35,836 nucleotides of DNA from an uncultured bacterium (lineage in GTDB: Bacteria; Bacillota; Clostridia; Lachnospirales; Lachnospiraceae): positions 1-35,836 of the forward strand of contig CAMWUN010000036.1 in assembly GCA_947177425.1 (NCBI GenBank). The letters are read 5' to 3'. The translations under genes were made by a program, and so were the position numbers. Shown here piece after piece: positions 1 through 35,836 of this stretch (position 1 is the stretch's first letter; each line of letters opens with the position of its first letter). A model generated the notes under the pieces. The model had not been told where the DNA came from. It saw only the letters and a program-made list of their open reading frames with translations, and did not search any database.

Positions 1-398
1 TTCCAGAGGGTATCGAACCTCCACCCAAAACCATTATTACATCTCCCGAATTACAGGTTTATGTTGAGCGTTTCGGGGAATCAAAAGATGATTGGGGATT
101 AGTGGCGGAGGTTGACGGTAAGATTGTCGGTGCTGTTTGGGTTCGCATTATGAATGATTACGGACATATAGATGATGAAACGCCCTCTTTGGCAATCTCT
201 CTTTATAAAGAATACCGGGGCTTTGGCATTGGAACGGCTATGATGAAAGAAATTCTTACCCTGCTGAAATCACATGGGTACAGCCGGGTTTCTCTTTCTG
301 TTCAAAAAGCCAATTATGCGGCAAAGATGTATTTAAAGATTGGTTTTGAGATTGTAAAGGAGAACGAGGAAGAATATATTATGGTGTACTACCTATAA
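1..398 (+). CDS. GNAT family N-acetyltransferase, 5' end outside window
   Basis: The reading frame is open from base 3 to the stop at 398, so the gene starts left of the window; the GTG at 102 is only an internal in-frame codon. The visible 131 residues end in a typical GNAT core: a beta strand with VDGKIVGAVWVRIM, then the acetyl-CoA pyrophosphate loop YRGFGIGTAMM (R/Q-x-x-G-x-G/A type), then LSVQKANYAAKMYLKIGF, the usual C-terminal N-A-x-x-x-Y-x-K-x-G-F signature. The family moves an acetyl group from acetyl-CoA to an amine; the substrate cannot be read from the sequence. It is followed after 38 bases by a second GNAT reading frame with its own ribosome binding site, so the two may have been co-transcribed. 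Family assignment is secure, the start and substrate are not known. Confidence 0.85.
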   Translation, partial: PEGIEPPPKTIITSPELQVYVERFGESKDDWGLVAEVDGKIVGAVWVRIMNDYGHIDDETPSLAISLYKEYRGFGIGTAMMKEILTLLKSHGYSRVSLSVQKANYAAKMYLKIGFEIVKENEEEYIMVYYL

Positions 399-436
399 CA
401 AATTTATAAATAAATTGGAGAAAGGACATTCCATTT

Positions 437-706
437 ATGAGAATCCGACCGTATATACCAAGCAAAGATTACGAATATGTATCAAAATGGATTGATAACG
501 AAAGAACTCATGCCTTTTGGTGTGCAAATCTTTTGCCATACCCCATGACACAAAAATCTTTCCATGATTTATTAGAGAAAAATGCAATGGACTGGACGGA
601 CAGTGCTTATGTCGCAACTGAAAACAGCGGACAGGCAGTTGGTTTCTTCATCCGGCTATCGTGTTCCAAAAAACAACACTTTAATGGTACAGCATTGCGT
701 ATATAA
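437..706 (+). pseudogene. Truncated GNAT acetyltransferase (N-terminal half only)
   Basis: The ATG at 437 is preceded by a good site (GGAGAAAGG). The first 70 residues read as the N-terminal half of an acetyltransferase that begins MRIRPYIPSKDYEYVSKWI and runs to SGQAVGFF, where the central beta strand of the fold should continue into the acetyl-CoA binding loop. Instead, about 20 unrelated residues follow and the frame stops at 706. The CoA loop (R-G-x-G-x-G) and the C-terminal half are missing in all three + frames between 650 and 870. The last bases of the frame run into the inverted-repeat element at 684-812. I infer a gene broken by insertion and deletion and unlikely to make an active enzyme. 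A short functional protein is possible but less likely. Confidence 0.7.
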
Positions 707-812
707 TGGTGAATAATGTGCCTGATATTTTGGCATCGTTGATTGACGACAACGCAGTGCTGGCAGAAATATCAGGTGCAGAATTCACATTAATTACGCA
801 ATGCTGTACCAG
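684..812. repeat. 129-bp inverted-repeat (MITE-like) element in broken GNAT gene
   Basis: The left end tggtacagcattgcgta is the exact reverse complement of the right end tacgcaatgctgtacca. The complementarity continues, with small gaps, for about 43 bases per arm (684-727 against 770-812), so the element folds into one long imperfect hairpin. There is no transposase. No clear target duplication is visible: the flanks are tttaa and gcacc. The position at the point where the GNAT frame degenerates suggests a non-autonomous insertion, but the family is not identified. Confidence 0.75.
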
Positions 813-871
813 CACCATGTCTATAAGATTGTCAAAGAAAATCGTCCCTTCGCTTCAATTGAACATGCTTA

Positions 872-2191
872 CTACATAATTTCCCATATATTGAAAAGAT
901 GTTTGTTTTGCTGTTTCTTACTACTAATTTCCAATATATACTTTTTACTTATAACGGCACTTAGAACATACTTTTCAAACCACGAATCTGAGCAAGTATA
1001 GTATCCTTTATGTAAACCATCTGTTCCGTAAGAATTCTCTATTTTCCACCGTTCTGGCATTCCATCTTCTCCTAAGTGAACACCTGTTAACATCATAGAA
1101 TGACTTGCAATTCCAGCTTTTAATTGGAAATAATCCTTCCTTCTCATTTCAAAATCAAAGCCTGTCACATCCACATAATCAAAACTATTATCGTCCCACA
1201 GCTGTAATTCCTCTATGCACATTTTGTCATCATCGGCCATACATACCACAGGAATTCCATCCTTTAGTTGTTCGATACATTTTTCTTTTAATTCATATAA
1301 CGGAAGATTTAAAAACTGTTCCTCCTGACCACCTGCCACTTGAAAAACATCCGTCAATACACATGTTTCTCCAAAAGGTAACTTTTCATAAGGGAGAGAG
1401 ATGATATTTACAAACTGATCCAAAAATTCTCCTGCAAAATCATTATAGAAAGCTTTGGGAGTGTATTGTTTCTTTTGCTTTTCATCTTCAAATGTATAAA
1501 TAAAAGTATCCGGCGGACAACCATAACATCTGCACAAAAAAGTAAAAATCTTTTTCAGTGCCTGCTCTTTTATTTCTACAATATTCTCTATATTTTGTCC
1601 CTCCAAAGCTGCCTTTCTTATCTCCGCGCCGATTTTTCGCAAATAATAATTCAAACGATTATTCATCTCTTCTGTATTCGAGGATTGAAATGTTTCCGGC
1701 ATTATTTCCGCTGGAACAATTCCATACTTTTTTACAAGTTCTTTGAAATTCGTCCAAAACCCTCCGTCTGTTACCGCATATTGAAACCATGAATAAACTT
1801 CTCTTTTATTATAAGATTCATTTCTATATTGAATCACTTTTTCCAAAAAACAATTTGCTTTCTCCAATTTATCCCAAAAGCAAAGATAGCCCAAAGAAAG
1901 CTGGAAGTTCGTAGATTGCGGAGTACTTTTTCTAAGCCTTTTTACTATATGTTCTCTCAAAAGATTCAATCCCGCAACAATCCAACATCTTCCAGCATTG
2001 CCCTGTGCAGTGGCCTCCATCGTTGAAATGTCTACAGAAAATTCAAAAGGTTGTAACTTTGCTTTTTCTTTATCAAATGCAATATCTGATATATATTTCT
2101 TTGCATATTCTTCTTCATATATACTGTTTTTTACATCTGCTCTATACGCTTCTTTATTGCTTTGAATCCAAACAGTTGTAATTTCTTTCAT
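872..2191 (-). CDS. pepC: C1 family cysteine aminopeptidase (PepC / bleomycin hydrolase)
   Basis: The protein (about 439 residues, the usual length of PepC and bleomycin hydrolases) is a papain-fold aminopeptidase that trims peptides in the cytosol. The catalytic Cys is in ATAQGNAGRCWIVAGLNLLR near residue 70, with the Gln of the oxyanion hole just before it. The His is in GIASHSMMLTGVHL near 365 (most relatives have N-H-A-M), and the Asn is in WKIENSYG. No signal peptide is present. The ATG at 2191 is preferred over an in-frame TTG three codons upstream, because AGGGAGA sits 11 bases before the ATG and only 2-3 bases before the TTG. It stands alone, with inverted-repeat elements and gene remnants on both sides. 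It is intact although both neighbours are broken. Subfamily assignment is firm. Confidence 0.92.
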   Translation of the reverse strand: MKEITTVWIQSNKEAYRADVKNSIYEEEYAKKYISDIAFDKEKAKLQPFEFSVDISTMEATAQGNAGRCWIVAGLNLLREHIVKRLRKSTPQSTNFQLSLGYLCFWDKLEKANCFLEKVIQYRNESYNKREVYSWFQYAVTDGGFWTNFKELVKKYGIVPAEIMPETFQSSNTEEMNNRLNYYLRKIGAEIRKAALEGQNIENIVEIKEQALKKIFTFLCRCYGCPPDTFIYTFEDEKQKKQYTPKAFYNDFAGEFLDQFVNIISLPYEKLPFGETCVLTDVFQVAGGQEEQFLNLPLYELKEKCIEQLKDGIPVVCMADDDKMCIEELQLWDDNSFDYVDVTGFDFEMRRKDYFQLKAGIASHSMMLTGVHLGEDGMPERWKIENSYGTDGLHKGYYTCSDSWFEKYVLSAVISKKYILEISSKKQQNKHLFNIWEIM

Positions 2192-2260
2192 TTTAACCAA
2201 GTTCTCCCTAAAATCTAAAAATACTCATTTCACGCAGTATATCTCTCATCTACTTTACTA

Positions 2261-2380
2261 AATTTGGTTCTTTCCACTGTTTGTTGAATTAACAGTCAGC
2301 CCAGCTCAAAATAGCCAGAAGCTCATGCCATTCAAGTCAGAAATATTACGTTTTCAACTAAGAGTGGAAAGAACCAAATT
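2261..2380. repeat. 120-bp inverted-repeat (MITE-like) element
   Basis: The ends aatttggttctttccact (2261-2278) and agtggaaagaaccaaatt (2363-2380) are perfect 18-bp reverse complements around an 84-bp centre that holds no gene. The right end abuts the point where the yfcE-like remnant stops, so insertion or recombination at this element probably removed the rest of that gene. No transposase and no obvious target duplication are seen. Confidence 0.8.
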
Positions 2381-2593
2381 CCTCTTGACACAGAAAATAT
2401 TTTGTTTCATTCTATTTAACATTGTCATGACTTCTTTGGGCGAATAGTCTTTTGGAAGATCATTCCGGGGATCGTGATACAAAATATCTCTTAACAGGAG
2501 CAGCCTTTCTGCCTGCTACTGATAAAATGCCTCTATCATTTTCTTACAATAATTTGCTGAACCGTGGATGTCAGATGCAATCATAAGTTTCAT
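2381..2593 (-). pseudogene. yfcE: Remnant of YfcE-type metallophosphodiesterase
   Basis: Reading minus from ATG 2593, which has an AGGAGG site about 14 bases upstream, gives MKLMIASDIHGSANYC. This is the start of a YfcE/MJ0936 phosphodiesterase with the metal-binding D-x-H motif. Codon 26 is a TAG (2518-2516), and the frame then continues with AERLLLLRDILYH, DLPKDYSPKEVM and MLNRMKQNIFCVKR. In relatives the G-D of the second metal motif stands where R-D is now, and G-N-C-D should follow the final segment. The match ends at 2381, exactly where the 120-bp inverted-repeat element begins, so roughly the last 60% of the gene is gone. It is a pseudogene by three independent marks: stop codon, changed metal-site residue and truncation. 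The segment from 2594 to 2741 holds its ribosome binding site and nothing else I can recognise. Confidence 0.85.
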
Positions 2594-2741
2594 TTCCTAA
2601 TGACCTCTCCTCCTGAAGTATATCGCTTCAACTAATGTTCAATAATGGCATCAGCTTTATTTATAACACGCCTGCCCGCCTCCTGTCATTCCATGCAGCA
2701 AGATAAGTAATACATGGCCATACCGAGTCATGCTTCAATGC

Positions 2742-3008
2742 TTATTCAGCACATCTTTCAGCTTCTTCCGCTTTCCGGATATGATCCAGATATACACTAA
2801 GTCCATATAGTATAATAACTGCATCAAGACTGTCCTCTCCGACAGTTATCTCATCCCACACACTCTCTCCGCTAAAAACTGAAACCGCCGTTTTATAGGC
2901 CATATGATGGCCAACATCCATGCTGGAATGATACTGCTCCAAAAGCTCAGGACAAATCCCAGCTCTATATGAGGCAAGAGTATTCCAATAGATAACCGCA
3001 ATTTTCAT
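2742..3008 (-). CDS. Hypothetical small protein (88 aa) downstream of larC remnant
   Basis: I do not recognise this protein. It starts MKIAVIYWNTLASYR, has no signal peptide or membrane segment, is acidic overall, and has a hydrophobic stretch AVIILYGLSVYL near residue 64. The start at 3008 overlaps the 3' end of the larC reading frame by 44 bases and has only a poor ribosome binding site (GCGGCGG), so translation may be coupled to larC. Because the upstream lar genes are broken, this frame may itself be a remnant of a third gene of that set or a gene no longer expressed. The frame is clean over 88 codons, which weakly supports a real gene. Confidence 0.4.
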   Translation of the reverse strand: MKIAVIYWNTLASYRAGICPELLEQYHSSMDVGHHMAYKTAVSVFSGESVWDEITVGEDSLDAVIILYGLSVYLDHIRKAEEAERCAE

Positions 3009-3424
3009 TTCGCCGCCGCATGGTAAACATAATCATCCTTATGACCTCATTGATTGAAAGCTCATTATCCCTTGCAATTCTTGCGAGATCTTCATACTCA
3101 TATTTTTCTTTTACCACACCATATCCCTCAGAATATTTTACCCATATTTCTCCCCAAACCGTCTTAATACTTTCCGTCCTGCGCTGAAGTGTATATCTGT
3201 TGCTGATGTTTTCACGGACTCCAAGCGATGTTGTATGTTTGAAAATCAAGTGTATGATATCGTCCCTTATCGCTTCTCCGCATATTACACAGAGCATAAT
3301 CCCTAGGCGGGATTTCTTCATGTCAACAGCAACCGTGTATACCTCCAATGCACCGGCCTCAAACAGCCGCTCCATTGCAAAACTGATCCGCTCTGGTGTC
3401 ATATCATCAACATTACAGGTAAGT
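2965..3424 (-). pseudogene. larC: C-terminal fragment of LarC (nickel pincer cofactor nickel insertase)
   Basis: In the frame that begins FELTCNVDDMTPE and continues RISFAMERLFEAG, EVYTVAVDMKKSR, IFKHTTSLGVRE and GVVKEKYEYEDLARIA, this is the C-terminal third of LarC (DUF111). LarC puts nickel into the pyridinium bisthiocarboxylate cofactor of lactate racemase. The N-terminal two thirds are missing: just upstream the frame runs into two stops (TAA at about 3440 and 3446) and is joined to a LarB-like start in another frame. The first in-frame ATG (3402) lies inside the conserved N-V-D-D-M motif and is not a natural start. The last 15 or so residues do not look like a LarC end, so the 3' end may also be altered. 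It cannot make a working enzyme. Confidence 0.85.
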
Positions 3425-3511
3425 TCAAAACGGCTTCTCTTTTATTTTTAGCAATGCATCTTTAACCGAAATTTCGCTACTTTTTACCCCTTGGAGAATT
3501 TGCTTTATCCC
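3425..3511 (-). pseudogene. larB: LarB N-terminal fragment fused to larE 3' end
   Basis: The last 28 codons of the frame ending at 3425 read IKQILQGVKSSEISVKDALL followed by KIKEKPF. This is not a LarE C-terminus; it matches the start of LarB (pyridinium-3,5-biscarboxylate synthase), which in relatives reads like I-L-x-x-V-K-x-G-x-x-S-V-E-x-A-L-x-x-L-K-x-x-P-F-E-D. The rest of LarB, including its catalytic core, is absent, and the next bases are LarC. This short piece is the evidence that a three-gene larE-larB-larC set was collapsed by deletion. The assignment rests on about 27 residues and on the gene order, so it is good but not certain. Confidence 0.65.
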
Positions 3512-4052
3512 ATTCTTCCTGCTTTCAATAAGTAGCGGAAGCTGTTTCTCCTTAATCTGAATTTTAGCTATTTCTCCAACGGTGCGAACACGAAAATCAA
3601 CAAAACCAAGAGACGAAAGATAGTTCTCCGCTAATTCTGTACGATGTAAAAGATATCCGTCAATCAACGGTCCTGTAGGAATCCGTGTGGTAAGACAAGC
3701 ATACGCCGCTTTGTTCCATCAATCAGAATATTAAATCTGTCCTTTTCGGCTTCTGATATAATTGATGAGAAATCCGTTTCTTGCAATAATAGCAACGATT
3801 ATGCGGATTTGAAACAATATTTTCATCTGACAAAATATCCAAATTAATGATCTTCATTTTTACGCCAAGTTCTTCTGCAAGGTGTGTCGCATCCTCCAGC
3901 TCAAACCGTGGCTGAAAAGCAGATTTTACATAATATGCCTGTTCTTCTTTTGCATATTGCTTTGCTGCGTATAAAAGATACGCTGAATCAATGCCGCCTG
4001 AAAAAGCAACCGTTACTTTCAGGTACTCTATAGAAAAATCCTTTATCTTCAT
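3512..4052 (-). pseudogene. larE: Broken LarE (sacrificial sulfur transferase)
   Basis: LarE is an ATP-pyrophosphatase that donates sulfur to the nickel pincer cofactor of lactate racemase. The first frame (4052 to 3723) shows the PP-loop VAFSGGIDSAYLL and the cysteine motif HNRCYYCKKR. It is broken near 3757: shifting frame restores SEAEKDRFNILIDGT. A second break at about 3688 changes frame again and removes around 60 residues, because D-G-T is followed directly by KAAYACLTTRIPTGPLIDG, the segment that contains the conserved A-C-L-A-x-R-x-P motif near residue 170 of intact LarE. The C-terminal part (3667 to 3512) then reads HRTELAENYL and FVDFRVRTVGEIAKIQI before passing into LarB sequence. 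Two frameshifts and an internal deletion make this a pseudogene. Confidence 0.88.
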
Positions 4053-4142
4053 GCAATACCTCTATCACTACCGTTCTTTGCGAGCCAGCCTTATGCCAGG
4101 CAACGGGCAGTACGCTTCGCGAACTGTCCTTATGTCGACAAA

Positions 4143-4171
4143 AGCGGTTCTGCCAGAAAAGCAGAGCCGCT
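4143..4171 (-). terminator. Hairpin after the small membrane-protein pair
   Basis: On the minus strand agcggctctgc pairs with gcagaaccgct around a 7-base loop (one G-T mismatch or wobble), followed by TTTTG. It starts seven bases after the stop of the 4178-4495 gene. It probably ends that transcript before the larE scar. The T tract is short, so termination may be partial. Confidence 0.6.
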
Positions 4172-4177
4172 CAGTCA

Positions 4178-4495
4178 TTACATATTTTTCTTGAACAACG
4201 CTGCCTTTACAACACCCCTTGGATCTTTTACAAGCAGAATAGCAAGCCAGATAACCAAGCCAAGTGCTACAACAGACAGTCCAAGATAAAAATCATTGAG
4301 CATATCAATGGGTGCAGGTGCAAAGAACTCTGCGCCAAGCTCTGCATACTCAAAGACTGCATCAATAAACCACATAAGGGAGGCGCCCCAATACATCCAG
4401 CACAGAGCCCCCACTTTCATCTCATTTCCCAAAGCTCCCTTATACCAGATTACAGTACTGATTACTGCCGCAAAAACAGTTGTTAAAAGAGTCAT
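4178..4495 (-). CDS. Small membrane protein, partner of upstream gene
   Basis: This 105-residue protein has three hydrophobic segments: LLTTVFAAVISTVIWY near the N-terminus, ALCWMYWGASLMWFIDAVFE in the middle and LGLSVVALGLVIWLAILLV near the end. A short positively charged tail KDPRGVVKAALFKKNM should face the cytosol. The start overlaps the stop of the upstream gene (ATGA overlap at 4492-4495), so the two are almost surely translated together and may form a complex. I cannot name the family. I have the impression that such a pair occurs beside lar genes in other Clostridia, but this is memory rather than something visible here. Intact, with a hairpin after its stop. Confidence 0.7.
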   Translation of the reverse strand: MTLLTTVFAAVISTVIWYKGALGNEMKVGALCWMYWGASLMWFIDAVFEYAELGAEFFAPAPIDMLNDFYLGLSVVALGLVIWLAILLVKDPRGVVKAALFKKNM

Positions 4496-4911
4496 ACCGC
4501 TGCCCCCTCCTTTATAGATTCGGAATCATGGATTGCCCTCTTTTCAACAATAGAAGAAACAGCAAGCATACCAACCCATACGGCTGTAACGAGAACAGCC
4601 ATCATTACACCTGCACTGCCCATTTCCGCCAGCATCCCGGCAGTTTCCCCGCTTTCAACCGCAGTAAGAAACGGGAAGTATGGAACAACTTCACCATGCC
4701 AGACATGCTCAAAAGCCAGAAGCGCGGAACCGCCCCATAACAGCTTATTCAGCCAGCCAAGCTTCGTGGAAAATTTTATTTTTGTTGCCTCTTCAACTGA
4801 ACCATCTGAAAAAGAAATATTCACTGTTTCTACTTTTTCCTTAGACTTCATTGCCTTTGCAGTAACCGTAGTGATGACTGCTTCTGCAGCCGGAACAAGA
4901 AAACATGCCAT
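4492..4911 (-). CDS. Small membrane protein (139 aa) with conserved-looking aromatic core
   Basis: The start is well supported by AGGAGG nine bases upstream of ATG 4911. The protein has an N-terminal hydrophobic segment (ACFLVPAAEAVITTVTAKAM), a polar stretch KSKEKVETVNISFSDGSVEE, a distinctive motif KLGWLNKLLWGGSALLAFEH followed by VWHGEVVPYFPFL, and a final membrane segment around AGVMMAVLVTAVWVGMLAVS. The His and Trp residues next to the second membrane segment (FEHVWHGE) could bind a metal, but that is only an inference. It overlaps the next gene by four bases. Function unknown. Its position immediately upstream of the larE remnant makes a role linked to nickel or lactate racemisation a fair guess. 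Confidence 0.7.
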   Translation of the reverse strand: MACFLVPAAEAVITTVTAKAMKSKEKVETVNISFSDGSVEEATKIKFSTKLGWLNKLLWGGSALLAFEHVWHGEVVPYFPFLTAVESGETAGMLAEMGSAGVMMAVLVTAVWVGMLAVSSIVEKRAIHDSESIKEGAAV

Positions 4912-5143
4912 AATTATGTACCTCCTGAATTATATAAATGTCTGCATACCAAAAAAGGCATACCGCTCCCCTTCTGGGAAACCATATACCTCCATGGTAT
5001 ACATATTTTCATCTGTTTGTTCTATACGAATTAATGCTTCTGCACCTGTGTCCGGCTTCTTGCTCAAACATATACATTATACTTCCGCAACGCAAAGATG
5101 TCAAGTGTATAAAAGATTCCCCGCAGAAATTCATATGCAGGAA

Positions 5144-5276
5144 GTTACTGTTCACTCGGTGACCAGTAACATGCAAAAATCCATCGAAAATTGCCTTCGG
5201 CATTGGGATTTTTGCACTCTCGAATCACTTTCTTACGACCAGCGCAGTAAATGCGCAGGTCTGTGTGAACAGTAAC
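5144..5276. repeat. 133-bp nested inverted-repeat element
   Basis: The ends gttactgttcac (5144-5155) and gtgaacagtaac (5265-5276) are perfect reverse complements. Inside lies a second perfect 11-bp pair, tgcaaaaatcc (5172-5182) and ggatttttgca (5206-5216). The same end, gttactgttcactc, occurs again at 35782-35795 near the right edge of the window, so it belongs to a repeated family. No protein is encoded. The rest of the 4912-5285 interval holds the ribosome binding site of the 4911 gene and nothing else recognisable. Confidence 0.75.
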
Positions 5277-5285
5277 TGCAGGAAC

Positions 5286-5693
5286 TTATTGTCCCATATG
5301 TTCAAGTTCTTCCAGGACACCATCGATCAACCGTCCAACAGAAATATCCGTTACACCTACAACCAGATTATCACAATGGTTAACCGGTATTAAAACACGT
5401 TTTGCCATACTTTGCCCAACTGCAAGTGCCATCGCAGGGGTAATTTCGCCATGCAGTGAATCTGCAATAACAATACCAATAGGGCCTATTATAACATCCG
5501 CACGCCGGCAACCAACAACCACCGCATTTTCACCTGTAGCCGCATGATCCGCCCCTGCTTTCAGCATTGCTGCTGTAGCAACTCCATTTGTCCCCACAGC
5601 AGTAATATCCATATTCGAAAATCTCGATTTAACAGCGGAAACTACTTGTTTTCCTATACCTCCGCCCTGTGCATCAATAATAAGTATATTCAT
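5286..5693 (-). CDS. DUF3842 family protein
   Basis: The 135-residue protein matches DUF3842 along its length: the start MNILIIDAQGGGIGKQVV is a Rossmann-like glycine loop, followed by GTNGVATAAMLKAGADHAAT, GENAVVVGCRRADVIIGPIG and IVIADSLHGEITPAMALAVG. The family is found in Clostridia and has no assigned biochemical function. The glycine-rich start hints at nucleotide binding, and the second half at a regulatory or sensing role. No membrane segment or signal is present. The start has a GGAGAGA site. It stands first in the direction of the small membrane genes and lar scar, but the 133-bp repeat lies between them, so co-transcription is uncertain. Family assignment is confident, function unknown. 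Confidence 0.85.
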   Translation of the reverse strand: MNILIIDAQGGGIGKQVVSAVKSRFSNMDITAVGTNGVATAAMLKAGADHAATGENAVVVGCRRADVIIGPIGIVIADSLHGEITPAMALAVGQSMAKRVLIPVNHCDNLVVGVTDISVGRLIDGVLEELEHMGQ

Positions 5694-6039
5694 CTGTTTT
5701 CTCTCCGTACTAAAGAATTATCTGAAATGCAGACTATTCAATCATTCCAAAATATCTCAGTTTCCCTAATTGCTTTTTCTTTTTCAGTGCCCACCATCAG
5801 AACATAAACTCTATTCCCTATTCTGATGTTGCCGTCAGATGAAGAAATGCAATAAATCAGTTTTCTTAAGTATACCTTACATTCTACAGTATGTCACGCC
5901 TGCTATTTTACTTTCTTAAATGAAAAAATATAGAAATCAAAAAAATTAGTATCACGGATCATATCTCCAGTGATATCCACAGCAATATTACCCCATCTTC
6001 CGATACCATGAATGAGGCTGATATTCCGCATGAAACATT
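5694..6039 (-). other. Intergenic region between cbiA and DUF3842 gene, with possible gene remnant
   Basis: No convincing complete gene is present. Minus-strand bases 5877-5738 are open for about 46 codons (reading ISSSDGNIRIGNRVYVLMVG then TEKEKAIRETEIFWND and stop) but have no credible start codon or ribosome binding site; the stretch looks protein-like and may be the tail of a decayed small gene. The remainder is AT-rich and should contain the promoter of the DUF3842 gene and the 3' end of the cobalamin transcript. Confidence 0.35.
5941..5975 (-). terminator. Weak possible terminator of the cobalamin operon
   Basis: On the minus strand tatcac pairs with gtgata around a 14-base loop and is followed by ACTAATTTTTTTG. 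The stem is only six pairs, so this is a tentative end for the long cobalamin transcript, about 65 bases after the cbiA stop. Confidence 0.35.
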
Positions 6040-7440
6040 TTATCCTGCTTCCATTGTACTTTTATACCATGATGCTTTCTCAACAAATGACCGGACAAAT
6101 TCCGGATTAGATGGATAATACAAATGCGGAAAACCCATCCAGCAATTTTCTCCTGCCATAACGCAGGGATAACTCCTGCCCGTTACCGGTTTTACAGCCA
6201 TTGCCCCATTTCCATTGTCCGTACTGTCAAAATAATGAAACTCGTGGCCTTTGATTCTTTTTCCCTTTGACAGAAAAAAACTTCCTTCTTCCCGTATTTC
6301 GATATAGCCAAACCGTACCAGTTTGTCCGTGTAAAAACACTTTCCCGGTATTACTCCTGCCATGGCATGACTTGTTCCATCCTTACCTGTCAGGGAAGAG
6401 TGTAGATACATAAAACCACCACACTCTGCCACTATGGGAATTCCCTTTTCCACTGACTGCCGGATTGCCTTGCGCATACTATAATTTAAACTCAGTTTTT
6501 CTGCATACAATTCCGGATAACCGCCTCCAAGTAAAATCCCATGACAGCCTGACGGCAAATCCTGATCCCAAATGGGGGAGAAATATTTTATTTCTGCGCC
6601 GCTTTTTTCAAGCAGCAAGAGATTTTCTCTGTAATAAAAACAAAAAGCCTCATCTTTTGCCACTGCAATTACCGGCTTATCTTTCTGAATATCCATTTCT
6701 TCCGAAATATAAATCTCTTCCGTATGCTCTTTGTCAATGTCTAAGTCTTCCGCACTTTCCGCTATTTTCATGATTGCGGAAACAGAAACTGTATTTTCCA
6801 GCTTTCCTGCCATCTCCTGTAGTTTATCCTTTATCCCATTAAGTTCATGAGGCATGACCAGACCCAAATGCCGGCTCTCAATACATAAATCCTTTGCTTC
6901 CGGAAAAAAACCTAAAACAGGAATCTGTAATTCCTCTTCTATCAGTGGTTTCACCGTCTTATAATACCCTTCTGATATCCGGTTCAATAGTACCCCTTTG
7001 ATCAGCCGCTCACCATCATAAAGTAAAAAACCGGCAAGCAAAGGAATTATAGAACGAACTCCCATTCCTTTCACATCCGCCACAAGTACAATCGGTGTTT
7101 TCGTCACTTTTGCCAGATGGTAGGAAGAACCCTCTTCCCGGCTTCCTCCCAATCCGTCAAATATCCCCATAACGCCTTCCATGACTGCAATATTTTCTTC
7201 TTTTGCGCTGCCCGCCAAAATCCCTTTGGTTTCTTCTTCCCCTGTAAAAAATGTATCCAGATTTCCGGCAGGGACACCCAGCACTTTTTCATGGAACATG
7301 GGATCAATGTAATCCGGTCCGCATTTATAAGAAAGCACTTTTTCTCCCCTGTTCTTTAACGCCTTAAGCAGCGCGCAGGTAATCATCGTTTTTCCGCTTC
7401 CGCTTTTGGGTGCTGCAATCATGACCCTTCTTAATTGCAT
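6040..7440 (-). CDS. cbiA: Cobyrinic acid a,c-diamide synthase CbiA
   Basis: CbiA uses ATP and glutamine to amidate side chains a and c of cobyrinic acid, in the cytosol. The 466 residues have the usual two parts. The first is an N-terminal dethiobiotin-synthase-like ATP domain with P-loop APKSGSGKTMI at residues 10-20, GPDYIDPMFH and EGVMGIFDG. The second is a C-terminal class I glutaminase domain with GGGYPELYAEKL near 306, the nucleophile Cys340 in ECGGFMYL and His in GFPHLYYPSN near the end. GGAGGTGTATC precedes ATG 7440, and the start overlaps the stop of the cbiJ-E-T fusion by ten bases. It is the last gene of the operon. It is distinguished from CbiP, also present here, by its length and by the F-P-H-L-Y motif. 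Confidence 0.96.
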   Translation of the reverse strand: MQLRRVMIAAPKSGSGKTMITCALLKALKNRGEKVLSYKCGPDYIDPMFHEKVLGVPAGNLDTFFTGEEETKGILAGSAKEENIAVMEGVMGIFDGLGGSREEGSSYHLAKVTKTPIVLVADVKGMGVRSIIPLLAGFLLYDGERLIKGVLLNRISEGYYKTVKPLIEEELQIPVLGFFPEAKDLCIESRHLGLVMPHELNGIKDKLQEMAGKLENTVSVSAIMKIAESAEDLDIDKEHTEEIYISEEMDIQKDKPVIAVAKDEAFCFYYRENLLLLEKSGAEIKYFSPIWDQDLPSGCHGILLGGGYPELYAEKLSLNYSMRKAIRQSVEKGIPIVAECGGFMYLHSSLTGKDGTSHAMAGVIPGKCFYTDKLVRFGYIEIREEGSFFLSKGKRIKGHEFHYFDSTDNGNGAMAVKPVTGRSYPCVMAGENCWMGFPHLYYPSNPEFVRSFVEKASWYKSTMEAG

Positions 7441-9488
7441 GATACACCTCCGCCAAAGTCAAAGGAACAGAGCCAAATAGGATTTTCCGCCTGCATCAAA
7501 TGATAATTTCCCGCCTCTCTTGCCCTGCTTACCTGCAGCTGCACAATTTCTTCTCCCTTTACCGGAAAGAGGGATAACACTTCCCTAATCTCACAAATCG
7601 TTTCCAGACTAACCGCACTTATCACAATACGCATCCACGGATTAAGCTGATATAATGATTGCAGTATTTCTTTCATTCTGCCTCCGCTTCCTCCTATAAA
7701 TGCATGTGTCGCCACCGGAAGTCCCATAAGGCTTTCCGGTGCTGCCCCTTCGATTACCGTTATATTCTGCAGCCCATGTTTCACTTTGTTTTTTTCAGTC
7801 AGAGAAACCGCTTCCCGCTTTTTCTCCAGAGCATATACCTGTATTTCATCAGAAATCCCCGCGATCTCCACTACAACCGAACCGGTGCCGCTGCCAATAT
7901 CATAAACCACTGCATTTTCCAAAAGCCGCAGTTTACAGATGGCAACTTCCCTTACCTCCTCTTTCGTCATGGGGACATTATCTCTGATAAACGCTTCATC
8001 CATAATCCCATGTGTAAGCCTCCTTTTTTCTGCACAGGGATTTTTCACAAAACACGTATACAGCCCTTCTTCCCTCAGCTTGCTGCATTCAGACGGTGTG
8101 TGCCTTTCAATCTGCTGCTCTTCATAAGACAACTGATATCCGGTTATGACCTCACACTCTGTCAGATCTGCTTCCATAAGCAGTTTCCCCAGCCAGTTCA
8201 CATCTTTCACTCCGGAAGTCAGCAGAAAAGTTTTCGGGCTGTTTTTGATCTTCCGTTCCAGATTGCACAGCTCCTTTCCGTGCATACTGTAAACGGACGC
8301 ATCATGATAGCTTTCCCCAATACAGGCAGCCAGATAAGATACCGAAGAAACCCCCGGCATAATATGCAGAAAAGCCCTAAGCCTTCCGTACCTGATTTCC
8401 CTGTCCAGTGCCTCATACAGCCGCCTGCACCCACTGAAAAAACCACTGTCGCCGGACATAAGAATCACAATATTTCTATCTTCTGAAAGAACTGTTTTCT
8501 CCTGTAATTCCTCTAAATATGGAATAATCTGCTCAGCCTGATAAAAAGGATGTTTTTCAATCTTTGGCTGATAACGTGACAGCATTCTTTCCGCACCTAA
8601 CAGAATATCAGCTTCCTTTATTGCCTCACGGACTTCTCCTGTCACTCCGCTTTCACTGCCCATGCCTATACCGGCAAGAATGATCCGCATCTGCCCTCTG
8701 AAAGGAATCCTTTGTCCGCAGATTTTTTCCAGTTCTCTTCCCGTGTCAAAGAAAGAATACCCTTCCTCCCCTGACCGGCGTCCTATCACAAATACCTGTA
8801 TTCCAGCCCTTCTGGCCGCTTCCAGTTTTTCCCCATATCCGCCGGATATACCGCTTTCCTTTGTAACCAGATAGGAAATATGATATTGATAAATCATTGC
8901 CTCATTCATCGCCGCTGAAAATGGCCCCTGCATGGCGATAACCTGCTTTCCGCATATCCCCTGCTCCATGCACGCAGAAAGGCTCTCCATGCTGGGAAGC
9001 ACCCTGACGTAAAGCCTGTTTCTTATTTCCTCAAACACACAAAAATCTGACAGTTCCTTGCTTCCTGTAGTAAGAAGAATATTTCCCTCCGTATCTTTCA
9101 GCGCCATTGCGCAGTCCCTGCTTGTCTCAAAAAAAGTAAGGATGCCGCCCTCCGGAATTTTCTCTTCCTCTCTTTTCAGCCGCAGATAAGATATTGTTTT
9201 TCCCATATCCTTAAGCTCTTTTACAGCCTCTTTGATATTCCGGGTAACAATCTCAGCATAAGGGTGTGTTGCATCTATTACCGCCTCATAGTTCTCTTTG
9301 AAAAGAAATTCCCTGATTTCTTCCTGTGCCATTCTCCCTTGCCGCACTGTTACAAGAGGATTTGGGTTCAATACAAGCTCCCCATATTCTGTTGCCACAC
9401 AGAGCGTATGGCTTATCCCTGCCTCCACAAGGCATTCTGATAATCTTCTCCCTTCAGTTGTTCCCGCAAATATCAGTATTTTTTTCAA
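7431..9488 (-). CDS. cbiJET: CbiJ-CbiE-CbiT fusion: precorrin-6A reductase + C5/C15 methyltransferase-decarboxylase
   Basis: Three enzymes are joined in one chain of about 685 residues. Residues 1-265 are the CobK/CbiJ reductase (KKILIFAGTTEGRRLSECL, DATHPYA, VLPSMESL, AMQGPFS), which reduces cobalt-precorrin-6A. Residues about 267-485 are CbiE, the C5 methyltransferase (ILAGIGMGSESGVTGE, MSGDSGFFSG, MPGVSSVSYLAA). Residues about 490-685 are CbiT, the C15 methyltransferase and C12 decarboxylase, with the SAM loop VVYDIGSGTGSVVVEIA. The CbiE-CbiT join is the common CobL arrangement; adding CbiJ in front is less usual. I prefer the TTG at 9488 because AGGAGAGG lies eight bases before it and the protein family begins there. 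An ATG at 9521 is possible but would overlap cbiH by more. The gene overlaps cbiH upstream and cbiA downstream. Confidence 0.93.
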   Translation of the reverse strand: MKKILIFAGTTEGRRLSECLVEAGISHTLCVATEYGELVLNPNPLVTVRQGRMAQEEIREFLFKENYEAVIDATHPYAEIVTRNIKEAVKELKDMGKTISYLRLKREEEKIPEGGILTFFETSRDCAMALKDTEGNILLTTGSKELSDFCVFEEIRNRLYVRVLPSMESLSACMEQGICGKQVIAMQGPFSAAMNEAMIYQYHISYLVTKESGISGGYGEKLEAARRAGIQVFVIGRRSGEEGYSFFDTGRELEKICGQRIPFRGQMRIILAGIGMGSESGVTGEVREAIKEADILLGAERMLSRYQPKIEKHPFYQAEQIIPYLEELQEKTVLSEDRNIVILMSGDSGFFSGCRRLYEALDREIRYGRLRAFLHIMPGVSSVSYLAACIGESYHDASVYSMHGKELCNLERKIKNSPKTFLLTSGVKDVNWLGKLLMEADLTECEVITGYQLSYEEQQIERHTPSECSKLREEGLYTCFVKNPCAEKRRLTHGIMDEAFIRDNVPMTKEEVREVAICKLRLLENAVVYDIGSGTGSVVVEIAGISDEIQVYALEKKREAVSLTEKNKVKHGLQNITVIEGAAPESLMGLPVATHAFIGGSGGRMKEILQSLYQLNPWMRIVISAVSLETICEIREVLSLFPVKGEEIVQLQVSRAREAGNYHLMQAENPIWLCSFDFGGGVSCN

Positions 9489-10215
9489 TCTTATAGCCTC
9501 TCCTTGTGACAAATTTCCCATTTATGTTCTCTGAGCCGGAACTTCCAATAAATACCGTGGTAAACATATTTACTTCCCTCTCCTTTAACTGCTTTAAGGT
9601 ACAGATTGCTGCCCTCGTCCCTTCTCTTCCAATATTCTCAACATAACCGCAGATACGTTCCTCCTCTATGCTGCGAAGCAGGATATCACAGGCCCGCATC
9701 AGATAATCTTTTCTTTTATGGCTGGATGGGTTATAAAGCACAATGACAAAATCACCTGCTGCGGCTGCTTCAAGCCTTTTTTCTATCTTCTCCCATGGTG
9801 TAAGCAAATCGCTCAGGCTGACCACACAAAAATCATGATTAAGAGGCGCCCCCAGGACTGCTGCACCGCTGCTTGCCGCCGTGATTCCTGCAATAACGAA
9901 AAGTTCTGTTTTCGGATATTCTCTTCCAATCTCGTACATTAACGATGCCAGTCCATAAATCCCTGCGTCACCGCTGCAGACAAGCGCTGCCTTTTTCCCT
10001 TTTTCCGCTTCCTCAAAGCACAGCCTGCACCGCTCCTTTTCCTGACGCATAGGGGTAGATAACAGTTCTTTCCCTTGAAACCGCTGTCCAAGCAGCTTCA
10101 GATAGGTAGTATAGCCGACAATGACATCCGCCTGTTCAAGCGCATAAATTGCCTCCCCTGTCATCATCTCTTCCCTGCCCGGCCCCATTCCTACAATATA
10201 GATTTCATTCTTCAT
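9454..10215 (-). CDS. cbiH: Cobalt-precorrin-3B C17-methyltransferase CbiH
   Basis: CbiH methylates C17 and drives ring contraction in the anaerobic pathway, using SAM. The N-terminus NEIYIVGMGPGREEMMTGEA is the tetrapyrrole methylase glycine loop. SGDAGIYGLASLMYEI, VIAGITAASSGAAVLGAPLN, DFCVVSLSDLLTPWEKIEKR and VLYNPSSHKRKDYL are characteristic of CobJ/CbiH rather than CbiF or CbiL. The ATG at 10215 is chosen over 10251 because GGGAGGTG sits eight bases before it. The protein is then 253 residues, the usual size. It overlaps cbiG upstream by 11 bases and the TTG start of the cbiJ-E-T gene by 35, an arrangement that suggests translational coupling. There is no C-terminal iron-sulfur extension of the kind found in some CbiH60-type proteins. 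Confidence 0.95.
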   Translation of the reverse strand: MKNEIYIVGMGPGREEMMTGEAIYALEQADVIVGYTTYLKLLGQRFQGKELLSTPMRQEKERCRLCFEEAEKGKKAALVCSGDAGIYGLASLMYEIGREYPKTELFVIAGITAASSGAAVLGAPLNHDFCVVSLSDLLTPWEKIEKRLEAAAAGDFVIVLYNPSSHKRKDYLMRACDILLRSIEEERICGYVENIGREGTRAAICTLKQLKEREVNMFTTVFIGSSGSENINGKFVTRRGYKIEKNTDICGNN

Positions 10216-11275
10216 CGAAACGCACCTCCCACTCTCTTTTTGCCACCGCAATGGTCATTCCATTTTCCGCGTACTTTGGAGTGAGCAGTTTCCCTTTGCC
10301 CTCACAGGCTTTCAACGCCGCTCTTTCACACACATTATCGATCCCTGTCTTTTCCCTGACAAAAGAAGAACCTGTAAAGTTTCCTTTTACCTCCTGCAAT
10401 TCTTCTGCGGTATAAGTCAGAAAGGGAAGCCCCTCCCGATCGCACCAGCGAACGATTCCCTGTTCCCCGCTTTTAAATGAAATGGAAGCAACTGCATAAA
10501 CCCGGGCGGCAGTGATACCCAATTCTTCCATTTTCTTTATAACAAAAGCATTAATTTCCTCTATACCCTTTCCCTTTTTACAGCCCAGCCCTATCACATA
10601 CTCCCTGGGCCTGAGCACAAGAGCTGCATCAAATTTATCTTCTTTTGAAGTAATCAAAACATCAACAAATCCTTCCGGCGGATAAACTGCGAGGCGGACG
10701 TCTGGGTGAAAACAGCTTTTCCCATCTCCGTGTCCCGGCTCTATGGAGATATTTATTACTTCCCCCGCCAGCACTTTTGACGATACTTTAACAATTCCTT
10801 CTTTATTCTCAATAAAGAAATTGTTTCTTTTGGCAAACAAATCCACCGCAAACTTTTTATTGATATCTGTTGCTGTAGTGATTACCGGCTCCGCTCCTGT
10901 TTTTCCGGCAAGATCATATGCCAGTTCATTTGCGCCGCCCACATGACCGGAGATGAGCGGAATCACATATCTGCCCCTCTCGTCCATTACCAGCACAGGA
11001 ACATCATGCAGCTTATCCGTAAGGGAAGGGGCGATTGCCCTGACCGCAATTCCACAGGCGCCGATAAACAGCAGTGCTTTTTTCTCCTGCATTTGTTCTT
11101 TTGCCCAGTCTCCTACCGATTTTTCTACAAACATAACAGGAGAGCCCGCACTACTTTTTTTGCACGCTTCACATTTCGTAAATAAGAATGTCTCTATCTC
11201 TTTTTGCAACTGCTCCGTAATACGTTCCGAAAACCTCTTTCCGCTTTCCGTAAAACTGATGATACTTAATCTCAT
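10205..11275 (-). CDS. cbiG: Cobalt-precorrin-5A hydrolase CbiG
   Basis: CbiG opens the delta-lactone of cobalt-precorrin-5A, releasing acetaldehyde, which is specific to the oxygen-independent pathway. The N-terminal part shows LLFIGACGIAVRAIAPSLTD, PVLVMDERGRYVIPLISGHV and GGANELAYDLA. The C-terminal part shows YVIGLGCKKGKGIEEINAFV and ASISFKSGEQGIV, as in the family. At about 356 residues the length is normal. ATG 11275 with GAAAGGGG eight bases upstream is a better start than the TTG at 11290. The gene follows cbiF with a gap of 11 bases and overlaps cbiH. Confidence 0.95.
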   Translation of the reverse strand: MRLSIISFTESGKRFSERITEQLQKEIETFLFTKCEACKKSSAGSPVMFVEKSVGDWAKEQMQEKKALLFIGACGIAVRAIAPSLTDKLHDVPVLVMDERGRYVIPLISGHVGGANELAYDLAGKTGAEPVITTATDINKKFAVDLFAKRNNFFIENKEGIVKVSSKVLAGEVINISIEPGHGDGKSCFHPDVRLAVYPPEGFVDVLITSKEDKFDAALVLRPREYVIGLGCKKGKGIEEINAFVIKKMEELGITAARVYAVASISFKSGEQGIVRWCDREGLPFLTYTAEELQEVKGNFTGSSFVREKTGIDNVCERAALKACEGKGKLLTPKYAENGMTIAVAKREWEVRFDEE

Positions 11276-11286
11276 GACTGCCCCTT

Positions 11287-12066
11287 TCAAAGCGACTTTT
11301 CAAGAATATCACTGCTTCTTTCGCGGAATTCTGTTGAAAAGTCAGCAGCATACAGTCTTGATTTTTGATAATACTGGTGGGCAATAGCATCTCCCACCAA
11401 AATTAACGCTGTTTTTGTAATGCCATGCTCCACAGATATATCATACAGGGTATCAATTGTACCGATATATGCCTCTTCCTCGTCCCACGTTGCCTTATAG
11501 ACAAGGGCTGCCGGCGTGGTCTTTTTATATCCTCCCAAAACAAGCCGCCTGCACAATTCCTGAATCATTCCCGCGCTTAGATAGATTGCCATAGATGCCT
11601 GATGCGCTGCCATGCTTTCAATGCTTTCTTTCTCCGGCACTCCCGTCCTGCCTTCCATTCTTGTGATGATCAGAGACTGTGAAATTCCCGGCAGGGTATA
11701 TTCCAGATTTAAGGATGACGCCGCCCCAAAGCAGGCGCTTACCCCCGGACAGCTCTCATAAGAAATTCCAAGCCTGTCCAGTTCATCCATCTGCTCCCTG
11801 ACTGCCCCATAAATACTGGGATCTCCTGTGTGAAGGCGAATGGTCAGCTTCCCTTCCTTCTCTGCTTCATCCATGATTCGGACTACTTCCTCCAGTGTCA
11901 GTTTTGCGCTGTTATACATCTCGCAATCCTTCTTTGCATACACAAGCAATTCCGGGTTTACCAGAGAACCGGCATAAATAATCACATCCGCCTGTTCCAA
12001 TAAACGCATACCTCTGACCGTAATCAAATCTACCGCCCCTGTTCCTGCCCCAACAAAGTAAACCAT
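11287..12066 (-). CDS. cbiF: Cobalt-precorrin-4 C11-methyltransferase CbiF
   Basis: This SAM-dependent tetrapyrrole methylase acts on C11. Diagnostic segments are VYFVGAGTGAVDLITVRGMR at the start, ADVIIYAGSLVNPELL, LHTGDPSIYGAVREQMDELD, YESCPGVSACFGAASSLNLE and GISQSLIITRMEGRTGVPE, all typical of CbiF/CobM. It has 259 residues, the usual length. GGGGGCAG precedes ATG 12066. The start lies inside the 3' end of cbiD (37-base overlap), so translation is probably coupled. Confidence 0.96.
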   Translation of the reverse strand: MVYFVGAGTGAVDLITVRGMRLLEQADVIIYAGSLVNPELLVYAKKDCEMYNSAKLTLEEVVRIMDEAEKEGKLTIRLHTGDPSIYGAVREQMDELDRLGISYESCPGVSACFGAASSLNLEYTLPGISQSLIITRMEGRTGVPEKESIESMAAHQASMAIYLSAGMIQELCRRLVLGGYKKTTPAALVYKATWDEEEAYIGTIDTLYDISVEHGITKTALILVGDAIAHQYYQKSRLYAADFSTEFRERSSDILEKSL

Positions 12067-13163
12067 TCTTCTGCCCCCTTGCTTTTTGCCAGCTCTCCAA
12101 ACCCATTAGCATATAAAATACAATCTGTTTTCAGCTTTCCTCCTGAGCGCATTTCCATGTAATAACAGATACGCTCGGCAATTCTGTCCATGATCTGATG
12201 CAATTTCCCGCTTTCCTCTATCATTGGGATTGCTTCTTCTGTTGTCACACAATCCAGTATCTCTCTGACTTTTGAGGAATCCATCTGCTCCTTTATGGAA
12301 AACGCTGCCAGAAGTTCCATTCTGCAATCCGCTTCTTTAGAATGTGTATTCATAATCCCACCGGCAACCTTGATCAGTTTTCCGATATGGCCAGTCAGGA
12401 GTATTTTGCAAAATCCAAGCTCCACTGCCATATCAATGGTTTCCCCTATGAAATTGCTGCACTTCACACTCCTGTCCAAATCATACCCATAAGTCTCCCT
12501 CATAAAATCCAGACCGTAGTTTCCCGGTGATATTGCAACATAATCAAACCCTGATTCTCTCCTCTGGCGCAGTTCGAGCTTAATCGTGTCCAGAAGCGCC
12601 TGACTGCTCATAGGCTCCACAATGCCGCTTGTTCCCAATATAGAAATTCCACCCACAATTCCAAGTCTTGGATTAAAGGTGCGCTGGCACAGTTCTTCTC
12701 CCTGGGGAACAGAAATTTCAACCTGCAGGCTTCCCTGATAGTCCACACATCTGCAAACCTCCAGCACTTCCCTTTTTATCATTTCCCTTGGAACATGGTT
12801 GATTGCTGCATTGCCCACAGGCTGATCCAGTCCCGGCCTTGTCACCCTGCCCACACCAGCTCCGCCATCAATGACAATTTCCTGTCCCCGGTTTTCTTCC
12901 TCACAAGATACCTTTTCAAGACGGGAAACTTTTGCATAGATCCGCGTGCCTGTTGTAACGTCCGGATCATCTCCTCCGTCCTTTTCCACACCGCAGCTCA
13001 CCTCGTTTTCTCCACATCGGATATCCATGATCTTTGCATTGTATGGAATCCCTTTCGGTGTTTCTATATCAATTTCCGTCTTTCTTTGTCCCGTCAAAAG
13101 CATGTAGGCTGCGGCTTTTGCTGCTGCCGCCGCACAGCTTCCGGTGGTGAAACCGTATCGCAT
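12030..13163 (-). CDS. cbiD: Cobalt-precorrin-5B C1-methyltransferase CbiD
   Basis: CbiD methylates C1 after CbiG opens the lactone, and is restricted to the anaerobic route. The start MRYGFTTGSCAAAAAKAAAY is diagnostic. Other family segments are GGDDPDVTTGTRIYAKV, VTRPGLDQPVGNAAINHVPR, VGGISILGTSGIVEPMSSQA and KILLTGHIGKLIKVAGGIMN. The length of 377 residues is normal. AAGGAAAT lies before ATG 13163, 16 bases after the cbiC stop. Its end overlaps cbiF. Confidence 0.96.
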   Translation of the reverse strand: MRYGFTTGSCAAAAAKAAAYMLLTGQRKTEIDIETPKGIPYNAKIMDIRCGENEVSCGVEKDGGDDPDVTTGTRIYAKVSRLEKVSCEEENRGQEIVIDGGAGVGRVTRPGLDQPVGNAAINHVPREMIKREVLEVCRCVDYQGSLQVEISVPQGEELCQRTFNPRLGIVGGISILGTSGIVEPMSSQALLDTIKLELRQRRESGFDYVAISPGNYGLDFMRETYGYDLDRSVKCSNFIGETIDMAVELGFCKILLTGHIGKLIKVAGGIMNTHSKEADCRMELLAAFSIKEQMDSSKVREILDCVTTEEAIPMIEESGKLHQIMDRIAERICYYMEMRSGGKLKTDCILYANGFGELAKSKGAEEWFTLLGQEQGR

Positions 13164-13178
13164 TCTGGATTTCCTTTC

Positions 13179-13823
13179 TTAAAGTTGGTAAATAACCGCA
13201 TTACAGATTGCGGCAGCAATGTTGCTCCCGCCTTTTCTTCCCCGGTTTATGATGTATGGAATATCCGTTCCCAGTATCAGTTCCTTCGCCGCCTCCACGT
13301 TGACAAATCCCACCGGGGCACCAATGACAAAAGCAGGCTTATAACCCGTTTCCCTGAACAATTCATACAGTTTGATAAGCGCAGTAGGCGCATTACCGAT
13401 TGCAAAAATAACCGGCTTTTCAATGGCTGACGCTTTTTCCATACTGACAGCCGCCCGCGTCATATTCCTTTGCTTCGCCAGCAATGCAACCTCTTCATCC
13501 GCCATAAAACAGTGTGCCATGCCGCCAAATTTCGAAAGCGCCCGTTTATTGATCCCTGAAAGCGCCATATTGGTATCCGTTACAATATCAGCGCCTTTTC
13601 TGATCAAATCTTTAATGATTGTAACCGCTCCATTCGAGAAACAGAGTGTTTGGGCATAATCAAAATCTGCACTGGTATGTATGACCCGCTTTGTAATGAA
13701 TTCCTCCTCTGCCGGAATCTGAATGCCTCTTTGCACAAGTTCCTCGCAGATAATTTCAAAACTCCGCTTTTCAATCTCTCCCGGCTGCAAATATTCAATT
13801 TTATGTTGTTCTTTATTTTCCAT
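13179..13823 (-). CDS. cbiC: Cobalt-precorrin-8 methylmutase CbiC
   Basis: CbiC moves the methyl group from C11 to C12 to give cobyrinic acid. Visible family segments are RVIHTSADFDYAQTL, with the His expected near the active site, IVTDTNMALSGINKRALSKF, GGMAHCFMADEEVALLAK, IGNAPTALIKLYEL and FVIGAPVGFVNVEAAKELI. Choosing ATG 13823, with GGGGGATATT in front, gives 214 residues, the usual size. The longer frame to 13856 would add 11 residues lying inside the cobD gene. It overlaps the cobD stop by 11 bases and is followed at 16 bases by cbiD. Confidence 0.95.
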   Translation of the reverse strand: MENKEQHKIEYLQPGEIEKRSFEIICEELVQRGIQIPAEEEFITKRVIHTSADFDYAQTLCFSNGAVTIIKDLIRKGADIVTDTNMALSGINKRALSKFGGMAHCFMADEEVALLAKQRNMTRAAVSMEKASAIEKPVIFAIGNAPTALIKLYELFRETGYKPAFVIGAPVGFVNVEAAKELILGTDIPYIINRGRKGGSNIAAAICNAVIYQL

Positions 13824-14844
13824 CAATATCCCCCATTGCCTCCAGCAAAATTTCATTTTCTTTTCTTGTCTTAACGGCTATCCGGTAAAACCCCTTACCC
13901 AATCCTCTGAAATTTCTGCAGTCCCTGATCAAGATTCCTTTTTCCAATAGTTTTTCATACAAAGCTTCATCACTATAAAACATGATAAAGTTTGCGCAGG
14001 ACGGAAAAATCTGAAATCCTTTTTTCTTCAGCTCTTTCTCCAAAAGCTGCCTCTCTGTATTTATGTAGTTTTCCGTTTCCATGATGAACTCCCTCTGCCC
14101 TGCGCAGACACATCCGGCTTCCTGTGCAAAGCCTGACAGGTTCCATTCCGGAAGCTGCGCAGCTATTTTCATACGTGTTTCCGGATTGCTGCATATCAGA
14201 TATCCCAGCCGGACTCCGGGAATTGAAAAAATCTTTGTGAATGTCCTGATCAGTATCAGGCAGTCCAAAGTTTCTATTTCTGCAAGCATGGAAAACCGGA
14301 CGCCGCAAAATTCAATAAAACTTTCGTCCAGCACCACATAGATCCCTTTTTCCTGGCAATGCTGTAAAAGAGCCAGAAGCGCTTCCCTTCCCAAAAGATT
14401 TCCCACAGGATTGTTGGGATTGGCAAGAAAAAGAAGCTGCATATCTTCCGCCAGGACAGCATCAATATCCTCTCCCGGACAAAAGCTGTTTTCCCGCTTC
14501 ATCTCATAATAAATAATCTCTCCCCCTGCCGCTTTTGCCGCATATTCATATCCATAAAAGGACGGAACCGGTATCACAGTTTTCTCAGGCTTTATTCCAT
14601 GTACTACCGCCATAAACAGTTCTGAGGCTCCATTTCCAAACAGCAGGTATTCTTCCGGTACGTTAAGCTGACTGCTGACCGCTTTTTTCAGTTTTTCAGC
14701 TTTCATATCCGGGTAACTACTGCACCTTCCCACTGCCCCATGCAGTGCTGCCGCCACACTTTCCGGCATACCTAAAGGATTTACATTAACCGAAAAATCC
14801 AGCTTTACTTCATTCCGGTAAATATCTCCGCCATGAATTCCCAT
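13813..14844 (-). CDS. cobD: Threonine-phosphate decarboxylase CobD (PLP, class I aminotransferase fold)
   Basis: CobD makes (R)-1-amino-2-propanol phosphate from threonine phosphate for the nucleotide arm. The start GIHGGDIYRNEVKLDFSVNV followed by NPLG is typical of CobD and separates it from histidinol-phosphate aminotransferase, its closest relative. LLFGNGASELFMAV and LFLANPNNPVGNLLGREALL contact the cofactor. The PLP lysine is in IRTFTKIFSIPGVRLGY. ATG 14844 with AGAGGAAGCG upstream gives the family N-terminus; the ATG at 14889 adds 15 residues without similarity. The gene sits between cbiB (arm attachment) and cbiC, consistent with the role. The 142 bases before it hold no recognisable gene. 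Confidence 0.9.
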   Translation of the reverse strand: MGIHGGDIYRNEVKLDFSVNVNPLGMPESVAAALHGAVGRCSSYPDMKAEKLKKAVSSQLNVPEEYLLFGNGASELFMAVVHGIKPEKTVIPVPSFYGYEYAAKAAGGEIIYYEMKRENSFCPGEDIDAVLAEDMQLLFLANPNNPVGNLLGREALLALLQHCQEKGIYVVLDESFIEFCGVRFSMLAEIETLDCLILIRTFTKIFSIPGVRLGYLICSNPETRMKIAAQLPEWNLSGFAQEAGCVCAGQREFIMETENYINTERQLLEKELKKKGFQIFPSCANFIMFYSDEALYEKLLEKGILIRDCRNFRGLGKGFYRIAVKTRKENEILLEAMGDIDGK

Positions 14845-14986
14845 TTCCGCTTCCTCTATTCCAGTTCCGCATCTGCCCTCCGACACCATTTATGACAGAG
14901 ACATTTCCAGCCGCCAAAAACATGCGTCTGTAAATGCTCTGGGCATCGTCCGGGCTGATACTGTTTTTTTGCTTTTCAGTTCCACA

Positions 14987-15967
14987 TCAGGTGAATAACA
15001 ACAACATGACTGACAGACACAGCACTTCACACAACCATGCAGTGACATACATTAAATGGTTCGCCCGCTTAATATCTTCATATTCCACCTTGCGTAATGC
15101 ATCCCCGATATATGGTTTTTTAACGGTTTTACCAAAATAGCTGGCATCTCCCGCAAGCTTGATAGAAAGCGCACCGGCGCACACGGATTCTGTCTGCGCG
15201 GAGTTTGGACTTGCATGTTTTCTGCGGTCCCTCCTGTAAATTTTCCATGCGCCTTTCCCTGAAAAATCACTTCCGGACAAATAGGAGGCTGCTATCATCA
15301 GAAGGGCGCTGATCCTTGCCGGAAGAAAATTCACAAAATCGTCAAGTTTTGCCGCTGTTCTTCCAAAATACAGGTACTTTTCATTTTTATATCCAATCAT
15401 CGAATCCATTGTGTTTATTGCTTTATATAAGAATCCAAGTATCGGACCTCCAATTGCCAGATACAGCATCGGTGCAATCACTCCATCAGAGGTATTCTCC
15501 GCCACCGTTTCTATCGCCGCTTTCGCGACGTCTTCTTCGTCCAGATGTTCGGTATCTCTGCCCACGATCATGGAAACCGCAGTCCTTGCCTTTTCTAAAC
15601 TGCCTTTTCTTAGGCAATGATAAACCTTCATGCTCTCTACTCTCAGGCATTTCACCGCAAGGATCTGGTAAGTCATAAGGCTCTCTATTGCCATTCCCAC
15701 ATAAGGATGAATCCGGTATGCAGCAAATAAAAGAAAACTTGAGGCCATAATCACACTGGCAAGTACAATCAGTACCATGGCTACTCCCTGCCTAAGTTCA
15801 CTTCTGCTCTTATCTGTTTCATTTATTGCTATTTTCCTCCGAAGCCTCTGCTCTGTCCCAGAGATCAGCTTCCCAATCAGCCTGATTGGATGTGGGAGAA
15901 AGTAGGGATCCCCCAAAAGCTGATCCAGCAGAAAACCCATGAAAAAAGCAATCATATGGTATTTCAT
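14987..15967 (-). CDS. cbiB: Adenosylcobinamide-phosphate synthase CbiB
   Basis: CbiB is a membrane enzyme that attaches aminopropanol phosphate to cobyric acid. The N-terminus GFLLDQLLGDPYFLPHPIRL followed by IGKLI is the family signature. Further motifs are ETVAENTSDGVIAPMLYLAI, YKAINTMDSMIGYKNEKYL, and RDRRKHASPNSAQTESVCAG with GALSIKLAGDASYFG. Hydrophobic segments fit four or five membrane spans. It has 326 residues, the usual length. The start overlaps the stop of the cobC-like gene by four bases. It works directly with CobD (next gene), CobU and CobS. Confidence 0.96.
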   Translation of the reverse strand: MKYHMIAFFMGFLLDQLLGDPYFLPHPIRLIGKLISGTEQRLRRKIAINETDKSRSELRQGVAMVLIVLASVIMASSFLLFAAYRIHPYVGMAIESLMTYQILAVKCLRVESMKVYHCLRKGSLEKARTAVSMIVGRDTEHLDEEDVAKAAIETVAENTSDGVIAPMLYLAIGGPILGFLYKAINTMDSMIGYKNEKYLYFGRTAAKLDDFVNFLPARISALLMIAASYLSGSDFSGKGAWKIYRRDRRKHASPNSAQTESVCAGALSIKLAGDASYFGKTVKKPYIGDALRKVEYEDIKRANHLMYVTAWLCEVLCLSVMLLLFT

Positions 15968-16611
15968 ATTTCTCTTATTACCTCTATCCGCAAATTATTT
16001 TTTTCTGATATCGTTTCACTGTACCGGTTTTCCATTCTGCATAAATATCCTCTTCCGTTAGATACCTGATAATCAAAGTATGACTTTTTACTATACGTGC
16101 TGAGCAATGCCATGACCGTACCGCCATGAACCACCATCCCCACCCTCAAGGGAACGGAGGTTTCCAGTTCTGTCATCTTACGCAATTCACCACACATTCT
16201 AAGCAGTCCCTCTTTGCACCGTAAAATAAAATTTTCCCTGCTTTCCCCCTCCGGGAAAGCCAGTAAGCCGCCGCTGTCTATCCATGCCTGATACCGTGCG
16301 TCGTCTTTCAGTTCCTCATAATTCCTGTATTCAAATTGCCCGAAATCCATTTCCTCCCATTCCGGAATGATTGCCGGAGATAACTTTGGATATAGAATTT
16401 CAGCAGTTTCGATACATCTTTTCATGGGGCTGGTGAACAGATAATCCACATCCGGATAGATATTCCGCTTCTGATACGATAACAGCGCTTCCATTCCGTT
16501 TTTACTTAAGGGTTCGTCTGTTTTTCCCAAATATCGGTGCTCTTTATTAGCCTGTGTTTCCCCATGCCGTATTACAGCAAGCGTCACTTGATTTTCTGAC
16601 CAATCCCGCAT
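15964..16611 (-). CDS. cobC: Histidine phosphatase, CobC-like (alpha-ribazole phosphatase)
   Basis: The protein is a branch 1 histidine phosphatase: the catalytic R-H-G motif is in LAVIRHGETQANKEHRYLGK, followed by TDEPLSKNG. FTSPMKRCIETAEIL and WEEMDFGQFEYRNYEEL are also typical, and the second catalytic His is in RVGMVVHGGTVMALLS. In this position, between a CobU-like gene and cbiB, the expected role is removal of phosphate from alpha-ribazole phosphate or adenosylcobalamin phosphate. The fold is shared with phosphoglycerate mutases, so the role rests on context. It has 215 residues. The start lies in the end of the upstream gene (28-base overlap). Confidence 0.85.
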   Translation of the reverse strand: MRDWSENQVTLAVIRHGETQANKEHRYLGKTDEPLSKNGMEALLSYQKRNIYPDVDYLFTSPMKRCIETAEILYPKLSPAIIPEWEEMDFGQFEYRNYEELKDDARYQAWIDSGGLLAFPEGESRENFILRCKEGLLRMCGELRKMTELETSVPLRVGMVVHGGTVMALLSTYSKKSYFDYQVSNGRGYLCRMENRYSETISEKNNLRIEVIREI

Positions 16612-16967
16612 ATTACCCGCTCTACCTCCTCTGCCCTCTTCGCAAGCAAAATAAGAATCCTCCCCACACGTTCCCTGTATCCCCTTTCAAAGGCATTTAA
16701 CGGAATGATACCGTTTCCAATCTCATCGCTGATCAGGATACAATCCTCAAATTCATTCAAAAATGTCTCTATTTCCTTTTCCGGATATCCTCCATCCAAA
16801 ATACGGTTCTTAACCCAATGATGGAGATGATCAATTACCACCGTTTTCTGTTCTGATACTGTATGATCCGGCAAAATCCCGTCCCACACCTCGTCTTTCT
16901 GTAACCCGTATTTTTCCAGTACATACGAAAGCTTCCCCTGTGCATAACCGCCTATTACCAGTTTCAT
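16584..16967 (-). CDS. Short CobU-like (adenosylcobinamide kinase-related) protein
   Basis: This 127-residue protein has the outline of CobU but is clearly shortened. KLVIGGYAQGKLSYVLEKYG stands where the GGSGSGKS P-loop should be and lacks the usual serine after glycine-lysine. ILISDEIGNGIIPLNAFER corresponds to the V-S-N-E-V-G-x-G-I-V-P motif, and YRERVGRILILLAKRAEEVE followed by RVICGIG matches the C-terminal segment. The guanylylation-site histidine region (I-x-x-H-x-x-x-R) is missing. The intact CobU at 17893-18423 supplies the known activities, so this copy may have a structural, regulatory or different kinase role. TGGAGG lies six bases before ATG 16967, and the start overlaps the cobS stop by four bases. 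The family link is good; the function is uncertain. Confidence 0.75.
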   Translation of the reverse strand: MKLVIGGYAQGKLSYVLEKYGLQKDEVWDGILPDHTVSEQKTVVIDHLHHWVKNRILDGGYPEKEIETFLNEFEDCILISDEIGNGIIPLNAFERGYRERVGRILILLAKRAEEVERVICGIGQKIK

Positions 16968-17734
16968 CTTAACCTCCATAATGAAAGCATTGCTGCTATC
17001 ACAATCATGCAGATCTCACAAATCAGGACAAAATACCCTGCTGTATCGCCTGTGATACCGCCAAACTCTTTTTTGCTCCGGCAAAAATAATAGATAAGCG
17101 CTAATATAGCTGCTGCCACAACCACCAAACCTGCCGAAAGCGACCAGAAAAGCATGAATCCGATACATGCTGCGCTCTGTAAATACAGTGAACCTTTCAC
17201 AATCCTCTTCTGGGAACTGTCTGCAAAGAGGTAAAGCGTTCCGTCTTTTTTTGCCAGCGGAAAGGAAACTGCGCTGATGCCGCATAGACACCGAGAGAGG
17301 AAAAAGCTGCTGCATACGATTTTTAACATCACATTACTTTCTACTTCTGAAAACGCCCCCAGATAAACTAACCCATAGACCGCCAGCATAATAACCGCAA
17401 AGGCTCCAATATGGGAATCCTTCAAAATTTCCAGTTTTCTTTCCTTCGGGCTGTAGGAATGCAGGGCATCCATCGTATCCATAAAGCCATCCACATGAAT
17501 TCCCCCTGTAATGAAAAGCGGGATTGCCGCATCTACCGCAGTTCGACACAAAATACCGATATGATAGTAGTTACACAGTTCATTCCAGAAATAAATGCCT
17601 ACGCCAATCAGTGCCCCAACCCATGGGAAGAAGCAGAAAATGTACTTCATATCCTCTTCTTTCCACTTAAACTGAGGAACCGGAATTTTAGAATACATGG
17701 AAACTGCTATGAAAAAGGATTTGATTACTTGCAT
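16964..17734 (-). CDS. cobS: Cobalamin 5'-phosphate synthase CobS
   Basis: CobS joins adenosylcobinamide-GDP with alpha-ribazole (phosphate) in the membrane, the last assembly step. The catalytic acidic motif is ITGGIHVDGFMDTMDALHSY, preceded by a motif-poor first span FFIAVSMYSKIPVPQF that is typical of the family start, and followed by LKDSHIGAFAVIMLAVYGLV. About six hydrophobic segments are visible in 256 residues, the usual size. AGGAGAGAG precedes ATG 17734. It is separated from cobU by a 144-bp inverted-repeat element and overlaps the short CobU-like gene downstream. Confidence 0.95.
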   Translation of the reverse strand: MQVIKSFFIAVSMYSKIPVPQFKWKEEDMKYIFCFFPWVGALIGVGIYFWNELCNYYHIGILCRTAVDAAIPLFITGGIHVDGFMDTMDALHSYSPKERKLEILKDSHIGAFAVIMLAVYGLVYLGAFSEVESNVMLKIVCSSFFLSRCLCGISAVSFPLAKKDGTLYLFADSSQKRIVKGSLYLQSAACIGFMLFWSLSAGLVVVAAAILALIYYFCRSKKEFGGITGDTAGYFVLICEICMIVIAAMLSLWRLR

Positions 17735-17753
17735 TTCTCTCTCCTTACTGTTT

Positions 17754-17897
17754 TATAGTGAACGACAAAAATTTTTGTTTTTGGCGTTCACTGCGCCGAT
17801 TTTTGCTGCGTGTAAACGCAGATTCTACCTTGCAAAAATCGTGCGCATCCCCCGGAGGGATTATAGTGAAGGACAAATTCTTTTGTCGTTCACTATA
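17754..17897. repeat. 144-bp inverted-repeat element between cobU and cobS
   Basis: The ends tatagtgaacgacaaaa (17754-17770) and ttttgtcgttcactata (17881-17897) are perfect 17-bp reverse complements. Internally gatttttgc pairs with gcaaaaatc. The right end covers the last bases of cobU including its stop codon, and the element nearly fills the gap to cobS. The transcript would form a long hairpin at this junction. It encodes no protein. Confidence 0.8.
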
Positions 17898-18423
17898 TGA
17901 CTACCGGAATCCCGGCCACTACTTCCACTACCCGATCTGCCATAGCTGCCAGCCTTTGATTGATTTCTCCCATTGCATGAATATAGTCCATGGTCGTCTG
18001 GTCATAGACGATTCCGTCCTCAAATATGTTGTTGCTGACTACCACAAGATTTGTTGTATTTTCCTTTAGCTTTCTAAGGCCGCTGACAACGTTTTCTACC
18101 ACCTGCATTTCCAACCGGGGCCTCTCTCCTGCAAACATCTCATTGGCAGTCAGGTTTGAAATACACTCCAATAAAACCGTTTTCTTCCCTCCATCCATCT
18201 TTTCAAGAGATCTTCCTATTGACCTGGGTTGCTCAATGGTAAGAAAACCTTTTCCGCTTCTGAGTTTCCTATGCCTCTCAATTTTCTTTTGCCCTTCCTC
18301 GTCAAAAACCTGCATGGTCGCCAGATAATATTTTTTCATGTCTTCCTCAAAAACAGAGCAGACAGCTTCCTCCGCATAAGAAGATTTTCCGCTCCCGCTC
18401 CCTCCAATGACCAGAATCATCAT
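17893..18423 (-). CDS. cobU: Adenosylcobinamide kinase / adenosylcobinamide-phosphate guanylyltransferase CobU
   Basis: CobU phosphorylates adenosylcobinamide and then transfers GMP, preparing it for CobS. The P-loop is MILVIGGSGSGKSSYAEEAV at the start. The histidine of the guanylylated intermediate is expected in KKIERHRKLRSGKGFLTIEQ near residue 56. VLLECISNLTANEMF is Walker-B-like, LVVVSNNIFEDGIVYDQTT corresponds to the V-S-N-E-V-G region (here N-N-I-F), and the C-terminal segment is YIHAMGEINQRLAAMADRVV. At 177 residues it is full length. The frame extends to a TTG at 18432, but ATG 18423 (or the next codon) with AAAGG upstream is preferred. It follows cobT directly. Confidence 0.93.
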   Translation of the reverse strand: MMILVIGGSGSGKSSYAEEAVCSVFEEDMKKYYLATMQVFDEEGQKKIERHRKLRSGKGFLTIEQPRSIGRSLEKMDGGKKTVLLECISNLTANEMFAGERPRLEMQVVENVVSGLRKLKENTTNLVVVSNNIFEDGIVYDQTTMDYIHAMGEINQRLAAMADRVVEVVAGIPVVI

Positions 18424-18428
18424 CGCTA

Positions 18429-19484
18429 TCAATACCTTTCATATGGTTTTACCTGAATGTCCGAAAACAAAGTTCTTCCCCGATAAACACGAAGCGCCAT
18501 GTCAAGAAGCGAGAACATCATAACCGCGCCCGTTCCTTCTCCCAAAGCCAGACCTGCATCTATCACAGGCTCCAGGCGCAGCTCCCTCATCAGCCTTTCC
18601 ACTGCCGGCTCTTTCCCTTTATGGGAAGGAATCAAATACTGTACAGTTCCCGGCACAAGCCTTTCGGCAAGTAATGCCGCTGTCATACTGATTACCCCGT
18701 CCAGAACCACCGGTACATGGAAGATTCCACCGCCGATACAGACACCCGCAAGCCCTGCAATATCCAATCCTCCCACTGTTTCCAGTATCTTTAAGGGCTT
18801 TGCCTCATACAGCTTATATTTTTGGATTGCTTCTGTAATAATCTGTCTTTTATGGCATAGCTTCTCATCACAAAGCCCTGCGCCTCTTCCTGTCACTGCA
18901 TCCGCTTCGCATCCTAAGAGCGACGCTGTTACAGCGCTGCTTGTAGTGGTATTTCCAATTCCCATCTCACCCGTGGCAAGAATGTGATAGCCTTTCTGCT
19001 TACAATCTTCTACTATTTCTATCCCGGTAAAAATTGCACTCATTGCCTCCTCACTGGTCATAGCTGGAGTGATCCTGAAATTCCGGGTGCCGCAGCGGAT
19101 TTTTCGATTCAGTACCCCTGGTATCTGTTCCTTTGTACCTATTCCGATATCTACCGGAATCGTATCTGCCCCAATGGCTGCTGCCATTTTCCCCACTGAG
19201 GAAGCACCTGTTGCCATCTTTTTTGCAACTGCTGCCGTAACCTCCTGACCAGACTGACTGATACCTTCCTCCACAATGCCATTATCCGCACACATGATAA
19301 TGACCGCTTTTTTTGAGAGATCTATTTCCTCCGTACCCAAAATAGCGCCAATCTGTGCTATAAGAGTTTCGAATCTGCCCATTCCGTCAAGTGGCTTCGC
19401 TATCTGGTCCCAATTCTCCAATACTTTCTTATGTATTTCTTTATCTGGCTGCTCTATCAACAGCTTATCCAAATCTTTTTCCAC
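18429..19484 (-). CDS. cobT: Nicotinate-nucleotide-dimethylbenzimidazole phosphoribosyltransferase CobT
   Basis: CobT activates the lower-ligand base by making its alpha-ribotide. Diagnostic segments are KPLDGMGRFETLIAQIGAIL, VIIMCADNGIVEEGISQSGQ, ATGEMGIGNTTTSSAVTASL and YLIPSHKGKEPAVERL, with the catalytic Glu in ALGEGTGAVMMFSLLDMALR. I choose GTG 19484 as start because TGGAGGATTA precedes it closely. An ATG at 19505 adds seven residues and lies inside the upstream repeat. The resulting 351 residues is the family length. The ribosome binding site itself lies in the end of the repeat copy at 19491-19567. The base used as lower ligand cannot be told from the sequence. Confidence 0.95.
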   Translation of the reverse strand: MEKDLDKLLIEQPDKEIHKKVLENWDQIAKPLDGMGRFETLIAQIGAILGTEEIDLSKKAVIIMCADNGIVEEGISQSGQEVTAAVAKKMATGASSVGKMAAAIGADTIPVDIGIGTKEQIPGVLNRKIRCGTRNFRITPAMTSEEAMSAIFTGIEIVEDCKQKGYHILATGEMGIGNTTTSSAVTASLLGCEADAVTGRGAGLCDEKLCHKRQIITEAIQKYKLYEAKPLKILETVGGLDIAGLAGVCIGGGIFHVPVVLDGVISMTAALLAERLVPGTVQYLIPSHKGKEPAVERLMRELRLEPVIDAGLALGEGTGAVMMFSLLDMALRVYRGRTLFSDIQVKPYERY

Positions 19485-19490
19485 ACTAAT

Positions 19491-19567
19491 CCTCCATGCT
19501 TCCAACAGCCTTCAAATTTGGGCGTGAGCACAAATTTGTTGATTAAAAAATTTTAATTTTTCAATCT
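19491..19567. repeat. Intergenic hairpin repeat, copy A1 (cbiP-cobT junction)
   Basis: This 77-bp stretch is about 85% identical to 23081-23156 in the same operon. On either strand it ends in a stem built from gattaaaaaatt and aatttttcaatc, and contains two copies of the self-complementary caaatttg. It lies directly after the cbiP stop and carries the GGAGG used by cobT. It could be an RNA stabiliser, an attenuator or a small mobile repeat. Confidence 0.75.
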
Positions 19568-19568
19568 G

Positions 19569-21053
19569 TTACCTAATATGCGCTTCTCTGAGCATTCCAT
19601 AGATTTCCTCCATATTCAGATATTCCGATAAGATATCCGCCAGCTTATCATATTGCTTTTCTTTATAATCCCTGTAATCCATACAGTTTCCATTCTCTGT
19701 ACCAGTGAGGGTAATACCGAGGGTAATACCCTTTTTCTCAGCCAGTGTATTTACAAGGGCAGATGCAATCATGCCTCTGTCAAATATCCCATGGACATAA
19801 GTTCCGTACACATTTTTATTTTCTCCGGTCACAAATACCGTTCCTCTTTCCCCACTGCTGCCCATATGGATCTCATACCCTTCAAAATCAAGCCCTGCAA
19901 GTGCGGAAAAAATCCCATCCATCTGGTTTATGGTTCCATGTACCTGACGGCGTACCTTTTCACGATGCAGCCGGGTAGTAACCGACAGCAAACCCATCCC
20001 TCTCATGGTTCCTCCCATCTCCATCCCTTCCGGATCGGAAATTTCTTTCCCCAGCATCTGGTATCCCCCACAGATGCCGCAGACCGGTATTTTTTCCGCC
20101 AGCCTTTTCACCGCATCTGCCAGCCCGTTTTGGTACATCCATTCCAAATCATCCATGGTATTTTTACTGCCGGGCAGAAAGACCAGATCCGGATCTCCTA
20201 ATGCCCCCACAGATGTGACATAGCGGACAGATACCTCCGGTATCTGCTCAAACACATTGAAATCCGTAAAATTAGAGATTCTGGGATACCGGATGACCGC
20301 CAGGTCAACCTTCCCTTTTTCCTTTCTATCAAATCGTTCTGTCAGAGAATCCTCATCTTCCAGATCTATTTCCATATAAGGGACAATTCCGGTTACCGGA
20401 ATACCTCCCTTCTCTTCCAATATTTCAATCCCGGAATCAAGAAGCGATGCATCTCCCCTGAATTTATTGATGATAAGCCCTTTTACCCTTTCTTTTTCTT
20501 CTTTAGTCAGCAGGAGCAATGTTCCAAGGAGCTGTGCAAATACGCCGCCTCTGTCAATGTCTCCTACCAGAAGCACCGGTGCATCAACAATCTCTGCCAG
20601 TCCCATATTGACAATATCATTCTCACGCAGATTGATCTCCGCCGGGCTTCCCGCTCCCTCAATGACAATAATGTCTGCCATCTCATTAAGCCTGCGGAAT
20701 GCTTTTATAATATCCGGAACCAGCTTTCGTTTATAAACAAAATATTCCCTTGCACTCATATTTCCAAGGACTTTTCCGTTTACAATCACCTGCGATCCAG
20801 TATGGTTTGTAGGTTTTAACAAAATCGGATTCATGCAGACCAGCGGGCTAATCCCTGCTGCTTCTGCCTGCATGACCTGCGCTCTCCCCATTTCAAGCCC
20901 TTCTGCTGTCACAAAAGAATTGAGTGCCATATTTTGGGATTTAAAAGGAGCCACCCTGTATCCGTCCCGCTTTATAATTCTGCAAAGCCCCGCCACCAGA
21001 AGACTTTTTCCTGCACCGGACATTGTTCCCTGAACCATGATCACCTTTGCCAT
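19569..21053 (-). CDS. cbiP: Cobyric acid synthase CbiP (CobQ)
   Basis: CbiP performs the four remaining glutamine- and ATP-dependent amidations that give cobyric acid. The N-terminal ATP domain has [20 protein letters not shown] and [41 protein letters not shown] and [17 protein letters not shown] are hallmark motifs. The glutaminase domain has [16 protein letters not shown], the nucleophile Cys in [15 protein letters not shown], and the His in [13 protein letters not shown] 21053 with CGAGGATAAAT upstream gives 494 residues and the family N-terminus. The longer frame to 21116 adds 21 residues read from the intergenic hairpins and is unlikely. It is the first core pathway gene after the transport genes. 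Confidence 0.96.
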
Positions 21054-21068
21054 ATTTATCCTCGTTTC

Positions 21069-21149
21069 TGCACGTTTTTTTGTGCATAATGGAGTTTGTG
21101 GATGCCATGAAGACACAAACTCTGGATTGAAAATTGAAAATTTTCAATC
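21069..21149. repeat. Three consecutive hairpins between ATPase gene and cbiP
   Basis: Three small inverted repeats follow one another: tgcac/gtgca around a T-rich loop (21069-21086), gagtttgtg/cacaaactc (21092-21122) and gattgaaaatt/aattttcaatc (21125-21149). The last is the same kind of stem as in copies A1 and A2. The block starts right after the ATPase stop and ends before the cbiP ribosome binding site. Confidence 0.65.
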
Positions 21150-21941
21150 TTACCTCCATTCCATCATCTGCCTGATATAGGCAAGGAGTTTTGGATTTCC
21201 CGGAAAACTGCTTTCATTCATACCAAAAAGCTGCTCCATAAAGCCTGCTTTAAAAATTTCCTCCGGCGAGCCGAACCTTTCCGCATACTCTCCCCTAAGG
21301 CAAAGTATTTTGTCAGAAATAATCTTTGCAAGTTCTAATTCATGCAAAGACATAATAACCGTAAGTCCCTTTTTTTCTCTCATTTCCTGTAGTATAGATA
21401 AAAATTCCAGCTTATATCTGATATCCAGATAGGAAGTCGGCTCGTCTAATATCACAATTTCCGGCTCCTGACAGATTGCCCTTGCCAACATTACCCTTTG
21501 CCTTTGCCCGTCGCTGATCCTTTCAAATTCCTGTCCACAAATATCTGTAATATGCGTAAGTTCCATTACTTCATCAACAATACGCTCATCCTCCTTTGAC
21601 AGTACGCCAAACCAGCCTGTATAAGGGTATCTTCCCGTTGCCACCACGTCCCGGCAGCTTTTCATTTCTGCCCTTAGCTTCTCGGTAAATACCACTGACA
21701 TTTTTTTTGCCAGTTCTCCCGCTTTCATTTCTGCCAGATTATTTTCTTCCAAATATACCTTTCCGCCCAGCAGCCGCAGTTGCCCGGCAATGCTTTTTAA
21801 AACTGTGGATTTCCCTGCGCCATTCGGACCGATCAGCGTTAAGATTTCCCCTCTGGGCAGATTAATTTCCATGTCTTTGATCAGAGGTTCCCCATCATAC
21901 CCTACACACATTTTTTTTGCGGAAAAAAAGTAATTTTTCAT
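21150..21941 (-). CDS. btuD: ABC transporter ATPase, BtuD/FecE type
   Basis: This is the energy-coupling subunit of the B12/metal-chelate importer encoded with the next two genes. The Walker A is LTLIGPNGAGKSTVLKSIAG near residue 36. The signature is FERISDGQRQRVMLARAICQ, where S-D-G replaces the usual S-G-G. The Walker B is PEIVILDEPTSYLDIRYKLE, and the H-loop is VIMSLHELELAK. It has 263 residues. GGGATGG precedes ATG 21941. Because it lies in an operon under a cobalamin riboswitch, cobalamin or another corrinoid is the likely substrate; haem, cobalt or iron chelates are alternatives because the family shares its folds. The symbol reflects context, not a tested function. Confidence 0.88.
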   Translation of the reverse strand: MKNYFFSAKKMCVGYDGEPLIKDMEINLPRGEILTLIGPNGAGKSTVLKSIAGQLRLLGGKVYLEENNLAEMKAGELAKKMSVVFTEKLRAEMKSCRDVVATGRYPYTGWFGVLSKEDERIVDEVMELTHITDICGQEFERISDGQRQRVMLARAICQEPEIVILDEPTSYLDIRYKLEFLSILQEMREKKGLTVIMSLHELELAKIISDKILCLRGEYAERFGSPEEIFKAGFMEQLFGMNESSFPGNPKLLAYIRQMMEWR

Positions 21942-21993
21942 GTCACCATCCCTATTTACACCATACCAGAAGAATCGCTCCAGCGATTCTTCG

Positions 21994-22053
21994 AGAGATG
22001 ACTTAGATATTCTTAGACGGCGTATTTTGACGTCTTAGAATATCTTCATCTCT
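21994..22053. repeat. Intergenic hairpin repeat, copy B1 (permease-ATPase junction)
   Basis: A 60-bp near-perfect palindrome that opens agagatgacttagat and closes atatcttcatctct, with the central loop near gcgtattttga. It begins at the permease stop codon (the stop is within the arm). A second copy lies at 24367-24426. The two copies differ at a few places in the stem by paired changes. A further hairpin, agaatcgct/agcgattct, lies beside it at 21971-21990. Confidence 0.8.
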
Positions 22054-23050
22054 TTGCTACCACCCATAACACCACAGGAGCTCCAAAGATAGCTGTTACC
22101 GTACTGATACTAAGTTCCGTGGGCGCTAACATCGTCCTGGCAAGCAGATCACAAAACAGGCAGAAAACACTCCCTCCCAGAAAACAGGACGGTATCATCC
22201 AGATGGGGTCCGCTGTATGAAGAAGCCTTTTGACCAAATGCGGTGCTGCAATTCCTACAAAGGAAATCGGGCCTGCAAATGCTACAATACACGCAGATAA
22301 AATACTGGAGAAAATCACGATACATACCCGAAGCAGACGTAAGTTAACACCTGCATTCCGGGCATAAGCGTCTCCCAGCCGGTAAGCATCAAGGGGTTTT
22401 GACATAAGAAAAACTGCAAGAAATGTCATGAAAACCACCACTGCCATAACCTTTACATTCTCCCAGGTCATTCCGGAAAAACTTCCCCTTGACCAGTTAT
22501 GCAGATTTACAATATCTGCATCATCTGCAAAAGTGACAACTAATTCCGTTATTGCAGAACAGATATAGCCAATCATAACGCCGCTTACCACCAGCATTGA
22601 CATACTGCTGACCCTGTTCGAGAGCAAAAGTACAAATCCCATGGAAAGCATAGCGCCGATAAATGCCCCAAGGATCATAGCTCCTGACGTTACCCTGATC
22701 GACCTGCCAAGAAGAAAAACCATGATAAGAGCAACCACCATTTTAGCACCGGAAGAAATCCCCAAAACAAACGGACCTGCAATAGGATTGTTAAAAAATG
22801 TCTGCAAAAGATATCCCGCAAGTGACAATGCTCCCCCCAGGATCAAAACCGCCACTGCCCTTGGAAACCTGATGTCCAACAAAATCCTTTTAAGGGTTTC
22901 ATCATCTCCGCTTCCGGCAAATATTTTTATCATATCAAGCAGCGTAATCCTGATACTCCCAATACAGATATTTAAAATAACAAAGACAGCAGTACATATT
23001 CCGAGTAAAAGAAACACTGTCATATATCTGTTCTTTTTGTTTTCCTGCAT
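22046..23050 (-). CDS. btuC: ABC transporter permease, BtuC/FecCD type
   Basis: The 334-residue integral membrane protein belongs to the FecCD family: RITLLDMIKIFAGS, LLDIRFPRAVAVLILGGALS, LAGYLLQTFFNNPIAGPFVL and LGISSGAKMVVAL near the start. The cytoplasmic coupling segment is AYRLGDAYARNAGVNLRLL near residue 220, and GPISFVGIAAPHLVKRLL is the conserved segment near residue 265. About nine or ten hydrophobic spans are seen. It forms the channel of the importer. ATG 23050 has AAAGG 13 bases upstream, a rather long spacing. Hairpin repeats lie on both sides (copy A2 upstream, B1 downstream). Confidence 0.9.
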   Translation of the reverse strand: MQENKKNRYMTVFLLLGICTAVFVILNICIGSIRITLLDMIKIFAGSGDDETLKRILLDIRFPRAVAVLILGGALSLAGYLLQTFFNNPIAGPFVLGISSGAKMVVALIMVFLLGRSIRVTSGAMILGAFIGAMLSMGFVLLLSNRVSSMSMLVVSGVMIGYICSAITELVVTFADDADIVNLHNWSRGSFSGMTWENVKVMAVVVFMTFLAVFLMSKPLDAYRLGDAYARNAGVNLRLLRVCIVIFSSILSACIVAFAGPISFVGIAAPHLVKRLLHTADPIWMIPSCFLGGSVFCLFCDLLARTMLAPTELSISTVTAIFGAPVVLWVVAKR

Positions 23051-23080
23051 TTAATTCACGATACCTTTCCCTTCCGCTAA

Positions 23081-23156
23081 CCTCCATGCTGTCAATAGCC
23101 CACAAATTTGGGCACAGCACAAATTTGTTGATTGAAAAATTTTAATTTTTCAATCT
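23081..23156. repeat. Intergenic hairpin repeat, copy A2 (binding protein-permease junction)
   Basis: The second copy of the 77-bp repeat seen at 19491-19567. It opens with cctccatgct, contains cacaaatttg twice, and ends in the perfect stem gattgaaaaatt / aatttttcaatc. It starts at the stop codon of the binding-protein gene on the minus strand. As in copy A1, GGAGG stands at its far end, but here it is 40 bases from the next start. Confidence 0.75.
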
Positions 23157-24356
23157 ATCTATATGAAAAAGATAATGCATATCTTCCTTCTCTCCCCGGA
23201 GCATCCCATGAATATCTTCTATCAGATAACCAATGGAGAGAGACTGCTGGTACATATCATTTGTCGTACACCAGACATTTCCTTCCTTAACCGCCTTAAA
23301 ATCCGCCAACACCTCACATTTATCAAGGAGTTCTTCCACACTGGAAATACCGCCGTCTATGGAACTGTTATAAATCAAAAAATCTGCATCTTTTGCCCCG
23401 GAATAAAACTCCTCTATCTGCATATTCATGGTAGAACGCCTTGTTTCCGAATCGCCCAGGTCTTCAAAAATATAGTTTCCGCCTGCAAGCTCTATCATCT
23501 TAGGAACATAATCCGATGACTGCCTTACCTGCACCAGCCCATTAGAGGTGATAAAAAAGAAAGCAACTGTCTTATCTGTTTTTTCATCTGTGCCCACTCT
23601 CTCAAGGATCGCCATTTGCTCCTCAAAAATCTTTTCCGCTTCCTTTTCCTTCCCGAGCAGTGCTCCGTAAAATTTAACCCACTCTACCCTGCCAAGCGGA
23701 TGGGACTCATAACTTGAATACTCTATCAAAACAGGAATTCCAAAATCATCCAGTTTTTCTATCACTTCGGGAGAATGGGAGATCATCATGTTTTCTATGG
23801 CAAGCGTACAATTTTTTGAAACAATCAGCTCGTAATCCGGCTTATTATATTTGCCTGCATAAAGGATATCTCCATTTGCCATAGCCTCCCTTGCCGCTTC
23901 AATATACCATCCATCTTCCTTTTGTCCTGAAAAGGTAATTGCCCCCAGCCCATCCAGTTCACTAAACGCATCCATGGCGGAAGAAGCAACCAGATAAATA
24001 TCCTTTACCGGACGTTTCAGTACTACTACTTTGCCATCCGGAATTTCTCCACCGGGAATTTCTTTCTCCAGATTCTGAGGCACTTCTTTATCTTCAGGTA
24101 CTATAAAAAAACGTGCGCCATCTATTGTTGTTGTCAGAAGGGTATATCCCCCTTCGTAATAATCCACTTTGAAATTTTCGGCATACCGGATTTCCATGCT
24201 TCTTTCATAAACCAGCTCTGCCTCCAATCCCGCATCCGCTTCTATTTCCTCCCTGCCCTCAGATAGGGAGGCAGAATCGGAAGATGGACTGCTGCAGCCA
24301 TAAAGCCACAGCAATCCAACCAAAAGAAAAATAACCGCCTTTTTTCTTCCTCTCAT
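23142..24356 (-). CDS. btuF: ABC transporter substrate-binding lipoprotein, BtuF/FepB type
   Basis: A lipoprotein signal is clear: a charged start, the hydrophobic stretch AVIFLLVGLLWLYGCSS, and the lipobox Cys near residue 21. After a Ser/Glu-rich spacer comes a type III binding-protein fold: VVVLKRPVKDIYLVASSAMD (lobe one start), GKYNKPDYELIVSKNCTLAI, IPVLIEYSSYESHPLGRVEW, VKFYGALLGKEKEAEKIFEE and MIELAGGNYIFEDLG. It captures the substrate on the cell surface for the permease and ATPase that follow. ATG 24356 is preferred over 24362 since GGAG lies six bases before it. The presence of a cobalamin riboswitch upstream points to corrinoids. Hairpin copy B2 lies just upstream and A2 overlaps the stop. 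Confidence 0.9.
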   Translation of the reverse strand: MRGRKKAVIFLLVGLLWLYGCSSPSSDSASLSEGREEIEADAGLEAELVYERSMEIRYAENFKVDYYEGGYTLLTTTIDGARFFIVPEDKEVPQNLEKEIPGGEIPDGKVVVLKRPVKDIYLVASSAMDAFSELDGLGAITFSGQKEDGWYIEAAREAMANGDILYAGKYNKPDYELIVSKNCTLAIENMMISHSPEVIEKLDDFGIPVLIEYSSYESHPLGRVEWVKFYGALLGKEKEAEKIFEEQMAILERVGTDEKTDKTVAFFFITSNGLVQVRQSSDYVPKMIELAGGNYIFEDLGDSETRRSTMNMQIEEFYSGAKDADFLIYNSSIDGGISSVEELLDKCEVLADFKAVKEGNVWCTTNDMYQQSLSIGYLIEDIHGMLRGEKEDMHYLFHIDRLKN

Positions 24357-24366
24357 CTTCATCTCC

Positions 24367-24426
24367 AGAGATGACTTAGATTTTCTTAGATGGCGTATTT
24401 TGTCATCTTAGAAAATCTTCATCTCT
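24367..24426. repeat. Intergenic hairpin repeat, copy B2 (lipoprotein-binding protein junction)
   Basis: The second copy of the 60-bp palindrome at 21994-22053. Relative to that copy, gatattcttagacg becomes gattttcttagatg on the left and cgtcttagaatatc becomes catcttagaaaatc on the right. The changes are matched, so pairing is kept. It lies between the lipoprotein stop and the binding-protein ribosome binding site. Confidence 0.8.
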
Positions 24427-24429
24427 TAT

Positions 24430-25422
24430 TCACTCATCAATTGTGTCTGAATGGAATGTGAGCGTATACTCCACTTCATGGGGTTTACTCATTGCCACAG
24501 TGTCCCCAATCACCACCACAGGTTCATCAAACATAAGAACAGGAACTTCAAAAACTGAATCCCCTTCCGTATTTACCGGAAGATACTTTTCCCCGTCCAC
24601 GATCATATAATCATAATTGGGGCTGCTCCACTTTAGTGTTGCTATCGCCTGTCCATCGGTTACTGTTATTGTCACGGGCGACAAAATTTTCGCTTTGCCG
24701 CTTCCACCCTCAAAGGTAATTTCCATGCTGTATGTGCCATCTTCCAAAGCATTCATGCTTTTAGCATTTATACTTTTAGCATTTATGCTTGTGGTATCCA
24801 CACTCCCGGTCTGTGCATCTTCCTCTGACAAAACCGGATCAGAAACGCTGACTTTATGGTCATACCATTTTCCCTTTGTCCCAATCAGAGCCAGGTCAAA
24901 TTCTTCCACAAGATAAGGAACCGGCACATCAAAACCATAGACTTCTTCCGTCAGGCCATCACTGTATGTAACTGTATCCTCTGTGGGCATAAGCAGCTCG
25001 GCCCCTTCTTTTTCTGCATCTTCCGCCAGTCCGGGATAAAGATTTATAATCTTTTTTGACCCCAGGGAAATATGGATCGTCATCTCCCCATTTTCTACAG
25101 TCAGTGTCCCTTTCCCCTCACAGGTTTCATTTACCCGGAACATACTGCTGTCTGTTGTAAAATCTGCGGTATAAATTCCGTCAGCAAGCTCTGTCACCGG
25201 CTGTTCAGATTCAGAACTTTCACTGCTCTCAAGATTTTCTTCTTTTGATGCTTCAGGTGTCGTCTCTGACACAGATTCCGCCACTTCTCCCTGTTCCTCT
25301 TCTGTAAGAGCTGCTGCGTCCATAACAGGATCAGTCTCCTGCACATCACCTTTACTGCCACAGCCTCCAAGCAACACAGCCAAAAGAACTATCACGGCAG
25401 CTGTCACATTTTTCTTCCTCAT
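24430..25422 (-). CDS. Lipoprotein with two NEAT-like tandem domains
   Basis: The signal RKKNVTAAVIVLLAVLLGGC ends in a lipobox Cys near residue 21. A Glu/Ser-rich spacer follows. Domain 1 (about residues 78-195) starts ELADGIYTADFTTDSSMF, continues GTLTVENGEMTIHISL and ends KGKWYDHKVSVSD. Domain 2 (about 224-325) starts ALEDGTYSMEITF, continues VTITVTDGQAIATLKW and SPNYDYMIVDGEKY and ends HEVEYTLTFH. The repeated plan (D-G-x-Y, then a T-V-x-x-G-x strand, then a Y/E-x-x-V/L strand end) resembles NEAT domains that bind haem, but I cannot confirm that. A linker of three INAKS-type repeats joins the domains. The ATG at 25422 has GGGAG nine bases before it and is better than 25449. Being between cbiK and the importer under the riboswitch, it may bind corrinoid or another tetrapyrrole at the surface. 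Confidence 0.75.
   Translation of the reverse strand: MRKKNVTAAVIVLLAVLLGGCGSKGDVQETDPVMDAAALTEEEQGEVAESVSETTPEASKEENLESSESSESEQPVTELADGIYTADFTTDSSMFRVNETCEGKGTLTVENGEMTIHISLGSKKIINLYPGLAEDAEKEGAELLMPTEDTVTYSDGLTEEVYGFDVPVPYLVEEFDLALIGTKGKWYDHKVSVSDPVLSEEDAQTGSVDTTSINAKSINAKSMNALEDGTYSMEITFEGGSGKAKILSPVTITVTDGQAIATLKWSSPNYDYMIVDGEKYLPVNTEGDSVFEVPVLMFDEPVVVIGDTVAMSKPHEVEYTLTFHSDTIDE
24749..24793. repeat. Three tandem 15-bp repeats in lipoprotein linker
   Basis: Three units, gcattcatgctttta, gcatttatactttta and gcatttatgcttgtg, stand in a row and encode the linker residues SINAKSINAKSMNA. Slippage could change the copy number without breaking the frame, altering spacing between the two domains. 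Confidence 0.85.
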
Positions 25423-25438
25423 AGTTTTCTGCTCCCGT

Positions 25439-26731
25439 CTATTTCTCACTCATTACTTTTGCTGTATGCTCTACATAAAGTTTCTGAATATCCTCAATCG
25501 ATCCAAGACCAATAATCTGAACCTCCACGCTGTCAAAACTGCCGGAAGCATTAAACATACTAAGCCATGAATCTTCCTCCTCGCCTGCCATATCATTGTT
25601 GGCATGATCGCCTGCTACCACCATAAGGGGACGTAAGATTACTTTTTTATAACCTGCCTGTGTCACAGCTTCTATTACTGCCTCACAGGATGTTTCCTCC
25701 GGTTCTCCTTCTACTGTTCCGATAAATGCATTGACACAACCGATATCCGTCAATTGTGTCTGCATCTGGCTGTAGCTCACCTTTGCTGCATGGGAAGTGC
25801 CATGTCCCAGAAATACGAACGATGCTCCGTCTTCCTGTGCTTCTGCCAGACTCTCATAACCTGCGTCCGCCACAGCTGCCGCAAGGATTGCCTTCGCTAC
25901 CACAGCCTTATCCTCATTAACAACAGATGCATCTGCACCAACCTCTCCAAGAAGCGGCTCTGCAACTTTCACTGTTTCAAACTGATCCAGATAATTCTCC
26001 AGAGTTTCCATCAGTTCATCATATTCCGCGCCATGCATAAGATGGGTAGGCTGTACCACTAAATTCTTCACTCCGTTTGTCACTGCGCGCTCCAATGCCT
26101 GATCCACATTGTCAATAAACTCTCCATCTCGCGCCTGTACATGGTTGATAATAATCTGCGCTGTAAATGCCCTTCTCACCGACCAGTCCGGATTTGCCGC
26201 CTGTATGGCATCTTCAATTCCCTTAATATCGTCCACACGGCTGTCATTAAAAGAAGTGCCAAAGCTGACTACCAGAATCTCATTTTCTCCAATATCATCC
26301 TGATTTCCTGGATCATCCTTAGAAGCGTCACCGGTATCCCTTCCAAAATAATCAGGATTCGCTTCTTCACCTTCCACAAGCTCCTTCTGGGCATCTGTAA
26401 GTGCGTCCCATGCCGCCTTTGCCTGTGCACACTGCTCATCAGTATTCTCCGTCCTCGTCTGCACATAAATTGCATCAATCAATGCAGCAACCTCGTCGGC
26501 AGCTGCCTGATCAGAATCTGCTCCGCCTTCCGCATCATCTGTATCAGCCTGATTCTCTGTTTGACTCTCATCATTCTCGTTTTCCGCCTGCGCCTCTGTA
26601 GCAGTCTCATTGTTCTCCTCTGTCTGTACGGTATTTCCGCCAGTTTCCGAAGTTCCTTTCGAGCAGCCTGTCAGTACCAGCGAACAAGCTGTAATCCCGA
26701 TTAATAATGCTGTAACTACTTTCTTTTTCAT
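25439..26731 (-). CDS. cbiK: CbiK-type sirohydrochlorin cobaltochelatase, predicted lipoprotein
   Basis: CbiK inserts cobalt into sirohydrochlorin, the entry step of the anaerobic pathway. Residues about 150-430 are the chelatase: ENEILVVSFGTSFNDSRVDD, the metal-site histidines in VQPTHLMHGAEYDELM (His230), LGHGTSHAAKVSYSQMQ (His310) and MVVAGDHANNDMAG (His376). Unlike cytosolic CbiK (about 260 residues), this one has 430: KKVVTALLIGITACSLVLTG is a lipoprotein signal with lipobox Cys23, followed by a Glu/Asn/Asp-rich spacer and a helical segment AAWDALTDAQKELVEGEE near residue 107. It should therefore be anchored outside the membrane. AGAGGAG precedes ATG 26731. It is the first gene after the cobalamin riboswitch. 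No other chelatase gene is visible in the window. Confidence 0.93.
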   Translation of the reverse strand: MKKKVVTALLIGITACSLVLTGCSKGTSETGGNTVQTEENNETATEAQAENENDESQTENQADTDDAEGGADSDQAAADEVAALIDAIYVQTRTENTDEQCAQAKAAWDALTDAQKELVEGEEANPDYFGRDTGDASKDDPGNQDDIGENEILVVSFGTSFNDSRVDDIKGIEDAIQAANPDWSVRRAFTAQIIINHVQARDGEFIDNVDQALERAVTNGVKNLVVQPTHLMHGAEYDELMETLENYLDQFETVKVAEPLLGEVGADASVVNEDKAVVAKAILAAAVADAGYESLAEAQEDGASFVFLGHGTSHAAKVSYSQMQTQLTDIGCVNAFIGTVEGEPEETSCEAVIEAVTQAGYKKVILRPLMVVAGDHANNDMAGEEEDSWLSMFNASGSFDSVEVQIIGLGSIEDIQKLYVEHTAKVMSEK

Positions 26732-26862
26732 CTTTTTGTCTCCTCTTTTCTCCCTGCATTGCCATAAGGGTATAATTTTTTAATCGAGCCGGGAAGATTT
26801 CTTCTCCTGCTCGCGTGCAGAGCGCGTGCTGCAAAACAGCAATTTACATTACGCACCCTTGC

Positions 26863-26912
26863 ACAAAAAAAATCCTTTGCCATAGTTCCAATTTAACTAC
26901 GGTAAAGGATTT
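26863..26912 (-). terminator. Intrinsic terminator of the cobalamin riboswitch
   Basis: On the minus strand aaatcctttaccgtagtt pairs with aactatggcaaaggattt (18-bp arms with two mismatches or wobbles) around a 7-base loop, followed directly by a run of T. It stands between the riboswitch aptamer and cbiK, so it is the expected off-switch. From here to ATG 26731 there are about 130 bases of further leader without a recognisable element. Confidence 0.9.
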
Positions 26913-27023
26913 GTACACAAAATAAGCCTGCCAGACATACCCAGGTAAGCAAAAACCTGTTATGCTTTTTGCAAGTTCAACGTACAACCAATTACTCGTG
27001 GCCTGAAACAAAGTTTCCGTACA

Positions 27024-27211
27024 ACATGCAGGCAGGTCTCCCGGCTTATAGATCATCACATCGGCCATCTTCCCAGGAATGAATTTGCTTATTTCCCAGT
27101 GATATATCGGCTTCTACTCCCTAATTACGGTGACGAGTTCGTACAGGATTTACACCTGTTTCCCTTTTCATCAAAACCAATGCAGAATACATTGTTTTGA
27201 CACCTGTATGT
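27024..27211 (-). promoter_or_regulatory. Cobalamin riboswitch aptamer
   Basis: The minus strand shows the class-defining blocks in order: acatacagg opening P1, gaaaagggaaacaggtg, aaatcctgtacg, cgtaattagggag, tcactgggaa, cctgggaaga, and aagccgggagacctgcc closing the core. P1 is completed by cctgcatgt (27032-27024), which pairs with the opening acatacagg. It is followed by an 18-bp terminator, so adenosylcobalamin binding should stop transcription of the whole 20-kb operon. It is the only cobalamin riboswitch seen in the window. Confidence 0.95.
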
Positions 27212-27230
27212 TATCTATTCAATTGTTCAA

Positions 27231-27258
27231 AGTATATCATATTTTTTTCTTATGTCAA
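27231..27258 (-). promoter_or_regulatory. Promoter of the cobalamin operon
   Basis: On the minus strand a perfect -35 TTGACA (27258-27253) and -10 TATACT (27236-27231) are 16 bases apart. This would start RNA about ten bases before the riboswitch P1 stem. It lies in the 61-base gap after the stop of the 27273 gene. Confidence 0.85.
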
Positions 27259-27272
27259 TACTGCTTCTTTTT

Positions 27273-27965
27273 TTACAATTTCCCAAAAATTCTACTATAC
27301 CCATAACTCAGCGGCATATCTGCCACCCTTGCCAGCATACGCTCTCTGGATAAATCTCTCTTTACTCTGTTCGGACAATGCATATTATGGCAGCCTGCAC
27401 AAATGCTCTCACATTGAACCTGCTCATCCTGTGTCAGTTCCGCCACAAATACCACACTCTTTTTCGGAATAATGCAGAAAGCAGTATTGCAGGTGATCTG
27501 ATATTGAAACCCTTTTAACAGTTCTGGCATCATCTCCAGCGGGAAATTCTCCTCACCGCCAGGAAAATGGTACCGTGCAACATGCCAGTTCCTTTTTTCT
27601 CTCACATAACGGTTATATGCCCCGTATCCCATAAGTAACAATTCACTGGCCAATGCTTCAAGCATATAGCTTTCAGATAATTGTTCCTTCTCATGGTAAC
27701 TCTCCTGCAGGCTGTCCACACTGCTGCCTAACGACATAATAACATCTTCATACGCTGCACCTGCTGTTTCTTTCTGCTTTCCATTAAATGAACCAGATTC
27801 CCTGCTTTCCCAAAATGCCTCTCTTTGCATCAACGGAAGCATCTCCTCTGCCACTGCCCGGAGTTCTGCTTCCTGCCCTTTCCCATAATGATATTTTCTG
27901 CACACGCCTTTCAAAAAAGCATCTCCCGAAAAGCGTTCCAATAAATCAGGAAAAAAATCTGCCAT
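27273..27965 (-). CDS. Methionine-synthase activation-domain-like protein beside cobO
   Basis: The 230-residue soluble protein has a helical N-terminal half and a C-terminal half that resembles the reactivation domain of B12-dependent methionine synthase: RYHFPGGEENFPLEMMPELL, then CNTAFCIIPKKSVVFVAEL (in the family: S-x-x-M-x-P-x-K-S-V). After that comes a cysteine cluster CESICAGCHNMHCPNR, with four Cys and one His in 16 residues, which could hold an iron-sulfur cluster or zinc. A link to corrinoid chemistry is supported by its place directly after cobO. One possible role is reductive handling of corrinoids before adenosylation, but that is inference. AGAAAGG precedes ATG 27965. It has neither signal peptide nor membrane segment. 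The family link is moderate. Confidence 0.7.
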   Translation of the reverse strand: MADFFPDLLERFSGDAFLKGVCRKYHYGKGQEAELRAVAEEMLPLMQREAFWESRESGSFNGKQKETAGAAYEDVIMSLGSSVDSLQESYHEKEQLSESYMLEALASELLLMGYGAYNRYVREKRNWHVARYHFPGGEENFPLEMMPELLKGFQYQITCNTAFCIIPKKSVVFVAELTQDEQVQCESICAGCHNMHCPNRVKRDLSRERMLARVADMPLSYGYSRIFGKL

Positions 27966-27985
27966 TTTACCTGTCCTTTCTCTAT

Positions 27986-28513
27986 TTAAAATTCAATCCC
28001 TTTTCTTGCTCCTGTCCCTTTTTCATAAGGGTGGCACACACACTTCATTTCTGTGACATAATCAGCCATATCGCTCAAAAATACTTGAGCGCTGCGCCCG
28101 GTAAGCACAAGTTCTATTTCCTTATCCGCTCCCTGTTTTCCAAATGTCAGAAGCCGCTTCATTTTTTCCATATCCAATAATCCCCAATTAACCGGATATG
28201 TAATCTCATCCAAAATTATCAAGCGGCAGTTTCCACTTTCTACAAGCTCTAAAATCTTGTCCAAAATGCGATTATGTATTTCGGTGAGCTCTTCCTTGTC
28301 CGATTCTGACATGGAACTATAAAAACCAAAATTTTTCTCACTGCGTAAAATGGTAACTCCCGGCAGACTTTTCAGTACATGCAATTCCCCCGTATCATTG
28401 CCTTTCATAAATTGGGCAAAACATACTTGCAGATTCCATCCCGCAGCCCTAATACAAAGCCCTATAGCGGCGGTTGTTTTTCCTTTCCCATTACCTGTAT
28501 ATAAATGTATCAT
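27986..28513 (-). CDS. cobO: Corrinoid adenosyltransferase CobO (CobA/BtuR type)
   Basis: The enzyme transfers the adenosyl group of ATP to cob(I)alamin or cob(I)yrinic acid diamide. The unusual P-loop near the start, IHLYTGNGKGKTTAAIGLCI, is the family hallmark. AQFMKGNDTGELHVLKSLPG, RLIILDEITYPVNWGLL (Walker B) and VLTGRSAQVFLSDMADYVTE with the terminal HPYEKGTGARKGIEF complete the match. Its 175 residues are the normal length. It starts its own short transcript, separate from the riboswitch-controlled operon, with a promoter 70-110 bases upstream. The stop is 20 bases from the next gene. Confidence 0.95.
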   Translation of the reverse strand: MIHLYTGNGKGKTTAAIGLCIRAAGWNLQVCFAQFMKGNDTGELHVLKSLPGVTILRSEKNFGFYSSMSESDKEELTEIHNRILDKILELVESGNCRLIILDEITYPVNWGLLDMEKMKRLLTFGKQGADKEIELVLTGRSAQVFLSDMADYVTEMKCVCHPYEKGTGARKGIEF

Positions 28514-28586
28514 AATGCTTTGCCCTTTCCTTATATATACTGATTTTTAAGCTGTATTGACTGCCAGTGAAAATATGCATGGGTTT

Positions 28587-28616
28587 ATTGTATCTCATAC
28601 AACTATCTATTGTAAA
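28587..28616 (-). promoter_or_regulatory. Promoter of the cobO operon
   Basis: On the minus strand -35 TTTACA (28616-28611) and -10 TACAAT (28592-28587) are 18 bases apart, about 75 bases before the cobO start. The leader is too short for a cobalamin riboswitch, so cobO appears not to be controlled in that way. The remaining bases to 28768 show no gene. Confidence 0.65.
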
Positions 28617-28768
28617 TGTTTATCTCATCTCATAAAGCTCCTGTTTCAGAACGCTTGCATTACAAATGCCGCGTCGGTATAAGATTATCAAAAAAAGGAG
28701 GATACACGTTTTATGCGCGATCTTCCTTTTCTTTTCGCCATATAGCAAGGCTTTTTTACTTTAAATTC

Positions 28769-29977
28769 TTACTGAGCCGATACACCCAGCGCAGACTCCA
28801 GGTCGTCCAGCATAATGCCCAGAGAAGTGATACCGCCCTCGGCAAGATACCAGATGCCCGGGTTCTCCAGAATAACCAAGTTGCCATTCTGGTAAGCATC
28901 GGTCTTCATGATCAACTCGTTCTCCATAATCTCCTGCGCCAGCTGAGCGCCGGTAGCACTGATAGCGGAGTCACGATCCATGACGAAGATGTAATCAGGA
29001 TTCAAAGAAACAATCGTTTCAAAGGAAACCTCATTTCCATGAGTAGGAGTTGTTCCTGTGTTCTCGGTGCTACCGCCGCTGTCTCCACTGCTCTCGCTCT
29101 CACTGCTTTCCTCTCTGCTGCCATGTCCGCTGCTATCGCCCTCTCCGCTGTCCTCTCTGTTACCATGTCCTCCACTGCGTCCACTGCTGCTACCGCCGCC
29201 GGTAGTAGCCGACTCAGCTCCGATATTATCAAAACCGACTTCATTGACAATCAGAGAGCAGCGGCCGTCACTTCCCAGCAGGTTAAAGCTGCCGCTGGTG
29301 CTCATACCCAGCACACAGTTCTTCCCTTCTGCGAATTTTGCCAAAGCATCAATACGGGCATCATACTGTGCCAACAACTCATCGACCTGCTCGGTTTCGC
29401 CAAAGATAGTGCCGACGGTTTTTGCATTTACGCGAATCGCTTCAACCAGACCGTCATCAGACACGGTGGTCATACGGAGTACCGGCGCAATTTCGCCAAG
29501 AGAATCCATATATTCTGCCATACGTCCGCCCATTAGGATCAGATCCGGCTCACAGGCCATGACAGCTTCCAGATCGGGAGTTTTGACAGAGCCAACAATC
29601 GGAAGGCCGTCATTATAAGAGGCAAGATAAGGCAGGGTGATTGTGGGAACGCCCACGATACAGTCACCCAGGCCAAGGTTATCCAAAATATCCAGGTTTG
29701 CCAGGTCTAAAACAACAACCCGCTCAGGTTTATAGGGAACTGTGACTTCAATCGCTTCACCGGCGGAGTCCCTGCCAGTGACAACGACCGTTTCCGGGTC
29801 ACTGAGATTTTCGCCTTGCACAGAGGCTCCTTCGTCGTCTGCATTGGACTCCTCCTCACCGGATACACTGCTGTCAGAATTATTGCCGCCGCCAACAGAT
29901 GCTTGCGTATTGCCGCCACAGGCAGTCATGCTCAGCACCATAGCTAAGGCAAGTATGAAAGAAAATATTTTTTTCAT
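28769..29977 (-). CDS. yclQ: Siderophore ABC transporter binding lipoprotein, YclQ/CeuE type
   Basis: The signal KKIFSFILALAMVLSMTACG has its lipobox Cys at residue 20. The mature protein has the type III binding fold: KPERVVVLDLANLDILDNLG, VPTITLPYLASYNDGLPIVG, LEAVMACEPDLILMGGRMAE (lobe one), then NCVLGMSTSGSFNLLGSDGR and VSFETIVSLNPDYIFVMDRD. These segments resemble YclQ/CeuE, which bind petrobactin-like or catecholate siderophores. Between N-I-G-A-E-S and T-H-G-N-E the protein carries an extra Gly/Ser/Glu/His-rich stretch (about residues 256-313) that relatives lack as far as I recall. AAAAGGAG precedes ATG 29977. It is the last gene of the transporter operon, 114 bases after the ATPase stop. 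Confidence 0.9.
   Translation of the reverse strand: MKKIFSFILALAMVLSMTACGGNTQASVGGGNNSDSSVSGEEESNADDEGASVQGENLSDPETVVVTGRDSAGEAIEVTVPYKPERVVVLDLANLDILDNLGLGDCIVGVPTITLPYLASYNDGLPIVGSVKTPDLEAVMACEPDLILMGGRMAEYMDSLGEIAPVLRMTTVSDDGLVEAIRVNAKTVGTIFGETEQVDELLAQYDARIDALAKFAEGKNCVLGMSTSGSFNLLGSDGRCSLIVNEVGFDNIGAESATTGGGSSSGRSGGHGNREDSGEGDSSGHGSREESSESESSGDSGGSTENTGTTPTHGNEVSFETIVSLNPDYIFVMDRDSAISATGAQLAQEIMENELIMKTDAYQNGNLVILENPGIWYLAEGGITSLGIMLDDLESALGVSAQ
29039..29212 (-). repeat. Low-complexity insert in binding protein gene
   Basis: These codons specify about 58 residues made mostly of Ser, Gly, Glu, Asp, Asn, Thr and His. Two imperfect units are visible, SGGHGNREDSGEGDS and SSGHGSREESSESES, matched by repeated cctctctg-ccatgtcc blocks in the DNA, so the insert grew at least in part by tandem duplication. 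It sits inside the second lobe. Confidence 0.8.
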
Positions 29978-30090
29978 AATTTGTTCGTCTCCTTTTTGTA
30001 AATATAGAAATAGTAATTCCTAATCTGGATAACCCAGAACGGCACTACACAAAATGTTGCCATTTTGCGCAGAAAATTGTTGTCAAGTGC

Positions 30091-30846
30091 CTAATAATAA
30101 ATAGACAGGGGCCTTCCTTCAATCTCCATGATCTCGAAATCCACATTGTAGATTTCGGCAAGGTTTTCCTTCGTAATCACCTCCTTCACTGTTCCCATTT
30201 TTGCGATTTTCCCGTCCACAAAAGCGCAAATATAATCAGAATAAAATGCTGCATAATTAATCTCATGCAGAACTAAAATCACCGTCTTGCCCAGCTCGTC
30301 GCAAAGCCGACGGACAATTTTCATCATTTTACTGGCATGGTAAATATCCAGGCTGTTTGTAGGTTCATCCAAAAGGACATATTCCGTATCCTGCGCGATG
30401 ACCATAGCGATATATGCCCGCTGGCGCTGGCCGCCGGACAGTTCATCGATAAACTGATCCTGAATAGACTCAAGTTCCATGTAAGCAAGAGCCTGGTCAA
30501 TGATCTTCTCGTCTTCTGCCGTGTTGTGGCCGGCGGAATAGGGGAAACGGCCAAAGGTCACCAGTTCTCTGACGGTCAGCTTCATCTGAATATTGTTGGT
30601 CTGGGTCAGAATCGCCAGGCGCTTAGATAACTCCTTGCTCTTCCAACTTGAGATATCCTGATCCTCAAACATAACGATACCGGCGTCCCGGGCAATCAGC
30701 CGGGAGATCATGCCCATAACGGTGGATTTCCCGGCGCCGTTAGGTCCAATGAGCGATGTCACTTTTCCCTTGGGTATCTCAAAGCTGACAGAATTCACGA
30801 CGGTTTTCCCGTCATATTTTTTGACTAAATTTTTTACATTCATCAT
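30091..30846 (-). CDS. yclP: Siderophore ABC transporter ATPase, YclP/FepC type
   Basis: The 251-residue ATPase powers iron-siderophore import with the two permeases upstream. The Walker A is VTSLIGPNGAGKSTVMGMIS near residue 35. The signature is IDELSGGQRQRAYIAMVIAQ and the Walker B is TEYVLLDEPTNSLDIYHASK. The H-loop is VILVLHEINYAAFYSDYI. The C-terminus EVITKENLAEIYNVDFEIME followed by IEGRPLSIYY is characteristic of the YclP group. AGGAGG lies six bases before the ATG at 30846, which is immediately followed by a second ATG. It begins right at the stop of the permease gene and is followed by 114 untranslated bases with two small hairpins. Confidence 0.92.
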   Translation of the reverse strand: MMNVKNLVKKYDGKTVVNSVSFEIPKGKVTSLIGPNGAGKSTVMGMISRLIARDAGIVMFEDQDISSWKSKELSKRLAILTQTNNIQMKLTVRELVTFGRFPYSAGHNTAEDEKIIDQALAYMELESIQDQFIDELSGGQRQRAYIAMVIAQDTEYVLLDEPTNSLDIYHASKMMKIVRRLCDELGKTVILVLHEINYAAFYSDYICAFVDGKIAKMGTVKEVITKENLAEIYNVDFEIMEIEGRPLSIYY

Positions 30847-31824
30847 TTATACCCTCCTATTGGTCAGAAGCAGATAGAGAAAATAGATGCCTCCAAACAC
30901 GCCAATAAAAACGCTGATAGGAACTGCGTAGTGATAAATGCGCTCCACAATCAGCTCACCGCCGATCAGAATAGCCATTCCAAACAGCGTGGAAGCCAGG
31001 ATAAGCTGTTTGTGCCGAAATGTCTTTAAAAACTGCCTGGCCAGGTTTGCCATAATCAATCCAAGAAAGGAAATAGGCCCTACCATAGCCGTAGCCACGG
31101 CAATGCACAGCGTCACGCCCATCAGCAGCCTGCGGATACATCTGTCGTAGTCCACACCCAGATTGATGGCCTGCTCCTTACCGAGTGAAATCACATCCAA
31201 CAGGGCAAGTTCTTTGCGCAGGACAAAAATGACTGCAGCCAGAACGACCAGGGAAGCCACAATGACTTCTGCATTGACATTTTCAAAACTGGCTACCAGA
31301 GTTTCCAACAGGCTGTCATACTCGTTTGGATCCATGATACGGGTCATCGTGGTCTGTATACTGGAGAAAAACGAGGTCAGTACCGTACCAATCAGCAGAA
31401 TGTACAGGACATTGTGCTGCGTCTTTTCAAACAGGTAGCCATAAATAATAGTGGCGACAACAGCCATAAGTACCAGATCCACGACAAAAGCAAGATTGCT
31501 GTTGGTCGCCAAAAGGCTGGTAGAGCCGGCAACGAACACCACCGCCGTATGGATCAGAGAATACAGCGCATTCATCCCCAACAGGCAAGGGGTAACGATC
31601 ACATTATTAATGATGGTCTGGAACACCAGAGACGCCCCGGCAATGGCAAAAGCCGTAATCAGCATGACAATGAGCTTGGGAGAGCGAAGCTTCATAGAAT
31701 AATGGAACAGCTTAGAGTTACCAAAATTGACCGCATAAAACATATAGCCAGCGGCGCACAACAATACGATAACTGCCAGAATAACCAGTTTGCGCCGGTT
31801 TGCGCGTACTGCTGCCTGATTCAT
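30847..31824 (-). CDS. yclO: Siderophore ABC transporter permease, YclO type
   Basis: This 325-residue FecCD-family permease has about nine membrane spans. Recognisable segments are KLRSPKLIVMLITAFAIAGA (a variant of the L-R-x-P-R motif), SLVFQTIINNVIVTPCLLGM, the cytoplasmic coupling part SLGKEQAINLGVDYDRCIRR near residue 215 and GPISFLGLIMANLARQFLK near 257. It pairs with the next permease upstream as a heterodimer, as in YclNO and CeuBC. GGGGGAGATGAG precedes ATG 31824, and the start overlaps the stop of the upstream permease by four bases. Confidence 0.9.
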   Translation of the reverse strand: MNQAAVRANRRKLVILAVIVLLCAAGYMFYAVNFGNSKLFHYSMKLRSPKLIVMLITAFAIAGASLVFQTIINNVIVTPCLLGMNALYSLIHTAVVFVAGSTSLLATNSNLAFVVDLVLMAVVATIIYGYLFEKTQHNVLYILLIGTVLTSFFSSIQTTMTRIMDPNEYDSLLETLVASFENVNAEVIVASLVVLAAVIFVLRKELALLDVISLGKEQAINLGVDYDRCIRRLLMGVTLCIAVATAMVGPISFLGLIMANLARQFLKTFRHKQLILASTLFGMAILIGGELIVERIYHYAVPISVFIGVFGGIYFLYLLLTNRRV

Positions 31825-32864
31825 TTCTCATCTCCCCCTTTCATAGCCGAAACTGCGTCTAAGCCGCCGTTACCACTCCTGACGCCCAGCCGGATTGCCT
31901 TCCTGCCATGATTCAGCCGGTAAAGCAGCATTGCAATAAAGATAATACTTCCCACGATGCCGATAATCAGCTCTATTGGAAGTTCATAGGGAGCAATGAT
32001 GCTTCGGCCGATCATATCGCATACCAGCACAAAAATAGACCCAAAGAGCGCTGTATCTATCAGTGTGCCGCGAATCTTATCTCCTTTGAACATTGCGATC
32101 AGATTAGGCACGATCAACCCGATGTAGGAAATAGAACCTACCACAACCACTACAGAAGCAGTAATCATAGCCGCAATACTCAGTCCCATGAACAACACAA
32201 AATTATAGTGGACGCCCAGGTTTTTAGAAAAATCCCTGCCCATGCCCACGATGTTGAAATGGTTTGCAAACACGAATGCGAGGATCACCAGCGGCACCAC
32301 CAGATAGACCAGCTCATACCGTCCCCTCAGAACCATGGAAAAGTGTCCCACCAGCCAGGTGGACAAAGCCTGGCTCATTTCATATTTGTAGGCAAAGTAA
32401 TTGGTAACGCCGGTAATAACGTTACCAAACATGATACCCACTAACGGCACCATGACCACGTCCTTAAACTGGATGCGCTGTATAAACCAGACGAAGATCC
32501 AGGTTCCGGCTATGGCAAAAACAAAGGCGAAAAGCGCCCGTCCCCACAGGGTGGATTTCGGCATGAACAGCAGCGCCAGCAGGATACCAAACTGCGCCGA
32601 GGAAATGGTTGCACCCGTGGTGGGTGAAACGAACTTGTTCATACATAGCTGCTGCATAATCAATCCGGCCACGCTCATGCCGATGCCGGTACATAAAATA
32701 GCCAGCAGCCGCGGCAGTCTGGAAATCAGAAAAATTTCAAGCTGTTCTCCATCACCGCGAAACAGACCGGATAAATTGACATCCAAAACGCCTACAAAAA
32801 GTGACCAGATAGACAAAATAACCAGCAAGACTGCAAGAATAATGGTTAAACCGTACTTTTTTAT
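31821..32864 (-). CDS. yclN: Siderophore ABC transporter permease, YclN type, with no standard start at the best site
   Basis: A FecCD-family permease with LSGLFRGDGEQLEIFLISRL, PRLLAILCTGIGMSVAGLIM, QQLCMNKFVSPTTGATISSA, the coupling segment GMGRDFSKNLGVHYNFVLFM and GSISYIGLIVPNLIAMFKGD. It is the first gene of the iron operon. A strong AGGAGG (about 32878-32873) stands eight bases before an in-frame ATA at 32864, and the protein read from there (KKYGLTIILAVLLVILSIWS) has the basic start and first span expected. The first standard start is TTG 32828, which has no ribosome binding site and would cut into that span. I therefore place the start at the ATA. It may be a non-standard start, a mutated ATG that lowers expression, or a sequencing error. 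Confidence 0.85.
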   Translation of the reverse strand: MKKYGLTIILAVLLVILSIWSLFVGVLDVNLSGLFRGDGEQLEIFLISRLPRLLAILCTGIGMSVAGLIMQQLCMNKFVSPTTGATISSAQFGILLALLFMPKSTLWGRALFAFVFAIAGTWIFVWFIQRIQFKDVVMVPLVGIMFGNVITGVTNYFAYKYEMSQALSTWLVGHFSMVLRGRYELVYLVVPLVILAFVFANHFNIVGMGRDFSKNLGVHYNFVLFMGLSIAAMITASVVVVVGSISYIGLIVPNLIAMFKGDKIRGTLIDTALFGSIFVLVCDMIGRSIIAPYELPIELIIGIVGSIIFIAMLLYRLNHGRKAIRLGVRSGNGGLDAVSAMKGGDEK

Positions 32865-32886
32865 ATTGATTTCCTCCTCTCTTATA

Positions 32887-32904
32887 GGTTAGTAATGGCT
32901 AACC
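32887..32904. promoter_or_regulatory. Palindrome ggttag-N6-ctaacc before siderophore operon
   Basis: The 18-bp palindrome ggttagtaatggctaacc lies just upstream of the ribosome binding site of the first permease. It is very similar to two sites before the gene at 34908-35579. The half site AGGTTAG resembles that of DtxR/IdeR-type iron repressors, though with a wider centre. It could be an operator; its place between the leader hairpin and the ribosome binding site would also allow a role in RNA. Confidence 0.55.
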
Positions 32905-32910
32905 TCATAA

Positions 32911-32965
32911 AAAAATATAGCGCAGTGGGAATGAATACTGGACTTACGTGTTCATCTCACTGCGC
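32911..32965 (-). terminator. Leader hairpin with T tract (possible attenuator)
   Basis: On the minus strand gcgcagtg pairs with cactgcgc around a 30-base centre that holds a second pairing (atgaa/ttcat), followed by TATATTTTTTTA. It begins 12 bases after the promoter -10 and ends about 45 bases before the first permease start. This is the layout of an attenuator or of a leader terminator; no known riboswitch class is recognised. Confidence 0.5.
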
Positions 32966-32976
32966 GCATTGGCTGT

Positions 32977-33005
32977 ATTATAGCACAGTAGTTAGTTATG
33001 TGCAA
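32977..33005 (-). promoter_or_regulatory. Promoter of the siderophore transporter operon
   Basis: On the minus strand -35 TTGCAC (33005-33000) and -10 TATAAT (32982-32977) are 17 bases apart. The spacer contains taactaactac, which shares the TTAG/CTAA half-site sequence of the nearby palindromes. Confidence 0.75.
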
Positions 33006-33047
33006 CCACAAATTTCAAGTTGTTTTAGAGATATTTATAGAATTGTT

Positions 33048-33824
33048 TTATAATTCCCTGTTCTTCAATACTTCCGCAGGAGTGATCCGCTTCAGTTTTC
33101 GGACGAGCGCTGTATTTATGGCAAAATATACCGCCATCACGTCTGCAAAAATCTCTGCATACAGATACCATGGAAACGCCAGATTCATACCGACGGAAGT
33201 ATTGGCAATCATCCACGGATAAAGCTTATCCATAATCATTTTTGCAAGGGGGATTCCCATGACCGCCCCAACTGCCACAATCCAGGCATTTCCGTCCAGA
33301 TACAATTTCCTGATCTCACCGGTGCGAAAATCGAATACCTGCACCAGCGAAATGCCAAAGGATGCCCGGTCGATCATAACACCCATCATGAGATATAAAA
33401 CCATGCAGAAAATAATCACCGCCGAAACGGTCATCATGATTACCAGGGGCATCATCAAAGAAGTAAATACCGAGGCGGAATGCGCCACATCCTCCCTTGT
33501 GGTTATGCTGTAAATCCAGCTCTCGTCCATGACAAGTTCGTGATCGGAAAGCAGCATATTGTAGTAATCTTCCTGTTGTCCGAACAATTCCCGCATACTG
33601 TCGATATCCATGAACACGGCCAGTCTGCATGCATAATCACAAACCCCTTTTACCGTAAAAGTATAATCCATCTCCTCTGCGCTGTCTGTCAGAATCAGAC
33701 TGTCTGCGATATGCAGTCCGTATTTTTGCTGCACCGACCTGCTGATAATCAGGCTGTTTTTGTCCTTCACGGGCTCAGCGTCATAATATTTGTTCTCTTC
33801 ATCCACTCCAATCACGGTTCGCAT
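33048..33824 (-). pseudogene. C-terminal fragment of FtsX-family ABC permease
   Basis: The 258-residue frame shows the end of a MacB/FtsX-type permease. A soluble segment (SLIISRSVQQKYGLHIADSL, CRLAVFMDIDSMRELFG) is followed by the last three membrane spans: SLMMPLVIMMTVSAVIIFCM, AWIVAVGAVMGIPLAKMIMD and YAEIFADVMAVYFAINTALV. The family ending is VRKLKRITPAEVLKNREL. Members of the family normally have an N-terminal span and a longer outer domain, or two such halves, all missing here. The upstream bases are instead an ABC ATPase fragment in another frame, joined at 33824. The only start candidate is the ATG created at the junction. I read this as a deletion product and not a working transporter. 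Confidence 0.8.
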
Positions 33825-33940
33825 ACCTGAATATTTTCCCGCACAGTCAGATTGGGCACCAGATTATAAAACTGGAAGATAAATCCCCTTTCCTTTCTCT
33901 TTGCCTGCGTTATTTGCATGTGGACAGGACATGCCGTCAT
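33812..33940 (-). pseudogene. Fragment of ABC exporter ATPase (LolD/MacB type)
   Basis: On the minus strand the frame from ATG 33940 gives 42 residues, including KERGFIFQFYNLVPNLTVRE followed by NIQV. This is the Q-loop region of the ATPases that partner FtsX-family permeases, which read G-F-I-F-Q-x-F/Y-N-L in that place. Walker A, signature and Walker B are all missing. The frame ends in the FtsX fragment. A single large deletion from inside the ATPase gene to inside the permease gene would explain both remnants, plus loss of the ATPase start. Confidence 0.75.
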
Positions 33941-33973
33941 AAACCTGCGCCTGAAAAATATCCTGCCACGCAG

Positions 33974-33988
33974 CATAACATTGTTATG
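33974..33988. promoter_or_regulatory. TetR operator copy upstream of broken ABC exporter
   Basis: cataacattgttatg is a perfect 15-bp palindrome apart from its central base. Its core ataacaatgttat (read on the minus strand) is identical to the one in the promoter of the TetR gene. It lies between that gene's terminator and the exporter remnant, where the exporter promoter should be. Confidence 0.75.
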
Positions 33989-34002
33989 TTTTTGTTATTT
34001 AA

Positions 34003-34026
34003 AATGCTGTGCTTCTGCACAGCATT
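34003..34026 (-). terminator. Terminator of the TetR regulator gene
   Basis: On the minus strand aatgctgtgc pairs perfectly with gcacagcatt around a four-base loop, followed by TTAAATAAC. It begins 12 bases after the stop codon. The T tract is short but the stem is strong. Confidence 0.7.
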
Positions 34027-34037
34027 GATAAATCATA

Positions 34038-34652
34038 TCAGCTCCATTTCATTTCCACAAATCCTTTTACAATAAAATCCATGATTACTTTCATCCGCCC
34101 TGCTGCCTCCTGTTCCTCTCTCACATGTGTCAGCAGGTAAATAAACGCATCTACCGTCACGTGTGCCATCCAATGAATTATGCAGGCATCGGCCTCCCTC
34201 TCTGCCCTTTGCTTTGCAAGCAGCCCTGCCGATACCGCAAATCGTTTTTCTGTTATATCCACAATCCGGTCGAGACTGCCTTCAAACACAGTCCCCTGGG
34301 ATTTCGTCAGCAGCAAAATAAACGCGTCGTAGTTTTGGTACAAATGGTGAATGAGCATCTCTGCAATCTCATCATGATCCCCTTCCTGATGCTCATAGAC
34401 ATCCGACAGTGAAAGGATCTGCTCATCCCTCGTAAAATGCTCCTGCATCATGTTCGTAAGCGCTGTCAAAGGCGGCTCTACGATCGCCCGGAACAAATCT
34501 TCTTTATCTTCAAAGAAGAAATACAGCGCTCCTGTTGTCACGCCTGCATCGGCACAGATTTTACGGAGGGAGGCTTTGGCGTAGCCCTTTTCCATAAACT
34601 CTGCTTTAGCACTGGCAATCAGTTTTTCTTTCGTTTCCCGTTCTGCTTTCAC
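34038..34652 (-). CDS. TetR/AcrR family transcriptional regulator
   Basis: The 204-residue protein has the TetR helix-turn-helix at residues 10-55: KLIASAKAEFMEKGYAKASL, RKICADAGVTTGALYFFFED, KEDLFRAIV. The C-terminal helical domain, which would bind a ligand and dimerise, is not close to any group I can name. A 13-bp palindrome overlaps the -10 of its own promoter and recurs downstream at the remains of an ATPase-FtsX exporter, so it most likely repressed both itself and that exporter. Similar regulator-exporter pairs handle peptide antibiotics, bile acids or drugs, but nothing here shows the inducer. The regulator is intact while its target is broken. GGTGATAAT lies before the start. Confidence 0.9.
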   Translation of the reverse strand: MKAERETKEKLIASAKAEFMEKGYAKASLRKICADAGVTTGALYFFFEDKEDLFRAIVEPPLTALTNMMQEHFTRDEQILSLSDVYEHQEGDHDEIAEMLIHHLYQNYDAFILLLTKSQGTVFEGSLDRIVDITEKRFAVSAGLLAKQRAEREADACIIHWMAHVTVDAFIYLLTHVREEQEAAGRMKVIMDFIVKGFVEMKWS

Positions 34653-34670
34653 ATTATCACCTTATTTGAC

Positions 34671-34710
34671 ATAACAATGTTATTTTAAAGTATTTCCAAA
34701 GTTCTGTCAA
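34671..34710 (-). promoter_or_regulatory. Promoter and operator of the TetR gene
   Basis: On the minus strand -35 TTGACA (34710-34705) and -10 TAAAAT (34687-34682) are 17 bases apart. The palindrome ataacaatgttat (34671-34683) overlaps the end of the -10 and the start site, the usual place for autorepression. Confidence 0.85.
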
Positions 34711-34743
34711 TCGGATATACTCTGGAATCTGGAATTCCTGTAG

Positions 34744-34813
34744 CACTGCAAAGAACAATATCTGTGCTGAGCTGTTAGCTGTTGCCATAGATGTTCTGAC
34801 GAACTTTGCAGTG
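34744..34813. repeat. 70-bp inverted repeat upstream of TetR gene
   Basis: cactgcaaag (34744-34753) and ctttgcagtg (34804-34813) are perfect 10-bp reverse complements around a 50-bp centre without a gene. It lies in the 255-base gap between the TetR gene and the next gene; the rest of that gap shows nothing recognisable. Confidence 0.5.
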
Positions 34814-34907
34814 AATGCATAGTCCTGGGTTAAGTCAGTTATACCTAACTACGGGCGATATAACATACTCCTTTTTACCCTGTCAACAATAAAATTAGTA
34901 ATAGATA

Positions 34908-35579
34908 TTATTTCTTATTTACAAAGATCTCATCCTTCTTCGCTTCAAGACTTCTGTCTCCCACATACCAGTATTCGCATTTTCCGTCGCCGCCTGAAAG
35001 TGTATGATGGCGGATCAGATGTGCGTGGAACTGCCCGGCAACCAGATGGTCTAAGGCGCACATATTAGGCAGGAAATCCATATATCCGTACTTCTTTGCG
35101 AACTCATAAAGAGGACAGGTGTCAAGTACATATGCAAATCCCGTTTCGCGATTGTCAGGATTTATTCTGATTTTCCACGTATTTCCCCACCGTTTTCCAC
35201 GCATCCGGTCAGATTTATGTTTATACCTTTTCACACAGAAATACAAAAAATCCATCAGCCATTTTTTCTTCTCCAGTTTATTCATATCAATGTGATTCAG
35301 CAGGGCAAAAGGCTTTGCCATTACCTCATTCACCAGAACAAGAAAATCCTCATTCGTGTAATTGCGGTCAACGGCTTCATAAAAAGCACACATGGCATAA
35401 CACAGCATCATATTTGAGGACATCATATTCCTGCGGCCGCCAAGGTCCCCTTCTTTTCGGAGCCATTCTGCATCCAGTTCCTCTACTTTCTTCCACCTTT
35501 TCTTTACTTCATCCTCATCATAACTCGCACGCAAAAATTTCAGCATTGAGGGTCTGAGTTTCTTCAGATATTTTTCCAT
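34908..35579 (-). CDS. L-2-amino-thiazoline-4-carboxylic acid hydrolase-like protein
   Basis: The 223-residue soluble protein matches the family named after the enzyme that opens L-2-amino-thiazoline-4-carboxylate on the way to cysteine. The main block is VLDTCPLYEFAKKYGYMDFL, PNMCALDHLVAGQFHAHLIR and HHTLSGGDGKCEYWYVGD, with conserved-looking Cys, Asp and His residues. The family name is attached to many proteins with no tested activity, so the true substrate is open. The N-terminal half is helical and Lys/Glu-rich. GGAAGAAAAT precedes ATG 35579. Two GTTAR-N6-YTAAC palindromes like the one before the siderophore operon lie in its leader, which hints at shared metal-dependent control. Confidence 0.75.
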   Translation of the reverse strand: MEKYLKKLRPSMLKFLRASYDEDEVKKRWKKVEELDAEWLRKEGDLGGRRNMMSSNMMLCYAMCAFYEAVDRNYTNEDFLVLVNEVMAKPFALLNHIDMNKLEKKKWLMDFLYFCVKRYKHKSDRMRGKRWGNTWKIRINPDNRETGFAYVLDTCPLYEFAKKYGYMDFLPNMCALDHLVAGQFHAHLIRHHTLSGGDGKCEYWYVGDRSLEAKKDEIFVNKK

Positions 35580-35643
35580 ATTTTCTTCCTTTTTCCGATT
35601 ATCACTATTTCTCTCACTTTCCTATTCATTTCCCTTCTTTATA

Positions 35644-35704
35644 GTTAATAGCAACTAACCTTTGTTTTAAAAAAAGCAGTCACCCGATATTAGTAATCGC
35701 TAAC
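35644..35704. promoter_or_regulatory. Two palindromic sites before the thiazoline-hydrolase-like gene
   Basis: gttaatagcaactaac (35644-35659) and attagtaatcgctaac (35689-35704) both fit R-TTAR-N6-YTAAC. The second differs from the site at 32888-32903 (gttagtaatggctaac) at only two of 16 positions. It lies just downstream of the promoter -10, a good position for a repressor. Confidence 0.6.
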
Positions 35705-35712
35705 CCATACTA

Positions 35713-35742
35713 AATATACTCCACGCCCTATTCATTTGTCAA
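35713..35742 (-). promoter_or_regulatory. Promoter of the thiazoline-hydrolase-like gene
   Basis: On the minus strand -35 TTGACA (35742-35737) and -10 TATATT (35718-35713) are 18 bases apart. The -35 overlaps tgattatcattgaca, which loosely resembles a 7-1-7 Fur box; that match is weak. Confidence 0.7.
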
Positions 35743-35781
35743 TGATAATCAGGCTTTGAGATCCCTATTGGTGTAACAGTT

Positions 35782-35795
35782 GTTACTGTTCACTC
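35782..35795. repeat. End of a repeat shared with 5144-5276
   Basis: gttactgttcactc is identical to the first 14 bases of the 133-bp element at 5144. If a second element begins here it continues past the right edge of the window, so only one end can be seen. Confidence 0.4.
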
Positions 35796-35836
35796 CCAAT
35801 GTCAGTTAGTTAAGCTGCTGAGTTAGTTCCTGAATA

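Follow-up and report, generated by a model that had tools for sequence, protein, structure and literature searches.

A lipoprotein CbiK with a NEAT-domain partner and a FecCD-type importer in Lachnospiraceae: a candidate outer component of tetrapyrrole precursor capture

Introduction

The CbiK of Salmonella is a cytosolic chelatase without a signal, a linker or a NEAT domain, and uses sirohydrochlorin from the same cell. Desulfovibrio vulgaris has a CbiK in its Gram-negative periplasm, with haem between the subunits, and a second CbiK in the cytosol. FetB/IhtB of Porphyromonas gingivalis is tied to haem and to Mn-protoporphyrin in the accessible text of PMC13402209 and PMC13227078.

Tetrapyrrole precursor salvagers are corrin-ring makers that lack the first tetrapyrrole steps. 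In the accessible part of Shelton et al. 2018 (PMC6461909), the tested strains of this class needed ALA, no importer or surface chelatase is put forward for them, and how they obtain the ring is left open; P. gingivalis is given there as lacking the steps to precorrin-2. The accessible part of a review (PMC8123684) counts 0.6% of the PMC6461909 set as precorrin-2 salvagers.

Here we describe a CbiK locus in a window (the whole stretch of DNA analysed, 35,836 nucleotides) that is one entire contig of a 4.19 Mb draft genome, 95.3% complete. A first-pass annotation had read the protein as a surface lipoprotein with an intact chelatase site, perhaps acting in cobalt or tetrapyrrole capture outside the cell.

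Results and Discussion

Architecture of the CbiK lipoprotein

The protein and its parts are as follows:

25439..26731, minus strand: CbiK lipoprotein, 430 aa (ORF, PF06180, PDB matches, model)
26663..26731, minus strand: predicted signal peptide and lipobox, residues 1-23, with Cys23 (sequence)
26384..26530, minus strand: helical stalk, residues about 68-116 (alignment and AlphaFold model)
25442..26290, minus strand: CbiK chelatase domain, residues about 148-430 (PF06180, PDB, fold, residue conservation)

The N-terminus, MKKKVVTALLIGITACSLVLTGC, holds a putative lipobox, LTGC, with Cys23 as its cysteine, and an acidic linker is present; as read from the letters, the lipoprotein assignment of the first-pass annotation therefore stands. 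Cys23 is invariant across an alignment of 46 rows, which were chosen for possession of a lipobox. The AlphaFold model has a mean pLDDT of 75 and a pTM of 0.72, with values below 50 for residues 12-67, the bulk of signal and linker. The segment AAWDALTDAQK, which had been singled out as helical, lies within modelled helices 68-87 and 97-110. Its helical nature is thus borne out by the prediction, and the description is revised to that of a stalk common to a clade of 48 loci, throughout which it is kept in the alignment and tree.

The PF06180 profile matches residues 152-427 (E 2.2e-66, 224.3 bits against a gathering score of 26.2). Against NCBIfam NF047852, the sirohydrochlorin cobaltochelatase equivalog, the protein scores 176 bits where the cut-off is 400, and it is therefore not filed as that equivalog. 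The model has the bilobal CbiK fold, with Salmonella CbiK (1qgo) as the top structural match (E 2.3e-18), and the fold search also matches the periplasmic CbiK of D. vulgaris and FetB of P. gingivalis. By sequence, the first PDB match is FetB (2e-34). Over stalk and domain, 26 relatives are 61-82% identical to the window protein.

Residues aligned with His145, Glu175 and His207 of S. enterica CbiK are all present, numbered by counting on the sequence alignment of the window protein with the PDB entries, and the chelatase site is intact, as had been claimed. The equivalents of His145 and His207 occur in 151 of 151 CbiK rows and that of Glu175, which we take to be a metal-site residue of CbiK, in 150 of 151; all three are kept in each of the 70 exported rows. 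The active-site residues His145 and His207 are named in the accessible text of PMC7689651.

Control region and operon order

Upstream of the gene lie three elements, and the corrin genes close the operon:

27231..27258, minus strand: promoter-like site, TTGACA-16-TATACT (consensus match only, 11/12 positions)
27014..27222, minus strand: cobalamin riboswitch RF00174 (108.8 bits, full model 1-189)
26862..26914, minus strand: terminator-like hairpin with a U-run between riboswitch and CbiK (-18.5 kcal/mol, z -5.4)
6040..21116, minus strand: corrin-ring and late B12 genes, read as CbiP, CobT, CobU, CobS, CobU-like, CobC-like, CbiB, CobD-like, CbiC, CbiD, CbiF, CbiG, CbiH, a CbiJ-E-T fusion and CbiA

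Read 5' to 3', the order is promoter-like site, riboswitch, hairpin with U-run, CbiK, NEAT lipoprotein, substrate-binding protein (SBP), FecCD permease, ATPase and cbi/cob genes. CbiK is accordingly the first gene under the riboswitch, in agreement with the earlier reading, and the riboswitch score stands well above its gathering score of 31.5. For the hairpin (26914-26862), none of 200 shuffles is as good; it is absent from a separate pattern-scan listing. The promoter-like site is the best of 12 found, where shuffles are expected to give 14.4 at the looser threshold of the scan. Among the genes at 6040..21116, searches back CbiD, the tetrapyrrole (TP) methylases and CobU-like; the other names are presumed from motifs in the sequence.

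Several neighbouring genes deserve mention in their own right. Between BtuR and the riboswitch, 27273-27965 (minus strand) encodes a 230-aa protein that matched nothing in Pfam or NCBIfam at E 0.01; genome G228 has a relative of it, likewise upstream of its exported CbiK. For the 131-aa product of 16584-16979 (minus), the match to CobU is confined to the C-terminal half of that family, and a full CobU-like gene is nearby at 17893-18432. At 2965-3402 (minus) there is only the C-terminal part of a nickel-insertion protein (PF01969, profile positions 255-374 of 375), which makes the fragment LarC-like; other bacteria have LarC genes that are split or frameshifted. A further siderophore-type set (SBP, ATPase, permease, permease) lies upstream of BtuR at 30091-32828 and 28769-29977 (minus), and the best NCBIfam match of its SBP is SstD, under the cut-off.

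The NEAT partner and the ABC importer

The four genes downstream of CbiK are:

24430..25449, minus strand: lipoprotein with two NEAT-fold domains, residues 88-205 and 235-339 (weak PF05031, model, fold search)
23142..24362, minus strand: substrate-binding lipoprotein of the importer, PF01497 (Pfam)
22046..23050, minus strand: FecCD/BtuC-type permease, PF01032 (Pfam, NCBIfam)
21150..21941, minus strand: importer ABC ATPase (Pfam, NCBIfam)

As modelled, the partner of CbiK is a two-domain NEAT-fold lipoprotein, which may begin at an internal ATG, that of residue 10. PF05031 gives it 23.4 bits, under the gathering score of 32.8, and matches 23 of its 29 relatives at E 0.01 or better. In the model (pTM 0.43), pLDDT exceeds 90 in most of both domains. 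Foldseek aligns it with 3sik_A (TM 0.71 of target, rmsd 2.9) and with IsdH N2N3 at E 1.9e-8, but in the latter case with an rmsd of 18 over both domains. Only this fold search matched; a sequence-profile search found no PDB relative. A conserved WYDH motif (Trp195, Tyr196, Asp197, His198) is a candidate site for binding of haem or another tetrapyrrole.

The permease scores 207 bits against the NCBIfam BtuC model, under its cut-off of 334 bits, and the NCBIfam search gave no substrate name for the importer. No PDB relative of the importer SBP was found at 0.001.

The host genome

The genome search found one CbiK, that of the window. No second or cytosolic CbiK and no CbiX came to light elsewhere in the genome, which answers a question raised by the first-pass annotation, and neither HemC nor HemB was found in this 95.3% complete assembly. 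Five places in the genome encode tetrapyrrole methylases, none of them CbiL by place and score. With CbiD present and both HemB and HemC absent, the host falls among the tetrapyrrole precursor salvagers; it does not count as having the complete corrin-ring pathway, since neither CbiL nor a cytosolic chelatase was found in it. A SirC-CobA fusion is encoded on another contig. It belongs to the CysG/Met8-type enzymes, which may insert cobalt in the cytosol. The fusion adjoins a second Peripla_BP_2/FecCD/ATPase set (L101, 6693-11077), perhaps a second tetrapyrrole route.

Distribution of exported CbiK in the order

PF06180 matches 161 of the 294 genomes sampled from the order; CbiK loci were taken in for 148 of these, and second, weaker copies were left out in G017, G030, G035, G080, G125, G136, G191 and G198. 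Export was called from sequence by a script and checked by eye, the fusion proteins of G262 and G270 being called cytosolic. A predicted export signal is present on the CbiK of 70 of the 294 genomes, with a lipobox in 62 and a Sec-type signal only in eight; one of these eight (L128 in G150) is a doubtful call. The exported CbiK of the window is therefore not an isolated case.

Counted with domain-only NEAT profiles, the first NEAT domain (NEAT1) is fused to CbiK at 26 of the 70 exported loci and lies in the next gene at 36, giving 62 of 70. The remaining eight have no NEAT domain fused or adjacent, and six of them come from one family (f8). At cytosolic CbiK loci NEAT occurs once in 91; this case, L093 in G135, joins CbiK to NEAT1 and has no export signal that could be recognised. 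Within the clade of the window protein, a FecCD gene lies no more than 9 kb downstream at 41 of 48 loci, and in 13 of 13 larger neighbourhoods of cytosolic CbiK, taken as controls, neither NEAT nor FecCD was found. A riboswitch precedes the CbiK domain by 351-1083 nt in 48 of 51 genomes, the misses being G231, G035 and G112. In a scan of named genomes, 78 of the best 80 of 578 relatives (595 stretches) have NEAT, fused in 20 and near in 58; the closest named locus among these best 80 is that of Parablautia muri, 98% over the query. Cultured commensals that carry this type of locus include Parablautia muri (L176) and Eubacterium ramulus ATCC 29099 (L207).

On the CbiK tree, which leaves out ten divergent rows (L165-L172, L174, L175) and the duplicate L034, the exported proteins fall in one part of 79 rows, 70 of them exported (SH-aLRT 93, not starred). 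The clade of the window protein comprises 48 exported rows (SH-aLRT 100, starred). Export state requires six changes on this tree, against about 50 in shuffles.

Some genomes keep the importer and have no CbiK beside it. G219 has a cbi operon with a lipoprotein containing only the second NEAT domain (NEAT2), an SBP and FecCD, and has neither CbiK nor NEAT1 (L276, 4396-5043); G218 keeps the SBP-FecCD-ATPase-cbi order with neither CbiK nor NEAT there. CbiK is therefore dispensable in these two. G279 and G186 are also without CbiK, and in both the contig ends near the importer.

In seven genomes (loci L021, L090, L091, L109, L113, L118, L120), the cytosolic CbiK follows an ABC ATPase, which we read as CbiO-like, within one fusion protein, and at L096 it follows a CbiH-like methylase in the same way. 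As judged from such fusions and neighbours, the CbiK inside the cell is tied to metal import, because of the seven CbiO-like fusions, and the exported CbiK to putative tetrapyrrole-binder domains.

CbiX was also searched for. Of the matches in 116 of the 294 genomes, only those in G031, G032, G064, G093 and G107 are below E 1e-19; the other matches listed are 7e-9 or weaker and, in the genomes compared, coincide with CbiK loci.

Association with corrin synthesis and with loss of early tetrapyrrole genes

Of the 70 genomes whose CbiK is exported, 69 have CbiD, as do 79 of the 224 others; conversely, an exported CbiK was seen in only one of the 146 genomes without CbiD. Presence was set at E 1e-57 or better for CbiD and at E 4e-32 or better for CbiL. 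G293, G274, G004, G056 and G128, with only a weaker CbiD-like match, were counted as lacking CbiD, and G071, G125 and G136, with CbiL-like matches near 1e-18, as lacking CbiL. The CbiD-like proteins of G293, G274, G004, G056 and G128 belong to a separate, divergent family (E about 1e-44), which stands alone in these five genomes and beside normal CbiD in some members of genus g2.

The classes compared below are drawn from CbiD genomes and leave out G035, G191, G130 and G220, whose CbiK loci were incompletely taken in; HemC was searched for in 80 chosen genomes of the 294. HemB is absent from 40 of 55 genomes with exported CbiK only and from 16 of 77 with a cytosolic CbiK, alone or additional. 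The corresponding figures are 30 of 41 searched against 3 of 33 for HemC, and 24 of 55 against 4 of 77 for CbiL. Fisher tests in which relatedness is not removed give p values of 4e-9 (HemB), 2e-8 (HemC) and 1e-7 (CbiL), and by genus, again with relatedness not removed, 1e-5 for HemB and 4e-5 for CbiL. The association between export and gene loss is clustered by descent. The CbiK tree offers only four independent pairs with support, so that the tree test cannot reach significance; on average, 2.3 of these pairs combine export with loss of HemB, and none shows the opposite.

HemB is kept in 15 of the 55 exported-only genomes, 12 of them NEAT-linked, and the system is therefore not confined to precursor auxotrophs; HemB is also missing in 13 of 65 cytosolic-only genomes. 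A pair from one genus illustrates the pattern: G255, with an exported NEAT fusion, lacks HemB, HemC and CbiL, and G287, whose CbiK is cytosolic and fused to an ABC ATPase, has all three.

Proposed role and alternative readings

We propose, with about even confidence, that the membrane-tethered, outward-facing CbiK is the outer part of a riboswitch-controlled system for capture of a tetrapyrrole precursor of the corrin ring. When B12 is low, the riboswitch would open and the operon would be switched on. At the cell surface, the stalked CbiK would then bind an isobacteriochlorin without metal (sirohydrochlorin, Factor III or a related ring) and insert Co(II) into it; the cobalt product would pass to NEAT1, from there to NEAT2 and the SBP, and so into the FecCD importer, and the cbi enzymes inside would finish the corrin. 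We infer the surface binding, the cobalt insertion and the transfer to the importer. Cobalt-starved B12 makers release Factors I-III. Since 24 of the 55 exported-only genomes have no CbiL, cobalt-sirohydrochlorin alone would be unusable there, and Factor III, a later ring or an unknown replacement for CbiL would be needed. Regarding the earlier suggestion of capture outside the cell, such a role is likely, and cobalt capture as such is less likely, because the importer is of the FecCD type and not a cobalt ECF transporter.

A ring precursor is favoured as the target over a finished corrinoid or haem. The main argument is the restriction to CbiD genomes described above, as a system for haem or for finished corrinoids would be expected in ring-less genomes too. 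Use of the locus as a haem or porphyrin station like FetB/IhtB, with the surface CbiK binding haem or porphyrin and perhaps removing or swapping its metal, and with NEAT and importer taking up haem or iron, is quite unlikely. The matches point that way: the closest PDB sequence is the haem-binding FetB (2e-34), the NEAT folds of the window match haem-binding NEAT domains, and the accessible texts ascribe to FetB of P. gingivalis a Mn chelatase activity on protoporphyrin (PMC13402209) and present IhtB as a putative ferrochelatase or reverse ferrochelatase (PMC13227078). The cobalamin riboswitch at 48 of 51 loci, the continuation of the operon into cbi genes and the single exported CbiK among 146 genomes without CbiD all argue against it. 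In addition, the position aligned with His96 of D. vulgaris CbiK (counted on the alignment), which we take to be the candidate haem ligand, is Asp in 58 of the 70 exported rows. An accessory role in uptake of B12 or cobinamide, in which CbiK would be a binding relay and a chelatase no longer, is unlikely for the same reason of distribution: the exported proteins are nearly restricted to corrin-ring makers (CbiD in 69 of 70), which need B12 uptake least, and their chelatase residues are unchanged in 70 of 70 rows. Such a relay would nevertheless suit the riboswitch control, the BtuC-like permease (207 bits, under the 334-bit cut-off) and the importers kept without CbiK in G218 and G219, and riboswitch-controlled surface B12 lipoproteins are reported from Bacteroides in the accessible text of PMC12751083.

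Two further readings are very unlikely. Ring makers might send out sirohydrochlorin that they have made themselves, charge it with cobalt on the cell surface and re-import it, as the 15 of 55 exported-only genomes that keep HemB, and in which neither CbiX nor a cytosolic CbiK was found, could suggest; the 40 without HemB, the host genome included, do not fit such a loop, and a CysG-type enzyme could chelate inside. Alternatively, ring synthesis may be decaying and non-functional, with the exported CbiK a leftover or a repurposed surface protein. The missing HemB, HemC and CbiL of the host genome are in keeping with decay, but the cbi genes are intact, as is CbiK, and conservation across many genera is strong (for CbiK, 61-82% identity in the 26 relatives).

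Many gut bacteria carry corrin-ring genes without the first steps, and the gene set described here is a concrete candidate for how the missing ring enters such cells. If precursor capture is the role of the locus, a metal-insertion step of B12 synthesis would take place at the cell surface, genomes that look broken would be explained, and cross-feeding of B12 intermediates would be indicated. A bolder extension is possible, though we hold it as doubtful: anaerobic B12 synthesis would have its first committed step outside the cell, ring-less Lachnospiraceae would trade precursors, load them with cobalt by the surface CbiK and import them by NEAT-FecCD, and cells without CbiL would join the pathway at cobalt-factor III or beyond, with B12 being built by the community, intermediate by intermediate. 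For annotation in general, a CbiK match should not be scored as cytosolic cobalt insertion before the N-terminus has been inspected.

Comparison with known systems

The host resembles the precursor salvagers of PMC6461909, mostly Firmicutes in the accessible part of that paper, in being a corrin-ring maker without the first tetrapyrrole steps; 87.1% of the class keep CbiL/CobI according to the same text, whereas the window host is without CbiL. The cytosolic CbiK of Salmonella (PDB 1qgo) has the same domain fold (TM 0.89 of target) and the same His145, Glu175 and His207. The periplasmic CbiK of D. vulgaris (PDB 2xvx, 2xvz) is, like that of the window, exported with a chelatase site, but no second CbiK was found in the host genome, and the aligned position of the presumed haem ligand is not His.

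The NEAT haem relays IsdH, IsdX1 and Hbp2 share with the window system the NEAT fold and the principle of a surface relay to an ABC importer; unlike those, the window partner is under the PF05031 cut-off. We know of no riboswitch control and no CbiK partner in Isd systems. A search of the open-access literature, outside which most subscription papers lie, turned up no paper that links CbiK with NEAT domains or describes a lipoprotein CbiK in Lachnospiraceae.

FetB/IhtB of P. gingivalis (PDB 9b86) shares the exported CbiK fold with the window protein (TM 0.84 of target) and, like the window host, its organism cannot make the tetrapyrrole ring. By analogy, an organism that lacks the precorrin-2 steps and yet has an exported CbiK is a suggestive parallel. 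Unlike FetB, the CbiK described here is the lipoprotein of a monoderm, with a helical stalk, a NEAT partner or fusion, a FecCD importer, a cobalamin riboswitch and a corrin operon. Exported CbiK proteins are thus already known from FetB and D. vulgaris, and it is the setting, with NEAT domains, an importer and a precursor auxotroph, that appears to be new.
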